Shown here one piece after another: positions 1 through 64,000 of a stretch of 64,000 bases of DNA (the stretch's first letter is position 1; every line of letters starts with the position of its first letter). Origin of the DNA: Phenylobacterium deserti (GTDB lineage Bacteria > Pseudomonadota > Alphaproteobacteria > Caulobacterales > Caulobacteraceae). The stretch lies in contig CAMCXF010000006.1 of assembly GCA_945883235.1 (NCBI GenBank), positions 1 to 64,000 on the forward strand. The letters run 5' to 3'. A program made the position numbers and the translations under genes. Under the pieces are notes generated by a model. The model was given only the letters and a program-made list of their open reading frames with translations, did no database searches and was not told the origin of the DNA.

Positions 1-1652
1 GAAAAGCCGCGGGAACCGAAACCGCCCAGCACATAGACGCCGCTCAATCCGGTTGGGCCGGCGAGCGGCATCATGTCCTGGCTGACGGCGCGGACCGAGG
101 CCCGGCCCTCGATGGACGCGGTCGCGATCTGGCCGGCCAACCCGGGCAAGGCCTTGGCCAGGGTCGCGAGATTGCGGTCGTGATCGCGGGGCCTCAAGTC
201 GTCACCGGTGTCGTCGCGGTCATGGGTCGAGCCAAACAGAATTCCGTCGCGTGTCGGCACGACATAGCCGCCAAAGGCAGCCGCTGGCCCGACAGTGCCG
301 TCCCGTGTCCAGCTGGCCTGCCCGCGCACCGGCGACAGCGGTAATCCATCGGCCAGCCGCATCGATCCCAGCGCCGCCGCCAGGATGACAATGTCGACGC
401 GCGCGATTTCGCCACCGTCGCCGTCGAGCAGCCGCCAGCCGGAACCCTCGGCCAGCAAGGCCGAGACGCTCGCCTCAAGAACAGGACCCGCCCAAGCGGC
501 CAGGATCGGTGCAGGATCGACGACGAGCGCCTCGGGTTGATCCAGCGAGATCGGGGCGGGCTCATTGAGGCGCAACCCGGCTTCGGCCGCCGACATCAAG
601 CTCAAGGATGTGGGCTCGAAAATGTCCGAGCCCGCGATCCGGCTGTATCGCTCCACATCCCGATCATCCGCTGCCAACTGCAGAGCGCCTCGGGATAGCG
701 TCGCGTCAGGCACTTCACCGTAGAGCCGGATAGCGCGGCGAAAAGCTTCGGCAAACAGCAGGGCAGCCTCGCCCAGCCCCGCGTCCAGACGCGGCGTCAC
801 CAGCGCCGCAGGATTGCCCGACGCGCCTGCGCCCACGCGTGACGCATCGATGACCAAGGCCTCCCCCCCCAGGGCGCGCACGGCGCGCGCAGCGGCGGCG
901 CCAGCGATCCCGGCCCCGATGATGGCGACCCTGGGCGTTGCAGGATCAGGTGCCAGTCCTGGCAAACGGGCCTCCAGCCGCTCACGCTTCAGTCCGAAGC
1001 CCGGATGCTTCTGAACGGCGAAGCCTGCCCGGGCGAGGCCCCGTTTGACCTGGCCCGCAACCGTATAGGTCGCGGCACGCGCGCCGGGGGCGGAGCGGGC
1101 TGCGACCAGGCCCAGCACCTCGTCCGTCCACATCTGCGGGTTCATTGACGGTGAGAAGCCGTCCAGGAACCAGGCGTCAGCCCGTCCGGTCCAGCCGCTG
1201 AGAGCATCATGCACGTCCATGACGACGACATCGAGGATGGCGTTGAACTCGGCCAGGTCCACGCGGTGCCGGCCCCGCGCACGTCCCGGCCAACCGGCTA
1301 TGAGGCATCGGCTGATGTCAGAGAGTTCGGGCCAATGGGCCAGTGCGCGCATCGCCTCGTCGGCGGAGACGGGAAAGGCTTCGACGGAGAGAATGCTTAG
1401 CATGCCACCCGGCGGACGCGTCTCGCGCCAGAGGTCGAGCAAGGCTGCGATGTTGAGGCCGGTGCCAAATCCCAGCTCACCGACCACGAAGCGCCGGCGA
1501 CCCGCCCAGGCACCCGGCAGACCGCAACCCTGCAGGAAAACCGCCCGGGCCTCAGCCAGGCCATCCTGGGCAGAGAAGTAGACGTCACCGAAACGTCGCG
1601 AGCGCGGCTGGCCGTCGTCTTGCCACTCGATGGGGCTTTCGTCGCCGGTCAT
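1..1652 (-). CDS. mnmC: Bifunctional tRNA 5-methylaminomethyl-2-thiouridine biosynthesis protein MnmC (3' end outside window)
   Basis: MnmC completes the mnm5s2U modification at the wobble base of tRNAs in the cytosol. Its C-terminal FAD domain removes the carboxymethyl group and its N-terminal domain methylates the product with SAM. About 550 residues are visible. The methyltransferase half has the SAM loop ELGFGTGLN (about 59-67) and the DGFSPSMNPQMW motif (164-175). The oxidase half opens with a Rossmann FAD site, GAGIAG (about 246-251), and near the window edge reads VYVLGGFGSRGF, typical of this family. The ATG at 1652 gives a normal N-terminus. Only the last part of the oxidase domain is missing, because the gene runs off the left edge. 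Identification is by recognised motifs in both halves. Confidence 0.93.
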   Translation of the reverse strand, partial: MTGDESPIEWQDDGQPRSRRFGDVYFSAQDGLAEARAVFLQGCGLPGAWAGRRRFVVGELGFGTGLNIAALLDLWRETRPPGGMLSILSVEAFPVSADEAMRALAHWPELSDISRCLIAGWPGRARGRHRVDLAEFNAILDVVVMDVHDALSGWTGRADAWFLDGFSPSMNPQMWTDEVLGLVAARSAPGARAATYTVAGQVKRGLARAGFAVQKHPGFGLKRERLEARLPGLAPDPATPRVAIIGAGIAGAAAARAVRALGGEALVIDASRVGAGASGNPAALVTPRLDAGLGEAALLFAEAFRRAIRLYGEVPDATLSRGALQLAADDRDVERYSRIAGSDIFEPTSLSLMSAAEAGLRLNEPAPISLDQPEALVVDPAPILAAWAGPVLEASVSALLAEGSGWRLLDGDGGEIARVDIVILAAALGSMRLADGLPLSPVRGQASWTRDGTVGPAAAFGGYVVPTRDGILFGSTHDRDDTGDDLRPRDHDRNLATLAKALPGLAGQIATASIEGRASVRAVSQDMMPLAGPTGLSGVYVLGGFGSRGF

Positions 1653-1670
1653 TAACGTGTCCGAAACGCA

Positions 1671-1698
1671 AAAGGGCCGCCCCAGAGGGCGGCCCTTC
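1671..1698 (-). terminator. Rho-independent terminator downstream of the Ala-rich lipoprotein gene
   Basis: A perfect GC-rich stem (arms AAGGGCCGCC and GGGCGGCCCTT) is followed by four T residues when read on the minus strand. It lies about 30 bp past the stop of the lipoprotein gene and just before the mnmC start, so it should separate the two transcripts. Confidence 0.8.
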
Positions 1699-1728
1699 CG
1701 TAACGCAATTGCGTCGACGTGAAGTGTA

Positions 1729-1986
1729 TTACTTCGCGGCGGGCGCGGCAGGCGCAGCCATCGCGTCGGCGGCCGGAGCCACAGCAGCGGCAGCGGCGTC
1801 AGCGGCCGGAGCAGCAGCAGTAGCAGCAGCGTCGGCCGTGGTCGCCATCGCGTCAGCGGCCGGAGCAGCTTCAGCAACGGGGGCTTCAACGGCCGGGGCT
1901 TCTTCTTTCTTCTGGCAGGCAGCGGTGCCCATCAGGGCAACGGCGGCGGCGGCGACGAGCGCGCCGCGGATGAGTTCTTTGGTCAT
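1729..1986 (-). CDS. Small alanine-rich lipoprotein, unknown function
   Basis: This 85-residue protein starts MTKELIRGA, followed by a hydrophobic signal segment and the lipobox MGTAAC. It should therefore be lipidated on Cys and held in the envelope. Beyond KKEE, the mature part is almost entirely Ala, Pro, Glu, Asp and Val, arranged as degenerate repeats of APAADAMA/TAADAA type. No folded domain can be recognised. An ATG ten codons upstream is possible, but it would put non-signal residues ahead of the signal peptide. The gene stands alone and has its own terminator. Such short Ala/Pro lipoproteins are common in Caulobacterales-like genomes, but no role is assigned. The low complexity means similarity searches would be unreliable. 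Confidence 0.7.
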   Translation of the reverse strand: MTKELIRGALVAAAAVALMGTAACQKKEEAPAVEAPVAEAAPAADAMATTADAAATAAAPAADAAAAAVAPAADAMAAPAAPAAK

Positions 1987-2198
1987 GTCACATATCCTAT
2001 GAATTCGGAGAGCCATACGCCGGTCCGACCCTCCTACCCATGTTCGAAGTCGAAACAGGCAGGCTTGTCAGTCCGATGCAGTTCGCAGGAATACGCCTCT
2101 GCTCGAGGGCTTGGCAAGCCTTAAAATCACGGAGTTGTGATCACTTTTTTTACCTTTGTCGGCACCGGCGTTCAGGCGACCGTGGCCCTTGAAGGTGA

Positions 2199-3065
2199 CT
2201 ACTCGGCCGGAATGTTGGAAAGCGCTTCTTCCAGTTCCAGGAAGCTGGGCTGGGCACCCGACGGCACATTGCCGCGCCCGATTTCCACCGAGATCTGGGC
2301 TGCGTTCCCGTGCAGGTGGGCCACCAGCACCGCCTGGATGATGCGGTAGAACGACCCTTCTTCCTCGACCACATCTTTCATACGCGTGCCCATTGGCCCC
2401 ACCAGACCATAAGCCAGGAACACGCCGAGGAAGGTACCGACCAGGGCCGAGCCGATCATTTCACCCAGCACTTCCGGCGGCTCGGTGATGGCGCCCATGG
2501 TCTTGATCACCCCCAGCACGGCGGCCACGATGCCCAGGGCCGGCAAGGCGTCGGCCAGGTTGGTGATGGCGTGGCTGGGACCCAGCGCCTCGTGATGGTG
2601 CTTTTCCAGCTGCTTTTCCATCGCGTCCTCGACCTGGTGCGGGTCTTCCAGGTTCATGGTCATCATCCGCAGCGTGTCGCAGATGAAATCGATGGCGAAG
2701 TGGTCCTTCTGGATTTTGGGAAAGCGCGAGAAGATCGAGCTCTCCTTCGGATTTTCAATGTGGCTTTCCAAAGCGATCACGCCCTTGGACTTCATGGTTT
2801 TTGTGAGCAGGAACAATAGAGACAGCAGGTCCCGATAGTCCGCTGGCTTCCACTTGGGCCCACTGAACACTTTGGCGAGCCCGCCGCCTGTGGCCTTCAG
2901 AACGCGCAGGGAATTCGAGATAAGAAACGCTGCAACGCCGGCACCACCGATCGCAGCCATCTCGTGTGGCGTGGCGTGCAGGATCACACCCATATTGCCG
3001 CCGGTCAGGATGTAGCTGCCGAAAACCATCGCAAACAACAGGACGATGCCGATAATCTGGAACAT
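2199..3065 (-). CDS. motA: Flagellar motor stator protein MotA
   Basis: MotA forms the proton channel of the flagellar stator with MotB in the inner membrane. At 288 residues the length is normal for the family. The N-terminus is a membrane segment (about 1-20), with a second near 35-55. A charged cytoplasmic region follows (about 60-165), then two more hydrophobic segments around 170-192 and 200-228. The third segment carries the proline-containing run ADALPALGIVAAVLGVIKTMG, a strong MotA signature. No motB lies beside it in the window, so the partner must be encoded elsewhere. It appears to be a single-gene transcript, with a degraded MFS fragment behind its promoter side. Confidence 0.93.
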   Translation of the reverse strand: MFQIIGIVLLFAMVFGSYILTGGNMGVILHATPHEMAAIGGAGVAAFLISNSLRVLKATGGGLAKVFSGPKWKPADYRDLLSLLFLLTKTMKSKGVIALESHIENPKESSIFSRFPKIQKDHFAIDFICDTLRMMTMNLEDPHQVEDAMEKQLEKHHHEALGPSHAITNLADALPALGIVAAVLGVIKTMGAITEPPEVLGEMIGSALVGTFLGVFLAYGLVGPMGTRMKDVVEEEGSFYRIIQAVLVAHLHGNAAQISVEIGRGNVPSGAQPSFLELEEALSNIPAE

Positions 3066-3159
3066 GGACTCCCTCGAAGGTAGGGCGAAGCATCGTCGTT
3101 AATGTTTAATGGGCCGTGAGCGATCCCAACCATTTGCGTGCGCCCGCCAGGCCGCTGCG

Positions 3160-3405
3160 GCCGGGGTTCACAGCGGGGTCGTCTATCGCGGTGGGCATGG
3201 CAGAACAGGCCCGTGTGGCCGGCGCGATTGCCGCAGTCGACGGGATCAACGTGATCTTCGCGCCGCTGTTCGTATTCCTCTAGCAGCACTACGGACCGGC
3301 ACTGTTGATCGCCGATGCCGTGTTGATGGGCGCATTGCTGGTCCCAAGCCCGCAAGCCGCAATGCCGCGACTCTGGTGCCCCTCGAAAAGAGCGCCGAGG
3401 GCTGA
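3160..3405 (+). pseudogene. C-terminal remnant of an MFS transporter, with in-frame stop and frameshift
   Basis: The frame starting near 3166 translates to an MFS-like end: GMAEQARVAGAIAAVDGIN, then VIFAPLFVFL, a TAG stop at 3281-3283, and QHYGPALLIADAVLMGALLV. The ending NAATLVPLEKSAEG is found only in another frame, so at least one frameshift lies between about 3340 and 3372. The hydrophobic pattern before and after the stop is continuous, as expected for a transporter's last two helices. No start codon or upstream helices remain in the 347 bp between motA and the phosphatase. The MFS assignment is by pattern recognition and is tentative; an unrelated decayed membrane protein is the alternative. 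Confidence 0.45.
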
Positions 3406-3412
3406 GGCCCCG

Positions 3413-4222
3413 CTACCCGGCAGCTAACCGGCGGGCTTCCTCGGCGCAGTCGCGGTTTGGTATCAGGCCTTTGGCCCGGGCCGCGATGACCTCCGCCTTT
3501 GCGGTTGCCACGTCGGCGCGGAACTCGGCGGAGTCATGCAGCCTGGCGACCACTGCTGCGCCCATGGTGCGACCTTCGTCGACGTCGCTCTGCCAGTGGA
3601 CATTACACACCCGGCGGCTGTCGCTGTAGGCGCGGCCTCGCGCCAGCACTGCGTCGATCCGGTCGGGTACCACCTCGGCCACGATCAGCCCCCAGCCCCA
3701 GCCAATGGCGCTGTGGCCAGAGGGATAGGAGCCGTCCTTGCGCAGCCCCGCATCCAGCGCCGGCGTGCACATGGGCCTGTTGTTCACCGTGAAAGGGCGC
3801 GGGCGTTGGTACTTGGTCTTGGTTGGGTAGGTGGACAGTCCGATGTCCGCAAGGCTGCGGCGGAGCAGCTTATAGAGTGCCGGCGTATCAACCTCTGTCA
3901 CCGGCGCGCCGATGGCGCAGGAGAAAGTGCCGGCAACGTTGGGGAAGCTCAGGTCGGCGTCCTGGGTGGCCAGATCCCATCTTGGTCCGCCGTGCAGAGC
4001 CAGGGCGGCTCTGGCTCCGTCCTCATCACGGGCCTGGGCACCTGACCCGGCCATAGGAGGAGGTGGCAGCAAGGTCAAACTACCTGGAGTTGTTCCTGTA
4101 GGCAGGTACCCGGCGACCCGGGTCAGGACAGTCGGGGCCGCCGGAGCCTGGCCGCCGGCCGGATTGGCGGACATCAAAGCCGCGGTCATGCCCGCCGCCA
4201 TCAGCCATGCTTTTGACGCCAT
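3413..4222 (-). CDS. Exported class A acid phosphatase (PAP2 superfamily)
   Basis: This is a periplasmic non-specific phosphomonoesterase of the PhoN/PhoC type. It has a signal peptide (MASKAWLMAAGMTAALMSANPAGG) and the three PAP2 phosphatase motifs in order: KYQRPRPF, PSGHSAIGWG and SRRVCNVHWQSDVDEGR. The last contains the catalytic His and Asp. The start at 4222 is preferred over an ATG seven codons upstream (4243), because AGGAAG sits six bases ahead of it and the signal peptide then starts at once. It follows the lytic transglycosylase gene by only a few bases on the same strand, so the two are probably cotranscribed. Likely role: phosphate scavenging from organic esters in the periplasm. 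Confidence 0.9.
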   Translation of the reverse strand: MASKAWLMAAGMTAALMSANPAGGQAPAAPTVLTRVAGYLPTGTTPGSLTLLPPPPMAGSGAQARDEDGARAALALHGGPRWDLATQDADLSFPNVAGTFSCAIGAPVTEVDTPALYKLLRRSLADIGLSTYPTKTKYQRPRPFTVNNRPMCTPALDAGLRKDGSYPSGHSAIGWGWGLIVAEVVPDRIDAVLARGRAYSDSRRVCNVHWQSDVDEGRTMGAAVVARLHDSAEFRADVATAKAEVIAARAKGLIPNRDCAEEARRLAAG

Positions 4223-4248
4223 CGGTCGCTTCCTTTTGTCCATAGTCT

Positions 4249-5484
4249 TCAGCCGCCGCTCTCGGCCTTCAGCCGCGCCACCATATCACCGGAAAGATAG
4301 CCGTCCGCTACCAGTCCGCGCGACTTTTGCCATGCGCGCAGTGACCGTCGCGTGCCCATGCCGACAACGCCGTCGGGCGTGCCCGGATCAAAGCCCAGAG
4401 CCGCCAGGGCGCGCTGGGCCGTCATCCGGTCCAGCAGCGACAGTGAAACTTCCAGCGGCCAGGCGCGCACCAGCGGCCGCCCACCCGCGAACCGGTCTGC
4501 CAGCAGCCCGACGCCCAGGGCATAAGCCAGGCTGTTGTTGTATTCCCGGATTGCGAAGTGATTGGGGAACAACAGGAACAGCGGGCCGCTCGCTCCGGCA
4601 GGGGCCGCAAGTTGAGCCTGTCCGGCAAGGTCCTGCGGCGACCACGCCCGACCGTCGGCCGCCACCACGCCGCGCTCAGCCCACCAGTCAGGTAATTCTT
4701 TCGGACCCTCAGTAAGGCTGAAATCGAAGCCCGGCGGCGCGGTGACTTCCCGTGCCCAGCTTTGCCCCCGGACCCAGCCGGCCTTGGCCAGCAGGTTGGC
4801 AGCCGAGGCCAGGGCGTCGGCGCTGGAGTTCCAGATATCCCGTTGCCCGTCGCCGTCCTGATCGACGGCAGTGGCAAGGTAAGTCGAGGGGATGAACTGC
4901 GTCTGGCCCATGGCACCGGCCCACGATCCGCGCAGTCGGGATCTTGGATGCTCGCCGGATTCGATGATCCGCAAGATGGCGATCAGCTCGCCCTCGGCCC
5001 AGGCCCGTCGGCGACCCTGGGCCGCCAGGGTCGCCAAGGAGCGCATGGCGTCGCGGTCACCCTGAATACTGCCGAAACCGCTCTCCAGCGCCCACACCCC
5101 CAGCAGGATATCGCGCGGCACGCCGAAACGGCTCTCGATGGCTGGAAACGCCGCCAGGTCGGCCCGACGGCGCGAGCCGATGGCCAAGCGGTCAGCCGTC
5201 ACCACGCCCTTAAGATAGTCGCTGATCGGCTTGGAGAATTCCGGCTGGCGACTGTCGGCACCGGCGACGCCCGGATCAGGCTTCAGGTCGGCCATCTCTC
5301 GCGACAGGATCCCCGAATCGATCCCTGCCGCCAGGGCGCGGCCCTGGAACTCCGACGCCCACGCGTCAAAAATCATGTCGCCGGACGCCGTCGGCGGCAC
5401 GATCGACTGCGACGCGGCCGGCGAAATCGCCAGGATCGAAACCAGCAAGAGGCCAAGGGTAAGACGGCGAGCCATCCGTGACAT
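4249..5484 (-). CDS. Lytic murein transglycosylase, MltB family, with peptidoglycan-binding domain
   Basis: The enzyme cleaves the MurNAc-GlcNAc bond of peptidoglycan to form 1,6-anhydroMurNAc products in the periplasm. The N-terminus is a signal peptide ending near SPAASQS. The SLT_2/MltB domain covers roughly residues 35-330. It has the catalytic glutamate in [14 protein letters not shown], then [27 protein letters not shown], and [16 protein letters not shown] further on. The last 60 residues ([20 protein letters not shown] onward) form a PG_binding_1 module. At 411 residues it has the usual length for this fusion. It is the first gene of a two-gene unit with the acid phosphatase. A second ATG three codons in (5475) is an alternative start. 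Confidence 0.93.
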
Positions 5485-5609
5485 CTAGTGTGTGTCGCCT
5501 TGAGCCCCAATCAAATCGGCGTCAGGTTGACTCATGCCGGGTCGCCCCGTATATGCGCCCGCTCTTGTTCTCCACGGCCGACCACGGCCCGATCAAAGAT
5601 AACGGTGCC

Positions 5610-5735
5610 ATGAAGGTCAGAAGCTCACTCAAGTCGCTGAAGACGCGCCACCGCGACTGCAAGCTGGTGCGCCGCAAGGGCGTGATCTACGTGATCAACA
5701 AGACCAACCCGCGCTTCAAGGCGAAGCAGGGCTAA
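5610..5735 (+). CDS. rpmJ: 50S ribosomal protein L36
   Basis: This 41-residue protein, [20 protein letters not shown] and onward to NPRFKAKQG, is the alphaproteobacterial form of L36. It lacks the full four-cysteine zinc knuckle and has one Cys (in RDCKLV), as in the C-minus type. The ATG at 5610 is chosen because the protein then has exactly the family length; the longer open frame upstream is non-coding. The HAD hydrolase gene begins 12 bases later on the same strand, so they may be cotranscribed. Confidence 0.95.
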
Positions 5736-5747
5736 GTCGCCCCGCGC

Positions 5748-6350
5748 ATGCCGAAGGCCGTCCTCTGGGACTTCGGCAATGTCATCGTGCGCTGGAACCC
5801 GCGCACGCTCTACGCCAAGATTTTTCCGGATCCGGTCCAGTGCGACAGGTTCCTCAACGATGTCTGCACGCTCGCGTGGCACACGCCGACGGACTGCGGC
5901 GTCACGTTCGCCGACAACTGTGCCCGGTTGATCGCGGTACATCCCGACCACGAAGCTGAAATCCTCGCGTGGCATAGTCGCTGGCACGAGATGTTCTCTG
6001 GTCCGATACCGGAAACCGAAGCCGCGATCGAAGCGCTCCATCAGCGCGGCGTCCCCCAGTTCGGGCTTTCCAATATTTCCCACGAGACTCTGGACATGAC
6101 ACTGGCCATGAGCCCGGCGTTTGCGCGGCTCTCGAACTATGTCGCGTCAGGGCTTGAAGGTGTGATGAAGCCCGACCCGGCGATCTACGCCCTCTGCTGC
6201 GAGCGTTTTGGACTGGCACCGGGCGACCTGCTGTTTATCGACGATAGCCTTCGCAACATCGCGGCGGCCGAGGCGTTGGGGTTCGACACCCATCATTTCA
6301 CCGACCCGGCGGCTCTGCGTCCGACGTTGGAAGCGCGGGGCCTGCTTTAG
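5748..6350 (+). CDS. HAD-superfamily hydrolase (YihX-like phosphatase)
   Basis: This is a 200-residue cytosolic haloacid-dehalogenase-fold phosphatase. Motif I is DFGNV (residues 8-12), the DxGNV variant of the YihX/epoxide-hydrolase N-domain subfamily, rather than plain DxD. Motif II is the Ser in FGLSNIS. The motif III Lys is in VMKPDPAIY, and motif IV is FIDDSLRNI. These four are complete, so it should be active, probably on a sugar phosphate, but the substrate is not readable. Its last 53 bases overlap, tail to tail, the 3' end of tilS on the other strand. Confidence 0.88.
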   Translation: MPKAVLWDFGNVIVRWNPRTLYAKIFPDPVQCDRFLNDVCTLAWHTPTDCGVTFADNCARLIAVHPDHEAEILAWHSRWHEMFSGPIPETEAAIEALHQRGVPQFGLSNISHETLDMTLAMSPAFARLSNYVASGLEGVMKPDPAIYALCCERFGLAPGDLLFIDDSLRNIAAAEALGFDTHHFTDPAALRPTLEARGLL

Positions 6351-7587
6351 GCTCGCGGCCGATCAGTCCCGCAGCGGCGGCGAAGCGCGCGGCGACAAGA
6401 CTCTCCGCTTGCCCGGTCAGCGTCAGGCAGCCGGCGTATCCCAGGACGTCGAGCGTCGCGGGAAGTCCGCTTCGGGCCGCCGGTGGCAGGGACCGGAGTT
6501 CCGCACGCTGTGCAGACGGCAGGCGACCGACGAGACCGGCCAGCCGTCGAACCTCGGCCCCCGCGAACGACGCTGCAATCTCAAAACGACCATCCCAGAT
6601 GAACGAAAGACCGGGTTCGGGCGTGATCGGCATGAGGCCCCCACGGGCGGCCTCGCCGGCCTCACGGAAGACGTGGATGTCACGGTCATCGGCCTCCAGC
6701 CGTGCACCCGCCAGCGTCGCCTTAACAATGGCCTCGCCACGCAAGGCCTGAACCGCGCGGTTGATCCGGGCACTGGCGGGAAGTCGGGCTCCACCCCCGG
6801 CGCTGACGCCGGCGAGCGCCACGAACCGGTGCGCGTCCGGCACAGATACCTCACGCAAGGCTGTCCGGGATAAGGTGATGACGCCGGCCCGGTGGGTCGC
6901 TTGCGCCGCAAGTTTCAGAGCGGGTGGATCGAAACGCACCACTTTGGTCCCCGGATCAATCGACGGCCGGGCGCGGGCGCGGGCATAGGCCAAATTCCCA
7001 TTGGCCGGATCTTCGATCCAGGTCTCACCTCGTTCAACGAGCCAGTCGCGCAGCGCGGCCCTGCGGATGCCCAGCATCGGACGCAGAACAAAGAGACCGC
7101 GGCCTTCAGGCCAGACAGGAGAAGGTGCCCATTCGTGGGCATCCGGCGTGGTCGCGCCCTCCCGTCGCATGGCCTCGGACTCAAGCAGATCGTCGCCTGT
7201 GTGGCCCAACAGAATCACAGACGCACCCAACTCGCGCGCCGCCTCGGCTAACAGGCGGTGTCGCACGCCCCGTGCTGCTGCGGGCAGGCCAGTCTTTGGC
7301 TTTCTCCCCGTCCAAACGCGCGCCAGAAAGCGGTGGCCAAGTCGCTCGGCCAGCTCGGCACAGTGGCGCGTCCAGTCTCGGCTCTGAGGCTGGAGCGCGT
7401 GATCAACTGTGACAAACACCAGTCGTCGGGCCGCCGTCCTGGCCCATTCCTCTACCATCAGCGCCAACGCTACAGAGTCGCCGCCGCCGGACAGCCCAAT
7501 GACCAGAGGTTGGTCGGTGTCCCGCATGAGGCGCAGGTTCAGGCGCGCACTTACGGCGGCCGATAAAGAGCAATTCCCTTGAACCAT
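6298..7587 (-). CDS. tilS: tRNA(Ile)-lysidine synthase TilS
   Basis: TilS converts C34 of tRNA(Ile)(CAU) to lysidine using ATP and lysine, so that the tRNA reads AUA; it is normally essential. The PP-loop GLSGGGDSVAL is near the N-terminus, followed by VTVDHALQPQS and LLGHTGDDLLE, as in other TilS proteins. I start it at the ATG at 7587. The open frame continues 32 codons further, but that stretch lies inside an inverted-repeat element. An in-frame GTG at 7596 is possible. In many alphaproteobacteria ftsH follows tilS; here the next gene is a convergent HAD hydrolase, and the two coding ends overlap by 53 bp. It is the last gene of the ruv-tol-pal run. Confidence 0.92.
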   Translation of the reverse strand: MVQGNCSLSAAVSARLNLRLMRDTDQPLVIGLSGGGDSVALALMVEEWARTAARRLVFVTVDHALQPQSRDWTRHCAELAERLGHRFLARVWTGRKPKTGLPAAARGVRHRLLAEAARELGASVILLGHTGDDLLESEAMRREGATTPDAHEWAPSPVWPEGRGLFVLRPMLGIRRAALRDWLVERGETWIEDPANGNLAYARARARPSIDPGTKVVRFDPPALKLAAQATHRAGVITLSRTALREVSVPDAHRFVALAGVSAGGGARLPASARINRAVQALRGEAIVKATLAGARLEADDRDIHVFREAGEAARGGLMPITPEPGLSFIWDGRFEIAASFAGAEVRRLAGLVGRLPSAQRAELRSLPPAARSGLPATLDVLGYAGCLTLTGQAESLVAARFAAAAGLIGREPKAGPALPTSDAEPPGR

Positions 7588-7609
7588 CGCATCCACAGGA
7601 GGCTCGACA

Positions 7610-7767
7610 CCCCCCAAAAAGCTCGTCATCACCCGGCTTGTCCGATTGACCCATAGACACCGAGGCTGGCTGGATAAAGCCAAAGCGTCGCCGCCGAGGT
7701 TCCTTCAACACCGCCTGCGTTTATGGGTTGCCCGGACAAGCCGGGCAATGACGAGCAGTTTTTTGGG
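7610..7767. repeat. Intergenic inverted-repeat element between cpoB and tilS
   Basis: Two arms of about 56 bp (7610-7666 and 7712-7767) are near-complementary. The left arm contains CCCCCAAAAAGCTCGTCAT and CCCGGCTTGTCCG; the right arm contains CCCGGACAAGCCGGGCAATG and ends TTTTTTGGG. The whole unit of about 158 bp could fold into a long hairpin. It resembles the mobile palindromic intergenic units of alphaproteobacteria. A CCCCCAAAAAGCT end recurs at 25580. Confidence 0.75.
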
Positions 7768-7820
7768 AATGAGTCTTATCTGGTCTCGAGGGTGTCATAC
7801 CGCCCTAGAGTCCACAGCTC

Positions 7821-8666
7821 CTAGGCCGCACACTTTGCCTGGGTACGGGTCGCGGCCGCGCGGCTGAGCACATTGGCGGGGGGTTTCGGATAGCGCCGCG
7901 CAAACTCCCCCAAGGTCTGGCAGGCGTCGGAGGGCTTCTTGAGAGCCACCAGCGACCGGGCGAGTTCGACCACGGCGTCCGGTGCCCAGGGCATCTGCGG
8001 CCAGCCGCGGATGGCACCGATATAGGCCTTGGCGGCGTCGGCGTGGGCGGCGCGAACGGTCAGGGTCTTGCCCAGCCAGTAACGGGCTTCGGGGGTGCGG
8101 GACACGTCGGGCCAGGTTTCAATGAAGGCGGAGAATGCGGCCTCGGCGGCATCGTAGTCACCTGCCAGCATCAATTGCCGGGCCTGGGCGAAGTCCTTGG
8201 CCGGATCACCTACTGAGCCCGCCGGGGCCTCTGCCACGCCTTCCGGCGGCGCGACAGGCGTCGCCATCTGGGCCTGCTTCTGTTCCAGCACAGCCAGGCG
8301 CTCGGAAAGCGTGGCCAGTTCCTTCTTCAGCGCCGCATTTTCACGGCGACCCTGGTCAACGTCGCGGGTCGCGGTGTCGAACGAGCCGTTCAGGCCGCGC
8401 AGGGTCTGCTCAAGATCGGCGAGTTTGGTCATCATCTCGGCCATGCGCGCGTCGGTGTCCGCCGGCTGCACGACCACGGGCTTGCCGGTGTCGCGCAGCT
8501 GAAAGACGATGGACCTGAGCTCGCGGACGACCTTTTCCATCCGCTCGACGCGCTTGGCGTCGCGGGCGTCCAGGGGATCTTCCATGGGCGTCTGGGACAG
8601 GGCCGGTCCAGCCGTCAATGTGACGACCAGCGCCAGACCTGCCAGCAACGGATGGCGGGTCTTCAC
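7821..8666 (-). CDS. cpoB: Tol-Pal system coordinator CpoB (YbgF)
   Basis: CpoB is periplasmic and links Tol-Pal constriction of the outer membrane with septal peptidoglycan synthesis. The 281 residues comprise a signal peptide ending at GPALSQ, then an acidic/basic helical trimerisation coiled coil (about 30-125, with heptads such as LADLEQTLRGLNGS and ELATLSERLAVLEQ). A Pro/Ala linker follows, then a TPR domain from about 155 (AKDFAQARQLMLAGDYDAAE), including YWLGKTL. It begins three bases after the pal stop codon, so it is the last tol gene of the operon. The inverted-repeat element follows it. Confidence 0.93.
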   Translation of the reverse strand: MKTRHPLLAGLALVVTLTAGPALSQTPMEDPLDARDAKRVERMEKVVRELRSIVFQLRDTGKPVVVQPADTDARMAEMMTKLADLEQTLRGLNGSFDTATRDVDQGRRENAALKKELATLSERLAVLEQKQAQMATPVAPPEGVAEAPAGSVGDPAKDFAQARQLMLAGDYDAAEAAFSAFIETWPDVSRTPEARYWLGKTLTVRAAHADAAKAYIGAIRGWPQMPWAPDAVVELARSLVALKKPSDACQTLGEFARRYPKPPANVLSRAAATRTQAKCAA

Positions 8667-8669
8667 GAC

Positions 8670-9236
8670 CTACTGTGCGCCAGAGACGACGGCTGTCCGG
8701 GCGTTACGGTTCTTGTCCCACGCGGCTTCGCCGGACCCCGCGTCGAGCGGCGATTCCTTGCCGAACGAGATGGTGGCGATGCGGTCCGCCGTGACGCCCT
8801 GGCTGATCAGATAGTCACGGACCGAGTTGGCGCGACGCGCGCCCAGGGCCAGATTGTACTCGCGCGTGCCGCGCTCGTCGGCGTTGCCTTCAATCCGCAC
8901 GGCCACCGCGCCATAGCGGCGCAGCCAGGTGGACTGGGCGTCCAACAACGGCTTGGCATCCTCGCGCACGTCGTGGCTGTCGGTGTCGAAGTAGACGCGG
9001 TCGCCCACGTTGACGACGAAGTCCTGTACCGAGCCAGGCAGGGCACCGGTGGGCACTTGAGTCACGCCGGGCTGGGCGGGCGGCAGCTCGGTGCGCGGCG
9101 GTGTCTGGGTCTGGGCGGGCGGCGTCTCGGTACGAATGGGCATTGGCTTCTTGGTGGCACACGCCGCAAGGGATGCGGCGGCGACGCCCATGAGCGCCAG
9201 GCGGAACGCGGTATTGCCGTTTACGCTACGGATCAT
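8670..9236 (-). CDS. pal: Peptidoglycan-associated lipoprotein Pal
   Basis: Pal is an outer-membrane lipoprotein that binds peptidoglycan and the TolB protein. A signal sequence ends in the lipobox SLAAC. A Pro/Thr-rich linker follows (about 30-65), then an OmpA-like domain with VYFDTDSHDV, IEGNADERGTREYNLALG and GARRANSVRDYL, which contains the diaminopimelate-binding Asp and Arg. Two ATGs are close together. The second, at 9236, has GAGGAG six bases upstream and is preferred; the first abuts that site. It sits between tolB and cpoB as in most proteobacteria. Confidence 0.95.
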   Translation of the reverse strand: MIRSVNGNTAFRLALMGVAAASLAACATKKPMPIRTETPPAQTQTPPRTELPPAQPGVTQVPTGALPGSVQDFVVNVGDRVYFDTDSHDVREDAKPLLDAQSTWLRRYGAVAVRIEGNADERGTREYNLALGARRANSVRDYLISQGVTADRIATISFGKESPLDAGSGEAAWDKNRNARTAVVSGAQ

Positions 9237-9303
9237 CTGCATCTCCTCGGATTACGGTTGCAAATCACTATCAGATTCTATGCGTCGGTATGCAAACGCA
9301 AGA

Positions 9304-10623
9304 TTAGTTGAGCAAGGGTGACCACGCCGGATCAGATCCTGCGCCAGGATAGGGCACGGGCTGCAAAATACGGCCCGTTACATCCACGCTCCAGAGCTTG
9401 GGCGGGCCACCTGGGGTTTCACGCGAGAACATCAGCACCCGACCGTTGGGTGCCCACGTCGGCCCCTCATCCAGATAGCTGGTGGTCAGAAGCCGCTCAT
9501 CCGAGCCGTCGGGCCGCATGATGCCGATGTGAAATTCACCGCCGGTCTGTTTGGTGAACGCAATGAACTCACCGGTGGGGCTCCAGACCGGGGTGGTGTA
9601 GCGTCCACCGCCGTTGGACACACGCCGCTGGCCCGAACCGTCCGCGCCCATCAGATAGAGCTGCGGCGACCCGCCGCGATCCGAGTTGAAGACGATCTTC
9701 GATCCGTCCGGCGAAAATGACGCCGAGGTGTCGATGGCCGGGTCGGAGGTCAATCGGGTCGAGGTCCGGCTGGACAGGTTCATCAGGAAAATGTCGCTGT
9801 TGCCCCGGCGCTCTACCGAGAACGCGACCTTGCCGCCATCCGGTGAAAAGCGCGGCGCGAATACCATGCCCGCAAAGGCACCCAGGCTCTCGCGGCGGGC
9901 GGTTTCCAGGTTGAACAGAAAGATCGACGAGCTCTCAGGTCGCAAGGACATGTAGGTGATCTCCTGGCTGTTGGCGGAGAACCTGGGGGTCATGACGATG
10001 GAGTCACCGCCGGTCAGATAGCTGGGGTTGGCACCGTCCTGATCCATGATGGCCAGACGCTTGATGGTCTTGCCGCGCCCGCCGCTCTCGGCGACGAACA
10101 CCACGCGGGTGTCGAAATAACCCTTCTCGCCGGTCAGCCGCTCATAGACGGCGTCGGAAATCTTGTGCGCCACGCGCCGCCAGTTCTCCGGGCTGGAGGT
10201 GAATTGCAGACCGAGCATCTGCTTTTCCTGGAAGACGTCCCAGAGGCGGAAATCCACCCGCAACTTGCCGCCCTCGACCGTGACCTGACCATTGACCAAA
10301 GCCTGGGCGTTGATGGTCTTCCAGTCGCCGAAGCGGGGCTGGACGGCGGCGGTGAGGTTTTTTTCCACAAAGCTGGCGGGATCCAGCGGCCGGAACAGGC
10401 CGGAGCGCTGAAGATTGGCCGCGATCACCTGGGCGATATCGGCCCCCTGCGTACCGCCAAACGCCGGGACGGCCACCGGCAGGGGCTGGACGTCGCCACG
10501 ATTGACGTTGACCTCGATCTCCGCATGGGCCGGTTGGACGGAGGCCACCACCACGAACACGCAAAGCAACGCAAAGAGCGTCACCCTCAGGTGGATCGCC
10601 GATTTCCGGAGGGTGCTGGTCAT
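9304..10623 (-). CDS. tolB: Tol-Pal system beta-propeller protein TolB
   Basis: TolB is a periplasmic protein that connects Pal to TolA. After a signal peptide (about 1-35, ending near PAHAE) comes the N-terminal alpha/beta domain, with PVAVPAFGG and [23 protein letters not shown]-terminal six-bladed propeller of WD40-like PD40 repeats follows, including [58 protein letters not shown] and [14 protein letters not shown]. The ATG at 10623 overlaps the tolA stop as ATGA, which argues for translational coupling and against the ATG three codons earlier. Confidence 0.95.
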
Positions 10624-11414
10624 GGGGCGCAAGCCTCTCGAGCGTTGAAATTGACGGCGACCTTGTCGCCATAGAATTCGCGGGGCAGTCCCCGGAAAGG
10701 CGCGGCGGCATAGACGGCGCGGACGGCCCGCTCGGCACCGGCGGTCGCCACGGGTGAGCGGACGCCCTGGATCTGGCTCAAGACATCACCCACAACCTGA
10801 CCACCGGCACCCAACTGGAAGGTGACGCGGACCAGCACATCACGGCCGCCTTCCACGTTGCAGTTGGGGTTCCATCGCCGCTGCAGCTCCTCGGTCATGC
10901 CGGTTACAGCGGCCCCTGCGGCCAATCCGGTTCCGATGGTCTGACGCGCGACCGGGGCGGTTTCAGGGCGGGTCGGGCCTTTGGGTGCAGACGCCGGGCG
11001 CTGCGGCGCATTGCGGGAGGGTTTGGTAAGACTGGCGGCCAGAGCGTCGAGGTCGAACGCCTTTTCGGCGGGCTTTGTGGCGAGTTTCGCAGCGTTCGGC
11101 GTTGCTGCCTTTTCGATCGGTTTGGCGGCCTTGGTCGACGGCACTGCGGCTGCCGGTTGCGGGGGTGGCGGCACCGGCGCGGGCGGCGCGTCGGCGACCG
11201 GTGCCTCGGTCATGGCGGTCTGGGTGTCGGGGGCCTGCTCCGCCGGACGAGTGTCGATATCGGGTGCGTTGGAGACGATGGTCACCGGCACGATGGAGCC
11301 GACCTTCAGGTCGCGGTTGCCCCAGGAGATCATCACCGCCAGCGCAATGGAACCGTGCAGCGCGACCGAGCCCAGCGCCGCCGGAGAGACCTCGATGCGC
11401 CGGGTCCAGCTCAC
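10620..11414 (-). CDS. tolA: TolA-type energy-transducing protein (TonB/TolA C-terminal domain)
   Basis: TolA spans the periplasm and passes proton-motive-force energy from TolQR to TolB/Pal. The 264-residue protein has one N-terminal membrane anchor ([19 protein letters not shown]). A long Pro/Ala/Lys-rich linker follows (about 50-170), shorter than the helical domain of enterobacterial TolA. The C-terminal TonB_C-like domain has [19 protein letters not shown] and ends [18 protein letters not shown]. The GTG start overlaps the tolR stop as GTGA. Position in the operon and architecture give the name; sequence identity with model TolA is expected to be low. Confidence 0.88.
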
Positions 11415-11893
11415 GGCGCGGCCTCATTTTCATCACCGCCGGAGGATGGGCCACCGGTGTCGGTGATCAGGTTGATGGCGCTGAACCCCGAAGTCGACAG
11501 CGAGGCCATCACCTGGGCCACGGTGCCGTACGATGCCTTGGCGTCAGCGCGGACATAGATCGGTCGGGTGGTGTCGTCGGCCATGGCTTTCAGGCGGGGC
11601 GACAGATTTGCGAACGGCACCTCATTGTCGGCCACATAAATGCGGCCGTCCGCCCGGATCGACACCGTGATCGGATCCGGCACGTCCTGCATGGCCCCGG
11701 CCTCGGTCTTGGGCAGTTCGACGGGAACGCCCGCCGTCAGCAGCGGCGCCGAAATCATGAAGATGATCAGCAGCACCAGCATCACGTCGACCAGCGGCGT
11801 GACATTGATCTCACTCAGTGCACCGCGCCGCGCGCGGCCGCGCCGGCGCCGCTTGCCGCCAGCCGAGAACGCGTCATGAGCCGATAGCGCCAC
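11411..11893 (-). CDS. tolR: Biopolymer transport protein TolR (ExbD family)
   Basis: TolR is the stator partner of TolQ in the inner membrane. An Arg-rich cytoplasmic N-terminus (GGKRRRRGRARRGALSEINV) precedes the single transmembrane helix PLVDVMLVLLIIFMISAPLL. That helix carries the proton-relaying Asp of the PLVDVMLVLL motif. The periplasmic domain (about 45-145) ends the protein. The start is a GTG, with GAGG just ahead. The gene begins three bases after the tolQ stop and overlaps tolA by four. Confidence 0.94.
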   Translation of the reverse strand: MALSAHDAFSAGGKRRRRGRARRGALSEINVTPLVDVMLVLLIIFMISAPLLTAGVPVELPKTEAGAMQDVPDPITVSIRADGRIYVADNEVPFANLSPRLKAMADDTTRPIYVRADAKASYGTVAQVMASLSTSGFSAINLITDTGGPSSGGDENEAAP

Positions 11894-11896
11894 GCC

Positions 11897-12601
<705 letters not shown>

Positions 12602-12653
12602 CGTGTCTCCTGTGAATCGTAAGGGTCAAGGTTGGGGGCGGTCGGTGGCAAAC

Positions 12654-13093
12654 TTAAGGCGTCGCGAAATAGGGACGCAGCAGCTCCACCATGGCGGCAG
12701 GCGGCCGGATGGCGCGGCCCGCGAGGTTAATGCAGACGGCCTCGACCCGGGCCTGGGCGATCAGTTCGGCTCCGCGCACAATGTGCTGACTGACCATCAA
12801 CCGGGCACCCTTAACCTCGTCATAGGCGGTGCGGACCAGCAAGGCGTCGTCGATCCTTGCGGCGCGCTTGAAGTCCAGCTCGAGGCGCACGAGGGTGAAG
12901 GCCGTCGGCTCTGGAAGTCCCAGCAGGGCTGTGTGGCTGATCCCGGCCAGCCGGAAGAAGTCACTGCGCCCCCGCTCGAAATAGCGCAGGTAGTTGGCGT
13001 GATAGACCATCCCCGTGAAGTCGGTGTCTTCATAGTAGATGCGCACGGGCAGAACGTGCTCGCGGCCTTCCAGCCAGCCTGCACTCGGGTCAC

Positions 13094-13097
<4 letters not shown>
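12654..13097 (-). CDS. ybgC: Tol-Pal-associated acyl-CoA thioesterase YbgC
   Basis: This hot-dog thioesterase of 147 residues acts in the cytosol on short acyl-CoA or acyl-ACP. The signature [27 protein letters not shown] carries the catalytic Asp, as in other YbgC/4-hydroxybenzoyl-CoA-thioesterase-type proteins. Its ATG overlaps the ruvB stop as ATGA, and it precedes tolQ, the standard place for ybgC. Confidence 0.94.
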
Positions 13098-14118
<1,021 letters not shown>

Positions 14119-14122
<4 letters not shown>

Positions 14123-14733
14123 CGCCCCAACTCCTGCAGGGCTGCCTTGATCAGCGCCGGGGCTTCCACGTCGTCGCCCAGGCGGATGGCGGCACCTTCG
14201 ACGACGCGGCGGGCGGCGGGTTCGGCAACGCCAAGCCCCAGCAGGGCCGCCACGGCCTCACCCACAGCGGTTGGTTTTGGCGGCGTATGCACGGCGGCCT
14301 GACCCTGGAAGGCCGCAACAGGCCCGTCGGTGATCGGCTTGCCCTTGAGCTCGGTGACAATGCGCTGCGCCAGTTTAGGCCCCACGCCCTGGGCGCGGGC
14401 CACAAGGGCCTTGTCTTCACGGGCCACGGCCTGGGCCAGCTCGGCCGGCGGCAGCACATCCAGCACCGCCAGCGCCGCCTTGGGTCCCACCCCCTGAATA
14501 GTGCGTAGAAGCACAAAGGCGCGACGATCCTCACGCGCCAGAAATCCGTACAGCGTCAGGCCGGTCTGTTCGCCGAACTGGCTCTCCACGTGCAACAGCG
14601 TCTCGTCGCCCACCGGCGGCAGGCGACCCAGCGTGCGGCCGCCGCAACGGACCACATAGCCCACGCCCATGACGTCGATCAGCGCGTCTTCTTCCGACAC
14701 CTCGGCCACGATCCCGCGCAGGCGCCCGATCAT
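14119..14733 (-). CDS. ruvA: Holliday junction DNA helicase subunit RuvA
   Basis: RuvA binds the four-way junction as a tetramer and loads RuvB. The 204 residues comprise an N-terminal OB fold ([30 protein letters not shown]), a double helix-hairpin-helix domain ([19 protein letters not shown] and [17 protein letters not shown]), and a C-terminal RuvB-contact domain (about 155-204). It is the first gene of this transcript. ruvC, normally immediately upstream, is displaced to 20.5 kb. Confidence 0.96.
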
Positions 14734-14831
14734 GCGGGGCGCTCGTGAGCGACAGCGGGGCGAATCACGTTCGGCATGTGTTCACCAGAGTTACCGCAGG
14801 CCGGAGTCGGGGGGAATGTCCGGTGGCGGCG

Positions 14832-15047
14832 TCAGGCCCGCTTCACAAATTCCGTCCGCAGAACCAGCCCCTTTACCTTGTCAGCGTTGCACTCAATCTC
14901 GTTGTCATCATCCGTGAGGCGGATGTTCCTGATCAAGGTCCCGCGTTTCAGGGTGACGCCGCCGGAGCCCTTGACCTTGAGGTCCTTGATCAGGGTGACC
15001 GAGCCACCCTCGGTGAGCTCTGCACCATTGGCGTCTCTAGGCGGCAT
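14832..15047 (-). CDS. PhnA-domain (YjdN-like) small protein
   Basis: This 71-residue protein consists only of the PhnA C-terminal domain: DANGAELTEGGSVTLIKDLK, VKGSGGVTLKRGTLIRNIRL, then CNADKVKGLVLRTEFVKRA. The full PhnA/YjdM proteins carry an additional N-terminal zinc ribbon that is absent here. Despite the name, the family has no proven part in phosphonate breakdown, and its role is unknown. It sits between the MFS transporter and ruvA on the same strand, 68 bp from the transporter, so it could share that transcript. Confidence 0.85.
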   Translation of the reverse strand: MPPRDANGAELTEGGSVTLIKDLKVKGSGGVTLKRGTLIRNIRLTDDDNEIECNADKVKGLVLRTEFVKRA

Positions 15048-15115
15048 GAACTGGCTCCAGGTTGAGGGCGACGCTTAGCCGCTCCCGTCGAGGACGGGAA
15101 CCCCGTCCGGGACCC

Positions 15116-16603
15116 TCACTCCGCCGCCGCGCGCGTCCGGGCCAGGGTGCGCAGGTTCTCCTCATGGCCTTCGCGGGTGATGCGGTAACCGCTCATGATC
15201 GCGATCATGATCATCCACAAGGTCAGGATGGTGGGCACATAGTAGGCACCCATCTTGAAGACCGTCTCGGCGGAGACCTGAGACGGATCAGCGCCGGCCT
15301 GGACCCCGGCCACCGTCAGGACAAAGGTCGCTGTGATCAGGCCAAGGCCATTTACCATCTGCCGGATGAACGCGACGGCGGCGAAGAACACGCCCTCCGA
15401 ACGTCGCCCGGTCTTGATCTCTGACTGTTCCACCAGATCGGCCATCATCGAGGCGGACAGGATCTGGAAACAGATGATCAGACCCACGTCGATCAGGGTG
15501 CAGGTGAACACGAACCAGAAGACGAAGGGATCGCCATTGTCCGGCAGTATCCCCAGCAAACGCAACACGATGGGCATTGGCGAGCCCAGGAAGGCGAACA
15601 GGCCAATGATGATCGCGCCCTTTTTCTTGCCGATGGTGCGGCTGACGATGGGCGCGAGCACGGCACCGATAATTGCTGACCCAAAAACACCGGTGGTGAT
15701 CAGGCCGCTTTGTTGGGAGCTGAACTGCCAGAAGTAGTTGAAGAAATAGAAGCTGAGCGCCGCCGACAAGCCCGCTGCCACTGACCCGAACGCGGCGGCG
15801 GCGAAGAGGGCGATGAAGGAACGGTTCGAAAGGGTCTCGAAGATTTCCCTGAAGATCATCACCAGGCTCAGCTGGCGCCTGGGCGGGGGGGCCCTCAGGT
15901 ACGGGATGCGCGAGTGGGTGCCGATCGCCGACCCGAGGATGCCCACCAGCATGATGACGGATCCGATGATCCCGTAGACCTGATAGGCCTCGCGGTTGAA
16001 CTGACCATTCTTGATGTCGGCGGTCACGAACATCGGGAACAGCACCGCGAACATCAACACGGACATGGTATTGCCGACGGTCCAGCCGAAGAATGACCGG
16101 AAAGACAACAACGAGCTGCGCTGGTCGTAATCCTGGCTGAGTTCGGGGGCCAGGGCGGTGCTGGGAATCTCATAGATCGACACGGTCATGCGTATCGCCA
16201 CGGCCAGCCCCAGCAGGTACCAGAAGGTCGCCATATCGGACCACCCGACCGGCGGGCTCCAGAGCAGGAAGTAGATGCTGCTCAAGGGAATGGCGGCGAA
16301 GTACATGAAGGGGTGACGACGGCCCCAGCGCGAGCGGAAATTATCGGACCAGTAGCCCACAGCAGGGTCGATGATGGCGTCCATCATCAGGGCAATGGTC
16401 AAGGCCAGTCCGACCAGGCGCGCATCCAGCCCTACGACCTGACTGTAGAACAGCAGCAGGAAATAGGCGAAGCCGTTGTCCTTCACCCCGGTGACGCCGG
16501 CTCCAAAGCCATAGGCCAGTTTGGTCCAGAGTGAGGGTGGCGGTGGTGGCGCAGCCGACGGAGCGGTGGCAGTCTCGGGGCTTTCGGCCATAGGAAACGT
16601 CAT
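15116..16603 (-). CDS. MFS transporter of the glycoside-pentoside-hexuronide (GPH) cation symporter family
   Basis: This is a twelve-helix inner-membrane symporter, probably for a sugar or glycoside. After a Pro-rich cytoplasmic N-terminus it reads KLAYGFGAGVTGVKDNGFAY, then DPAVGYWSDNFRSRWGRRHP, the GPH motif in the loop between helices 2 and 3. IRMTVSIYEIPSTALAPELSQDYDQRSSL is typical of MelB/YicJ-like carriers, and further hydrophobic segments run to YVPTILTLWMIMIAIMSGY. The ATG at 16603 is preferred; an earlier GTG (16648) and a later ATG (16591) are possible. The exact substrate is not readable. The nearby TonB-dependent receptor and this carrier could form an outer-to-inner membrane uptake route. 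Confidence 0.85.
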   Translation of the reverse strand: MTFPMAESPETATAPSAAPPPPPSLWTKLAYGFGAGVTGVKDNGFAYFLLLFYSQVVGLDARLVGLALTIALMMDAIIDPAVGYWSDNFRSRWGRRHPFMYFAAIPLSSIYFLLWSPPVGWSDMATFWYLLGLAVAIRMTVSIYEIPSTALAPELSQDYDQRSSLLSFRSFFGWTVGNTMSVLMFAVLFPMFVTADIKNGQFNREAYQVYGIIGSVIMLVGILGSAIGTHSRIPYLRAPPPRRQLSLVMIFREIFETLSNRSFIALFAAAAFGSVAAGLSAALSFYFFNYFWQFSSQQSGLITTGVFGSAIIGAVLAPIVSRTIGKKKGAIIIGLFAFLGSPMPIVLRLLGILPDNGDPFVFWFVFTCTLIDVGLIICFQILSASMMADLVEQSEIKTGRRSEGVFFAAVAFIRQMVNGLGLITATFVLTVAGVQAGADPSQVSAETVFKMGAYYVPTILTLWMIMIAIMSGYRITREGHEENLRTLARTRAAAE

Positions 16604-16809
16604 CCTGCGGCGATGCCGCGTCCAAGATTTCACTTCCCCCGCGGACACTGGATCATGCGGCGTGGCGTCGCGCTACAGAATTTCGGCAGAACGATGCCGG
16701 CAAGTCGAATTTTCGAGATGGTCGCATTAAGGGGCGCAGGGCGTCGGATACCGTCTGGCCATGACACCGCCGGCGACCTAGCATCACGCCATTGCGGGAG
16801 ATCACGGCC

Positions 16810-17703
16810 ATGCGCGCGCTGTTTGCGGTTCTGTTGCTGATGCTGGCCCAGCCCGTCTGGGCTGCGACGCCGCGCGACGATCTGGTGGTCAGTCCAGCCT
16901 GGGTGGCCAAACGGCTGGGGGACCCGGACCTGGTGATCCTTCAGGTCGGCGACAAGGCCGGCTATGAGGCGGGCCACATCCCGGGGGCAAGGCTGCTGGC
17001 GCTGTCTGACATTGCCGCGCCGTCCACCGGTCCGGATGCGCTGATCCTGCAGATGCCGGCGCCGGAGGCGTTGCGGGCGCGCCTCGCCGCATTTGGCGTG
17101 TCGGACAAGTCGAAGATCGTCATCTATCCGACGCGTGAGGGCATCCAGTCGGCGACCCGGGTGGTGTTCACGCTGGACGCGGCGGGACTGGGCAAACGCA
17201 CCTTTCTGCTGGAAGCGGGCATGAGCGCCTGGACGGCCAGCGGCGGCAAGGCCTCGACCGAGGTCGCCGCCGTCACGCCCGGCAAGCTTTCACCCCTGAA
17301 GATGCGCCCGCTGGTGGTGGACGCCGCCTTTGTACGAGAGCACACGGGCAAGCGCGGCTTCGTGGTGGTCGATGCCCGGGTGCCGGACTTCTATTCAGGC
17401 GTTCGCGCCGGAGGATCCCCGGCAAAGCCGCACAAATCGGGCCACATCGCGGGGGCCCAAAGCGTGCCGTTCACGTCCGTGACTACGCCTGACTTCAAGC
17501 TGGCCCCGGCCGATGAGATCGCCGCGAAGTTCAAGGCGGCGGGCGTCAAGAGCGGTGACACAGTGGTGGCCTATTGCCACGTCGGCCAACAGGCGAGCGC
17601 GACAATCTTCGCGGCGCGGTCCCTGGGCCTCAAGGTGCTGCTCTACGACGGCTCTTTCGAAGAATGGTCGCGGCTGGACGGTGCCGTCGAGACGTCGAAA
17701 TAG
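16810..17703 (+). CDS. Exported tandem-domain rhodanese (thiosulfate sulfurtransferase-like)
   Basis: A signal peptide (MRALFAVLLLMLAQPVWAATP) precedes two rhodanese domains. The N-terminal domain (about 25-140) has GHIPGARLLAL but lacks the catalytic cysteine (IYPTREGIQ at that place), as is usual for tandem rhodaneses. The C-terminal domain (about 155-297) has VVVDARVPDFYSG, HIAGAQSVPF and the active loop AYCHVGQQAS with Cys. It should therefore move sulfane sulfur in the periplasm. The ATG at 16810 is chosen over 16792 because the signal peptide then starts directly. It precedes the TonB-dependent receptor by about 200 bp in the same direction. Confidence 0.9.
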   Translation: MRALFAVLLLMLAQPVWAATPRDDLVVSPAWVAKRLGDPDLVILQVGDKAGYEAGHIPGARLLALSDIAAPSTGPDALILQMPAPEALRARLAAFGVSDKSKIVIYPTREGIQSATRVVFTLDAAGLGKRTFLLEAGMSAWTASGGKASTEVAAVTPGKLSPLKMRPLVVDAAFVREHTGKRGFVVVDARVPDFYSGVRAGGSPAKPHKSGHIAGAQSVPFTSVTTPDFKLAPADEIAAKFKAAGVKSGDTVVAYCHVGQQASATIFAARSLGLKVLLYDGSFEEWSRLDGAVETSK

Positions 17704-17899
17704 CCGGGCGTCGGCTAGCGAATGGGCAATCGGCGGTCCGGAACGGCTCACCAATAGGCATATCTGACGACGCTGCCGCCCCTTGCGGCCGCGCGCTGTC
17801 GCCCGGTAGCGTGCCCGCGCACGTTCGTGTAGAACGTGTGACATCGCCCACTGACAAAGTCGGGGGCGATGGCTGCGGCGTTAAGACCGAGGGGATCTC

Positions 17900-20239
17900 A
17901 TGAACCATCCACACCGCCGCCTGCGGGCACCTTACGTCCTGAAGCTTGCACTGCTGAGTGCCACGATCCTGGCAGGCCCGGCCTTCGCCGCCGAGGACCA
18001 AACCACGTCGGTGGAAGAACTGGTGGTCACAGGGTCGCGGGTGTCGGAAGCTTCGGTCGCCATCGGCACCGACAAGGTCACCGCCACAGTATCGATCACC
18101 AGTGAGGCACTGCTGTCCGCCCCGGCCGGCATCACCGGCCTGAAGATGCTGGAATCACTGCCTGGCTTCAACGTCCAGGCCAATGACGCGCTCGGCCTTT
18201 ACGAGTTCGGCAATTCGGTCTCGGTGAGGGCCTTCAACTTTCAGCAGATCGGCTTCCTGCTGGACAACATCCCGATGGGCCGTTCGGACCAGTTCGGCGG
18301 CAGCCCGATCTATCGCTACGTGGACAACGAAAACCTGGCGCGGCTGACGGCGTCGGCCGGCGCAGGCGATGTTTCGCTGGCCAGCTATGCGTCGCTGGGG
18401 CCGATCGTCAGCTACATCACCCGAGGTCCCGAGGAGGCGTTTGGCGGCAAGCTCAGCTTCAGTCGCGGCAGCGACGAACTGCTGCGCGCCTTCGCCCGGA
18501 TCGACACCGGCGAGCACAACGGGTTTTCAGCCTTTGCCAGCGGCTCGATCACGTCGGGAGAGTTGTGGCGCGGCCCGGGCACCATCGACCGCAACCATTT
18601 TGAGGGGCAGGTCCGCTACCGTTTCGGCGAGGGATCCCTGACCTTCCAGACCGTTCACAACGACTATTTCGACTTTGACAGCCCCTCGATCACCAAGGCC
18701 CAGTATCTGGGGACGGCGAACGACATCTTCGGGCGCAGCGGTCGATCGTTTGCCTATATCGGCTACGTGCCGCTGTCGGGACCTCTCGGATCGACGGCCA
18801 GCGCCACCTCGCTGCCGGTCACGGCAGCGGGCATCCCCTACTCAAACGCTGCCTTCAACCAGTACTACAAGTTCGCCGTGAACAGCCGGAAGGACCACCT
18901 TTACGGCTTGACGCTGGCAACCCCCATCGGTGACGCTTTCGACGTTTCAGTCACCGGCTACTACGAAGACAAGAACGGCTATGGCGTGTCACCAGAGGCC
19001 TATTCCACGTCGCTGGCCAACTACAACGCCGAGCGCCTGATCGTGCCGGGACTGACCGCGCCGAAGGGCTTGCAGTACGGCCTTTCGACGGTCGACGGCA
19101 CCCGCAAGGGCCTGAACAGCCGGGCGGGCTGGAAGTTTGGCACTCACCACATCCAGGGCGGCGTCTGGTACGAGGACGACGACTATCACCGCACGCAGCA
19201 GCGCTACAACGTCGAGAACGGCAACCCCGACGGCGCGCCGTTGCTGAACGAGCCGGTGCACCTGCAGCGCAACTACGTCTCGACCCGAAAGACCACCCAG
19301 ATATTCCTGAAGGATACCATCGGCTTCTTCGATGACCGCCTGAAGCTGGACGTGGGGTTCAAGGGGCTGAACATCGACTATGAGATCTCCGGCTCGCGCA
19401 ATGCTGCGGACTTCATCAACCGGCGGACGCCAAGGATCACCGACCGATGGAAGGACTGGTTCCTGCCACAGGTGGGGGCTGTCTGGTCTGTGACGGGCAC
19501 CGACCAGGTGTTTGCGTCCTACTCGGAGAACATGGCCCTGCCGCGCGGCGCAGACGACATCTTCTCCACCGCCAGCCCGCTGGCGCCCGGACCCGACGCC
19601 GAGACGGCCAAGAACTACGAACTGGGGGTGCGCACCAACCGGCCGACGTTCAACGCGGCTCTGGTGGCCTATTTCACGCGGTTCGAAAACCGGCTGCAGT
19701 CCTTTGCCTCGCCAGTCCCGGGCAGCACCACCACCGAGACTTTTTTCCAGAATGTCGGCGGTGTGGAGGCGCACGGCCTGGAATTCAGCGGCCAATGGAA
19801 GCCTGAGCTCCTCGGTGGAAAGGTCTATTTCAACACCAACGTTTCTTACAACATCTCGGAATTCAAAGACAATTTCGCCACTTTCCTGATTGCGAGCAAC
19901 AAGGTGCCGGACTTCCCGAAGTGGGTGTTCCAGGGCGGTGTCACGTTTGAGCCGGCGCCCGGGGCGGTGCTGAATATCTCGGCCCGCAGGGTGTCCAAGC
20001 GGTTCACCAACTTCACCAATGCCGAATCCACCGACGGCTACATGATCTACAACGCCTATGTGGACCTGGGCGACGGGTTTGGCGTCGGGCCACTGAAACA
20101 GGTCAAGGCGCGGATCAACATCGATAACATCTTCGACAAGGACTATCTGGGCACCATCACCGCCACCACGGCCACCCCTGCGACCTTCCGGCCCGGGCCG
20201 CGGCGGACCATCCAGATCTCGCTGTCGACGGATTTCTAA
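17900..20239 (+). CDS. TonB-dependent outer-membrane receptor
   Basis: The 779-residue protein has a signal peptide (about 1-30, ending AGPAFAA) and a TonB box (VEELVVTGSR). A plug domain follows (about 45-170; LKMLESLPGFNVQ, NSVSVRAFNFQQIGFLLDNIP), then a 22-strand barrel that ends with aromatic residues in IQISLSTDF. Repeated YFTRFENRLQSF, GLEFSGQWKPELLGG and RINIDNIFDKDYLG segments are typical of the barrel. The ligand is not obvious; no siderophore gene, Fur box or B12 riboswitch is visible nearby. Adjacent genes (tandem rhodanese, GPH symporter) hint at a sugar or sulfur-compound substrate, which is inference only. Confidence 0.93.
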   Translation: MNHPHRRLRAPYVLKLALLSATILAGPAFAAEDQTTSVEELVVTGSRVSEASVAIGTDKVTATVSITSEALLSAPAGITGLKMLESLPGFNVQANDALGLYEFGNSVSVRAFNFQQIGFLLDNIPMGRSDQFGGSPIYRYVDNENLARLTASAGAGDVSLASYASLGPIVSYITRGPEEAFGGKLSFSRGSDELLRAFARIDTGEHNGFSAFASGSITSGELWRGPGTIDRNHFEGQVRYRFGEGSLTFQTVHNDYFDFDSPSITKAQYLGTANDIFGRSGRSFAYIGYVPLSGPLGSTASATSLPVTAAGIPYSNAAFNQYYKFAVNSRKDHLYGLTLATPIGDAFDVSVTGYYEDKNGYGVSPEAYSTSLANYNAERLIVPGLTAPKGLQYGLSTVDGTRKGLNSRAGWKFGTHHIQGGVWYEDDDYHRTQQRYNVENGNPDGAPLLNEPVHLQRNYVSTRKTTQIFLKDTIGFFDDRLKLDVGFKGLNIDYEISGSRNAADFINRRTPRITDRWKDWFLPQVGAVWSVTGTDQVFASYSENMALPRGADDIFSTASPLAPGPDAETAKNYELGVRTNRPTFNAALVAYFTRFENRLQSFASPVPGSTTTETFFQNVGGVEAHGLEFSGQWKPELLGGKVYFNTNVSYNISEFKDNFATFLIASNKVPDFPKWVFQGGVTFEPAPGAVLNISARRVSKRFTNFTNAESTDGYMIYNAYVDLGDGFGVGPLKQVKARINIDNIFDKDYLGTITATTATPATFRPGPRRTIQISLSTDF

Positions 20240-20270
20240 AGCCGGAATGCGGCAAGCAGCCGGGTAAAAA

Positions 20271-20463
20271 CCTCCTCGCCCCCGCGACCCCGCGAATGCG
20301 GGGGCGTCGAGAGGGAGAGGATAAAGGAGAGGGCCGGCTGGGCGACTCTGATGTGAGTGCGAGGATTTACGGCTTCACCGTCGCTGGCCCTCGGACAACC
20401 ATCGGCGGACCACGATTTCACGAGCCGGCCCTCTCCCTCTCGGCTTCGCCGGGGGCGAGGAGG
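20271..20463. repeat. Palindromic intergenic element between the TonB receptor and ruvC
   Basis: The outer arms CCTCCTCGCCCCC (20271-20283) and GGGGGCGAGGAGG (20451-20463) are exactly complementary. Inside them, the GAGGGAGAGG/GGAGAGGGCCGGCT stretch (20310-20340) pairs with AGCCGGCCCTCTCCCTCTC (20423-20441). It fills almost the whole gap between the convergent TonB receptor and ruvC genes, and it may also serve to end both transcripts. Confidence 0.72.
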
Positions 20464-20482
20464 GCGTCCGCGGCACCGCGCC

Positions 20483-20977
20483 TCAGGCCACCCGTCGCGC
20501 CGTGCGGGCGTGGGCGTGGGCGATGGCGACGGCCAGGGCGTCGGCGGCGTCGCTGGCGGTCTTGCCGGCGGTGGGCAGCAGGCGTACGATCATCCAGCCG
20601 ACCTGGGCCTTGTCGGCTGACCCTGTGCCGACGACGGCTTTCTTGACCACGGTGGCGGCGTATTCGGCGACTAACAGGCCCGCGCGGGCGGGCACGATCA
20701 TCGCCATGGCACGGGCGTGGCCCAGCTTCAAAGCCGATTGGGCGTTGTTGTTCATGAAGGTTTCCTCGACCGCGGCCTCATGGGGGCCATAGGCGTTCAG
20801 CACCGCCTCGATCCCGGTAAACAGGCAGAGCAGCCGCTCGGAAAACGGCAGCGTGTCTTTGGGCGCGATCACCCCGTGAGCGACGTGAGAAATCCGGGTG
20901 CCGGCGCAGTCGATCACGCCCCAGCCAGTGCGGCGGAGGCCCGGGTCCAGTCCCAAAATGCGAATCGGAGCGTTCAT
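20483..20977 (-). CDS. ruvC: Holliday junction resolvase RuvC
   Basis: RuvC is the dimeric endonuclease that nicks Holliday junctions after RuvAB branch migration. The 164-residue protein has RNase-H-fold acidic residues in ILGLDPGLRRTGWG, AAVEETFMNNN and SDAADALAVAIAHAHA. It is separated from ruvA by about 5.7 kb containing four unrelated genes and a palindromic element, although all three ruv genes are on the same strand. The coding sequence looks intact. Confidence 0.96.
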   Translation of the reverse strand: MNAPIRILGLDPGLRRTGWGVIDCAGTRISHVAHGVIAPKDTLPFSERLLCLFTGIEAVLNAYGPHEAAVEETFMNNNAQSALKLGHARAMAMIVPARAGLLVAEYAATVVKKAVVGTGSADKAQVGWMIVRLLPTAGKTASDAADALAVAIAHAHARTARRVA

Positions 20978-21032
20978 CGTCTGTTCCGGCCAAGATGCCG
21001 CATGAAGCGCTCAAAAGCTTGCGAAAAGGTAG

Positions 21033-21869
21033 CTAGTGCGCCGCGTGGCCGCCGCGGGCGTCGCGGAGCTGGCTGATGGGTTGGACCATGGCTGGATCGC
21101 GGCACCAGGGATCGTTGCGGGGCGGGGCGCGCTCGTCGCCCAGACAGAACCCGGCGGCGATGCGGGCGGGGATCAGGTCGAGGGGTTCGGGGCTGCGGTC
21201 GGCACGGGCGATGGCCGCCTCCAGTCGGGCCAGAAAGTCCGTCCACGCCGCACGATCAGGATCGACGTCCAGCACCTGGCGCGACAGGGCTTTCAGCGCC
21301 GCGGCGGCGGCGTCAAACCGGCCCAGTTCGCGCATGGCGTTAGCGGCGCGGACCTTGAGCGCGAACTGCTCGCGGGGTTCGGTGGTGGGGGCCAGCACAG
21401 CGACAGCGTCGATGAACTCGTCCTGATCGCGGGCCTTGCGCAGGGAGCCGTCCTCGGCTTCCCAGCTGGCGTTGAGCAACAGCCAGGCGGTGGCGGGCGA
21501 GCGCGCTTGCAGCTGATGCTCCAGCCAGGCAGCACGGTAGTAGGGCGTCTGGCTTTCGCGCAGTTCGACAAACACCGGATCGGCCAGCAGGGCGGGCAGC
21601 CGCGCGATCTCGACCTTCGAAAACGCCCGGTACATGACCAGTCCGTTCTTCGGGCATTGCGGCAGGGCCAGCGGAAAGGTCCAGGACCCATAGGGCTTGC
21701 CGTCCGGCCGCTGGCCGAAGGTGGTGTAGGCGGCCGTGGTCTGGTGGGTGAACCGCTCGCCGCCGACCGGGCAGGTCTGTCTTTCCGTGACCGGGGTGCC
21801 CGCCATGGCTGGCCCGGCGAGACACAGGCCCAGCGCCAGAAGGCTTCCGGCGTGGCGGAACACCCTCAC
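21033..21869 (-). CDS. Secreted protein of unknown function with CPVGG motif
   Basis: The 278-residue protein has a signal peptide (ending AGPAMAG), then an N-terminal stretch with CPVGGERFTH and GSWTFPLALPQCPKNG. The remainder is helical and TPR-like (QARSPATAWLLLNASWEAED; FALKVRAANAMRELGRFDAAA). The CPxxGxxF arrangement and second CPxNG resemble the zinc-type CPVC/CP motifs of DUF2225-like proteins, but I cannot claim family membership. The GTG start overlaps the stop of the SHOCT-domain protein gene as GTGA, so the two are translated together. The cysteine-containing N-terminus may bind metal. Expected location is the periplasm. Confidence 0.7.
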   Translation of the reverse strand: MRVFRHAGSLLALGLCLAGPAMAGTPVTERQTCPVGGERFTHQTTAAYTTFGQRPDGKPYGSWTFPLALPQCPKNGLVMYRAFSKVEIARLPALLADPVFVELRESQTPYYRAAWLEHQLQARSPATAWLLLNASWEAEDGSLRKARDQDEFIDAVAVLAPTTEPREQFALKVRAANAMRELGRFDAAAAALKALSRQVLDVDPDRAAWTDFLARLEAAIARADRSPEPLDLIPARIAAGFCLGDERAPPRNDPWCRDPAMVQPISQLRDARGGHAAH

Positions 21870-22555
21870 GCACGCCCCAGGATCTTGGCTTTCATCTCCT
21901 GAAACTCGACGTCGCTGATGGCCCCGGAATCCAGCAGGCTCTTGGCGCGCTGGATGTCGTCGACGATCCTCTCGGAACCGCCGCCGCCTGCGTCGGTCAT
22001 GGTGCCGACCGTGACGCCGCCAGCCTGGGCGCGCATCTCCTCCAGCCCCCGGATACGTCGCTTTTCCTCCCAGGCCTGTTCCTCGGACTGGCCGCGGCCA
22101 TACATGGCCGTCGCCACCTCGCTGGGCACGCCGTCGACGGCCACCGCCATCTGGGGCTGGCTCAGGTGATCAAACGCCAGGTTCGACCCGCAGAGCTGGT
22201 CCAGGATATTCTGCTCGATGCGGACGTCCTTGAGGTCCTTCCACTGCATGTCGACCATCCTGAAGCCGCCGATCAGCCCGCGCTGTAATGTCAGGACACG
22301 GCTGGACGTAATGGCCAGCACCGCGCGGCGCTTGAACAGCGCGAACACCCGGTGCTGGGGGGCGGCGACGATCAGGGTCTCGCCAGTCATCAGGATGCGT
22401 TCGAGTTGCGCCTGCGCCTTGGCTGCCCGCCCTTCGGCACCGACAAACACCAGCAAGGCCCAGATCGCCAGCGGGATCAGGCCAAACCCGATCGACAGTA
22501 CGCTGATCGCCAGCCAGATGCCGACGGCGGCGGCGAGGTGGGTGATGCCTTTCAT
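21866..22555 (-). CDS. Membrane-anchored PH-like/SHOCT domain protein
   Basis: The 229-residue protein starts MKGITHLAAAVGIWLAI. It has a hydrophobic N-terminal pair of segments (to about 42) and then a bacterial PH-like domain: GETLIVAAPQHRVFALFKRRAVLAITSSRVL, GGFRMVDMQWKDLKDVRI. At the C-terminus is a SHOCT motif, IQRAKSLLDSGAISDVEFQEMKAKILG. SHOCT proteins often oligomerise, but no biochemical role is known. The ATG at 22555 is chosen because the membrane segment then begins at once; 23 upstream codons in the same frame do not look coding. It is the first gene of a two-gene unit with the secreted CPVGG protein. Confidence 0.75.
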   Translation of the reverse strand: MKGITHLAAAVGIWLAISVLSIGFGLIPLAIWALLVFVGAEGRAAKAQAQLERILMTGETLIVAAPQHRVFALFKRRAVLAITSSRVLTLQRGLIGGFRMVDMQWKDLKDVRIEQNILDQLCGSNLAFDHLSQPQMAVAVDGVPSEVATAMYGRGQSEEQAWEEKRRIRGLEEMRAQAGGVTVGTMTDAGGGGSERIVDDIQRAKSLLDSGAISDVEFQEMKAKILGRA

Positions 22556-22817
22556 GAGGTGGTCCTTGTTGTGAGCGCAATGGGCGCTGGCGTGGACGCT
22601 ATCGGTCGCGGCCAGTCGGCTCAAGGCGTCATGAGAGATGGGCGGCGCGCGCGCTGCTGGTCTTCCGAGGTATATGCAGCCCCAATTCGCCTGTCCCGGT
22701 CGAAATGGGACCTCGGGATTCCCCTGTGGCGCGAATTATGCATCCTTAAGTTTGTGGTAGCGCTTGTGCTTGGGAGTTATTGTCAAGCTCAATTGAATGT
22801 CTTTCTGGAGTTATGCG

Positions 22818-23543
22818 ATGTCAAAGATGTTTCTTGCAGGGGCCGTAGCCGCCCTTGCACTTTCCATCCCGGCCGCGACGGCGAATGCGGCGACGTATTT
22901 TTCGTACCTCGAGTACAAGAATACAGCCCCAGACACGGCCGTGGCTCCGTTTGGCATAGTTACGCTCAACGAGCTCAACGCGAACTCCGTTGAGGTGCTA
23001 GTCGAACTTTACGATCCGCAGATCGGATTTGTGAACACAGGTAATGGAACCAACAAGGCGCCGTTCACCTTCAGCCTTAACGGCGACTATGACGTGCAGG
23101 TTTTTAACGATCTTGCCGGACAGGAATTTGCCGATGGCGGGTTTGGATCTTTCCAGAATAACAATTTTGGGCTCTACACCAACAAGATCGACTGCTGCGG
23201 CGGCAAGAAGGGCGGCGGCGCCAACGATCCAACAGACCTGCGCTTTATCGTTACCAACCTGGGCGGGCTCACATTTGCCGGGGTTGGCGCTACGTTTGAC
23301 GCCATCGATGGTCGGTTGTTGAGCTCTGGTACAGGCCCGCAGTTTCTCTCGACCGTAGCTTCTCCTGCCGGCTTCTGGTTCTCGGCCGATGTTGTCACGA
23401 ATACCGGTGACACATTCAACATCGCGGCCCGAGACGCCTTCAGGGTAGGCGTTGTTCCCGAGCCTGCGACGTGGGCGATGATGATCATTGGCTTTGGAGC
23501 CGCTGGTTCGATGCTGCGTCGTCGGCACACTGTCGCGATCTGA
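22818..23543 (+). CDS. PEPxxWA-CTERM sorting-signal surface protein
   Basis: The 241-residue protein has a signal peptide (MSKMFLAGAVAALALSIPAATANA) and a C-terminal sorting tail, VPEPATWAMMIIGFGAAGSM followed by LRRR. This is the PEPxxWA form of the PEP-CTERM signal, recognised by an exosortase-like system. The passenger is Asn/Gly/Phe-rich and probably beta-structured, with an unusual CCGGKKGGGAND segment in the middle. No enzymatic motif is visible. Codon use is visibly less GC-biased than in its neighbours, suggesting later acquisition. A strong terminator follows. No exosortase gene lies in the window. Confidence 0.82.
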   Translation: MSKMFLAGAVAALALSIPAATANAATYFSYLEYKNTAPDTAVAPFGIVTLNELNANSVEVLVELYDPQIGFVNTGNGTNKAPFTFSLNGDYDVQVFNDLAGQEFADGGFGSFQNNNFGLYTNKIDCCGGKKGGGANDPTDLRFIVTNLGGLTFAGVGATFDAIDGRLLSSGTGPQFLSTVASPAGFWFSADVVTNTGDTFNIAARDAFRVGVVPEPATWAMMIIGFGAAGSMLRRRHTVAI

Positions 23544-23571
23544 TCCGCCGACAAATTATACCGATCTGAAC

Positions 23572-23600
23572 GAAGCCCCGGCGCACAGCCGGGGCTTTTT
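23572..23600 (+). terminator. Rho-independent terminator of the first PEPxxWA-CTERM gene
   Basis: Stem AGCCCCGGC / GCCGGGGCT with loop GCACA, followed by five T residues, 30 bp past the stop codon. Confidence 0.9.
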
Positions 23601-23797
23601 CGTTGCGCCAGGCATCCAGGCGCAATCCTTGCTCGTATGACCGCAGGGCGATCCGGTTCGTCCCGAATGAACCAAATTCACAAGATCGGCGAGAACTCCC
23701 CGGAGAGGTCCGGGAAACGCCGTGATGGGGTATCGCAAGTCACTCTTAATTCCCGCCTGCTACAGCCGACCCACAAATCTGGAACCGAAAGCCTTCA

Positions 23798-24460
23798 ATG
23801 CAGTTCAAGAGCCTCTTCGCCGCCGCCGTCCTGACCCTCGCCATGGCGAGCCAACCGGCGCTTGCCGGCCGGCCAGGACAGTCGGCACCCTCGCCCTTGG
23901 TGCTGGGTTCGACGCTCTGCACCTTGAGCGATATCGGGATCGGAGCGATCGCCTGCGCGGGGTTCTATGAGGGCAACCTCAACGGCGGCGGCGTCGCCAA
24001 GGATACGGCGACCGCCCTGGCGCTGAATACCTTATTGGGCGTGTCGACCTATACCCCGACCAATTTCACCAATCTGGGTGAGCTAAGCGGATCGGTCCTG
24101 TCGGGTGGCGTCGTTGATTTCGCACAGATGCTTTATGGCTCCACGGTGGTGAGCTTCCACGTTGGTGCCGCCAATGGGCAGGCCAATGGCGTCGGCTACA
24201 ACGCCACAGCATTCTATCAGTTTGACGCAGGCGCTTCGGGCCTCAACACCTTCACCTTCGCCCGGCCGGGCCTTTCCAATGCGAGGCTGTTCCTGACGGG
24301 ATCCGCGCCGATCATCCCGCCGCCCTGCTCGGGCTTGAACTGCGGCAGTAGCGTGTTCGGAAGCGCCGCGGTTCCTGAGCCCGCCGCCTGGGCGCTGATG
24401 ATCCTGGGCTTCGGCGGGGTCGGTACCATGCTGCGTCGTCGACGCATGGCGCTCGCCTGA
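23798..24460 (+). CDS. PEPxxWA-CTERM sorting-signal surface protein (second copy)
   Basis: The 220-residue protein has a signal peptide (MQFKSLFAAAVLTLAMASQPALA) and the tail VPEPAAWALMILGFGGVGTM with LRRRR. The passenger is Gly/Thr/Asn-rich (SGSVLSGGVVDFAQ, GGGVAKDTATALAL), with one disulfide-like Cys pair in PPCSGLNCGSS before the tail. It shares the tail and overall layout, but not obvious passenger sequence, with the gene 250 bp upstream, so they are a tandem pair rather than close duplicates. Each has its own terminator, which argues for separate expression. Confidence 0.82.
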   Translation: MQFKSLFAAAVLTLAMASQPALAGRPGQSAPSPLVLGSTLCTLSDIGIGAIACAGFYEGNLNGGGVAKDTATALALNTLLGVSTYTPTNFTNLGELSGSVLSGGVVDFAQMLYGSTVVSFHVGAANGQANGVGYNATAFYQFDAGASGLNTFTFARPGLSNARLFLTGSAPIIPPPCSGLNCGSSVFGSAAVPEPAAWALMILGFGGVGTMLRRRRMALA

Positions 24461-24484
24461 CCCAGTGAAAGTCTAGACAATGCC

Positions 24485-24511
24485 AAGCCCCGGTCCTCGA
24501 CCGGGGCTTTT
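24485..24511 (+). terminator. Rho-independent terminator of the second PEPxxWA-CTERM gene
   Basis: Stem AAGCCCCGGT / ACCGGGGCTT with loop CCTCG and a TTTT tail, 25 bp past the stop codon. Confidence 0.9.
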
Positions 24512-24582
24512 GCGTCGGGACCATGCCCTTCGTTGACGCGCGCTGGTTCGCGCCGCAACCTGCACGAAGGGGTAACCAGAAG

Positions 24583-25569
24583 ATGCGCACTGTCCTTTCG
24601 ATCGTCGTCCTCGCCCTGTCGCCATCCAGCGTCGCCTCAGCCCAGGCGCAGGCTCCAAACCCCTGGTGGGACGGCTATTTCGCCAGCGCGACCCGCGTGG
24701 CGCTGCCCGACGGGCGGCGGATCAATCTCTATTGCCAGGGCAAGGGCGCGCCGACGGTGGTGCTGGATGCCGGTCTGGGCGACGGGGCGTGGGGCTGGCG
24801 CGCGGTGCAGGGCCGGATCGCGGCGACTACCCGGGTCTGCGCCTATGACCGGGCGGGGTATGGCCAGAGTGACCCCGGCCCGGAACCCCGCGACCTGCGC
24901 GCCCTGACCCGGGATCTGGAAGCGGTGCTGACGGCGGGAAAGGTTCCCGGCCCCTATGTGCTGGTCGGCCACTCTGCGGCCGGACTGACCACCCGGCTAT
25001 TTGCCTATCGCCATCCGGAGCGGGTGGCGGGGCTGGTCCTCGTGGATCCCTCCACCGAGGGGCAGGGTCCGCGACTGGCGGCTGCGGCGCCGGGGATGAT
25101 GAAGGCCCAGACCCTGATGGCCAGCGCGGGCAAGGCCTGCGCCCAGTCGTCGCGGTCCCCTGCGATGGAAAAAATCTGTGTCCGCGCGCCGGCAGATCTT
25201 CCAGTCGCCCTGGCGGAGAGGTGGACGCACCTGCAGGGGCCGGGTCATTTCCAGACCGTGGGATCGGAGCTTGACGGCATGATGGGCCCGAACTCAGCCC
25301 AGATGGAGGCCGAGTGGCGACCGTTCGGTGCCTGGCCTGTTCAGATGCTGACGCGCGGCGACAGCGCAATGCCAGGCGGCGACAAGGCCGAACAGGCGGC
25401 TGCCGACAAGGTCTGGCGCGAGATGCACGTCGAGACGATGAGACTGGCACCCCGCGGCGTCCACCGGGTGATCGCCGGGGCCGGTCACTACATCCAGCAG
25501 GACAAGCCCGACGCGGTGGTCGATGCCGTGGCCGAGGTGGTGGCGCAGGTACGCGCGGCAAGGCGCTGA
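24583..25569 (+). CDS. Secreted alpha/beta hydrolase
   Basis: The 328-residue protein has a signal peptide (MRTVLSIVVLALSPSSVASAQA) and an alpha/beta-hydrolase core. It has the oxyanion/strand 3 region TVVLDAGLGDGAWGW, then CAYDRAGYGQSDPG, the nucleophile elbow VGHSAAGLTTR (Ser), and a C-terminal His in VIAGAGHYIQQDKP. The fold matches haloperoxidase/epoxide-hydrolase-like esterases; the substrate is unknown. The ATG at 24583 starts directly with the signal peptide. It has no close upstream partner; a repeat-rich intergenic zone follows. Confidence 0.85.
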   Translation: MRTVLSIVVLALSPSSVASAQAQAPNPWWDGYFASATRVALPDGRRINLYCQGKGAPTVVLDAGLGDGAWGWRAVQGRIAATTRVCAYDRAGYGQSDPGPEPRDLRALTRDLEAVLTAGKVPGPYVLVGHSAAGLTTRLFAYRHPERVAGLVLVDPSTEGQGPRLAAAAPGMMKAQTLMASAGKACAQSSRSPAMEKICVRAPADLPVALAERWTHLQGPGHFQTVGSELDGMMGPNSAQMEAEWRPFGAWPVQMLTRGDSAMPGGDKAEQAAADKVWREMHVETMRLAPRGVHRVIAGAGHYIQQDKPDAVVDAVAEVVAQVRAARR

Positions 25570-25672
25570 GCGGCGGTATCCCCCAAAAAGCTGACATTGA
25601 GAACCTCGGGTCGACCAGACCACAAAATTGGCCGTCATCCCGGCCGCAGGACTGCGCCAGCAGGCCGAAGCG

Positions 25673-25711
25673 CCGGGACCCAGAGCGGTGCGCTGGGTGA
25701 CTGGGTCCCGG
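25673..25711. repeat. Perfect 11-bp inverted repeat (hairpin)
   Basis: CCGGGACCCAG (25673-25683) and CTGGGTCCCGG (25701-25711) are exactly complementary, with a 17-nt loop. No T-tract follows. Confidence 0.7.
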
Positions 25712-25770
25712 ATCGCCGCTCCGCTCTACCGGATTCACACAGCGTCGTTCGAAGCCGCGACGTTCCTTCG

Positions 25771-25913
25771 CCCCTTGTGGGAGAAGGTGGCCGCCGCAGG
25801 CGGTCGGATGAGGGGTCGCGCGGCGATTGTTTCAGTAGAAAAGAGCGCTATTCCGTTAGGGGAAGGGACCCCTCATCCGTCAGGCTGCGCCTGCCACCTT
25901 CTCCCACAAGGGG
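25771..25913. repeat. Long palindromic intergenic element
   Basis: The arms CCCCTTGTGGGAGAAGGTGG onward (25771-25816) and a near-complementary stretch ending CCACCTTCTCCCACAAGGGG (25867-25913) run about 46 bp each around a 50-nt loop. Both contain GGATGAGGGGTC or its complement. This form is common among intergenic elements of alphaproteobacteria. Confidence 0.78.
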
Positions 25914-26044
25914 AGAAGGCCGGGCGGTCATCTCATTGAGGTATTTGTGGTTTCAACGATATGTGAATCCGAATCTCCGCCCCGCTGCGTCCGGGATGAC
26001 GGAGTTCACGGATAGTTCAGCCGAGGTCGCGGCCACCCGAAGCC

Positions 26045-26077
26045 GCGTCATTACCTGACCAGGTCGGGTAATGACGC
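26045..26077. repeat. Short near-perfect inverted repeat
   Basis: GCGTCATTACCTGACC and GGTCGGGTAATGACGC pair with one mismatch around a single-base centre. It ends 30 bp from the acyl-CoA dehydrogenase stop and may act as its transcript end. Confidence 0.65.
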
Positions 26078-26106
26078 GCAGATTTCAGATTGATTCTGTT
26101 CGCCGA

Positions 26107-27429
26107 TCAGCCGTGCCGGAACAAGGCCGTCAGAGACGGATCGCTCGGCATTTCGCGGTACTGGCGCAGCTCGTTGCGGCCCACCACCATGTGGTGAACC
26201 TCGTCCGGGCCGTCAGCGATCCGCAGGGTGCGGGTGCTGGAGTACATCTGAGCCAGCGGCGTATGCTGGGAGACGCCCAACGCGCCGTGCATCTGGATCG
26301 CCTGGTCGATGATCTGGCAGACCCGCTCGGGCACCATGGCCTTGACCATGTGGATCCAGACGCGGGCTTCGTGATTTCCCAGAACGTCCATCGCCTTGGC
26401 GGCTTTCAGCACCATCAGGCGCATGGCTTCGATGTCGATGCGGGCGCGCGAGATGATCTCCAGATTACCGCCCAGTTGCACCAGAGGCTTGCCGAACGCC
26501 TCGCGGGTCATGCCGCGGGTGACCAGCAGGTCCAGCGCTTTTTCGGCCGAGCCGATGGCGCGCATGCAGTGGTGGATCCGGCCGGGGCCGAGGCGCAGTT
26601 GGCTGATCTCGAAGCCGCGTCCCTCACCCAGCAGCATGTTCGACGCTGGCACGCGGGCGTTGTCGAACACGATGTGCATATGGCCGTGCGGCGCGTCGGG
26701 ATTGCCGAACACGTGCTGCGGGCCGATGATCTTCACCCCGGGGGTGTCGGTGGGGACCAGGATCTGCGACTGGCGCAGGTTGGGCGGGCCGTCCGGGCTG
26801 GTCTGGACCATGGTGATCATGATCTTGCAGCGCGGGTCGCCGGCACCGGAGATGTAGTGCTTCTCGCCGTTGATGACGTACTCATCGCCCACCAGGGTGG
26901 CCCGGGTGTTGACGTTCTTGGCGTCCGACGAGGCGGAGTGCAGCTCGGTCATGGCGAAGGCCGAGCGGATCTTGCCGGCCAGCAGCGGCTCCAGCCACTG
27001 CTTCTTCTGGGCGGGCGTTCCGACGCGTTCCAGGACTTCCATATTCCCGGTGTCCGGGGCGGCGCAGTTCATGCACTCCGAGGCCATCCGGTTCTTGCCC
27101 AGCTCGACGGCGATATAGGCATAGTCCAGGTTCGACAGGCCCTCTCCGGTCTCGGCGTTGGGCAGGAAGAAGTTCCACAGGCCCTCGGCCTTGGCCTTGT
27201 CCTTGGCCTTTTCCAGGCACTCAAGCTGGCCGGGCGCATACGTCCAGATGTCGGTCTTGTTCTCACCCAGGCGATGGAACTCCTCGCTCATCGGGTTCAC
27301 CGTTTCACGGATGAAGCGCTTGACGTGCTCCAGCAGCGGCAAGGCCTTGGCCGACATGCGCAGGTCGTTCATCTCATCCTGGGGGCTCAGGCCGAAACTG
27401 GACTGGGCCTTGGTCTGGGTCTCGCTCAT
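26107..27429 (-). CDS. Acyl-CoA dehydrogenase family protein (ACAD11-like)
   Basis: This 440-residue FAD enzyme oxidises acyl-CoA to enoyl-CoA in the cytosol. The N-terminal helical domain has EFHRLGENKTDIWTYAP and GLWNFFLPNAETGEGLSN. The middle domain has the FAD/substrate loop AFAMTELHSASSDAKNVNTR and the strand YVINGEKHYISGAGD. The C-terminal helices include LRLGPGRIHHCMRAIGSAEKAL, RIADGPDEVHHMVVGRNELR and MHGALGVSQ. The long N-terminus and the GPGRIHHCMR motif are like the ACAD10/11 group, which in animals handles 4-hydroxyacyl-CoA or branched chains. It stands alone on its strand. Confidence 0.9.
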   Translation of the reverse strand: MSETQTKAQSSFGLSPQDEMNDLRMSAKALPLLEHVKRFIRETVNPMSEEFHRLGENKTDIWTYAPGQLECLEKAKDKAKAEGLWNFFLPNAETGEGLSNLDYAYIAVELGKNRMASECMNCAAPDTGNMEVLERVGTPAQKKQWLEPLLAGKIRSAFAMTELHSASSDAKNVNTRATLVGDEYVINGEKHYISGAGDPRCKIMITMVQTSPDGPPNLRQSQILVPTDTPGVKIIGPQHVFGNPDAPHGHMHIVFDNARVPASNMLLGEGRGFEISQLRLGPGRIHHCMRAIGSAEKALDLLVTRGMTREAFGKPLVQLGGNLEIISRARIDIEAMRLMVLKAAKAMDVLGNHEARVWIHMVKAMVPERVCQIIDQAIQMHGALGVSQHTPLAQMYSSTRTLRIADGPDEVHHMVVGRNELRQYREMPSDPSLTALFRHG

Positions 27430-27651
27430 CTGATGTCTCCCGTAGCGGTTTCGTTGGCTGGAGCCCGTTCGAGGGACCCCGGTTCATGGTGCCCGCGCAT
27501 TTCCGCAGGCGTCGTGACTGGCAAACAGCTTTGCGTCATTTCCAACGCGAATCAAACAAACGTTTTAAGTCAGCCCACAGCAAGCTCCAGCGCGCGCTCG
27601 GCCGGCGGGCATGTGTCACGCCCGCCGCGCACCCGTCCGCCGCGAAAGCGA

Positions 27652-28065
27652 CTACCTGTTCGGTGCTTTGGCCGCCGTCGGACAAGCCGCCGCCAGCAGG
27701 GCCTCGTTGTCGGCACCGACGGCCTTCTTCGGCGAATCCAGCCGCCAGGAGGATTTGATCTCCAGCGGCGCCGAGGGCTTGTAGCCGCCCAGCATGATCA
27801 TGTTCTTGTTGGCGCAATCCAGGCCGACAACATTGCCGACACCGTCCGGCTTTCCAGGGCCGGCCGGGCCCAGATTGGCCGAGGGCTTGGAGATCGCCTG
27901 CATGACGATCAACCGGCCACTCTGGCGATCCCGATAGGTATAATCGCTGTCGATCGACCACGACGTGCCGTTGGGCGTGTCGACATACTTGGTCCAGGTT
28001 TCAGCGGAAGCGGCGCTGCTCACAGCAAGGGTGGCGGCGGCGGCAAGCGCAAAGACGCGACGCAT
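27652..28065 (-). CDS. Small secreted protein of unknown function
   Basis: The 137-residue protein has a signal peptide (MRRVFALAAAATLAVSSAASA), then a compact beta-type domain beginning ETWTKYVDTPNGTSWSID and SDYTYRDRQSGRLIVMQAIS. Two cysteines (VGLDCANK and LAAACPT) could form a disulfide. The pattern recalls surface-adhesin E-like domains, but only weakly. The start at 28065 is favoured over the ATG six bases earlier because GGAG lies 8 bases ahead of it. The open frame continues far upstream into the holin-family gene, but that is not coding. About 125 bp separate it from that gene. Confidence 0.7.
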   Translation of the reverse strand: MRRVFALAAAATLAVSSAASAETWTKYVDTPNGTSWSIDSDYTYRDRQSGRLIVMQAISKPSANLGPAGPGKPDGVGNVVGLDCANKNMIMLGGYKPSAPLEIKSSWRLDSPKKAVGADNEALLAAACPTAAKAPNR

Positions 28066-28192
28066 AGGCATTTCTCTCCGGGTGATCTCTTGTTTCGTCT
28101 CTCGCTGCGAACCTAACGGCCCTTTCGCGCGGGTCCAGCGGAAATGGCTCCCGAGTTGACTGATGATCCGGAACAGGGCGCGGGCGGTGGGA

Positions 28193-28555
28193 TCAGCGCC
28201 GCCCGCCGCGGTCATCGCGGAGCACCATGCCACCGATCCAGCTGGCGACGCCGGTGACGATGGCGACGAGGCAGCCGGCAAGCAGGCCATCGATCCGGAA
28301 ACCAGGCAACAACCAGGCCACCAGACCGATCATCGCGGCGTTCACTACCAGCAGGAACAGGCCCAGCGTGACGATGGTGATGGGCAGGGTCAGAATGAAC
28401 ACCACCGGGCGCACGATCGCGTTGACCACGCCCAGAAGCACCGCCGCCAGGATCAGGGTCGCCGATGTCGTGACGTCGACACCCGGCACGATCTCCGAGG
28501 CGACCCAAAGGCCAAGGGCGGCAAAGACGGCGCGGACGAGAAACCTGGCCAGCAT
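28193..28555 (-). CDS. Phage holin family / YvlD-like membrane protein
   Basis: The 120-residue protein has four hydrophobic segments: LARFLVRAVFAALGLWVA, ATLILAAVLLGVVNAIV, FILTLPITIVTLGLFLLVVNAAM and LAGCLVAIVTGVASWIGGMV. The NAIVRPVVFILTLPITIVTLGLF stretch is diagnostic of the phage holin 4-like (YvlD) family, a widespread bacterial inner-membrane protein of unclear role. Despite the name, no phage genes surround it. The ATG at 28555 is seven codons inside the longest frame. It is transcribed divergently from the hybrid histidine kinase. Confidence 0.88.
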   Translation of the reverse strand: MLARFLVRAVFAALGLWVASEIVPGVDVTTSATLILAAVLLGVVNAIVRPVVFILTLPITIVTLGLFLLVVNAAMIGLVAWLLPGFRIDGLLAGCLVAIVTGVASWIGGMVLRDDRGGRR

Positions 28556-28745
28556 TTGAACAGCTCCTGTGGACACGTCGGCGACCCTAAGCCGCTTGCG
28601 AGGCCCGCGGCTACCGACTTGCGTCGAGATTGCTCGCGGAACGCGTTTCGCAGAACAATGGTCTATTTACTTCTCTCCACTACTGAACAGGCCGGGCGGT
28701 CACACTCAAGAAGGTGGCCAGCTTCGCACGAGGGGGTGCGCTCAG

Positions 28746-30476
28746 GTGGCGGGCAGGGTCAAAGACCTTTTGGACGAGCGGATGGACGCGGTGGCCGCCA
28801 CCACGCCCGACACGCTGGTCGCGCGCATCATCATCGCGGCAGTGTGCGCCGGGCTGCTGGCCGTCAATGTCGGCCCCATCGCCGGCGGCCTTTGGGCGAC
28901 CGCCATCGGCGTCTGCGAGATCTGGACCTGGCGGGTCTGCAGACCCGCCATCCTGGGCGGCAGCCTCAGTCGGCCCGCGAGACTCCAATATTTTGTGACC
29001 CTGCTTGTCGCCGGGACCACCTGGTCGATGCTGGCTGCGCTGTACTGGTGGGCCGGCTCCGAACCCTTCCGATTGATCGCTTTCGCCGTGCTGGCCGGCA
29101 TATTGGTGCATGCCCAGTGCTTCTGCTTCCGGGCGCCGGCGGCGCTTGGGGCATTGGCGATTCCGCCGGTCTTCGCGATGGTGGGCTTGCCGCTGGCCCA
29201 CCTGGACTATTCCGGCATGCCGCTCGTCACCCTGGCCGGTTCCCTTGGGCTCCTGCTGACCTACGTGGCCATCAGTGCGACCTCCAACATGCGCACCGCC
29301 CACGCACTGGAAGTTGCCCAGCGCGAGGCAGTGGCCGCCAACGAGGCCAAGTCCGCGTTTCTGGCGGTGATGAGCCATGAGCTTCGCACGCCCCTGAACG
29401 GGGTGCTCGGCATGGCGCGTGCGCTGTATCGCACCGATCTTGACGATCGCCAGCGCGGCCACCTCGACACGATTCTGAAGTCCGGCGACACGCTGCTGGC
29501 GATGCTAAACGATCTGCTAGACATCTCGAAAATTGAAGCCGGCCATACCGACCTGAACCCGGTGCCTTTCGATCTGCGCGTATCCGGCGACCAATGTGTT
29601 CAGCTATGGTCCGAACTGGCGTCAAGCAAAGGGGTGGCACTGACCTGTGAGACCGATCCGGGCCTGCCGGAGCGGCTGATGGGCGACGAAATCCGCGTCC
29701 GGCAGATCCTGCTCAACCTCATCTCCAACGCAGTGAAGTTCACGGAGAACGGCAACGTCCGCCTGACGCTGCGCAATGTCGCACGTGACGGCGTCAACGG
29801 TGTGGAGTTGGCTGTCAGTGATACGGGCATCGGCATGACCCCGGAACAGCTGACCCGGATATTCCGGCCCTTCACACAGGCCGACGCATCGACGGCCAGC
29901 CGTTTCGGCGGGACCGGTCTGGGGCTCTCGATCTGCCAGACCCTGGCGATCACGATGGGCGGCGATATCCAGGTCGACAGTGAACCAGGGATCGGATCGC
30001 GGTTCTGTGTCTGGCTGCCGCTGCCCGCGGTCACGGACCACGAAATGACCGTAACAACCCCCAATTCCCTGGCGACCCTGAGAATTCTGGTGGCCGACGA
30101 CAATTCGGTCAATCTGGCCGTCGCCCGTGCGGTCCTCGAGGCCATCGGCGCCGACATCGTCACAGCGCATGACGGTGGCCAGGCCCTCGAGCGTCTCCGG
30201 GAATCCGCTTTCGATCTGGTGCTGATGGACGTCCACATGCCTGTGATGGACGGGGTCGAGGCTGTGCGGCGCCTGCGGGCCGGCGAAGCTGGCCGGGTCG
30301 ATATGCCGGTCATCGCCCTGACCGCCGATGCCGGCACCGGAGAACAGGAGCGCCTTACGGCGCTGGGGTTCGATGGCCTGCAATCCAAGCCCGTTCAGCC
30401 CGCGGCGCTAATCTCGGCCATTGCCGAGGTGTTGTCCCGAAACCCCTTGGCCACGCAGGACGAGGCCGCCGCCTAA
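28746..30476 (+). CDS. Membrane-bound hybrid histidine kinase/response regulator
   Basis: The 576-residue hybrid sensor kinase starts at a GTG (28746) with GAGGGGG nine bases ahead. The first 180 residues form about six membrane segments with no large periplasmic loop, so the stimulus is probably within the membrane. HisKA has [12 protein letters not shown] (His near 211). HATPase has the N box [12 protein letters not shown] (about 328), SDTGIGMT and [10 protein letters not shown]. The C-terminal receiver domain has [10 protein letters not shown] and [13 protein letters not shown], with the phospho-acceptor Asp near 495. All catalytic residues are present. There is no adjacent DNA-binding regulator, so an HPt relay or a protein-level output is likely. 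It ends tail to tail with the YmdB gene, sharing four bases. Confidence 0.93.
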
Positions 30477-31309
30477 GCCGCGGAGACGTCCAGCGTGGGC
30501 ACGGCCTGCTTCAGCCGCCCGCCGATCCGGATGGGTTCGATCCGGATCGCCAGGCCGGTCTTTGGATCGGTCTCCACAAACACACCACAGACCGTGGCCG
30601 GACCCTCGGCGGGCTTGTAGCGGCCGCCGGAAATGCGGGTGGTGAAGCGTCGCAGCGGCTCTTCCTTCTGGTTGCCGATCACGCTGTCGTAGTCGGCGCA
30701 GGCCCCGGCGTCGGTCTGATAGGCCGTGCCGCCTGGCAGGATCTGGGCGTCAGCGGTCGGCACATGGCTGTGGGTGCCCACCACCAGGGTGGCGCGACCA
30801 TCGCAGAAGTGACCCATGGCCATTTTCTCCGACGTCGCCTCGGCATGCATGTCGACGATTATGGCGTCCGCCACCGCGCCAAGCGGGCAGGCGTCCAGCT
30901 CGGGATCGACGGCCGCGAACGGGTCGTCCAGGGCGTCCATGAAGACCCGGCCCAGCAGGTTGATCACCAGGATCCGCTTGCCGTCTGGCGTGTCGAATAT
31001 CTGCGAGCCCCGGCCCGGCGCGCGGGAAAAGGCGGAATAGTTGAGGGGGCGGATCAAGCGCGGTTCACGGACGATGTAAGTCATCGCCTCTTTCTGATCC
31101 CATGAGTGGTTGCCAAGGGTCAGGCAGTCGGCGCCGGCGTCGAACAGCTCTCGCGCGGTCGCCTCGGTGATCCCGAACCCGGCGGCGGCGTTCTCCGCAT
31201 TGATGATCACGAACTCAAGCTTCAACGCGCGGCGCAGCCCCGGCAGGTGCTCGGCCAGCCCCTCGCGGCCTGAACGACCGACCACATCTCCGAAAAACGC
31301 AAATCTCAT
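30473..31309 (-). CDS. TIGR00282-family metallophosphoesterase (YmdB-like)
   Basis: This 278-residue dimetal phosphoesterase has residues spread along the family pattern: [12 protein letters not shown] (Asp), [45 protein letters not shown] and [27 protein letters not shown]. The related Bacillus YmdB hydrolyses 2',3'-cyclic nucleotides, but the role in proteobacteria is not settled. It is cytosolic and has no signal peptide. The stop overlaps the stop of the hybrid kinase by four bases on the opposite strand. The carboxylesterase upstream is transcribed divergently. Confidence 0.92.
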
Positions 31310-31429
31310 AGGTTCCTAGTAGAGACTTCCACCCCGGGATCAAATCGCAACGCGTCCGCGCCCCGGCGACCTGGTTGCCGGATGGGCGAAAACCAGAGCA
31401 AATCCCGCAGCAATATGGAGAGACCGACC

Positions 31430-32863
31430 GTGATCCGGATACTCGGGACATGCCTCGCCGCGATACTGCTGGCCAACAGCGCCCAGGCTCAGGCCGTTTC
31501 GGTGCGCACGGCCGACGGGGTGGTCGTGGGTCAGGCGAGCGACAGGGCCAATGTGTTCCGTGCCATCCCCTATGCGATGGCGCCGGCGGGCGCGTTGCGC
31601 TGGGCGGCCCCGCGACCCGCCAAACCGTGGTCCGTGGCACTCGACGTTTCGAAGAACGGTCCGTCGTGTCCGCAACCGATGAACGCCGACGGCACGCCCA
31701 ATGCCTTCGGCGGCGCCAATGGCCCCGTGTCAGAGGACTGCCTGCAGCTCTATGTTTTCGCCCCGAAAGCCGGGCGGAAAGCCCCGGTGATGGTCTGGAT
31801 CCACGGCGGCGGCAATCGGGTTGGCGCAGGCTGGGTCTATGACGGCTCGAACTTTGCGCGGGACGGGGTGGTGATCGTTTCGATCAACTACCGGCTGGGC
31901 GCGCTGGGCTATCTGGCGCATCCGGCGCTGACCCGCGCGGCGGGCAAGGGGCCCGCCGGCAACTATGGCCTTATGGACCAGATTGCGGCGCTGAAGTGGG
32001 TCAAACGCAACATCGCCGCGTTCGGAGGCGACCCGGCCAACGTGACGGTGTTCGGGGAGTCTGCGGGCGGCGAGAACGTGCTGGCCTTGCTGGCGACGCC
32101 CAGTGCCAAGGGGCTATTTCACAAGGCCATCGTGCAATCCGGTGGCGGCTGGACTGCGCCCCGGACACTGGCTCAGGCTGAAGCTGACGGCGCCGCGGCG
32201 CTGGGCCAGACGAGCGCCGACCAACTTCGGGCTCTGCAGGTCGAGCAACTGGTGGCTCTGTCTGCCCGCACCGGGCTCTTCCAGGACGGGCGATTGTTGA
32301 CAGCAACACCCACCCAGGCGCTGGCGGCCGGTCGGGCGGCGGATGTACCGCTGATCATCGGCTGGAATTCGGGCGAGGATACTGTGGCATTCGGCGGATC
32401 GTTGGCCGACCGCGACGCGGTGCGTACGCCGGAGGGTCGAGAAGCCTTTACGGACCGCATGTTCGGTGCCCCGGCGCGCTGGGTGGCCGCCCGGGCCTCA
32501 AGGGGAAAGCCAGCCTGGCTTTACCACTTCTCCTACGTCGGCACCCGGTTCCGCCCGCGCATGACCACAGCCGCCCACGCCGCCGAAATCCAGTACGTCT
32601 GGGAATACTGGGGCCGGCGCACGCCGATGAGCGTGGTCTCGGACGAGGACCGTGCCATGGCGACCCTGATGCATGGCTGCTGGGTATCGTTCGCCAGGAC
32701 ATCCGTGCCGAGCTGCGGACCCGACGTCTGGCCGACGTATGGACCGTCCTCCGACAAGCTCATGGAGTTTGGGTCACCAAGCGGGATACGGACAAAGTTC
32801 CGCAAGGCGCAACTCGACGTTCAACAGGTGGTGGCAATGCCAAGCGTCGAACTGCCGAAATAG
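31430..32863 (+). CDS. Secreted type B carboxylesterase
   Basis: The 477-residue enzyme has a signal peptide (about 1-24, ILGTCLAAILLANSAQAQA) and a carboxylesterase fold. The mature start reads VRTADGVVVGQAS, typical of the family. The oxyanion hole HGGGNRVGAG and nucleophile elbow VFGESAGGENVLAL (Ser) are seen, together with SEDCLQLYVFAP and ALKWVKRNIAAFGGDPANV. The C-terminal part is somewhat shorter than in the best studied members. The GTG at 31430 is proposed because GGAGAG lies eight bases ahead; an ATG at 31415 is the alternative. Substrate unknown. Confidence 0.9.
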   Translation: MIRILGTCLAAILLANSAQAQAVSVRTADGVVVGQASDRANVFRAIPYAMAPAGALRWAAPRPAKPWSVALDVSKNGPSCPQPMNADGTPNAFGGANGPVSEDCLQLYVFAPKAGRKAPVMVWIHGGGNRVGAGWVYDGSNFARDGVVIVSINYRLGALGYLAHPALTRAAGKGPAGNYGLMDQIAALKWVKRNIAAFGGDPANVTVFGESAGGENVLALLATPSAKGLFHKAIVQSGGGWTAPRTLAQAEADGAAALGQTSADQLRALQVEQLVALSARTGLFQDGRLLTATPTQALAAGRAADVPLIIGWNSGEDTVAFGGSLADRDAVRTPEGREAFTDRMFGAPARWVAARASRGKPAWLYHFSYVGTRFRPRMTTAAHAAEIQYVWEYWGRRTPMSVVSDEDRAMATLMHGCWVSFARTSVPSCGPDVWPTYGPSSDKLMEFGSPSGIRTKFRKAQLDVQQVVAMPSVELPK

Positions 32864-32871
32864 AGCCTCGT

Positions 32872-33825
32872 CTACGCCGCCAGCTGCTCAAACAGATCCG
32901 CGGGCCAAGGCGACTGATAGGGTTTCAATCCCAGCTCAGCGCGCACCGCCTCCGTCGGCTGGTCCCAGATCGCCTCCCAGTCCACGCCCAGCAGGGGCGG
33001 GCTCTCCCGGCCGTGAACCCAGGCGCTGAGGATGATGTCGAGCAGCAGGGTGGCTGCTTCGGGTCGGTCAAATGAGGTTCGTGCGAGCACCATCGCCAGA
33101 AACATCGCCGAGTACTGGTGCCCGAACTGACCAAGCTGGAAGCCGGAGATCGCCACCTCGTGCAGGCCCGTGGTCCGGTAGCCGGCCGCCAAGTGCCACA
33201 GGTCGTGGCACTGCAAAATGCGGGCGTTCAGATAGTCCAGCGGCGGCGGCAGGTCGGCCAGGCCCAGCGCGTCGCGGTCAAGCACCTCAAGATCAAAGCC
33301 GTTGTCGACGATCAGGCTGTGGAACTCGCCACCCAGCGACGTCTTGGGGCACACCGCCAGCGACGCCATCGTGAATTTGGCCGGATAGCCTTGGGCCGCT
33401 GCTGTCGCGCAACCCGGATAGGACAGGGACGATCGCGCCACCCGGTCACGCAGACCGGGCGAGACATAGGCCAGCAATTCGGCGGTCCGCTGCGTGACAC
33501 CGCCCGCACCCAGCGTGCCTTGTGGCGTATCCAGTAACGCCCAGAACGCGGTCCAGAAGGCGGGCAGGATTGGCTCGGGCTGAGCGGTGCCCAGCTTGAC
33601 CGCCGGTGCCTTGACAACCTCACCTCGCCATCCTTGCGCCGAACGATCATAGACCTCGGCCAGCCGCTCAGGTTCGGCGATTGCTACCGACATCCACAGC
33701 GCCGCGAGCGACTGCAGAGCGTCTTGCGTCACCTGTCGGCGCAAACCTTCCGCCAATGCCCGCGGATCGCCGTCAGCCCGGGCGGTCAGGCCTTCAAAAA
33801 TGGTGCGGGTCTCGACCAGGTTCAT
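32872..33825 (-). CDS. Coq4 family protein (ubiquinone biosynthesis)
   Basis: The protein has the Coq4 signature HDLWHLAAGYRTTGLHEVAI, a His-Asp-x-x-His followed by a distant Glu. In Coq4 proteins this binds a metal and acts on C1 of the quinone ring, where decarboxylation and hydroxylation occur. At 317 residues it is longer than most bacterial Coq4, with an N-terminal extension of about 80 residues of unknown role. No membrane segment is evident. It is 17 bp behind the EF-hand protein gene on the same strand, suggesting cotranscription with no obvious functional tie. Confidence 0.85.
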   Translation of the reverse strand: MNLVETRTIFEGLTARADGDPRALAEGLRRQVTQDALQSLAALWMSVAIAEPERLAEVYDRSAQGWRGEVVKAPAVKLGTAQPEPILPAFWTAFWALLDTPQGTLGAGGVTQRTAELLAYVSPGLRDRVARSSLSYPGCATAAAQGYPAKFTMASLAVCPKTSLGGEFHSLIVDNGFDLEVLDRDALGLADLPPPLDYLNARILQCHDLWHLAAGYRTTGLHEVAISGFQLGQFGHQYSAMFLAMVLARTSFDRPEAATLLLDIILSAWVHGRESPPLLGVDWEAIWDQPTEAVRAELGLKPYQSPWPADLFEQLAA

Positions 33826-33842
33826 AAGGTCTCCTGTCGAAC

Positions 33843-34103
33843 CTAACCGCCGTTGCGCTGACGCATGGCCGCCATGGCGGCTTCCAGCTCAGCGGCAGTG
33901 ATCTTGCCGTCCTTGTTGGCGTCGATGATGTCGAAGCGCTCGGCCGGGCGACCGGCGGCGGTCCATTCGTCACGGGTGACCGCACCGTCGCCGTTCTTGT
34001 CCCAGGATTTGATCATGTCGGCGGGTGCCGGCATCTGGGCCGAGGCGGCACCGGCGGCGGCCAGAACGACGACGGTGGCCGCAAAGATGATGAAAGTACG
34101 CAT
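33843..34103 (-). CDS. Small secreted EF-hand protein
   Basis: The 86-residue protein has a signal peptide (MRTFIIFAATVVVLAAAGAASA) and two EF-hand loops, DKNGDGAVTRDEW and DANKDGKITAAELE. Both have Asp/Asn/Asp/Glu at the calcium-binding positions. It is a periplasmic calcium-binding protein of a kind common in alphaproteobacteria; no target is known. The ATG at 34103 gives the signal peptide directly. Confidence 0.87.
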   Translation of the reverse strand: MRTFIIFAATVVVLAAAGAASAQMPAPADMIKSWDKNGDGAVTRDEWTAAGRPAERFDIIDANKDGKITAAELEAAMAAMRQRNGG

Positions 34104-34227
34104 GGGTGTCTCCGGATGTTGCTGCGTCATTCAACGCGCCGACTGTTGCCAGCTTATTGCGCCATTGTGGCGAGGACTTGCCCTTGGCCCGTTTGCGCAC
34201 GGCAAGCCTGCAGGCTAGGGAGCGCCC

Positions 34228-34965
34228 ATGAAAAGCGTCGGCCTCATTGGCTTCGGACAATTCGGACAGCTGGCGGCGCAGGTCCTGACGTCGCACTTTG
34301 ACGTTCAGGTCGCCGATCCCGCGCCGGCGACGCCTCTGAGGGCCCGCGACATCGGCGTCAAAATTGGCAGCCTTGCGGACGTGGCATCGCGTGAGATCGT
34401 GATCTTTGCTGTGCCGGTGGTTTCCATGGAGGCGGTGTTTCGCGCCGCAGCACCGCATCTCCAGCCGGGCGCTCTGGTCATTGATGTGGGCTCGGTGAAG
34501 ATGCTGCCTTCACGCTGGATGACCGAGATCCTGCCGGCCCACGTCGACCTGGTGGCCACCCATCCGCTGTTTGGTCCACAAAGCGCCAGGACCGGGCTCG
34601 ACGGACTTCGGCTGGTGGTCTGTCCGATCCGCGGTGACCGGCATGACAAGGTAGCGGCGTTCGGGCGCTCCCTGGGCCTGACGGTGACTGTGACCACGCC
34701 GGAAGAGCACGACCGGGAGATGGCCTACGTGCAGGCCCTGACCCACCTGATCGGGCGTTCGCTGGTCAATCTGGGGATTCCGGACGAGCAGCTCAAGACA
34801 GCCTCATACCAGCACCTGCTGGAGCTTTGCGCCCTGATCGGGGCCGACACTTTCGAGCTGTTCACGGCTATCCAGACCCAGAACCCCTTCGCCGCCGAGG
34901 TGGTCGAGAAGTTCGTAGGTGAGGCCCAGAGCCTGCTGGAACAGGTCGCTGCCAAGCGGGCCTAA
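34228..34965 (+). CDS. Prephenate/arogenate dehydrogenase family protein (TyrA)
   Basis: The 245-residue NAD(P)-dependent enzyme of tyrosine synthesis has the Rossmann motif GLIGFGQFGQ at its start. It also has DVGSVKMLPSRWM and the substrate segment ATHPLFGPQSAR, as in TyrA proteins. A C-terminal helical domain (MAYVQALTHLIGRSL) is present, but no ACT domain, so feedback control by tyrosine would have to come from elsewhere. The neighbouring aminotransferase and chorismate mutase, on the opposite strand, complete a tyrosine/phenylalanine module. Whether the substrate is prephenate or arogenate is not readable. Confidence 0.9.
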   Translation: MKSVGLIGFGQFGQLAAQVLTSHFDVQVADPAPATPLRARDIGVKIGSLADVASREIVIFAVPVVSMEAVFRAAAPHLQPGALVIDVGSVKMLPSRWMTEILPAHVDLVATHPLFGPQSARTGLDGLRLVVCPIRGDRHDKVAAFGRSLGLTVTVTTPEEHDREMAYVQALTHLIGRSLVNLGIPDEQLKTASYQHLLELCALIGADTFELFTAIQTQNPFAAEVVEKFVGEAQSLLEQVAAKRA

Positions 34966-36092
34966 CCGCGCATGAAGTCGGCCAGGGCGTCACTTACCGC
35001 GCGATTGTGTTCTTCCAGACCGATGGTGATGCGCAGGTGGTCAGGCAGGCCGTAGTTCAGCACGCGTCGGGTCAACAAACCTCGCGCACTGAGGAAGGCG
35101 TCGGCGTCGGCGGCGGTCTTGCCGGGGCGATGGGGGAAGCCGACCAGCAGAAAATTGGTGGCGGACGGCCCCACGATGTCCAGCCCGATCCCGCCCAGTT
35201 GCTGGGTCAGCCAGGGCCGCCACTGTTCGACGTGAGCGATGGACCGGTCCTGAAAGTCCTTGTCGGCGAGCGCGGCGACGCCTGCCAGCTGGCCGGGAAT
35301 CGAGGTGTTGAAGGGCAAACGAATGCGGTCGACGGCCTCCGCAATCGCCAATGGCGCATAGCCCCAGCCCAGTCTCAGCGCGGCCAGGCCGTAGAGCTTG
35401 GAGAAGGTGTGGGTCACCACAACGTTCTCGGTCGAGCGGGCAAAATCCAGTCCATCACTGAAACGGCCGTCGAGGGCGAACTCCCCATAGGCCCCGTCCA
35501 GCACCAGGATCACGCTGGGCGGCAGGGCGGCGTGCAGCCGCTCGATCTCGGAGAAGGGGATCCAGCTGCCGGTGGGGTTGCCGGGGTTGGCCAGAAAGAT
35601 CAGCCGCGTCCGGTCGTCGACCACCTTGAGGATCTCATCGACGTCGATGCGGTAGCCGGGCTCTTTCGCCAGCCGGATCCGGGCCTGACAGGCGTGGGCA
35701 CCGATAGCGTAGGCGGCGAACCCGAACTCGCCCTGCACGATGTTGTCGCCGGGCTCAAGATAGGCCTGGTTGAGGAGTTGGAAAACCTCATCCGATCCGC
35801 AGCCGAAGATCAGGCGCTCAGGCTCAAGTCGAAACGTCGAGGCGATGGCGTCACGCAGGATCGTCGTGCGGCTGTCCGGATACATGTGCAGCAGGTCGGC
35901 GGCGGCGGCGTAGGCCTCGCGCGCCCTGGGGCTGACCCCCAGGATGTTCTCGTTCGCCGACAGCTTGATCGGATTGGCCACACCCTCTGCTGTCGCCTTG
36001 CCGGGCACATAGGCGTGGATGTCCATGACCCCGGGCTTGGGAACCGGTTTTGACGCGCGGGCGCGGTCTGGCAGGTCTTGGGTATCGGACAT
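34962..36092 (-). CDS. Histidinol-phosphate/aromatic aminotransferase family protein
   Basis: This 376-residue class I/II PLP aminotransferase is of the HisC type. Features are IKLSANENILGVSP near the start, FGCGSDEVFQLL, FLANPGNPTGSWIP, DGAYGEFA, and the PLP lysine in THTFSKLYGLAALRLGWGY. Because it lies next to TyrA and chorismate mutase, it is more likely to transaminate prephenate or aromatic keto acids than to act in histidine synthesis, but it may do both. Its stop codon overlaps that of the dehydrogenase gene (CTAA). Confidence 0.88.
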   Translation of the reverse strand: MSDTQDLPDRARASKPVPKPGVMDIHAYVPGKATAEGVANPIKLSANENILGVSPRAREAYAAAADLLHMYPDSRTTILRDAIASTFRLEPERLIFGCGSDEVFQLLNQAYLEPGDNIVQGEFGFAAYAIGAHACQARIRLAKEPGYRIDVDEILKVVDDRTRLIFLANPGNPTGSWIPFSEIERLHAALPPSVILVLDGAYGEFALDGRFSDGLDFARSTENVVVTHTFSKLYGLAALRLGWGYAPLAIAEAVDRIRLPFNTSIPGQLAGVAALADKDFQDRSIAHVEQWRPWLTQQLGGIGLDIVGPSATNFLLVGFPHRPGKTAADADAFLSARGLLTRRVLNYGLPDHLRITIGLEEHNRAVSDALADFMRG

Positions 36093-36140
36093 GAGATTTG
36101 ACGAAGCTGGGTTTGCGCCGAGAAGCGAGGTGGCGACCTC

Positions 36141-36944
36141 TTACACGTCCATCGGCGGCGGCGCAGCCCCGATCACGCCGCTCAGTTTGCCCGGTGCTCG
36201 GGCCAGACGTTCGTCGTCGGCCTGGTAGAAGCCGGCAAGCTGGAACAGTTTCAGTCCTCCCGCCGCCACGACCAGTTCAGCTGCAACGCCGTCCCGGCTC
36301 AAGGTCTCAACAATAGAAGGGGCGGAACCCGGCGCGTCGGTGACCCAGAAGGTGTGGTCGTCACCGGTGGGTTCGACCTCGACGGCGGCCACGGCCAAGG
36401 CCGTCATGGGACCCCAGGCGGCTAGGCACGGCAGAGCGGCGAAGACCTTCAACGCAGGTTGCGCCAACAGGCGGCCCCACCAGGCGCTGTCCGGGGTCAA
36501 GGCGCAGACCGCGACGCCTCCGGGCGTCCGCGCTGCGGCCAGGGCGTCTTCGGGTTTGGCCACCTGGGTCAGAGGTGGCGCGCCGCCCAGCCGCTGACGG
36601 GCCAGCTCCATCGCGCGACCGGGATCGCGACCGCCCCAGACCGAGACATGATAGGGTCCCTGCCCCGCCAGACTATCGGCCATCAACTCTCGCCAGACCC
36701 TCACGACCAGGGCCGGGCTGGCAGCATCGCGTTCCGTGGCGATCAGTCGCCGCAGGATGGCGGTCTCGCGAGCCGGACGCAGGCCAAATTTGGCACCGTC
36801 ACCCGCCGCCTGCTTGGCAGCGGCGACGACCCGCGCCAGCGACGCCCGCTCATCGACCAGACGCAGAAGCTCCGCATCAAGGGCATCGATGCGCTGTCGC
36901 ACCATGGCCAGGGACGGCGCAGCAACGGTCTTCGCCTCGGACAT
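36141..36944 (-). CDS. Chorismate mutase with a PDT-like C-terminal domain
   Basis: Residues 1-95 form an AroQ chorismate mutase: MVRQRIDALDAELLRLVDERASLARVVAAAK, then RPARETAILRRLI and VVRVWRELM. The rest (about 100-267) resembles the domain arrangement of prephenate dehydratase with its ACT-like end. However, the catalytic Thr-Arg-Phe is replaced by THT-type sequence in GDDHTFWVTD, and the ACT-type ESRP is not seen. The C-terminal part is thus probably regulatory or structural. It is transcribed with the aminotransferase gene (48 bp gap), in the same direction. Confidence 0.85.
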   Translation of the reverse strand: MSEAKTVAAPSLAMVRQRIDALDAELLRLVDERASLARVVAAAKQAAGDGAKFGLRPARETAILRRLIATERDAASPALVVRVWRELMADSLAGQGPYHVSVWGGRDPGRAMELARQRLGGAPPLTQVAKPEDALAAARTPGGVAVCALTPDSAWWGRLLAQPALKVFAALPCLAAWGPMTALAVAAVEVEPTGDDHTFWVTDAPGSAPSIVETLSRDGVAAELVVAAGGLKLFQLAGFYQADDERLARAPGKLSGVIGAAPPPMDV

Positions 36945-37047
36945 GAAACTCCCCCAAAGCAGGAGCCCGCGACCTAGGTCATTGCGCGGCTACGCGCAAT
37001 AGGACGGGATCACGCAAGAAAGTTGCTTTTGAAACGGGTGTTTGGGC

Positions 37048-38154
37048 TCAGGCTGCCGCTACATCCTTGAGCGGGTTCAGCGCGCTGCTCAGCGCCATCC
37101 GCAGATGCTCCGGCTTCATCGGCTTTTCGACGACGCTGTTCATACCCGCCGCCAGGTATCCCACGGCATCCTCGGGATCGGCATTGGCGGTGAGGGCGAT
37201 GATCGGTACGCCCCCAAGGCGACCGGGCAAGGCGCGGATGGCGCGTGTCGCCGCCACACCGTCCATGTTCGGCATCCGGATATCCATCAGGATGAGGTCG
37301 AAACGCCCGGTCTTTGCGGCGTCGACCGCCTCCTCGCCATCCTCGACCGCCTCGCTGGTGCAATCGAACATCTCGACCAGCGACTGGGCGACCATGCGGT
37401 TGGTGGCATTGTCGTCGACCACCAGGATATGGGCCTGACGTCCCGCAGACTCCGACGGCGCTTTGGAGGCTTCCGGAACGTGCGCCAGGACGATCTCGAC
37501 GGTGGCGGTGTCCGAGGCACCGGCGTTGGCTTCCTTACGCTGTACGCCGTTCATGCCTTCCAGGATCCGGCGCGACAGCATGGCACCAAACGCGACCTCC
37601 AGGCCCAGCCGTTCCTCGATGATCTGGATGCGGGCCTCGGCGTCCTTGGCATCCCAGGATGTGTCACGCGGGCCGCGCACGCGGCCTTCCAGGTGGACAC
37701 CGTCAGATTGAATGTGGACATGGAGGCCGGCTTCGACCGCCCCACGAGCCTGTGCGGCCACGGCTTCACCGATAAAGCCGTCAAAAATCTGCAGCAGCCG
37801 GCGGCGGTCGCCAAATGCAGCTGCCTCGGGATCGCCGTCATAGGACACCAGCAGGGTCACGCCGGCGTCGGCAGATCGTGGCTGCCAGCGGGCCTCTATA
37901 TCGTCCATGAGATCGCGCAGGCGAACCGGCTCCAGATCCAGGGACGGACCACTCACCGTGACACGGTTGAGATCCCGCTCCGCATCAATCAACCGCGCAA
38001 CCGCCGACACCGTTTCAGCCACGCTGGCGACACAGGCTTCGCCGTCAGCGCTCAGACGCTGCTTGCGCAGCTGTTCGGTCAGCGCCAGCACGCCTTCCAT
38101 CTTCTGACGGATATCGGCGTTCATTCGGTCGGCGAAGAAGTCGGGAAGAGACAT
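37048..38154 (-). CDS. Degenerate hybrid histidine kinase: inactive kinase core plus intact receiver domain
   Basis: Residues 1-70 align with a HisKA dimerisation domain (DRMNADIRQKMEGVLALTEQL), but the phospho-accepting His is replaced by Ala (A13). Residues 75-225 look like a decayed HATPase domain. QIFDGFIGEAV stands where the N box should be, and no DxGxG or GTGLGL motif is found. Residues 240-368 are a complete receiver: ILVVDDNATN, ILMDIRMPNMDG (phospho-acceptor D291), the conserved Thr in ALTAN, and Lys in VVEKPMKP. The protein has no membrane anchor, so it may be a soluble phospho-accepting partner. The ATG at 38154 is the first in a frame also open from a GTG at 38196. Confidence 0.88.
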   Translation of the reverse strand: MSLPDFFADRMNADIRQKMEGVLALTEQLRKQRLSADGEACVASVAETVSAVARLIDAERDLNRVTVSGPSLDLEPVRLRDLMDDIEARWQPRSADAGVTLLVSYDGDPEAAAFGDRRRLLQIFDGFIGEAVAAQARGAVEAGLHVHIQSDGVHLEGRVRGPRDTSWDAKDAEARIQIIEERLGLEVAFGAMLSRRILEGMNGVQRKEANAGASDTATVEIVLAHVPEASKAPSESAGRQAHILVVDDNATNRMVAQSLVEMFDCTSEAVEDGEEAVDAAKTGRFDLILMDIRMPNMDGVAATRAIRALPGRLGGVPIIALTANADPEDAVGYLAAGMNSVVEKPMKPEHLRMALSSALNPLKDVAAA

Positions 38155-38265
38155 GAAACTGGGGAACCAAGGAACCTGACATCCCGGTATAGACACGCAG
38201 CGCTTGCGTAGAGGTTAAGCCAGACCCGACTTTCCAGAATTGCGCTTAGCGCCCATATGGGGCCA

Positions 38266-38982
38266 ATGAACGACAGCGCGCTTGTGCTCTTTTCAGGTGG
38301 GCAGGACTCCACCGCCTGTCTGGCGTGGGCCCTGGACCGCTATGGCCGTGTCGAGACGGTGGGCTTTGACTACGGGCAACGCCATGCCGTGGAGCTTGAG
38401 GCGCGGCAGCGGGTGCGCGAGCGCCTGATGACGGAGTTTCCGCAATGGAAGGCCGGTCTGGGCGACGACCATATGCTGGACATCCGTAGCTTCGGGGCGA
38501 TCGGCGACACGGCCATGACCAGCGACCGCGCCATCGAGATCACGGACAAGGGCCTGCCATCGACCTTTGTGCCCGGGCGCAATCTGGTGTTTCTGTTTTA
38601 CGCCGCCGCGCTGGCGGATCGTCGCGGCCTGACCGCATTGGTCGGCGGGATGTGTGAGACGGACTTCTCGGGTTATCCCGACTGTCGGCGCAGCACGCTA
38701 GATGCGACCGAGCAGGCCCTGAACCTGGGCATGGAACAGACCTTCCGCGTCGAAACGCCCCTGATGCGACTGACAAAGGCCGGGACCTGGGGATTGGCCA
38801 AGGCGCTGGGCGGCGAGGCGTTGATCGCCATTACGGTCGAGGACAGCCACACCTGTTACCTTGGCGAACGCGGCACGCTGCACGCGTGGGGCTATGGTTG
38901 CGGCGGTTGCCCGGCCTGTGAATTGCGTCAACGTGGCTACGAGGCCTGGGACGCAGACGGCCGGCCGGAAGTGCGGTCATGA
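38266..38982 (+). CDS. queC: 7-cyano-7-deazaguanine synthase QueC
   Basis: QueC converts 7-carboxy-7-deazaguanine to preQ0 with ATP and ammonia, on the way to queuosine in tRNA. The PP-loop [16 protein letters not shown] is at the N-terminus, with [27 protein letters not shown] and the zinc site [27 protein letters not shown] (four Cys). The ATG at 38266 is preferred because GGGG lies five bases ahead; 38257 is the alternative. Its stop overlaps the queE start as ATGA. Confidence 0.95.
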
Positions 38983-39611
38983 GCTATGCGGTCAAAGAGA
39001 TCTTCCTGACCCTTCAGGGCGAGGGCGGTCAGGCTGGACGGCCGGCGGTTTTCTGCCGATTTGCGGGCTGCAATCTGTGGTCCGGTCGCGAGCAGGATCG
39101 CGCCAAGGCCGTCTGCAATTTCTGCGACACGGATTTTGTCGGCGTGGATGGGCCGGGCGGTGGGCGTTTCACCGACGCCGACGCCCTGGCCGCCGCCGTT
39201 GAGGCCGCCTGGACGGGCGGGCCGTCTGACCGGCTGACGGTACTGACGGGCGGCGAGCCGCTGCTGCAGGTAGATGCGGCTCTGGTGGACGCCTTGCACG
39301 CGCGCGGGTTTGCCATTGCGCTGGAGACCAACGGCACGCTGGTCGCGCCTCAGGGCATCGATTGGGTGTGCGTCAGCCCCAAGGCGCAGGCACCGGTGGT
39401 CCAGACCCGGGGTCAGGAACTGAAGCTGGTCTATCCTCAGTCGGGCGTCGATCCTGCTCGCTTTGAGGGGCTGGATTTCGAGCGTTTCCTGCTGCAGCCG
39501 ATGGACGGGCCGCGCCGCGCCGCCAACACCGAAGCCACAATCGCCTATTGCCTCGTCCACCCTCGCTGGCGTTTAAGCGTGCAAACCCACAAATATCTCG
39601 GCATCGCCTAG
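38979..39611 (+). CDS. queE: 7-carboxy-7-deazaguanine synthase QueE
   Basis: QueE is a radical SAM enzyme that contracts CPH4 to 7-carboxy-7-deazaguanine. The N-terminus reads [27 protein letters not shown], and the cluster cysteines are in CRFAGCN and CNFCDTDF, the long-spaced variant of the radical SAM motif used by this family. LTGGEPLLQ and AIALETNGT follow. At 210 residues the length is normal. It overlaps queC by four bases and is followed by queD after 34 bp. Confidence 0.95.
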
Positions 39612-39645
39612 GCCCGCGCGCCTGAGCCGCCCCATTGCAGCGTTC

Positions 39646-40020
39646 ATGAGCCAACCCACCTTCGAAATCACCAAGTCCGCGACGTTCGACGCCGCACACT
39701 TCTTTGCCGAGGGCCCGCAACACCGGCCCTATGCCAACATTCACGGCCACTCGTTCCGGGTGGAAGCGACCGTTCGCGGCCAGGCGCAGGAGCCTGTGGG
39801 CTGGGTTGCGGACCTGGCCGACCTGGAGGCGGCGCTGAAGCTGGTGGCCGGTGAACTGGACCATGGGCTGCTGAATGAAAAGCCGGGGCTGGAACGCCCC
39901 ACCCTTGAGCACCTCTGTCTCTATTTCGCAGAGCGTCTGCGGACCACGTTCCCGGGCCTTTCGCGGATCGTGGTGTCTCGCCCCACCATCGGCGAAAGCT
40001 GCGCTCTGTCGCTGGGCTGA
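39646..40020 (+). CDS. queD: 6-carboxy-5,6,7,8-tetrahydropterin synthase QueD
   Basis: QueD converts dihydroneopterin triphosphate to CPH4, the first committed step to queuosine. The 124-residue protein has SATFDAAHFF and IHGHSFRVEATVRG, which supply the zinc-binding histidines, and a further catalytic region with ELDHGLLNEKPG. It ends the queCED operon. Upstream GTP cyclohydrolase and downstream queF/tgt/queA are not in the window. Confidence 0.95.
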   Translation: MSQPTFEITKSATFDAAHFFAEGPQHRPYANIHGHSFRVEATVRGQAQEPVGWVADLADLEAALKLVAGELDHGLLNEKPGLERPTLEHLCLYFAERLRTTFPGLSRIVVSRPTIGESCALSLG

Positions 40021-40063
40021 GACCTGGGCGCGTCTCTGTGACAACGTTGTAATTCTTCGACGT

Positions 40064-40093
40064 TTGACATTCCTTTACAGCATAAGGGATACG
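40064..40093 (+). promoter_or_regulatory. Possible promoter of the copper monooxygenase fusion gene
   Basis: A perfect TTGACA (40064-40069) is followed 18 bases later by GATACG, a fair -10 match. It lies about 60 bp ahead of the start codon at 40150. The -10 is poor and the call rests on spacing. Confidence 0.35.
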
Positions 40094-40149
40094 GTGTTCT
40101 CGGAACGCTCTCCTGTTCCAGGCCTTAACGTCACCAAGGATCGCCCTCT

Positions 40150-42156
40150 ATGCGCCCGTCCATGATCGCCACAGCCTTCGGGCTGGCCTTGACAATCGTC
40201 GTGGGCGCTGCGCCGGCAGCCTTCGCTGCCAAGGCGGCAACCCCGGCGGTCGCGACGCCCGCCCAGGTCGACAATTTCCGGCTGGTGACAGCGACTGGCC
40301 ACTCGCAGGATCTCTACCGCTATCAGGACTCCAAGGCGGTGGTGCTGGTGATGCATGCGGTCGGCAGCCCGGAAATCCGCAAGCTGGCACCGGCGTTGAG
40401 TGCACTGCAGGCCGCCTACACGCCCAGGGGCGTTCAGGTGATGCTGCTGAATTCCACAGCCAAGGATACCCGCGCAGCCGCATTGACCGAGGCGAAGGCG
40501 CTGGGCCTCAACCTGCCGATCCTGATGGATGACAACCAGCTGGCGGGCGACCAGATGGGCGCCACCCGCGTCTCGGAAGTGTTCGTGATCAATCCGCGCT
40601 CCTGGGCGGTAGTCTATCGCGGCCCGCTGAACGATGGCGCCAAGATGGCCTACGCAGCGAACGCGCTCGACGCCCTGATCGCCGGCAAGCCGGTGGCCAT
40701 GAGCCAGGTCGCCGCCAAGGGTGCCATGATCAGCTTCACGGACCGCAGCGCCGCCGCCCAGGCGGCGTTCCAGAAGATTTCCTACGCCCGCGACATCGTG
40801 CCGATCATCGAGCAGAAGTGCATCGCCTGTCACCAGGAGGGCGGCATCGCGCCCTTCGCCATGGACGGCTATGCCAAGGTCAAGGGCTTTGCGCCCATGA
40901 TCCGCGAGGCCGTGCGCACCGACCGCATGCCGCCGTGGGACGTCGACGCCAAGGTCGGTCACTTCAAGGACGACAAGAGCCTGTCGCCGGCCCAGATCAA
41001 GACCCTGGTCCGCTGGATCGAGGCCGGAGCCCAACGCGGCGAGGGTCCCGACAAGCTGGCCGAGGTGCGTCACGTGGCCCCCGAGTGGCCGCTGGGCAAG
41101 CCGGACGTGGTGATCGACATCCCATCCTATACGATCCCGGCGAGCGGCATCGTCGACTATCAGTATCCCGTGATGGACAACCCGCTGACCGAGGGCCGTT
41201 GGCTAAAAGCGTCGACCGCGCGCGTCGGCCAACGCCAGGCCGTGCATCATATCCTGTCCGGCTACATCCCCCCCGGTGCCAACAAGCAGGGCGGCATGGG
41301 TAACTGGGGCGGCAGCGTCGGCGGCTACACCGTGGGCATGGAGAGTATCGTCCAGCCCACCGACATCGGCACCTACATCCCGGCCGGCGGCTCCATTGGC
41401 TACCAGATGCACTACACGCCGTTCGGCAAGGAAGTGCTCTCGACCCAGCAGATCGGCCTCTACTTCTACAAGGACGGCGAGATGCCCAAGTTGATGATGC
41501 GTGAAAACACCATCGCCAACCTGTTCATCAAGATCCCGCCGAACGCCGAGGCGCACCGCGAGGTCAGTTACCTCGACTTCCCGCACGAGGCGCTGCTCTA
41601 TTCGGCAGTGGTCCACGCCCACTACCGCGGCACCTATTCCGACCTGTCGATCCGCTATCCGGACGGCACTGAAAAGCAGCTGATCAATGTGCCGCGCTAC
41701 GACTTCAACTGGCAGCGGATGTATGAGTTCGCCGAGCCCATCAAGGTGCCCGCCGGCTCCAAGCTGATCGCCACCTACGTCTACGATAACTCAAAGCGCA
41801 ACCCGGCCAATCCGGACCCGAGCAAGGAAATCACCTGGGGCGACCAGTCGTTCGAGGAGATGTTCTTCACCCAGCTGCGCTATCGCTGGGTCGATGAGAC
41901 CGCCGCCAAACAGACAGCCTATGACGACGATATGATGAAAACCCGTCTGATCGGCATGATGGATGCCAACATCGACAGCAAGCTGCAGATCGACGAGCTC
42001 AAGGGCGACTTGGGCAACGCGATCCGCCCGCGGTTTGCACTGGCCGACGCCAACAAGGATGGCGGCATCGACGCGAAGGAATTCGAACCCATCATGAAAA
42101 TGATGCGGGGCGGCCCGCGTCAGCGCCCGGCACCCGAAAAGGTCGCCGCGAAGTAG
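40150..42156 (+). CDS. Multidomain exported protein: thioredoxin-like, cytochrome c-type heme site, copper type II monooxygenase, EF-hands
   Basis: The 668-residue protein has a signal peptide (about 1-27). A thioredoxin/AhpC-like domain follows (about 38-180; VLVMHAVGSPEIRKLAPALS, DNQLAGDQMGATRVSEVFVI) in which the redox cysteines are absent. Next is a single c-type heme motif CIACH (224-228) with a downstream MPPWD. A copper type II, ascorbate-dependent (PHM/DBH-like) monooxygenase domain covers about 310-590: HHILSGY (366), HYTPFG (421), VHAHYRG (489), then GDQSFEEMFF. The C-terminus has two EF-hand loops, DANIDSKLQIDE and DANKDGGIDAKE. It would work in the periplasm. No partner gene is nearby. 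Confidence 0.85.
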   Translation: MRPSMIATAFGLALTIVVGAAPAAFAAKAATPAVATPAQVDNFRLVTATGHSQDLYRYQDSKAVVLVMHAVGSPEIRKLAPALSALQAAYTPRGVQVMLLNSTAKDTRAAALTEAKALGLNLPILMDDNQLAGDQMGATRVSEVFVINPRSWAVVYRGPLNDGAKMAYAANALDALIAGKPVAMSQVAAKGAMISFTDRSAAAQAAFQKISYARDIVPIIEQKCIACHQEGGIAPFAMDGYAKVKGFAPMIREAVRTDRMPPWDVDAKVGHFKDDKSLSPAQIKTLVRWIEAGAQRGEGPDKLAEVRHVAPEWPLGKPDVVIDIPSYTIPASGIVDYQYPVMDNPLTEGRWLKASTARVGQRQAVHHILSGYIPPGANKQGGMGNWGGSVGGYTVGMESIVQPTDIGTYIPAGGSIGYQMHYTPFGKEVLSTQQIGLYFYKDGEMPKLMMRENTIANLFIKIPPNAEAHREVSYLDFPHEALLYSAVVHAHYRGTYSDLSIRYPDGTEKQLINVPRYDFNWQRMYEFAEPIKVPAGSKLIATYVYDNSKRNPANPDPSKEITWGDQSFEEMFFTQLRYRWVDETAAKQTAYDDDMMKTRLIGMMDANIDSKLQIDELKGDLGNAIRPRFALADANKDGGIDAKEFEPIMKMMRGGPRQRPAPEKVAAK

Positions 42157-42206
42157 GAATTCACTGGCAGGGCGGGTTGCCGCTTCTGCTTCGGTCCAGA
42201 TAGCGA

Positions 42207-42238
42207 AACGGTGGCCGCCCCATGAGGCGGCCACCGTC
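42207..42238 (-). terminator. Terminator between the copper monooxygenase and the VOC gene
   Basis: The 12-bp arms ACGGTGGCCGCC and GGCGGCCACCGT (42208-42219 and 42226-42237) have a 6-nt loop and are followed on the minus strand by TTTCG. It lies between convergent genes and can serve both, but the T-run is only three bases. Confidence 0.7.
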
Positions 42239-42262
42239 GCAATTCCAGTTCGGCGTTTCAAA

Positions 42263-42640
42263 TCAGCCCATGCGGTGCAGCGCGCACAGCTTGTTGCCGT
42301 CGGGGTCGCGCAGGTAGGCGAGATACATCTTGCCCATGCCGCCTTCACGCACGCCGGGGGGATCTTCACAGGTGGTCCCGCCATTGGCGATGCCGGCGGC
42401 ATGCCAGGCGTCAGCCTGATCACCCGACGTACAGGCAAAGCCGATGGTGGCACCGTTGCCATGGGTAGCGGGTGCCCCATCGATAGGCTGGGACACCGAG
42501 AAGATTCCGGTGGGCGTGATGTAGAATATGCGGTGGCCGTCGACCATCGCTGGACCGGCACCCAGCGTGCCGAGCACCGCATCATAGAATTTCCTGGAGC
42601 GGTCGAGGTCGTTACCGCCGACCATGATATGCGAGAACAT
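42263..42640 (-). CDS. VOC family (glyoxalase/bleomycin-resistance-like) protein
   Basis: The 125-residue single-module VOC protein starts MFSHIMVGGNDLDRSRKFYD and ends YLRDPDGNKLCALHRMG. It has the metal-binding His and terminal Glu/Asp/Asn positions of the fold. It lies convergent to the copper fusion gene and divergent to the Baeyer-Villiger monooxygenase gene. VOC proteins include lyases, dioxygenases and binding proteins, so the reaction is not assigned. The ATG at 42640 has an AAGGA site ahead. Confidence 0.88.
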   Translation of the reverse strand: MFSHIMVGGNDLDRSRKFYDAVLGTLGAGPAMVDGHRIFYITPTGIFSVSQPIDGAPATHGNGATIGFACTSGDQADAWHAAGIANGGTTCEDPPGVREGGMGKMYLAYLRDPDGNKLCALHRMG

Positions 42641-42781
42641 CGTTGCGTTCCTTGTCTGATGAAGGCGCGCACATGAGCCAAGAATCGTGACGGCTACAAT
42701 CCCGCAACACGCCATGCAGCAGAATAAATTGCGCTGTTGCGTTCCGGCGGCCTAACCTCTCTGAAAAGAGGGAAACGCACC

Positions 42782-44611
42782 ATGAGCCTGCCACCCGAAC
42801 TGGTCGAACTGGCCGGCGGCGCTGTCGACACCGAGACCCTGCACACCCGCTATCTGTCGGAACGCGACAAGCGCCTGCGCGACGACGGTAACGCCCAGTA
42901 CACCGAGGTAACCGCCGAGTTCTCGCGCTATATCGAGGACCCCTATGTCGAGCCGGGCTTCACACGCGCGCCAGTGACCGACGAGGTGGAGTTTACCATC
43001 ATCGGTGGCGGGTTCGGCGGCCTGATGATGGGTGCGCGCCTGCGCGAGGCGGGGTTCGAGGACATCCGCCTGGTGGAAGCCGCCGGCGACGTCGGCGGGA
43101 CCTGGTACTGGAACCGCTATCCGGGCGCCATGTGCGACGTAGAGAGCTATTGCTACCTGCCGCTGCTGGAAGAGCTCGGCTACATGCCGAAGCACAAATA
43201 CTCTTTTGCGCCGGAAATTCTGGAGCACAGCCGCAACATCGCCCGCCACTACCGGCTCTATGACAAGGCGTTGCTGCAGACCTCGATCACCGGGATGGAA
43301 TGGGATGAGGCCACCCAGCGCTGGATCATCAGCACCAACCGCGGCGATCGGTTCGCGACCCGCTATGTCGCTATGGCCAACGGCCCGCTCAGCCGCCCCA
43401 AGCTGCCCGGCATTCCAGGGATCAACGCATTCAAGGGCCACACGTTTCATACCAGCCGCTGGGACTATGCTTACACCGGAGGGGATTCCTCGGGCGGTCT
43501 GACAGGACTGAAGGACAAGCGGGTCGGCATCATCGGCACCGGCGCCACCGGCGTGCAGTGCATCCCGCACCTGGGCGAAGGAGCCAAGGAACTATTCGTT
43601 TTCCAACGGACGCCCTCGTCCGTCGATGTGCGCAACAACGGGCCGACCGACCCGGCCTGGGCGGCGTCTCTTGAGCCTGGCTGGCAGGCCCGGCGGATGG
43701 AGAACTTCAACATCCTGGTCAGCGGCGGCGACACCGACGAGGACCTGGTTCACGACGGCTGGACCGATATTTTCCGCCGTGTGACCGGCAACGCGGCCAA
43801 GGAGGCCTCGCGCCGCATGGGCCGACGGCTGACGCGGGAAGAGCGTGCCGAGCTGATGGCGCTGGCCGACTACAACAAGATGAACCAGGTCCGCGACCGG
43901 GTGGACGCCATCGTGCAGGATCCCGTGACGGCGGCCGCGCTGAAACCCTGGTATCGCCAGTTCTGCAAACGCCCATGCTTCCACGACGAATACCTGCCGA
44001 CCTACAATCGCTCGAACGTCACCCTGGTGGACACCCACGGCCATGGCGTCGAGCGGCTGACCGAGCGTGGTGTGGTGGTGGATGGCAAAGAATACGAACT
44101 GGACTGTCTGATCTTCGCCACCGGCTTTGAGGTAGGCACGTCCTACACCCGGCGCGCCGGTTACGACATCGTCGGGCGCGGCGGCAAAACCCTGTCGGAA
44201 CACTGGGGCGAGGGCCTGCGCACCCTGCACGGCCTGACCACCCACGGCTTCCCCAACTGCTTCTTCCTGGGCTTCACCCAGACGGCGATCACCATCAGCG
44301 TGCCGCAGGCCTTGAACGAACAGGCTAACCACGTCGCCTATATTGTCAGTCAGGTGCGGGATCGTGGGGCCGCTGTCCTCGAGCCCACAGCCGAAGCCGA
44401 GGACGCTTACGTTCAGGAAGTCCGCAGCCTCGCCCGCATGGGTCGCCGCTTCTACGAGGAGTGCACGCCGGGCTACTACAACAGCGAAGGTGCCAAGGAT
44501 AACCGCGCCGGCTTCTTTTCCGACATGTACGGGGCGGGGCCGCTGAAGTTCTTCCAGGTGCTGGAGGGCTGGCGTGCGACGGGCGAGATGGCGGGGTTGG
44601 CGGTGAGGTAG
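42782..44611 (+). CDS. Flavin-containing Baeyer-Villiger monooxygenase
   Basis: This 609-residue FAD/NADPH enzyme inserts oxygen next to a ketone, giving an ester or lactone. It has an FAD site TIIGGGFGGLMMGARLREAGF (about 75), the BVMO fingerprint FKGHTFHTSRWDYAY (F-x-G-x-x-x-H-x-x-x-W), an NADPH-binding Rossmann motif IIGTGATGVQC, and GGTWYWNRYPGAMCDVESYCYLP. All key elements are intact. The long N-terminal extension (about 1-70) is like phenylacetone/cyclohexanone or steroid monooxygenase relatives. It is next to the thioesterase, esterase and P450 genes, suggesting an oxidative catabolic role. The substrate (cyclic or long-chain ketone) is inferred only. Confidence 0.93.
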   Translation: MSLPPELVELAGGAVDTETLHTRYLSERDKRLRDDGNAQYTEVTAEFSRYIEDPYVEPGFTRAPVTDEVEFTIIGGGFGGLMMGARLREAGFEDIRLVEAAGDVGGTWYWNRYPGAMCDVESYCYLPLLEELGYMPKHKYSFAPEILEHSRNIARHYRLYDKALLQTSITGMEWDEATQRWIISTNRGDRFATRYVAMANGPLSRPKLPGIPGINAFKGHTFHTSRWDYAYTGGDSSGGLTGLKDKRVGIIGTGATGVQCIPHLGEGAKELFVFQRTPSSVDVRNNGPTDPAWAASLEPGWQARRMENFNILVSGGDTDEDLVHDGWTDIFRRVTGNAAKEASRRMGRRLTREERAELMALADYNKMNQVRDRVDAIVQDPVTAAALKPWYRQFCKRPCFHDEYLPTYNRSNVTLVDTHGHGVERLTERGVVVDGKEYELDCLIFATGFEVGTSYTRRAGYDIVGRGGKTLSEHWGEGLRTLHGLTTHGFPNCFFLGFTQTAITISVPQALNEQANHVAYIVSQVRDRGAAVLEPTAEAEDAYVQEVRSLARMGRRFYEECTPGYYNSEGAKDNRAGFFSDMYGAGPLKFFQVLEGWRATGEMAGLAVR

Positions 44612-44615
44612 GGCC

Positions 44616-45032
44616 CTACTCCATCGCTCGCCGCGTCGTGGCCTGGACGGCGTCGGTGGGGATCAGGCGGATGGTGGAGCTGGCCTTGGCAATCACGTCG
44701 CCGGCGGCGTTCAGCAGACGGCCCTCGGCGAAGCAGGTGGAGCGGCCCGCGCGCTCGATCCAGCCTTCGGCGATGACCAGGCCCGGCCGCGCCGGGGCGA
44801 AGAAGCTGACCTTCATCTCCAGCGTCATGGGCGTCATACCGGGTGACTGCGACATCGCCGCGCCGGCCATGGCGGCATCGATCCAGCCGCTGACGAACCC
44901 GCCCTGGGCGACGCCGCCCGAGTGGCACATGTGTGGCGCGCAGAGGTATTCGATCACGGCGCGGCCGCCTTCGCGGCTTACCGTGCGGACCTGGCCAAGG
45001 GCGGATTGCAGGGTTGGGGCTTCGGTATCCAT
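44616..45032 (-). CDS. PaaI-family hot-dog thioesterase
   Basis: The 138-residue hot-dog fold protein has the PaaI segment CHSGGVAQGGFVSGWIDAAM, in which the conserved GG/Asp line the CoA pocket. LEMKVSFFAPARPGLVIAEG is the second strand-helix. It probably hydrolyses acyl-CoA thioesters in the cytosol. It is convergent with the BVMO gene, with four bases between stops. The ATG at 45032 is used; a TTG one codon earlier is possible. Confidence 0.88.
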   Translation of the reverse strand: MDTEAPTLQSALGQVRTVSREGGRAVIEYLCAPHMCHSGGVAQGGFVSGWIDAAMAGAAMSQSPGMTPMTLEMKVSFFAPARPGLVIAEGWIERAGRSTCFAEGRLLNAAGDVIAKASSTIRLIPTDAVQATTRRAME

Positions 45033-45124
45033 CAACTGAAGGTTCCTCTTGGGTCAGGGCGATCCGTGTGTAGGGTAGCCAACGCGCCATGTCTTCGGGC
45101 AAGGTCGAAAGCAAGGGAGATACC

Positions 45125-45391
45125 ATGCTGACTAAGGTTTTGATCCTCGTGGCGGCCCTGGGCGCGCCGATAGTTGGCGAGCCCGCGCAACAGACAGCGC
45201 CGTCAGCAAGCGCCGCAGCCTCGACAGAACAGGCCAAGCCCGCGGAACCCAAGAAGGTCTGCGTCACCGAGGCCCAACTCGGGTCGCACTTCAAGAAGCG
45301 GATATGCGCGACGCCGGAGGAATGGGAACGTCGCCGCGAGCGCGACGCTGCCGAAATGTCCAAGATGAGCGATCGGGCAGCAACTCAATAA
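45125..45391 (+). CDS. Small secreted Ala/Lys-rich protein, unknown function
   Basis: The 88-residue protein starts MLTKVLILVAALGAPIVG with a signal-like hydrophobic N-terminus. An Ala/Pro/Gln/Thr-rich linker follows, then a two-cysteine tail KKVCVTEAQLGSHFKKRICATPEEWERRRER. The two Cys are probably disulfide-bonded. Such C-terminal VCRTE...RICxTPEEW tails recur in secreted small proteins of sphingomonads and Caulobacterales. No function is known. The ATG at 45125 is used; a 12-codon upstream extension is unlikely. Confidence 0.7.
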   Translation: MLTKVLILVAALGAPIVGEPAQQTAPSASAAASTEQAKPAEPKKVCVTEAQLGSHFKKRICATPEEWERRRERDAAEMSKMSDRAATQ

Positions 45392-45438
45392 CCCCTGTTT
45401 GGCCCGCGAGCGGCCAGCAAATATGAGGAAACCTGAAC

Positions 45439-45864
45439 ATGCATGAAATCAAGGTAGGCGACGATGCGGCCCTGAGCGCCGAGGCCGTCTGGGCGGTGAT
45501 CGGCGACTTTTCCGGCATCCGCAAATGGGCAGGAGCGCTGGAGGCCGAGAGCACCGAGGTGACGCCCAAGGGCAAGGTTCGCACCCTGACCATGCCGGGC
45601 GGACGTACCATTCAGGAACTGATGACTGACGAGGGGCCGTGGCACTACACCTACACGCTGGATCGGCCCGACATGAACGCCTATTTCTCGACGGTGTCGG
45701 TGGTGCCGGGCGACGCCAATTCGTCGCGGATCGAGTACATCGTGAAGTTCGATCCGAAGGACGCGTCCACACTGGAGGCCACCACGGAACAACTCACCAA
45801 GTTCTGCCGGGGCAACATCAAGGCGATGAAGCGCGCCCTGGGGCTCGAGCCGCCCCGGGCCTGA
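45439..45864 (+). CDS. SRPBCC (START/Bet v 1-like) family protein
   Basis: The 141-residue protein has the polyketide-cyclase/dehydrase-like SRPBCC fold: AEAVWAVIGDFSGIRKWAGALE at the start, then TYTLDRPDMNAYFSTVSVVPG and IEYIVKFDPK. The family binds hydrophobic ligands in a deep cavity and includes cyclases and lipid carriers. It is followed 14 bp later by a RidA gene in the same direction, so the pair may be cotranscribed. Confidence 0.87.
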   Translation: MHEIKVGDDAALSAEAVWAVIGDFSGIRKWAGALEAESTEVTPKGKVRTLTMPGGRTIQELMTDEGPWHYTYTLDRPDMNAYFSTVSVVPGDANSSRIEYIVKFDPKDASTLEATTEQLTKFCRGNIKAMKRALGLEPPRA

Positions 45865-45878
45865 AAGGATCACTGACG

Positions 45879-46295
45879 ATGAGCGATGCAGGCATCAACT
45901 ATCAGGCCGTCCTGCCTGAGGGCTGGACGCGACCCCGCGGGTTTGCGCATGCGGTGAGTTCGCAGGGCAGCACGACGATCCGGGTGTCGGGGCAGCTGGC
46001 GCGGGTGGGCAATGCGCCCGTCGCCGTCGGCCTGACCCTGGGTGAGCAATGGCGGTTGGCGCTGGAGAACCTGATCACCGTGGTGCGGGCGGCAGGCGGC
46101 GATATCGGCAACATCGTGCTGCTGCGCGCCTATGTCACCGACATGACCGAGTTCAATGCCGGAGGGGCAATGGTAGGCGAGGCTTGGGCAGCCACGTTGG
46201 GACGCCACTATCCGGCCATGACCCTCGTCGGTGTCACGGGCCTTGTGGATCCCAACGCCCGGGTAGAAATCGAGGCGGAGGCGGTGCTGGCCTAG
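45879..46295 (+). CDS. RidA family protein (YjgF/UK114)
   Basis: The 138-residue protein has a RidA fold (SSQGSTTIRVSGQLA near the start; AGGDIGNIVLLRAYVTDM; HYPAMTLVGVTGLVDPNARVEIEAEAVLA). RidA proteins deaminate reactive enamine/imine intermediates. This one has the conserved C-terminal strand with the Arg that binds the carboxylate. The larger open frame is not coding before 45879. Its stop codon TAG overlaps the stop of the P450 gene on the other strand (CTAG). Confidence 0.9.
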   Translation: MSDAGINYQAVLPEGWTRPRGFAHAVSSQGSTTIRVSGQLARVGNAPVAVGLTLGEQWRLALENLITVVRAAGGDIGNIVLLRAYVTDMTEFNAGGAMVGEAWAATLGRHYPAMTLVGVTGLVDPNARVEIEAEAVLA

Positions 46296-47563
46296 TTCCG
46301 GTGCGGGATGATCACCGGCAGGGTCTCGTAGCCCTTGACGAACGCTGAGTGGGTGCGCTGGGGTTCGCGGACGACGCGGACCTCGGGGAAGCGGGCGAGG
46401 ATTTCTTCCCAGATGATCTGCAGCTGCAGCTCTGCCAGGCGGTTGCCGACGCAGCGGTGGATGCCGAAGCCGAAGGACAGGTGCTGGCGCGGGCGCTCGC
46501 GCTCGATGTTGTAGCGCTCGGGGTCGGTGATGACGCTGTCATCGCGGTTGCCCGAGACGTACCACATGACGACCTTGTCGCCCTGTTTGATGGTCTTGCC
46601 GCCCATCTCGAAGTCCTGGGTGGCGGTGCGCGACATGTGGGCCAGCGGGGTTTGCCAGCGAATAGTCTCGGAGACCATCGCAGTGATCAGCGACGGATCG
46701 GCGCGCAGCTTGTCGTACTGGTCAGGGTTCTTGTTCAGGGCATAAATCGAGCCGGAGATGGTGTTCCGCGTCGTGTCGTTGCCGCCTATTATCAGCAGCA
46801 CGACGTTGCTGTGATAGTCCCTCATACTGAGGTTCCGGGTGGCCTCGGCGTGGGCCATCATCGAGACAAGATCGAACTTCGGCGGCGCATTGACCCGCTC
46901 GTTCCAGAGCTCGGTAAACCGACCAAAGCACTCATCGGCCTGCTCGCGCTTGTGCTCCCAGCTTTTGGCCGGGCCGTGGCCGGGCATGTTGGTGAACATG
47001 TCGGACCAGTGGGTCAGCAGCCGCCGGTCTTCCTGCGGGAAGTCGAACAGCGTGGCCAGCGTCATGGCCGTCAGCTCTTTGGACACCAGGTCGACCCAAT
47101 CGAACTCTACGCCGATCGGCAGCCCGTCCAGGATTGCCCCGGCCCGCTCGCGGATCAGGGGTGCCATGGCCGCCAGGTTGGCGGGTGCGACGACCGGGCT
47201 GACGGCTTTGCGCTGCACGTCGTGCTCCGGGGGGTCCATACCGATAAAGCTGGAGCCGCGCGGCCGCTTTTCCGACTCGGCCTTGGCCTCCAGCGTCTGC
47301 AGCGCGATACCGTCCGCGGACGAGAACACCTGGTGATTGGTGTCGACCGCGATGATGTCGTTGTAGCGGGTTATCGACCAGTAGGGGCCGTACTCGCTAT
47401 CGGGCGTGTAGTGGACCGGGGCCTCAGCCCGCAGGCGCTCGAAATAGGGCCACATGGCGTTGGCGGCGAACAGTTCGGCCTGGGCCGGGTGAAGGGTCTC
47501 GAGCGGCAGGGCGTAGACGTCAGCCTGTGAGCCGGATTTGATTTCGGTGTTGCCGTCGGACAT
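46292..47563 (-). CDS. Cytochrome P450, CYP153-like
   Basis: The 423-residue P450 has the I-helix oxygen-binding motif IIGGNDTTRN, the ExxR motif MVSETIRWQTPLAHMSRTA, KVVMWYVSGNRDDSV, and the heme loop FGFGIHRCVGNRLAE (Cys about 371). This wording is very close to CYP153 alkane/fatty acid terminal hydroxylases, which use ferredoxin and ferredoxin reductase partners. No partner is in the window. The ATG at 47563 with GGAG ahead fixes the start; a much longer open frame upstream is not coding. The second P450 at 55.2 kb is a close relative. Confidence 0.92.
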   Translation of the reverse strand: MSDGNTEIKSGSQADVYALPLETLHPAQAELFAANAMWPYFERLRAEAPVHYTPDSEYGPYWSITRYNDIIAVDTNHQVFSSADGIALQTLEAKAESEKRPRGSSFIGMDPPEHDVQRKAVSPVVAPANLAAMAPLIRERAGAILDGLPIGVEFDWVDLVSKELTAMTLATLFDFPQEDRRLLTHWSDMFTNMPGHGPAKSWEHKREQADECFGRFTELWNERVNAPPKFDLVSMMAHAEATRNLSMRDYHSNVVLLIIGGNDTTRNTISGSIYALNKNPDQYDKLRADPSLITAMVSETIRWQTPLAHMSRTATQDFEMGGKTIKQGDKVVMWYVSGNRDDSVITDPERYNIERERPRQHLSFGFGIHRCVGNRLAELQLQIIWEEILARFPEVRVVREPQRTHSAFVKGYETLPVIIPHRN

Positions 47564-47723
47564 GGTCGTTCTCCCGTACGACGCATCTTTAGGCGCCGTT
47601 TTGGTGATCACGACGCAGGTAGCGCCGCAGCGCAAGTAAAATTCGAATAGCCGGGATGTCGCCGTCGTGTTCCGATCCTGCGGAACGCTGTGTCGGCGTC
47701 GCTGTTTCCGGGGGTTTGAGCTG

Positions 47724-48263
47724 ATGATGGACCGCCGGCATGCCCTGACGATGATGCTCGGTTTCGCGGTCACTCCGGGCCTCGCCCGCGCGGCGTCAGA
47801 GCCCCTGAAGATCGCGTTTGTCGACACCGGCAACACCGGCCGCAGCCTCATGGCCGAGATGCTGTCCCGCGACATGATTCGGCGGCGAAACCTGAATCTG
47901 GCGGTGATCTCGCGGGGTCTGGACGTCGATCCCTTTGACGAGGCGCCAGAGGCCAATGCTGCGATCCTGATGTCGGAGCGGGGCATCGATGTGGCCGCTC
48001 ATCGCGCCCGCGCCCTGGCGGCAGCGGACGTGGCGCACGCGGACCTGCTGCTGACCATGACGTCGAAACACCTTCAGAACGTGGTCGCGGCCCATCCGCA
48101 GGCGGCGGCCAGGACGTTCACCCTTGCGCAGTACGCGTCAAATGCCGCTGCCGACATTCCCGACGCCTGGGGCAAGCCGATGGCCGACTACCGGGTGGTG
48201 CTGAAACAACTGGACCTCTATCTGCCCCTGGCGCTGGCCAGGGCGACTGCCAGTGCACGTTAG
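47724..48263 (+). CDS. Low-molecular-weight phosphatase-like protein lacking the catalytic cysteine
   Basis: The 179-residue protein has an N-terminal signal-like segment with RR (MMDRRHALTMMLGFAVTPGLARA) and an LMW phosphotyrosine phosphatase-like domain. The P-loop normally reads FVCTGNTCRS; here it is AFVDTGNTGRSLMAEM, with Asp (D34) for the nucleophile and Gly (G39) for the second Cys. The later DP acid motif reads PDAW (146-149). The enzyme should therefore be inactive as a phosphatase, although it keeps the phosphate-binding Arg. It is expected in the periplasm or exported by Tat. No arsenate-resistance genes are nearby. Confidence 0.82.
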   Translation: MMDRRHALTMMLGFAVTPGLARAASEPLKIAFVDTGNTGRSLMAEMLSRDMIRRRNLNLAVISRGLDVDPFDEAPEANAAILMSERGIDVAAHRARALAAADVAHADLLLTMTSKHLQNVVAAHPQAAARTFTLAQYASNAAADIPDAWGKPMADYRVVLKQLDLYLPLALARATASAR

Positions 48264-48309
48264 AGCGTGACAGCTTCAAATGGATGCCGGTTGAAGCGCC
48301 CGTCAGCCG

Positions 48310-49086
48310 CTAAAGGCCCGCCAGCACGCCGCCATCTACATAGAGCGTCTGGCCATTGACGAAGTCGGAGGCACCGGACGCCAGGAATACCGCGGCGCCG
48401 ACCAGGTCTTCCACCCGCCCCCAGCGTCCCGCCGGGGTGCGGCCGCGGATCCAGGCGTCGAACGCCGGATCGGCCACGAGCGCGGCGGTCAGTTCGGTTG
48501 CGAAATAGCCTGGCCCGATGGCGTTGACCTGCAGGCCATGGACTGCCCACTCGACGCACATGGCCCGCGTCAGCATCTTCACGCCGCCCTTCGCCGCCGC
48601 GTAGGGCGCGGTGCCTGGCCGGGCGACCTCACTCATCAGGGACGCGATGCTGATGATCTTGCCGCGGCCCCGCGGAATCATGGCCCGGGCGACTTCGCGG
48701 CTGACGGCGAACACTGCGTCCAGATTGGTCGACATCACCGCGCGCCAGTCGGCCGGATCAAGGTCCAGCAGCGGCCCGCGCCGCTGGATGCCAGCGTTGT
48801 TGACCAGGATATCGATCGGCCCGAACCCGGCCTCACACGTCGCCACAGCGCGGACCACCTGTTCCGTGTCGGTGACGTCGAAAGGACAGTCGTGCGCCAG
48901 GATGCCTTCGTCGCGAAGGCTCGCAGCGACGGCACTGGTCTGCTCGCGGTCACGGGCGCTGATGATCACTCTCGCACCAGCCGCGCCGAGACCTCGCGCC
49001 AGGGCCTTGCCGATACCCCGGGTGGAGCCGGTGATCAGCGCGGTACGACCTGAAAGGTCAAACAGGGCGGCGCTCACCTCGGCCAC
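48310..49086 (-). CDS. Short-chain dehydrogenase/reductase (SDR)
   Basis: The 258-residue classical SDR has TALITGSTRGIGKALA (TGxxxGxG), NNAG in LVNNAGIQ, a catalytic Ser in IISIASLMSEV, and YAAAKGG for the YxxxK pair. NQINA-like LQVNAIGPGYFATEL follows. The closing sequence QTLYVDGGVLAG is typical of glucose 1-dehydrogenase/gluconate 5-dehydrogenase-like enzymes, but no substrate is assigned. It is the third gene of a unit with two phytanoyl-CoA-dioxygenase-like genes (overlap of start and stop). A GTG at 49077, overlapping the upstream stop as GTGA, is an alternative start. Confidence 0.9.
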   Translation of the reverse strand: MAEVSAALFDLSGRTALITGSTRGIGKALARGLGAAGARVIISARDREQTSAVAASLRDEGILAHDCPFDVTDTEQVVRAVATCEAGFGPIDILVNNAGIQRRGPLLDLDPADWRAVMSTNLDAVFAVSREVARAMIPRGRGKIISIASLMSEVARPGTAPYAAAKGGVKMLTRAMCVEWAVHGLQVNAIGPGYFATELTAALVADPAFDAWIRGRTPAGRWGRVEDLVGAAVFLASGASDFVNGQTLYVDGGVLAGL

Positions 49087-49910
49087 AGACGCGGGTTCAG
49101 CGGACCCTCGGCCCGCTCGCCGGGCGATGTCTCCGCCAGCCAGAGCTTGTGATCGTAAAACCGGGCGCCGCTGACGTCGGCGCTGACGCGGGCACCATCC
49201 GCGTACCAGATGATGGTCATCACCGAGCGCAGCAATGGCGTGGGATTTGGTGGCGCGCGATGCAGGGTCCAGCCCCGATGGAAGGTGGCGTCTCCCGCCT
49301 TCAGCGCACCGTGAGTCGACGTGGGCAGCCCCATGTCGGTGACCACTTCGTTGAACCGCGCTTCTGATTCATCACCGATGATGTAGCGGCCCAGGTCGCC
49401 GTGGGTCTGGCTGCCGTTGGCGAAGGTCATGGTGCCCACATCGGCCGGCACGTCGACCAGTGGCATCCACATGGTAATGGTGTCGTTGGTGTCCAGCGGC
49501 CAGTAGGTCTGGTCCTGATGCCATGGGGTGTGACCGCCGCCGGGCTCCTTGAACAGCGCCTGGTCGTGATAGAGCCGCACGCCGGAAACCTGCATCAGGT
49601 CTGCTGCGGCCTTGGCGAAGCGGGCGGAAAACACGAAACGCCTGGCGGCCTCGTCACGGGTCCAGAGATTATGCGCCTGCAGGAACGCCTTGCCGTAGGT
49701 GTCACGGTCCGCGATCGGCGGCGCGCGGCTGGTCATCCTCGCCACCAGCGCTTCGAGAGTCGGGCGAAACGCAGCGATCTCATCGCCGCTCGCCAGACCC
49801 CGCACCACGGCGTGTCCGTTGGACTGGAATCCCGAAATGGTCCGGGCGTCGATCTCGACCGTGCTGTCGATGCCGCTGGGCTCGGGCAGGTCGGCGGAAA
49901 GCCGGGTCAT
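49074..49910 (-). CDS. Phytanoyl-CoA dioxygenase (PhyH) family protein
   Basis: This 278-residue Fe(II)/2-oxoglutarate-dependent oxygenase has the H-x-D pair in TPWHQDQTYWP and the distal His in FHRGWTLHRAPPNPT. LYHDQALFKEPGG and WMPLVDVPADVGTMTF are conserved parts of the PhyH fold. The substrate cannot be stated; family members hydroxylate branched acyl-CoA, amino acids, ectoine and secondary metabolites. Its ATG overlaps the stop of the second PhyH gene as ATGA, and it continues into the SDR gene. Confidence 0.9.
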   Translation of the reverse strand: MTRLSADLPEPSGIDSTVEIDARTISGFQSNGHAVVRGLASGDEIAAFRPTLEALVARMTSRAPPIADRDTYGKAFLQAHNLWTRDEAARRFVFSARFAKAAADLMQVSGVRLYHDQALFKEPGGGHTPWHQDQTYWPLDTNDTITMWMPLVDVPADVGTMTFANGSQTHGDLGRYIIGDESEARFNEVVTDMGLPTSTHGALKAGDATFHRGWTLHRAPPNPTPLLRSVMTIIWYADGARVSADVSGARFYDHKLWLAETSPGERAEGPLNPRLWPR

Positions 49911-50734
49911 TGTACGATCGGGATCGCGCCGGAGACCGGACGGGTGGCACCGGCCTGTTCCGGCAGGCGCATGGCCAGGCTGCCCGGCACCTTGTGAACC
50001 CGCGCGACGGCGTCGGCGATGTCGAAGAAGGCGTCTTCGCTGAACAGCTGGGGCCGCGCCTCAATGTGCAGCTTGCGGTCCAGCGCCGCCAGCGTTTCGC
50101 GCCAGCCCTCGCGACCATAGGATGGCCACTGAATGCCGTCCTGCATGAAGGCGATGTCGATGAAGTAGCGCTTGCGCTCGCCGCCGCCGGGCTGAGGCCG
50201 GCGGGCGTGGACCAGGGCCGAGTGGGCGAAAATTACGGTGCCGGGCGGAATATCATTGACCACCACCGTGCCCGGAATCTCCTGATCACCCAGGAACGAC
50301 ATGGCGTCGCGGCGCATGACCGAGCGGTGACTGCGGGGCAGCAGCAGCAGGTCGCCGACCGTGCCGTTCAAACCGTCCAGATAGTGCAGCACATGCAACT
50401 GGGTGTGACTTCGGTTGGTCTGGGGAATCTGTTCGTAGTCGTGATGCCAGGCGATGCCGGCCAGCCCGGGGTCGTGCCGGGCGGCGTGGCAGTGGTGGAA
50501 GGTGAACGCGGCGCCACCCATGATATCGTCGGTGATCGCCAGTGTCTCGGGATCGACGATCAGATCGCAGAGCCGGTCATACTTCCAGATATTGCTGCCG
50601 TCGAAGCGGGGCTCGACCTGCACGTAGCGGTCGATCTCTTCGGCCACCGCCGCGGCGCGGCGGGCGTTCAGCATCCCTGGCTTGATCAGATAACCCTGCT
50701 TGCGGAACTGTTCTTTCTCAGCGTCCGACAGCAT
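49907..50734 (-). CDS. Phytanoyl-CoA dioxygenase (PhyH) family protein
   Basis: The 275-residue protein starts MLSDAEKEQFRKQGYLIKPGML, the usual PhyH N-terminus. It carries the iron ligands in GIAWHHDYEQIPQTNR and FAHSALVHARRP. LLLLPRSHRSVMRRDAMSF marks the second half. It differs clearly from the next PhyH protein, so this is not a recent duplication. The ATG at 50734 is used; the open frame upstream overlaps the divergent hydrolase promoter. First gene of the PhyH-PhyH-SDR unit, divergent from the HSL-type esterase. Confidence 0.9.
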   Translation of the reverse strand: MLSDAEKEQFRKQGYLIKPGMLNARRAAAVAEEIDRYVQVEPRFDGSNIWKYDRLCDLIVDPETLAITDDIMGGAAFTFHHCHAARHDPGLAGIAWHHDYEQIPQTNRSHTQLHVLHYLDGLNGTVGDLLLLPRSHRSVMRRDAMSFLGDQEIPGTVVVNDIPPGTVIFAHSALVHARRPQPGGGERKRYFIDIAFMQDGIQWPSYGREGWRETLAALDRKLHIEARPQLFSEDAFFDIADAVARVHKVPGSLAMRLPEQAGATRPVSGAIPIVQ

Positions 50735-50903
50735 CGCCGCGTTTCCCCCTGCATTCCCTCTGTTCAACTCTAGCGGCCTCACCTGTCCTGTCAGGCGAAA
50801 TCGACACGGCGAAACCGGCGCAGACGATTCCAGCTGGCGTCCGACAGGCCCTTCGGTCCACGATGGATCAAATCCGCCAGGACGGAGCAGGAGGAACACC
50901 ATC

Positions 50904-51920
50904 ATGGACGACGCCGGCCAGATTCAGATGAACCGCGAGATCCCCGCCAAGAGCCTGAAGACCCCCACCACCGTCAGCCCGGAGCTGCAGCGCTCGATCT
51001 CGGGCATGGCGGCCGCGGCGGCCGCGGGCGGTGGTCTGCCGGTGGGCTGGGCGCCCCAGAACGCTGCCGAGTGGAAAGCCGTCATCGCCCAGATGGACGC
51101 CCAGGCCCTCAGCGTCGCGCCGGCCATCAAGGCGATGTTTCCGCACACCTCCGAGTTACGTCAGATCGCCGGCGTGACGGTGCGCGAGATCACGCCCTCT
51201 ACCCTGGATCCGGCCAAGGCCGGTAAGCTGCTGGTGCACTTCCACGGTGGCGGATACGTGCTGAATGGCGGCGAGGCCAGCACCGGCGAGGCTGTGCTGG
51301 GTGCGCACTATTCCGGGATGAAGGTGATTTCGGTGGACTACCGGATGCCGCCGGAACACCCTTTCCCCGCAGCTGTGGATGATGCGGTAGCGGTTTGGCG
51401 TGTGCTCAGGGCCGACAGGCCGGCGGCGGCGATGGGAGCGTTCGGCACCTCGGCCGGTGGTGGGCTGACCCTCGCCCTGGCGCTGAAGCTGAAAGAACTG
51501 GGCGAGACGCTGCCTGGCGCCCTGGCGCTCGGCACGCCCTGGGCTGACCTCACCGGGGCCAGCGACAGCTATCAGGTAAACGCCCACGTCGATGGCATCT
51601 TCTCGAATTTCGATGGTTTCGGAAAAGGTATGGCGGAGCTCTACGCCGGCGCAGCAGGCGTGACCCACCCACTGGTGTCGCCGGTGTTCGGCGAGTTCTC
51701 GGGCTTCCCGCCGACAGTGTTTGTCACGGGCACCCGCGACATCCTGCTCAGCGACACTGTGCGGGTCTACCGCGCCATGCGGACGGCGGGGGTCACGGCG
51801 CGGCTGGAGGTGCACGAAGCCATGAGCCACGCCGAATACATCTATGCCTTCGACGCCCCGGAATCGGCGGTGGCGTTCCAGGACATCGCCCAGTTCTTCG
51901 ATGAGCATCTGAAGGGTTGA
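50904..51920 (+). CDS. HSL-family alpha/beta hydrolase (esterase)
   Basis: The 338-residue hormone-sensitive-lipase type esterase has HGGG (about 114-117), the nucleophile GTSAGG (Ser about 183), VISVDYRMPPEHPFPAAVDD and TPWADLTG. TRDILLSD and the C-terminal HAEYIYAFD supply the Asp and His. It has a strong Shine-Dalgarno (AGGAGG) ahead of the ATG at 50904 and no signal peptide, so it is cytosolic. It opens a four-gene run with an exported esterase, a small protein and a PhyH gene. Confidence 0.92.
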   Translation: MDDAGQIQMNREIPAKSLKTPTTVSPELQRSISGMAAAAAAGGGLPVGWAPQNAAEWKAVIAQMDAQALSVAPAIKAMFPHTSELRQIAGVTVREITPSTLDPAKAGKLLVHFHGGGYVLNGGEASTGEAVLGAHYSGMKVISVDYRMPPEHPFPAAVDDAVAVWRVLRADRPAAAMGAFGTSAGGGLTLALALKLKELGETLPGALALGTPWADLTGASDSYQVNAHVDGIFSNFDGFGKGMAELYAGAAGVTHPLVSPVFGEFSGFPPTVFVTGTRDILLSDTVRVYRAMRTAGVTARLEVHEAMSHAEYIYAFDAPESAVAFQDIAQFFDEHLKG

Positions 51921-51924
51921 GATC

Positions 51925-52851
51925 ATGATCCGGGCGACAGGCGTTTGGCTGGCCGCACTGGCGCTTGCCTCGGCACCGCCGGCTTTGGCCCAGGCTTCGG
52001 CCACCGCGCCGGTCCCGGCGACGGTCGGCACGGCGCAGCAGATCGATTTTACCTCGACGATCAACGGCAAGACCTACCGGATCACGATCGCCAAACCCTA
52101 CGCTTTCCCGCCGAAGGGTGGCTATCCGGTCGTCTATGTGCTGGACGGCGGCGCATACTTCGGCACCTTCGCTGGCGCGGCCCGGCTTCGCAGCGCGCTG
52201 GGGGCGGAACTGGCACCGGCCGTCATCGTGGGCATTTCCTATCCGTCGGAGAGCATGCTGGTGGCGCAGGACCGGCGGATGTTGGACCTCACCCACAACT
52301 CGCCAGACGCCTCTCGGCCAGCCCTCGGCGTTGCGAACAAGCCCGTCGAGACCGGCGGTGCCAACGCCTTCTACAAGGTGATCGCGACAGAGATCCGTCC
52401 GCGCGTCGCAGCGGTGGCGCCGGTAGCACAAGGTCAGGACGTGCTGTTTGGCCACTCTCTGGGAGGGCTTTTCGTGCTGCACACGATGTTCGAGCACCCG
52501 GAGGCGTTCCGCACCTATCTGGCGCTGAGCCCGTCAATCTGGTGGACGGGGCGATCCGTGCTGAAGGATGAGGCCGCCTTCGCGGCGAAAGTGAAGGCCG
52601 GCCAGACATCACCCCGCATCTTCATTGGCGTGGGCGGCGAGGAACAACCACCAGCCGTAGCATCATCGGCAGAGTACCGCATGGTCGACAACGCCTCGGA
52701 ACTCGCCACACGCCTGACCGCCCTCAAGGGTGCCGCTGGCTACAAGGTCGAGAGCAAGGTGTTCGACGGTCAGTCCCACATGAGCGTGCCCTGGGAAGCC
52801 TTGAACACCATGCTGAATTTCGCCCTGGGCAAAGGCAGCCAGCTGCCGTGA
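51925..52851 (+). CDS. Exported alpha/beta hydrolase (enterochelin-esterase-like)
   Basis: The 308-residue protein has a signal peptide (MIRATGVWLAALALASAPPALAQA) and an esterase of the IroE/Fes/esterase D-like family. Features are PVVYVLDGGAYFGTF, AVIVGISYPSES, the nucleophile VLFGHSLGGLFVLHT (Ser), ALSPSIWWTGR, and a C-terminal His in DGQSHMSVPWE. It should act in the periplasm on an ester or siderophore-like compound. It starts four bases after the HSL gene and is coupled by a GTGA overlap to the next small gene. Confidence 0.88.
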   Translation: MIRATGVWLAALALASAPPALAQASATAPVPATVGTAQQIDFTSTINGKTYRITIAKPYAFPPKGGYPVVYVLDGGAYFGTFAGAARLRSALGAELAPAVIVGISYPSESMLVAQDRRMLDLTHNSPDASRPALGVANKPVETGGANAFYKVIATEIRPRVAAVAPVAQGQDVLFGHSLGGLFVLHTMFEHPEAFRTYLALSPSIWWTGRSVLKDEAAFAAKVKAGQTSPRIFIGVGGEEQPPAVASSAEYRMVDNASELATRLTALKGAAGYKVESKVFDGQSHMSVPWEALNTMLNFALGKGSQLP

Positions 52852-53123
52852 CCCGTCAAAAAATCCTGGTCCTCTATCTGGCCAACAGCGCGCTCGATGC
52901 GCCGACCATCGCCTGGGCCGTCTATGACGGGACCGGTAAGACCCTGCACATGGCCGGCGACAGCGAGGAAGTCCCGTACCCGACGGGTCTGGCGGCTCTG
53001 AAGGACGGCTGGCGGCTGTTCCAGGCATCGCAACTCAACCCCCATGCGAGGGGCGAGGAGTTCGACATCGCCTATCTGAAATACGAGTTCTGGTTCGAAC
53101 AACTGGTTGAGGTGACCCCATGA
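52848..53123 (+). CDS. Small cytosolic protein of unknown function, coupled between esterase and PhyH genes
   Basis: The 91-residue protein starts TRQKILVLYLANSALDAPTIAW, followed by SEEVPYPTGLAALKDGWRLFQ and ending DIAYLKYEFWFEQLVEVTP. I do not recognise a family. The N-terminal ILVLYLANS is hydrophobic, but there is no clear signal or membrane helix. It is acidic and rich in aromatic residues at the C-terminus. Its GTG start overlaps the esterase stop (GTGA), and its stop overlaps the PhyH start (ATGA), so it must be translated with both. Confidence 0.78.
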   Translation: MTRQKILVLYLANSALDAPTIAWAVYDGTGKTLHMAGDSEEVPYPTGLAALKDGWRLFQASQLNPHARGEEFDIAYLKYEFWFEQLVEVTP

Positions 53124-54052
53124 GCCAGGCCCCTCCCCTGCTCAGCTCCCCTCAGATGGCGCGCTTCGTGGCCCGCGGTTTCCTGCGGTTCGACGCCGTG
53201 GTGCCGGACGAGATCAATGCGCAGTTCATGGCCGAGGCCGGCGAGGTCGCTGAGCCGAAACCGGGCGAGCGCCTGATGAAAACCTATGGCCAGACGCTGG
53301 CCGCCAATGCCATCCCCGAAGTCTCGGCCGGCACGCCGCTCAGCCAGACCTATCCGCCGGGTAGTGCCATTGCCCGCCTGCTTGACCTGCCGCTGGTGCG
53401 TGGCGCGCTGCAGAGTCTGCTGGGCGATGACCCGGTTTTTGATCACCACTTCCTGCACATCACCTTCCCGCCCGCCTATCACGCAGCGTCCGGCGGCGAG
53501 AGCGTCAGCCAGCACACCCATCAGGACTCAACCATTGACCCGCGTCAGGCGTTCGACGTGCAGGTGATGTACTATCCGCACAAGGTGACCCGGCCCATGG
53601 GCGGCACCCGGTTCATCCCCGGCACCCACCTGCGCAAGGTCAGCGAGGTGGCGCTTGGGCGCTATCAGAACATTCGCGGCCAGCAGCACATGGTCTGCGA
53701 GGCCGGCACGCTGCTCTTCCTGCATCACGGCATCTGGCACGGCGGCGGGGTGAACCTGTCAGACCGAACTCGCTACATGTTCAAGATCCGCATGCGCGCC
53801 TCGGGTTCGCAGGTGCGGCGCTGGGACGTGGAGCCGATTGAACCCAGGGCGCCGCAACGGCCAATTTTCTACGTCAAGACACCTTCCGATCCCGAGAGCG
53901 TGGCGGCGATCCTGATGACGCCGGAACCCTGGTTCGAACAGGACACCGGTCGGCTGGAGTTCGTGAACCGCGTCAAGCTGTGGCGCTATCTGAGCGGCGA
54001 TCCAGCGTTCGACGCCGACTACTGGATGACGCGGCTGGGGGGCGGGGCTTAA
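53120..54052 (+). CDS. Phytanoyl-CoA dioxygenase (PhyH) family protein
   Basis: The 310-residue Fe/2OG oxygenase has iron ligands in SQHTHQDSTIDPR (H-x-D) and LHHGIWHGGGVNLSDRTRYMFKIR (distal His with the 2-oxoglutarate-binding Arg). GGTRFIPGTHLRK is a conserved core strand. It is longer at the C-terminus than the other two PhyH proteins in the window. Last of the esterase-esterase-small protein-PhyH operon, followed by a terminator-like hairpin. Confidence 0.9.
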   Translation: MSQAPPLLSSPQMARFVARGFLRFDAVVPDEINAQFMAEAGEVAEPKPGERLMKTYGQTLAANAIPEVSAGTPLSQTYPPGSAIARLLDLPLVRGALQSLLGDDPVFDHHFLHITFPPAYHAASGGESVSQHTHQDSTIDPRQAFDVQVMYYPHKVTRPMGGTRFIPGTHLRKVSEVALGRYQNIRGQQHMVCEAGTLLFLHHGIWHGGGVNLSDRTRYMFKIRMRASGSQVRRWDVEPIEPRAPQRPIFYVKTPSDPESVAAILMTPEPWFEQDTGRLEFVNRVKLWRYLSGDPAFDADYWMTRLGGGA

Positions 54053-54206
54053 GGCGTGGACCTGAGCGCTACTCGCCTTTCAGGGAAAGATTCCTCCCGG
54101 GTTTCGAGAGGTATCGGCATGACACTGGAGAGTGGATGCTGAAGGCTGCAGTGTAGCTTAGGAAGGCGTTATGTTCGCCCTCGCATGATCCTCAACCCGA
54201 TCTCAG

Positions 54207-54240
54207 CAACGGCTCCGGTGGAAACGCCGGAGCCGTTTGC
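54207..54240. terminator. Bidirectional terminator between PhyH and carbonic anhydrase genes
   Basis: The arms GCAACGGCTCCGG and CCGGAGCCGTTTGC form a stable stem around TGGAAAC, directly ahead of the convergent carbonic anhydrase stop. The trailing T-run is short, so strength is uncertain. Confidence 0.6.
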
Positions 54241-54248
54241 TACCTGTC

Positions 54249-55076
54249 CTACGCCCGCGCCGGCGTGACCTTGCCGTCGTCCAGGTCGTAGCGGGCGGCG
54301 ACGATCTTGAGCTTGCCGGCCAGCACGCGGGCGCGCAGCGGCGGGCTGTTGACGAAGATCTCGGCGGCCGCATGACTGGCATTAATCGAGACGGCGGCGT
54401 CCAGTTTGTCGGTTGCGTCGGCAGGAACGGCGCGGATCGCCGGTGCAATGAGGGCGGCGAGCGCGCCGATCTTGGTACCTGCGTCCTCTGGCGAACCCCG
54501 ACCCGCCAAAGCGTCGATGATGGCCTTGATCGCGCCGCAACGCTCGTGTCCCAAGGCCATGATCAAGGTCGAACCCAGGTGAATAACCGAGTACTCGAGC
54601 GATGCCAGCAGGGCGTCGTCCACGACATTCCCCGCCACGCGGCAAACAAACAGATCCCCGAGACCCTGGTCGAACAGGAGCTCCGGTGCCACGCGGCTGT
54701 CGGCGCAGGTCAGGATCGTGGCGAAGGGCGTCTGGTCGCTCGCCACCTTGGCGCGGCGCGGCAGATCGTTATTGGGGTGGGCCGAAAAGCCGGAGACATA
54801 GCGTTCATTGCCAGCCACCAGGCGCGCCATGGCAGCCTCCGGGTCTAGGCCTGCGACGGCATGAACAGCAGGACCCTGGGCCGGCACAACGGCGGCGGGC
54901 TTTGCCGTCGGCGCGACCTTCCTTGGCCGGGGCTTCGGCCTGGCGGCGGGATGGGTGGCCCCATGTTCGGCTTCTTCCGCCAGCGCCGCCGAGGCCGCGA
55001 TCAGCCCGACACCGACGCCCAGCACAATCTTTCGGCGCGACAGGAAGTGCTGAGCGGTTCCGAACTGGGTCTGCAT
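54249..55076 (-). CDS. Exported beta-class carbonic anhydrase
   Basis: The 275-residue protein has a twin-arginine-like N-terminus (FLSRRKIVLGVGVGLIAASAALA). A Pro/Lys/Ala-rich linker follows (about 35-70), then a beta-carbonic anhydrase domain with the zinc ligands in TILTCADSRVAPE (Cys, Asp-Arg dyad) and GHERCGAIKA (His, Cys). SLEYSVIHLGSTLIMALGHERCGA is the family core. Most beta carbonic anhydrases are cytosolic; here the signal and basic linker argue for the periplasm. It interconverts CO2 and bicarbonate. Convergent with the PhyH operon. Confidence 0.9.
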   Translation of the reverse strand: MQTQFGTAQHFLSRRKIVLGVGVGLIAASAALAEEAEHGATHPAARPKPRPRKVAPTAKPAAVVPAQGPAVHAVAGLDPEAAMARLVAGNERYVSGFSAHPNNDLPRRAKVASDQTPFATILTCADSRVAPELLFDQGLGDLFVCRVAGNVVDDALLASLEYSVIHLGSTLIMALGHERCGAIKAIIDALAGRGSPEDAGTKIGALAALIAPAIRAVPADATDKLDAAVSINASHAAAEIFVNSPPLRARVLAGKLKIVAARYDLDDGKVTPARA

Positions 55077-55213
55077 TGGTCTAGGCCCCGACGTTTGACG
55101 GTGACTGGCGAGTGTAGGCTCCAAGGTTTAAGAGAGCGTGTTGAGTGATCTTCGCTTTTCAAACGTCGGTTATCGGCGTTCAGTGAAGCGCAAAGACCCG
55201 AGGAGATACGACG

Positions 55214-56482
55214 ATGGCGGCTGATGGAAATCTGGCAGGTCTGGAAGCGGCGCGGGCCGAGGCCTATGCTCTTCCGCTGGAAAAGTTGAACCCGGCCCAG
55301 CCGGAACTGTTTCAGGCCGACGCCATGTGGCCAATCTTTGAGCGTCTGCGCGCCGAGGACCCTGTACACTACTGCACCGAGCATGAACTGGGGCCCTACT
55401 GGTCCATCACCAAGTACAACGACATCATGGCGATCGACACCAATCACCAGGTGTTCTCGTCGGACTTCATGCTGGGCGGAATCACCATCGCCGGTGGTCA
55501 GTCCAACATGGATCCATTGCCGATGTTCATCGCCATGGATCCACCCAAACATGACGTGCAGCGCAAGGCGGTGACGCCCGCAGTCTCGCCCATGAACCTG
55601 GCCTTGCTGGCACCGCAGATCCGCGAGCGGGCTGGCCAGATCCTGGATAGCCTGCCGATCGGAGAGGAATTCGACTGGGTCGACCTGGTATCCAAAGAGT
55701 TGACCGGGATGACGCTGGCCACCCTGTTCGACATGCCCCAGGAAGACCGTCGCCAGCTGATCTACTGGTCCGATGTGGTCACCGCAGCGCCCGGCCAAGG
55801 TCTGATCGACACCCTCGAGCAGAAGATGGCGATCTTTACCGAGTATCACGCCTATTTCACCAAGCTGTGGAACGCCAAGGTCAACGCGCCGCCGACCGGC
55901 GACCTGATCTCGATGCTGGCTCACAGTCCCGCGACCCGGAACATGGAGCCGCGGGAGTTCTTCGGGAACGTGGTGCTCCTAACGGTGGGCGGAAACGACA
56001 CCACCCGCAACACGATCTCGGGGTCGATCCTGGCGCTGAACCAGAACCCGGATCAGTATGCCAAGCTGCGCGCTGACCCATCGCTGATCCCCTCGATGGT
56101 GTCGGAAACGATCCGCTGGCAGACGCCGTTGGCCCACATGCGCCGCACGGCATTGCAGGACTATGAGTTCCGCGGCAAGCAGATCAAGAAGGGCGACAAG
56201 GTCGTGATGTGGTATGTCTCGGGCAACCGCGATGAAGAGGTCATCGACCGGCCCAACGACTACATCATCGACCGCGAGCGGCCACGTCAGCATATTTCGT
56301 TCGGCTTCGGCATCCATCGTTGCGTGGGCAATCGTCTGGCCGAACTGCAGCTGACCATCATCTGGGAAGAAATCCTGAAGCGCTTCCCGGAAGTCCGCGT
56401 CGTCGCGGCACCGAAGCGGGTCTACTCGACCTTCGTCAAGGGCTACGAGACGTTGTCGGTGGTGATCCCGTCGCGGAACTAG
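55214..56482 (+). CDS. Cytochrome P450, CYP153-like (second copy)
   Basis: The 422-residue P450 has GGNDTTRN in the I helix, MVSETIRWQTPLAHMRRTA (ExxR), KVVMWYVSGNRDEEVID, and the heme loop FGFGIHRCVGNRLAE (Cys about 370). It shares long identical blocks with the P450 at 46.3-47.6 kb, and the two start with the same ALPLE(K/T)LNPAQ-type segment, so they are paralogues of recent or moderate age. CYP153 members hydroxylate the terminal carbon of alkanes or fatty acids. Its stop overlaps the SDR stop on the other strand (CTAG). Confidence 0.92.
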   Translation: MAADGNLAGLEAARAEAYALPLEKLNPAQPELFQADAMWPIFERLRAEDPVHYCTEHELGPYWSITKYNDIMAIDTNHQVFSSDFMLGGITIAGGQSNMDPLPMFIAMDPPKHDVQRKAVTPAVSPMNLALLAPQIRERAGQILDSLPIGEEFDWVDLVSKELTGMTLATLFDMPQEDRRQLIYWSDVVTAAPGQGLIDTLEQKMAIFTEYHAYFTKLWNAKVNAPPTGDLISMLAHSPATRNMEPREFFGNVVLLTVGGNDTTRNTISGSILALNQNPDQYAKLRADPSLIPSMVSETIRWQTPLAHMRRTALQDYEFRGKQIKKGDKVVMWYVSGNRDEEVIDRPNDYIIDRERPRQHISFGFGIHRCVGNRLAELQLTIIWEEILKRFPEVRVVAAPKRVYSTFVKGYETLSVVIPSRN

Positions 56483-57219
56483 GCTGACCAGGCTCCGTCG
56501 ATCACGTGGACGGCTCCGCTGGTGAATGCGGCTTCGTCGCTGGCCAGGTAGAGCGCCAGGTGTGCGATCTCCTGCGCGGTACCGAAACGGCCCATGGGCT
56601 GGCGGGCGACGAAGTCGCGGCGCGCCGCCTCGGGGTCTGCTGACGCAGCGATACGCCCGCCCAGCGAGGGCGTGTCGACGGTTCCGGGGCAGATGACGTT
56701 GCAGCGGATTCCCTGAGCCACGAAGTCGACGGCCACCGCCTTGGTGAGCCCAATGACGGCGGCCTTGGTGGTGCTATATACGTACCGGTTTGTAACGCCC
56801 TTGAGTGACGACGCTACAGAGCCGATGTTGATGATCGAGCCTCGGCCTGCAGCCAGCATTCCGGGCAAGGCGGCGGCGATCATCCGGTGCATGGAGCGGA
56901 CATTGAGGTCGAAAGCGGCCTCCCAGACAGTGTCAGAACATTCAAGGATGGTGCCACCATCTACACGACCCGCCGCGTTCACCAGGATGTCGAAGGCGGG
57001 CTCCGCCGCAAACAGGGCGCGGACGGCGTCGGGATCGGTGACGTTCAGCGCATGCACCCGCAAGACCCCGCCGCCGCCGAGCGTCGCGAGTCCCTCGTCG
57101 TCGATGTCAGTGGCCAGAACATCGGCCCCTTCAGCGGCGAAGGCGAGCGCGATGGCTCGTCCGATTCCAGCCGCAGCGGCGGTCACCACGGCGCGTTTTC
57201 CAGCCAGTCGTCCGCTCAT
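56479..57219 (-). CDS. SDR family dehydrogenase, 2-keto-3-deoxy-L-fuconate dehydrogenase type
   Basis: This 246-residue classical SDR resembles DHRS6/BDH2 and bacterial ketodeoxyfuconate dehydrogenases. Features are RAVVTAAAAGIGRAIALAFA, ILVNAAGRVDGGTILECSD, NLNVRSMHRMIAAALPGML, INIGSVASSLKGVTNRYVYSTTKAAVIGLTKAVAVDF, and CPGTVDTPSLGGRI. Tyr and Lys of the YxxxK pair lie in YSTTK. It is the last of three genes in one direction with an L-fuconolactonase-like and an L-fuconate dehydratase-like enzyme, which supports the proposed step: oxidation of ketodeoxyfuconate to the diketo acid. Its ATG overlaps the stop of the lactonase gene. Confidence 0.85.
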   Translation of the reverse strand: MSGRLAGKRAVVTAAAAGIGRAIALAFAAEGADVLATDIDDEGLATLGGGGVLRVHALNVTDPDAVRALFAAEPAFDILVNAAGRVDGGTILECSDTVWEAAFDLNVRSMHRMIAAALPGMLAAGRGSIINIGSVASSLKGVTNRYVYSTTKAAVIGLTKAVAVDFVAQGIRCNVICPGTVDTPSLGGRIAASADPEAARRDFVARQPMGRFGTAQEIAHLALYLASDEAAFTSGAVHVIDGAWSA

Positions 57220-58100
57220 GATGTCGCCTCGATCCCATAGAACCTGGCCGCCGTGCGACCGAAAACCTGTGCCTGTTCGTCCAGGCTCAGCACCTCGAGC
57301 AACCGGCGCGCCTGGGTGATCCAGCCGTCGTAGTCGCCCGCCAGATTGAGCACCGGCCAGTCACTGCCCCACATCAGACGCCCAGGCCCGAAGCCGTCAA
57401 GCAGGTGATCTATATAGGGGCGAAGGTCAGCGTCCGCCGTACGTGCGCCCGCCTCGTTGAGCAAGCCGGAGAGCTTGCACATCACCTGCGGCCGCTCGGC
57501 AAGCGCACGGATGTCATCGGCCCAGGGCTGGAAGCCGTCTCCCGCAATGTCGGGCTTGCCGCCATGGTCGATGACAACCGGGACGTCCGGATAGCGATCC
57601 AGCAATTGCGCTAGAGCCTTCAGCTGCGGCGGACGCACCAGCGCATCAAAGGTCAGGCCACAGGCACCGATGGCCTGAAAAGTCGCGCCGACGGTCGGTT
57701 GAAGCATCCAGGCGGGATCGGCCTCGTCCTGGATCATCGGACGAATGCCGCGCAACAGTGGGCTCTGCGCCAAGTGGGCCAGCCTCTGCGGGCCGGCGGC
57801 CGACGCCATATCGACCCACCCCACGACGGCGCGGGCCATCGGCCAGTTGCCGGCGAGGTCCAGCAAAAACAGCGTTTCCACCTCCGTCGGTGCGGCCTGC
57901 ACGATCACCGTGCCGACAACCCCATGCGTCGACAGCAGCGGTCCCAGATCACGCGGCAGAAAGTCCCGATAGAGCGCCGTCAGATCCGGGGTCAGCCATG
58001 CATAGTCACGGCGCGCGAGCGTCCAGACATGATGGTGGGCGTCGATTATCACCGCGCGGACGTCGCCGGGCTCACGACCCGGCAGCCCAGGCTGCGCCAT
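57216..58100 (-). CDS. Amidohydrolase family lactonase (L-fuconolactonase-like)
   Basis: This 294-residue TIM-barrel amidohydrolase of the COG3618 type has IIDAHHHVWTLARRDYAWLT (two His), GVVGTVIVQAAPTEVET, VIDHGGKPDIAG, MCKLSGLLNEAG and RLMWGSDWPVLNLAGDY. The last carries the catalytic Asp. Members hydrolyse sugar lactones such as L-fuconolactone and 2-pyrone-4,6-dicarboxylate; the neighbours make fuconolactone the best guess. The ATG at 58100 overlaps the end of the dehydratase gene by 29 bases; a GTG 15-16 codons later is an alternative start. Confidence 0.87.
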   Translation of the reverse strand: MAQPGLPGREPGDVRAVIIDAHHHVWTLARRDYAWLTPDLTALYRDFLPRDLGPLLSTHGVVGTVIVQAAPTEVETLFLLDLAGNWPMARAVVGWVDMASAAGPQRLAHLAQSPLLRGIRPMIQDEADPAWMLQPTVGATFQAIGACGLTFDALVRPPQLKALAQLLDRYPDVPVVIDHGGKPDIAGDGFQPWADDIRALAERPQVMCKLSGLLNEAGARTADADLRPYIDHLLDGFGPGRLMWGSDWPVLNLAGDYDGWITQARRLLEVLSLDEQAQVFGRTAARFYGIEATS

Positions 58101-59403
58101 GGGGGTAGGCGTATTCGAGCCGGCTGTCGGCCTTCAGTTCGGTGCTGAACCCCGACGCTTGAGGCATGCGATAGCGGCCCCGATCGATGGTGATCGGATC
58201 ACAGAAATGCTCATGCAGGTGACCGGCGTGCTCCAGCATCCGGTTCTCCAGCGAACCGCTGATCGACAGCGCGTCCACGAAAGCCAGATGCTGGCCCACC
58301 TCACAGAGTCCGACGCCGCCGGCGTGCTGACAAACCGGCTTGTTGAATTTCGCGGCCAACAGGAAGACCGCCAAGGCCTCGCTTACCCCGCCCAGACGGC
58401 AACAATCGAACTGCACCACGTCGATGGCGTCTGCCTGCAAGAGTTGTTTGAACATCACCCGGTTGTGCGCGTGTTCGCCGGTGGCGACACGGATCGGGGC
58501 GACGCCGCGGCGAACGGCGGCGTGACCCAGGATATCGTCGGGGCTGACCGGCTCCTCGATCCAGTAGATGCCGAATTTCGCCAGGGCCCGGACATGATCG
58601 ATGGCCTCGGCGATCTCCCAGACCTGGTTGGCGTCGATCATCAGCAGGCGCTCGCCAATGGCGTCGCGGACAATGGCGCAGCGCCGGGCGTCGTCCTTCA
58701 GGTCGCGCCCGACCTTCATCTTGATTGCCCCCCAGCCGTCGTCGACAGCCTGCCTGCAAAGCTCGCGGATCTGGTCGTCGGGATAGCCCAGCCAACCCGC
58801 CGAGGTGGTGTAGGCTGGATAACCTTGGGCTTCGAGGATGGGCATCACCGCGCCGCGGCCTGCGATACCGCGCGTGACGATGTCCCTGGCTTCGGTGGGG
58901 TCCAGCGCGTCCGTGATGTGCCGGAAATCGATCACCCGAACCAGCTCCTCAGGGGAGAAGCCAGCGACCAGCTTCCACAAGGGCTTGTCCTGCTGTTTGG
59001 CCCAGAGGTCCCACAGCGCATTGATGACGGCGGCCAGCGCCAGATGGACGACGCCCTTTTCCGGGCCCAACCACCTCAGTTGACTGTCGCCGGCCAGCCT
59101 GCGCCACACCGCCCCCATGTCCGAGACCAGGTCGTCCAGCGTCCGGCCCACCAGCATCGGCGCAATCAGCTGGATCGCCGCCACGCAGAGCTCGTTGCCG
59201 CGACCGATCGTGAAGGTGAACCCGTGACCCTTCAGGTCATCGCGGCTGGTGTGGATCACCACATAGGCCGCTGAATAATCTGGGTCAGGGTTCATCGCAT
59301 CCGACCCCGCCAGCCATCGCGATGTGGGAAAGCGGATGTCGAAGGCTTCAATGCGATCGATGCTGAGGGTCAAGATCACACCGGGGTTGGGATGAGACGT
59401 CAT
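58072..59403 (-). CDS. L-fuconate dehydratase (enolase superfamily)
   Basis: The 443-residue mandelate-racemase-type enzyme has LSIDRIEAFDIRFPTS at the start, then GFTFTIGRGNELC and GWGAIKMKVGRDLKDDARR with the KxK motif. DANQVWEIAEAI (first metal ligand), WIEEPVSPDD, ATGEHAHNRVMF, and QHAGGVGLCEVGQHLAF (catalytic His) follow. Length and motifs match L-fuconate dehydratases, which convert fuconate to 2-keto-3-deoxyfuconate. It starts the three-gene unit. A fucose dehydrogenase and the terminal hydrolase or aldolase are not in this window. Confidence 0.9.
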   Translation of the reverse strand: MTSHPNPGVILTLSIDRIEAFDIRFPTSRWLAGSDAMNPDPDYSAAYVVIHTSRDDLKGHGFTFTIGRGNELCVAAIQLIAPMLVGRTLDDLVSDMGAVWRRLAGDSQLRWLGPEKGVVHLALAAVINALWDLWAKQQDKPLWKLVAGFSPEELVRVIDFRHITDALDPTEARDIVTRGIAGRGAVMPILEAQGYPAYTTSAGWLGYPDDQIRELCRQAVDDGWGAIKMKVGRDLKDDARRCAIVRDAIGERLLMIDANQVWEIAEAIDHVRALAKFGIYWIEEPVSPDDILGHAAVRRGVAPIRVATGEHAHNRVMFKQLLQADAIDVVQFDCCRLGGVSEALAVFLLAAKFNKPVCQHAGGVGLCEVGQHLAFVDALSISGSLENRMLEHAGHLHEHFCDPITIDRGRYRMPQASGFSTELKADSRLEYAYPHGAAWAAGS

Positions 59404-59506
59404 TGTGAATATGAGCGCGTTGGCGCGCTCCGTCTAATGCCAACGGCGTTGCAGGTTGTCGTCTGATCGAGCCCGGGCCATGGTGTGGAGTGGGAGGCCT
59501 CAAAAA

Positions 59507-60571
59507 ATGAAACACGCCGCAACTCTGGTGCTGGTGACACTGCTTCTGGCCGGTTCTGCCTCGGCGCAAAGCTACGAGTCCCCGCGCAATGCCCTGGGCC
59601 AGCCCGACCTCGAGGGTGGCTGGACCAACGCCACCATGACACCACAGACCCGGCCTGCCCAGTATGGCACCCGGCGGGCCATGACGCCGGCAGAAGTCGC
59701 AAAAATCGAGGGTGCGGCCGCCGCCCAGATCGAACGTGGCAACAAGGCGACAGACCCCGATGCGCCGACCGTCGCGGACGGCTCCGTCGGCGGCTATAAC
59801 CGCGGCTTTCTGGATCCCGGCATCCTGGTCATGCGGGTGGGTGGTGAGCCGCGCACGTCCCTGCTCACCACGCCAAACGGCCAGGTCCCGGCACCCCGGG
59901 CCGGGTCAAGGGTATCTGCCGCCGAGATGCGGACCTTCTCCGGCTCGCCCTATTTCATCGATGAATATGGTTCTGCCGCCCTGTTCGGCGAGGACCAGCA
60001 GACGGCCCGGCGGTTCAACAACCCCGAGGAGCTCAGCCTGGCCGACCGGTGCCTGACCTCGTTCGGCCGCAACGGTCCGCCGCCCATGATGCCCAACGGA
60101 TTTTACAACAACAACTACCAGATCGCCCAGGCTCCGGACGCCGTGCTGATCATCACCGAAATGGTTCACGACGCCCGTGTGATCCGGCTGAACACGCGTG
60201 AGCACGCGCCGGCGTCGATCCGGCCCTGGTTCGGGGATTCGGTTGGCTGGTACGACGGCGGCACCCTGGTGGTCGAGACCACCAATTTCCCCAAGGCGCA
60301 GGCGTGGTTCGGCAGCTGGGAGACCCTCAAGGTCACCGAGCGTTTCACCCGCGCCGACAAGGGCCGGCTTCGCTACCAGTTCACCGTCGAGGACCCCAGC
60401 GTCTGGGCCGAGCCCTGGGGCGGCGAGTACGAGTTCGCGGCCCTGGATGGTCAGGTCTATGAGTATGCCTGCCATGAGGGCAACTACGCCATGCCTGGCA
60501 TCCTCGGCGGAAGTCGGGCTGCAGACAGGGCCGAGGTGGAAGCGAACGCAAAGGTCGGGGCGGATCGATAG
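59507..60571 (+). CDS. Secreted protein of unknown function, paralogue of the 60.8-61.9 kb gene
   Basis: The 354-residue protein has a signal peptide (MKHAATLVLVTLLLAGSASAQ), then SPRNALGQPDLEGGWTNATM and MRVGGEPRTSLLTTPNGQVP. SFGRNGPPPMMPNGFYNNNYQ, FGDSVGWYDGGTLVVETTNF, GSWETLKVTERFTRADKG, and YEYACHEGNYAM near the end follow. The Gly/Pro/Asn-rich text and the ...DGxTLVVETTN...LKVTERFTR blocks mark a family seen in Acidobacteria, Sphingomonadales and Caulobacterales, for which I know no function. It is convergent with a close paralogue 230 bp away. The ATG at 59507 directly starts the signal peptide. Confidence 0.75.
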   Translation: MKHAATLVLVTLLLAGSASAQSYESPRNALGQPDLEGGWTNATMTPQTRPAQYGTRRAMTPAEVAKIEGAAAAQIERGNKATDPDAPTVADGSVGGYNRGFLDPGILVMRVGGEPRTSLLTTPNGQVPAPRAGSRVSAAEMRTFSGSPYFIDEYGSAALFGEDQQTARRFNNPEELSLADRCLTSFGRNGPPPMMPNGFYNNNYQIAQAPDAVLIITEMVHDARVIRLNTREHAPASIRPWFGDSVGWYDGGTLVVETTNFPKAQAWFGSWETLKVTERFTRADKGRLRYQFTVEDPSVWAEPWGGEYEFAALDGQVYEYACHEGNYAMPGILGGSRAADRAEVEANAKVGADR

Positions 60572-60801
60572 TCAGCAGAGCATTGGGTGCTGAGCCATAA
60601 CGCTCACGCATGCGAGCTGACCGGCTTGCCAAACACCCCTTAGCAGCCCCCACTGACGGGAGGGATCATGCGCTGATCGCCGACAAACTGCTGACAGGCC
60701 CCAGCCTCATCATATTTTGACCTCGGTCAGACGCTCGCCGGTCCGCGGGCGACGGGCCAGCCATCCTGGGCAGGTGGCGGCTCGTTCACATATAGACCCG
60801 C

Positions 60802-61890
60802 TTAGTTCGCCGACCCCGTCGTCGCCGGCTTGGCCATCGCGGCCTTGGCCTTCTCGGCCTCCTCGGCGCGAGCGCCCGCCAGGATCCCCGGCAAGGCGTA
60901 GTTGCCCTCATGACAGGCGTATTCGTAGATCACGCCCTGCAACGGGCCGAACTCGTACTCGCCACCCCAGGGCTTGTCCCAGAAGGTCGGATCTTCGGCG
61001 GTAAAGGCATAGTGCACCCGGTTCTTGCCGACGCGGGTAAAGCGCTCGGTGATCTTCAGGTCCTTCCACGAGCCCATCCAGGCCTGCGACTGCGGGATGT
61101 TGGTGGTTTCCACCACCATGGTGTCGCCCTCCCACCGGCCGATACTATCGCCCATGAGGGGCCGCACGCCGTCCGTTCGATGCTGTGAATTCAGCCGCAC
61201 AACCCGAAGGTCGTGGATCATCTCCACCTCGATCAGGAAGGCGTCTTTGGTCTGAAAGATCTGGTAGTTGTTGTTGTAGAAGCCGTTGGCAAACATCGGC
61301 GGGCCAGCATTGCGTCCGAACGACATGATGCAGCGCTCACCTGCCGAGCGGGATTCGTAACTGTCGAAGGGTCCCGTGCCGGCCCCCATGCGCGGGGACG
61401 CCGGTGCCCCATCCTTGCGGCGCGGCGGCTGACCGTTTGGCGTGGTCAGGATCGAGGTGCGGGGTTCTCCACCCACGCGCATCACGTGGCTACCGGGATC
61501 CAGCCAGCCGCGATTGTAGCCACCGACGTCGCCGCCGGCCGCAGCGAACTCGGGACGAACGTTTGCGGAGGCGACTTTCGGCGCTTCGGCGGGCGCATCC
61601 GGATCGGTGTCGGCATTGCCTTCAGCGACCTCGGCGACCACCTGGGCTTCCAGCTTCTTGACCTCGTCCTCGGTATAGACCGCCCTGCCTCCCGCCGACG
61701 CGGGACGGGTCAGAGGTGTCAGGCTGGCATTGCTCCAGAACCCGCTCAGATCCGGTTGGCCAAAGACGTTGCGGGGCGTCTTGTAGGAAGCAGCGGGTGC
61801 CTTGGTCTCAGAGGCGGCAGGGCCCGCCAGTAGAGCCATCGGCCCCACGGTGAAGGCGGTTCCAACGGCAAGAAGAATGGCGCGGCGCAC
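60802..61890 (-). CDS. Secreted protein of unknown function, paralogue of the 59.5-60.6 kb gene
   Basis: The 362-residue protein has a signal peptide (about 1-28, LLAGPAASE). It shares with the preceding gene YNRGWLDPGSHVMRVGGEPRTSILTTPNGQ, CIMSFGRNAGPPMFANGFYNNNYQI, EGDTMVVETTNIPQSQAWMGSW, KDLKITERFTR and YEYACHEGNYALPGILAGAR. The C-terminal tail is Lys/Ala/Glu-rich. The two genes face each other across a 230-bp gap in which I found no gene or clear terminator. Cysteines in CIMSFGRN and YACHEGN are conserved in both and may be paired. Confidence 0.78.
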   Translation of the reverse strand: MRRAILLAVGTAFTVGPMALLAGPAASETKAPAASYKTPRNVFGQPDLSGFWSNASLTPLTRPASAGGRAVYTEDEVKKLEAQVVAEVAEGNADTDPDAPAEAPKVASANVRPEFAAAGGDVGGYNRGWLDPGSHVMRVGGEPRTSILTTPNGQPPRRKDGAPASPRMGAGTGPFDSYESRSAGERCIMSFGRNAGPPMFANGFYNNNYQIFQTKDAFLIEVEMIHDLRVVRLNSQHRTDGVRPLMGDSIGRWEGDTMVVETTNIPQSQAWMGSWKDLKITERFTRVGKNRVHYAFTAEDPTFWDKPWGGEYEFGPLQGVIYEYACHEGNYALPGILAGARAEEAEKAKAAMAKPATTGSAN

Positions 61891-62097
61891 GGCGAACTCC
61901 GGGGTCGATTGTCACCGCACCAAAGCGGCGTTTCCGTACCGTGTTTACGATTACGCGCGCGTTCCCGCAATGCCTTCGCACCGCCGGCCTGGCGACGGGT
62001 CAGAAGTTTCACGACATCTTGCTGACACGCCGTTACGTATAAAGGCTGTTAGGCGTCGCCCGCGGTGGCGGCGCACGCGATGTTGGAGGGCTATTGC

Positions 62098-62502
62098 TTG
62101 AAGACGATGACGGCCGCATTCAGTGCCTTGACGATAGCGTTCTCCGTGTTCGGGGTCGCGCACGCGCAGTCGACCGCACCGGCACCTGATCTGCTCACCG
62201 CCCACCTAAAGCAGCCCACCGCCAGCGCCCCGCTTAAATCCCGGTTGACGGACAGGCCGCTGAATCTGACGCGCAACAACGCCGTCTTCGACGTGGCATA
62301 CGCCAATCCGGGACCCGCACGGATCCCGGGCATCGCCCGCACCTCGGTCGATCGTAAACTCGCCTCCGATGACGTGACGGGCTCGCTGGGGTTTCTCTGC
62401 GGACTAGAGCCGGGCTCCGGTAAGCAGGGCGTGGCTGCAGCGCGCGGCTATGACCCGTCCGGTCGTTTCTTGGGCGCAAAGCTGAAGTTCGCATTCAGAT
62501 AG
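62098..62502 (+). CDS. Small secreted protein of unknown function
   Basis: The 134-residue protein begins at a TTG (62098) preceded by GGAGGG at seven bases; an ATG at 62107 is the alternative. The N-terminus KTMTAAFSALTIAFSVFGVAHAQ is a signal peptide. The mature protein is Pro/Ala/Leu-rich (PLNLTRNNAVFDVAYANPGP, GFLCGLEPGSGKQG) and has one Cys. It ends YDPSGRFLGAKLKFAFR, an aromatic C-terminal residue pattern reminiscent of membrane-inserted or outer-membrane-associated proteins. No family is recognised. It is convergent with the GFA gene, with an 8-bp overlap. Confidence 0.62.
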   Translation: MKTMTAAFSALTIAFSVFGVAHAQSTAPAPDLLTAHLKQPTASAPLKSRLTDRPLNLTRNNAVFDVAYANPGPARIPGIARTSVDRKLASDDVTGSLGFLCGLEPGSGKQGVAAARGYDPSGRFLGAKLKFAFR

Positions 62503-62998
62503 GCGGCCCCACGACGGTGCGGGGTTTACGGCTGGGCCGCACCCGCATCACGCCGGGAAATCCCTTCAGCGGCGATAACGGTTCGCCCAGGTAGATCCAC
62601 TCCGCCTGCTCCTGCAGGTGAACGTGATAGCGCGGCTCGCGGCCCGTGCGGGTGGTGAACAGCGCGCGCGGTATGTTGACGTATCGCGGCGAGCGGCCTC
62701 GCTCATAGAGCACCGGCGTGCCGCACTGCCCACAGAAGCTGCGCGTGGTCTCCGCGTCAGCGTCCTCAAACCGGGTCAGACTGTCTTCGCCTTCCAGGAT
62801 CCGGAACCGGCTTTTCCAACTTCCGATATAGGTCGCGTAGGCACACCCCTGGGCGTGTCGGCTGGCAGGCGAATGATCGTGCCAGGCCCAGACTGCCGGG
62901 ACGTCGATCTCGATCCGGACCGCGCCGCAGATGCATCGGCCTTCGGCCTGCACCGCCGAGGCTTTCGTCGATTTCGGGCGTGGTGACGCCTGGCGCAT
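62495..62998 (-). CDS. GFA (glutathione-dependent formaldehyde-activating-like) family protein
   Basis: The 167-residue member of the DUF636/GFA zinc family has CICGAVRIEI near the start and SFCGQCGTPVLY later. The third Cys cluster (usually CHCSxC) is replaced by WHDHSPASRHAQGC, which lacks its cysteines. It therefore probably binds zinc with a reduced set of ligands. CAYATYIGSWKSRFRI is a conserved form in alphaproteobacterial GFA proteins. The activity as an enzyme is doubtful. AGGAGG precedes the ATG at 62998, and the leader has a hairpin next to it. Confidence 0.85.
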   Translation of the reverse strand: MRQASPRPKSTKASAVQAEGRCICGAVRIEIDVPAVWAWHDHSPASRHAQGCAYATYIGSWKSRFRILEGEDSLTRFEDADAETTRSFCGQCGTPVLYERGRSPRYVNIPRALFTTRTGREPRYHVHLQEQAEWIYLGEPLSPLKGFPGVMRVRPSRKPRTVVGPPI

Positions 62999-63118
62999 GG
63001 AACCTCCTGATCTTGATCAGGTTCAGCATAGCGCCGCGCGCGCCTTTACGGCGAGCGTCCAAGTCTCTACCGAGCGGATACGTTCGCGCATGGACGCAAT
63101 CCTTCTGCAGGAATTCGA

Positions 63119-64000
63119 ATGGCCTCTGGCCTTGTTGCCTTGCTCGACGACGTCGCCGCCATCGCCAAGATCGCCGCCACCTCGCTGGACGACGTCACTG
63201 CCGCCGCCAGCAAGGCCGGGTCCAAGGCTGTCGGCGTGGTCCTCGACGACACTGCCGTGACGCCAGGCTACGCGGTGGGCTTCACCCCCGACCGCGAACT
63301 GCCGATTGTCTGGAAGATCGCGCTGGGATCGCTGCGCAACAAGTTCCTGTTCCTGTTGCCGGGCGCCCTTTTGCTCAGCGCGTTTGCGCCCTGGGCGGTG
63401 ACACCGATCCTGATGCTGGGCGCTTGCTATCTCTGCTTCGAGGGTGCCGAGAAGATCGTTGAGGCGTTGCGTCATGAAGATCACGCAGACGAGGTAGAAG
63501 AGCTGGCGCTGAGCTCAGCCGAGCTCGAAAAACAGAAAGTCGCCGGGGCAATCCGCACCGACCTGATTCTGTCGGGAGAGATCATGGCCATCGCCCTGGC
63601 TGACGTCGCCGACCGGCCGCTGGCGATCCAGGCGGCAGCACTGGCTGTTGTCGGGCTAGCGATTACCGTCGGTGTCTACGGGGTCGTCGCGCTGATCGTG
63701 AAAATGGACGACATTGGCCTGCACCTGGCCAAGCATCGGGCGCGGATGCTGCGCGGGCTCGGGCGCGGTCTGGTCAAGGGCATGCCGGTGACCCTGACCC
63801 TGCTGACCCAGGTGGGGACAGCGGCCATGCTGTGGGTCGGTGGCGGCATTATTGTCCATGGTCTGGAACAGTTCGGCGTCACGGGCGTGGCCCATCTGGT
63901 TGAAGCCTTCTCCCACTGGGCCGGTGCTGTCCCGGGGGTCGGGGCCGTAACGGGCTGGTTGGCCACGGCGCTGGCGTCCGGCATCGTAGGACTGGCGCTG
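63119..64000 (+). CDS. DUF808 (YedI-like) membrane protein, 3' end outside window
   Basis: The first 294 residues of a multi-pass inner-membrane protein of the DUF808 family: MASGLVALLDDVAAIAKIAATSLDDVTAAASKAG, then VVLDDTAVTPGYAVGF, LPIVWKIALGSLRNKFLFLLPGALLLSAF and CYLCFEGAEKIVEAL. IRTDLILSGEIMAIAL and GLAITVGVYGVVALIVKMDDIGLHL follow. This text is highly characteristic of the family, whose function is unknown. The ATG at 63119 has AGGA six bases ahead. The gene runs off the right edge. Confidence 0.93.
   Translation, partial: MASGLVALLDDVAAIAKIAATSLDDVTAAASKAGSKAVGVVLDDTAVTPGYAVGFTPDRELPIVWKIALGSLRNKFLFLLPGALLLSAFAPWAVTPILMLGACYLCFEGAEKIVEALRHEDHADEVEELALSSAELEKQKVAGAIRTDLILSGEIMAIALADVADRPLAIQAAALAVVGLAITVGVYGVVALIVKMDDIGLHLAKHRARMLRGLGRGLVKGMPVTLTLLTQVGTAAMLWVGGGIIVHGLEQFGVTGVAHLVEAFSHWAGAVPGVGAVTGWLATALASGIVGLAL

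Follow-up and report, generated by a model that had tools for sequence, protein, structure and literature searches.

The gene at positions 40150 to 42156 of the window, by which we mean the whole 64,000-nucleotide stretch of Phenylobacterium DNA analysed here, encodes a 668-residue chain made up of a signal peptide, a redoxin fold, a monoheme cytochrome c domain, a dicopper monooxygenase core of the PHM/DBH type and two EF-hand loops. Six candidate copper ligands and four heme residues (Cys, Cys, His and Met) were intact in 104/104 core-complete proteins, among which the planctomycete sequences were the better-scoring matches, with a bias towards closer relatives. All ten residues were also found in the five further intact proteins inspected (L049, L060 and the gammaproteobacterial L151-L153). 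Because the heme and copper residues are conserved together in both sets, electron transfer from heme to copper is the favoured reading, and we consider it rather likely that the window protein is an exported C-H hydroxylase whose own heme feeds the copper site and replaces ascorbate.

Architecture of the 668-residue protein

The reading frame (forward strand, as are all features below) opens with ATG, contains zero internal stops and has a GC3 coding score of 0.34, the second highest among the ORFs called in the window. Residues 1-27 (40150..40230) were read by eye as a Sec-type signal peptide with an approximate end, on the basis of a basic start, a hydrophobic run and an AxA motif, and residues 1-33 of the predicted model have pLDDT values below 50. 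The protein has exactly two cysteines, both within the CIACH motif; in 20,000 shuffles of its sequence CxxCH did not arise, and two EF loops arose at a rate of 5e-5. The original prediction of four modules in a single exported chain was borne out by Pfam, fold matches and conserved ligands. The Pfam search that it proposed gave a divided answer for this protein alone, with AhpC-TSA above its cut-off and Cu2_monoox_C and EF-hand_1 below theirs.

The redoxin or thioredoxin-like domain covers residues 38-199 (40261..40746), matches Pfam AhpC-TSA at 33 bits (cut-off 26) and Redoxin at 27.9 bits (cut-off 26.6), and aligns with 2ywo at Z 22.8 and 3u5r_E at Z 22.5. Ser73 (40366..40368) and Ala192 (40723..40725) stand in the places of the first and second redoxin cysteines, so that the fold without cysteines described earlier is indeed present. 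Cysteine occupies the first place in 49/104 proteins and the second in 47/104, always together with the first. The pair is therefore complete in 47/104 and otherwise lost together except in two; the 57 proteins without the full pair include the window protein, two that keep the first cysteine and seven that are gapped there; the C4 paralog copy has the pair. The presence of these cysteines as a pair and their joint loss indicate that the cysteine-less redoxin of the window copy is a derived state. The redoxins of the SMc02350 type (PDB 3u5r, 2ywi, 2cvb) fold like residues 30-201 of the window protein (Z 22-23) and have a cysteine in both matching positions (CP and GC.IKW, from alignments read by eye); they are stand-alone proteins, whereas in the window protein the domain is fused and both cysteines are lost. 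Ancestrally the domain may have been redox-active through its cysteine pair, and in the window copy it would serve for binding or for structure. By a profile test, the redoxin fold adjoins the heme-copper core in 98/104 proteins. One of the six others, L136, is a frame-interrupted copy. L080 and L104 each have a heme-copper ORF with a separate redoxin ORF just downstream of it.

Residues 200-318 (40747..41103) form the monoheme cytochrome c domain, whose own model has a pLDDT of 88. The CIACH attachment motif (residues 224-228, 40819..40833) is the only CxxCH in the chain, as had been claimed, and is followed by Met260 (40927..40929), a likely distal heme ligand that the earlier reading had overlooked. 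Together these give the class I monoheme pattern of CxxCH and a later Met between helices, with C224, C227, H228 and M260 conserved in 104/104 proteins. Pfam Cytochrome_CBB3 scored 16.6 bits against a cut-off of 27 in the window protein alone and matched 35/37 family members at E<=0.01. A Foldseek search with the cytochrome domain alone gave zero significant matches. Of the 97 chains compared by VIA-align, only two reached Z >= 2, PccH at 6.2 and hydrazine synthase at 5.0, values that the tool's own note classes as weak (Z < 8). PccH (4rlr) and hydrazine synthase alpha (5c2v) have heme c domains that share with the window protein a CxxCH after the first helix, a later Met and a C-terminal helix; the likeness is weak, as is the NCBIfam hydrazine synthase alpha match (12.5 bits), and in the window protein the heme domain is fused to a copper monooxygenase. 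Heme maturation is available to the host, since its genome has two CcmH genes.

The copper core (residues 319-585, 41104..41904) consists of two consecutive jelly-roll domains (Foldseek E 1e-11 to 1e-13; Z 17.3-20.6 against PHM). Its best Foldseek match was human DBH (4zel, E 9.6e-13), with PHM 3mll at E 1.5e-11, and the PHM entries aligned over residues 316-611, the best of them (5wja_D) over 262 residues at 14% identity. PHM and DBH are textbook animal copper oxygenases that use ascorbate. The candidate CuH ligands are His366-His367 (41245..41250), in the order of PHM H107 and H108, and His421 (41410..41412), in the order of PHM H172. His421 lies in a Q-x-H-Y motif in which Tyr422 is conserved in 104/104 proteins and Gln419, in the place of PHM Q170, in 95/104. 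The candidate CuM ligands are the histidines of His489-Ala-His491 (41614..41622; PHM H242, H244) and Met571 (41860..41862), the counterpart by order of PHM M314, which we take to be a CuM ligand; Met571 is preceded by Glu570 in 104/104 proteins, and each candidate ligand is itself present in 104/104. The correspondence with PHM, whose copper ligands (e.g. H107, H108) follow the available text of PMC6123673, was set by order, motif and shared fold and not by a residue-level structure alignment. The fold and these ligands confirm the copper type II monooxygenase domain that had been proposed from its HH, HYTP and HAH histidines, and the full candidate set (H366, H367, H421, H489, H491, M571) is in place; its sixth member, Met571, had not been noticed before.

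Pfam Cu2_monoox_C reached 19.4 bits against a cut-off of 23 in the window protein alone, 27 bits (above the cut-off) in the paralog at C7, and E<=0.01 in 32/37 family members, so that the fold matches and the family-wide Pfam matches together close the gap. PHM was not found when PDB sequences were searched with the 37-member profile of the copper domain, so that the case for placing it in the PHM/DBH superfamily is made by fold, ligands and Pfam. In 5/6 ortholog pairs the copper domain had the lowest dN/dS (0.04-0.17); values for the cytochrome domain were 0.08-0.37 and did not fall below those of the redoxin in 2/6 pairs.

PHM (PDB 1phm, 3mll, 5wja) shares with the window protein the two-domain copper core and the ligand order HH, QxHY, HxH and M; the window protein differs in being bacterial, in carrying a heme c domain in cis, and in lacking the disulfide cysteines and the peptide-binding residues. 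DBH (4zel), like the window protein, has an extra N-terminal domain ahead of the copper core. This DOMON domain is described, in the available text of PMC4846438, as having a cytochrome-domain fold without the typical heme axial ligands; the corresponding domain of the window protein is an unrelated c-type cytochrome in which the heme motif is kept.

Two 12-residue EF-hand loops, DANIDSKLQIDE (residues 605-616, 41962..41997) and DANKDGGIDAKE (residues 633-644, 42046..42081), were recognised by pattern, in agreement with the two complete calcium loops first described; EF-hand_1 scored 18.7 bits against a cut-off of 25.4, and all Pfam EF-hand models stayed below cut-off in this protein. EF loops occur in the branch made up of Phenylobacterium, Hyphomonadaceae and Exilibacterium; 31/34 planctomycete members lack them. 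They are therefore not part of the core mechanism. If they bind calcium, the EF-hands may add Ca-dependent stability or anchoring.

Distribution and co-conservation of the heme-copper core

The comparison set was derived from 117 ORFs with a core match, of which nine incomplete and four identical ones were removed, leaving 104 proteins from Planctomycetota and Proteobacteria; the window protein itself stands in for L001, which duplicates the window gene. Twenty-three loci had been left out as repeats, among which L049, L060 and L068 proved to be non-repeats. L068 is a frame-interrupted copy, and its two ORFs each carry only their own part of the metal residues.

The core was found in 83/199 sampled Planctomycetota genomes and in 4/385 Alphaproteobacteria genomes, host included; among the planctomycete matches listed, most cover about 360 or more of the 380 profile positions. 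The view that such a bacterial enzyme would be unusual thus applies to Alphaproteobacteria and not to Planctomycetota. With a whole-protein profile, 160 of 299 Pseudomonadota genomes were matched at E<=0.001. Among the matches listed, only those of the host genome and of genome G316 span the protein, and the others, L050 excepted, cover single modules (the redoxin, heme or EF part). L050, outside the set of 104, keeps CxxCH, HH, QVHY and HAH, and its Met ligand falls beyond the aligned part. Three Bacteroidota loci (L045-L047) were rejected as family members, their match being confined to the heme stretch; no core match was seen in their three genomes, an empty result that carries little weight.

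The host genome encodes at least five paralogs, and the family is multi-copy in Phenylobacterium and Hyphomonas; all copy counts are lower bounds, with three candidates scored per genome in the 299 Pseudomonadota genomes, nine in Planctomycetota, five in Alphaproteobacteria and the first seven in one further genome search. Group labels such as Phenylobacterium-type and Hyphomonadaceae-type are our own assignments. In a literature search whose coverage excluded bioRxiv and most subscription journals, no paper title or abstract start dealt with bacterial heme-copper proteins of this type.

Proposed electron route and competing explanations

Based on this architecture, the protein would act as an exported oxygenase in the periplasm or on the outer surface. 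A periplasmic donor, which could be a cytochrome c of the respiratory chain or a PQQ dehydrogenase that carries a cytochrome domain, would reduce the His228/Met260 heme, which would then pass electrons one at a time to CuH (His366, His367, His421), next to the heme in the chain. The substrate and O2 would meet at CuM (His489, His491, Met571), where a C-H bond would be hydroxylated in a PHM/DBH-like reaction without ascorbate. The substrate is expected to be a small organic molecule and not a glycine-extended peptide. Metal loading and the direction of electron flow are inferred in this scheme, and heme and copper could be conserved together for some other joint job.

A precedent for a heme domain as donor to a copper monooxygenase comes from PQQ pyranose dehydrogenase and cellobiose dehydrogenase, both of which feed LPMO in this way according to the available text of PMC6472588. 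Those systems have a different copper enzyme, heme b and a donor in trans, whereas the window protein has heme c in cis. Against such a relay, a related bacterial protein of the Cyt c/PQQ type reportedly could not act as an electron donor for LPMO, as cited in the accessible part of PMC12055684.

The alternatives differ mainly in the role given to the redoxin or to the copper core. An improbable one is that the redoxin is a maturation aid that keeps the protein's own CxxCH reduced, in the manner of ResA or CcmG, or helps to load copper, the remainder of the protein working as proposed above. The position of the redoxin directly before the heme domain, the alignment of ResA structures at Z ~17 and the separate redoxin ORFs just downstream of the heme-copper ORFs in L080 and L104 would fit this role; however, the closest folds are proteins of the SMc02350/TTHA type and not ResA, the cysteine pair is not a CxxC, and the window protein has lost these cysteines yet keeps CIACH.

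Slightly less probable still is a copper core that works as a peroxygenase or peroxidase on H2O2, with the heme serving only to prime the copper, from Cu(II) to Cu(I), and with peroxide tuned by the redoxin. The adjoining of a peroxiredoxin-like redoxin to the core in 98/104 proteins, together with its cysteine pair (CP motif plus GC) in 47/104, is what this reading has in its favour, but the heme and copper residues are invariant even in the 57/104 proteins, the window protein included, in which the full pair is missing. We give a low probability, lower again, to a non-oxygenase role, in which the periplasmic heme/copper protein would carry electrons or copper as a sensor, store or reductase. 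The lack of conservation of the PHM substrate-side residues speaks for it. Against it, the candidate ligand sets of CuH and CuM, soft Met included, are both present in 104/104 proteins, as is expected of a catalytic pair.

The PHM core has conserved disulfides, and Arg240, Asn316 and Tyr318 bind the substrate carboxylate. At the corresponding places, located by offset from the ligands, the window protein has Val487, Phe573 and Gln575, and among the 104 proteins Arg is found at the first in 0/104 and Tyr at the third in 39/104; residues 318-585 contain no Cys in the window protein, nor in 82/104 proteins overall. It is thus very improbable that the protein is an ordinary PHM acting on glycine-extended peptides, despite the common fold, ligand order and Q-x-H-Y motif.

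Gene neighbourhoods and implications

Upstream of the window gene lie queC, queE (named by reading) and a queD of the PTPS family, and downstream a glyoxalase, an FMO-like monooxygenase, a thioesterase, P450s, PhyH and SDRs. These neighbours were set aside as a substrate clue, with no recurrent neighbour family across the seven longer-context orthologs of the window gene. Around the window gene and L017, L018, L020, L021, L022, L035 and L036, neighbour families occurred in at most two regions, beside weak chains of 27-37%. Single resemblances to the genes beside the window gene were a glyoxalase in L021 (56%), a P450 in L020 (33%) and two FMO-type ORFs in L036 (23%). In seven Hyphomonadaceae-type loci, a propeller of the NHL/SMP30 type with a lipoprotein-like start follows within 0.7 kb downstream, which raised the idea of a PAM-like pairing with a lyase propeller. 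We only note this idea, since next to the window gene a propeller gene was not recognised.

In one paralog clade, a PQQ dehydrogenase ORF lies directly downstream on the same strand in 4/8 members, and none lies beside the window gene; the C7-type paralog has such a neighbour. We offer only tentatively, and as an unlikely extension, a self-fuelled circuit in which heme-copper hydroxylation yields an alcohol that a PQQ quinohemoprotein oxidises, the electrons returning through the cytochrome c heme to copper, within an old heme-driven bacterial PHM-type family that is frequent among Planctomycetota and was acquired by the Phenylobacterium/Hyphomonadaceae line. The quinohemoprotein of such a circuit is encoded beside a sister paralog and not beside the window gene. 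If true, the circuit would be PHM-type chemistry with neither ascorbate nor NADH.

Altogether, these observations describe a bacterial family, frequent in the sampled Planctomycetota, that combines the copper core of the animal PHM/DBH type with a heme in one chain. If the heme feeds the copper, the family would offer C-H hydroxylases that carry their own donor and are amenable to genetics, as well as a direct test of electron entry into CuH, and would represent a large and so far unassigned oxidation capacity in environmental bacteria.

Module architecture and metal residues

The window gene (40150-42156, + strand) is one open frame encoding 668 residues, and its coding signal is strong (a GC3 score of 0.34 ranks second among ORFs called in the window). 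An N-terminal signal peptide is followed by a redoxin domain (residues 38-199; AhpC-TSA, 33 bits vs a cut-off of 26; Z 22.8 to 2ywo), a heme domain with CIACH and Met260 (residues 200-318), a copper core with a DBH/PHM-like fold (residues 319-585; 4zel, E 9.6e-13; 3mll, E 1.5e-11) and EF-hand loops at residues 605-616 and 633-644. The whole-protein model had a mean pLDDT of 85.6 and a pTM of 0.84, and its copper core aligned with PHM 5wja_D over 262 residues (Z 20.6, rmsd 3.1, 14% identity). CxxCH and the paired EF loops are beyond chance expectation, with rates of 0 and 5e-5, respectively, in 20,000 shuffles of the protein. Two results count against a four-module reading: Pfam analysis of the window protein alone left the copper, heme and EF parts under their cut-offs, and Foldseek returned no significant match for the heme domain alone. 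The original prediction of such a fusion was correct; what it lacked was Met571 and Met260, how large the family is, and the joint loss of the redoxin cysteines. No description of this family was listed in the literature searched. Since members are presumably already in sequence databases under generic names, the novelty is the recognition of the variant and not the sequence.

The 117 ORFs with a core match in the compared loci included 108 core-complete and 104 distinct proteins, the window protein being substituted for its own locus copy in the alignment. Among these 104, which were picked by core-profile match and not by metal residues and are biased to better-scoring relatives, the heme places C224, C227, H228 and M260 and the candidate copper places H366, H367, H421, H489, H491 and M571 were unchanged in 104/104. 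All ten residues were also present in five further intact proteins (L049, L060, L151, L152, L153); L068, a frame-interrupted copy, could not be scored as a single protein.

In PHM, H107, H108 and H172 are reported as the ligands of CuH, one of two copper sites, and H242 and H244 were on copper in a PHM mutant (PMC6123673). The ligand order of the window protein agrees with PHM, and a Q-x-H-Y motif is common to both (Q419 in 95/104, Y422 in 104/104). The remaining ligand of the PHM set is M314. The PHM substrate residues Arg240, Asn316 and Tyr318 are not retained in the window protein, and its copper domain is without cysteines; the identity of a peptide-amidating PHM was set aside for these reasons.

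Constraint on the modules and the redoxin cysteines

In six ortholog pairs (simple Nei-Gojobori), dN/dS was 0.04-0.17 for the copper domain, 0.08-0.37 for the cytochrome domain, 0.20-0.33 for the Cys-less redoxin and 0.08-0.22 for the EF tail. The copper domain was lowest in 5/6 pairs, the exception being the L018 pair, in which the EF tail fell below it. The cytochrome value exceeded that of the redoxin in two pairs, and its amino-acid identity was the higher in all six. Thus, every module, the Cys-less redoxin included, is under constraint.

Place 73 of the redoxin is a cysteine in 49/104 proteins and place 192 in 47, all of which also have the first; two have the first alone, none the second alone, 48 have neither, and in seven the first place falls in a gap. 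The stand-alone redoxins 3u5r, 2ywi and 2cvb have cysteines in matching positions, within CP and GC.IKW (alignments read by eye). On the 104-row tree the first cysteine changes six times, and the second moves with it in a mean of 6.0 out of six independent pairs (sign test p: median 0.031, range 0.031-0.063). The linked pair is thus the ancestral state of the domain, and the window protein falls in one of several lineages in which both cysteines disappeared while the heme and copper residues were retained.

The redoxin is not in frame in 6/104 (L078, L080, L082, L100, L104 and L136, the last a frame-interrupted copy). Two of these, L080 and L104, have it as a separate ORF immediately downstream of the heme-copper ORF (ORF pairs at 542-1465 and 1372-2799, - strand, in L080 and at 2033-3226 and 1867-3840, + strand, in L104). 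L080, L104 and L078 cluster on the tree, and this group is a split form of the fusion. The redoxin is thus accessory, with the heme-copper pair as the core.

One or two EF loops were present in 5/5 own, 42/42 other Phenylobacterium-type, 2/2 Exilibacterium and 17/18 Hyphomonadaceae-type rows (the exception, L034, stops at a contig end), in 3/34 planctomycete rows and in 0/3 other alphaproteobacterial rows.

Distribution and history

The host genome carries five full-length copies (100, 55, 54, 50 and 46% identity). Matches were found in 17/60 genomes, own included and one a fragment, all within the 36 of the host genus, Phenylobacterium; the 24 genomes of other families in the host order gave 0/24. 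With the heme-copper core as query (E<=1e-20), matches were obtained in 83/199 Planctomycetota, in 4/385 Alphaproteobacteria (own included) and in 4/274 genomes of the class of Exilibacterium (its own genome included). Hyphomonas sp. ih12 had eight matching places, two being adjacent pieces.

In the midpoint-rooted IQ-TREE tree of 104 rows, the five own copies occupy five separate positions, and the window copy groups with L017, to which its core is 97% identical. All Phenylobacterium-type, Hyphomonadaceae-type and Exilibacterium rows share one branch (67 rows, 100/99), which adjoins four planctomycete rows; the three other alphaproteobacterial rows (L082-L084) sit at two positions amid planctomycete rows. 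The pattern is consistent with old duplications after a single entry into the Phenylobacterium/Hyphomonadaceae/Exilibacterium line, and with separate passages elsewhere; we only infer the direction, since the root was placed at the midpoint. Additionally, a planctomycete contig carries three consecutive heme-copper genes (G462, L108 85-5432, - strand), and three close-set copies are listed on contig C46 of genome G509. Frame-interrupted copies (L136 1919-4003, L036 8926-11014 and L068; two Phenylobacterium genomes, J367 and J426) may reflect decay or sequencing error.

Gene neighbourhood and possible electron supply

Downstream of the window gene, 42263-59403 looks like a catabolic region, with an oxidative run of a glyoxalase, an FMO-like monooxygenase, a thioesterase, two P450s and two PhyH, along with SDRs, esterases, an amidohydrolase and a mandelate racemase-like protein. 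Beyond it come two exported proteins that resemble each other at their starts and gave no Pfam match (59456-60571 and 60802-61890); homologs of the first lie near heme-copper genes in L022 and L028, and L092 15811-16671 has a resembling start. In seven Hyphomonadaceae-type loci, the heme-copper gene is followed downstream, within 0.7 kb, by an NHL/SMP30-type beta-propeller (L027 4843-6465, with a lipoprotein-like start; same region in L026, L031, L032, L033, L037 and L043), an arrangement that recalls the animal PHM-PAL pairing and does not imply relatedness.

The window gene and its seven longer-context orthologs had no recurrent neighbour beyond pairs of regions, and a PQQ-type neighbour was not recognised beside the window gene. 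Downstream of the paralog on host contig C7 (locus L091) lies a 637-aa protein that combines a cytochrome c domain (33.2 bits vs a cut-off of 27) with a PQQ dehydrogenase propeller (L091 6239-8149, - strand), 37 bases away on the same strand by called ORF starts. A PQQ-type gene is directly downstream in 4/8 rows of the clade that this paralog forms on the tree (own, L126 at 72%, L128 at 70% and, weaker, L134 at 27%); none was found within the ~2 kb available in L125, L127, L129 and L130. Heme-domain PQQ and flavin dehydrogenases are described as electron donors for LPMO, which is also a copper monooxygenase (PMC6472588). A cautionary case is the Cyt c/GSDH protein of Teredinibacter, reportedly unable to act as LPMO electron donor (cited in PMC12055684).

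Maturation of c-type heme is encoded in the host genome (two CcmH). The N-terminal DOMON domain of DBH is described as having a cytochrome-domain fold without typical heme ligands (PMC4846438), and an electron-transfer domain ahead of the copper core therefore has a distant structural echo in animal DBH. The EF loops may bind calcium. The protein is most likely a secreted hydroxylase in which metals would occupy the conserved places and the heme would deliver electrons to CuH for O2 chemistry on a putative substrate.
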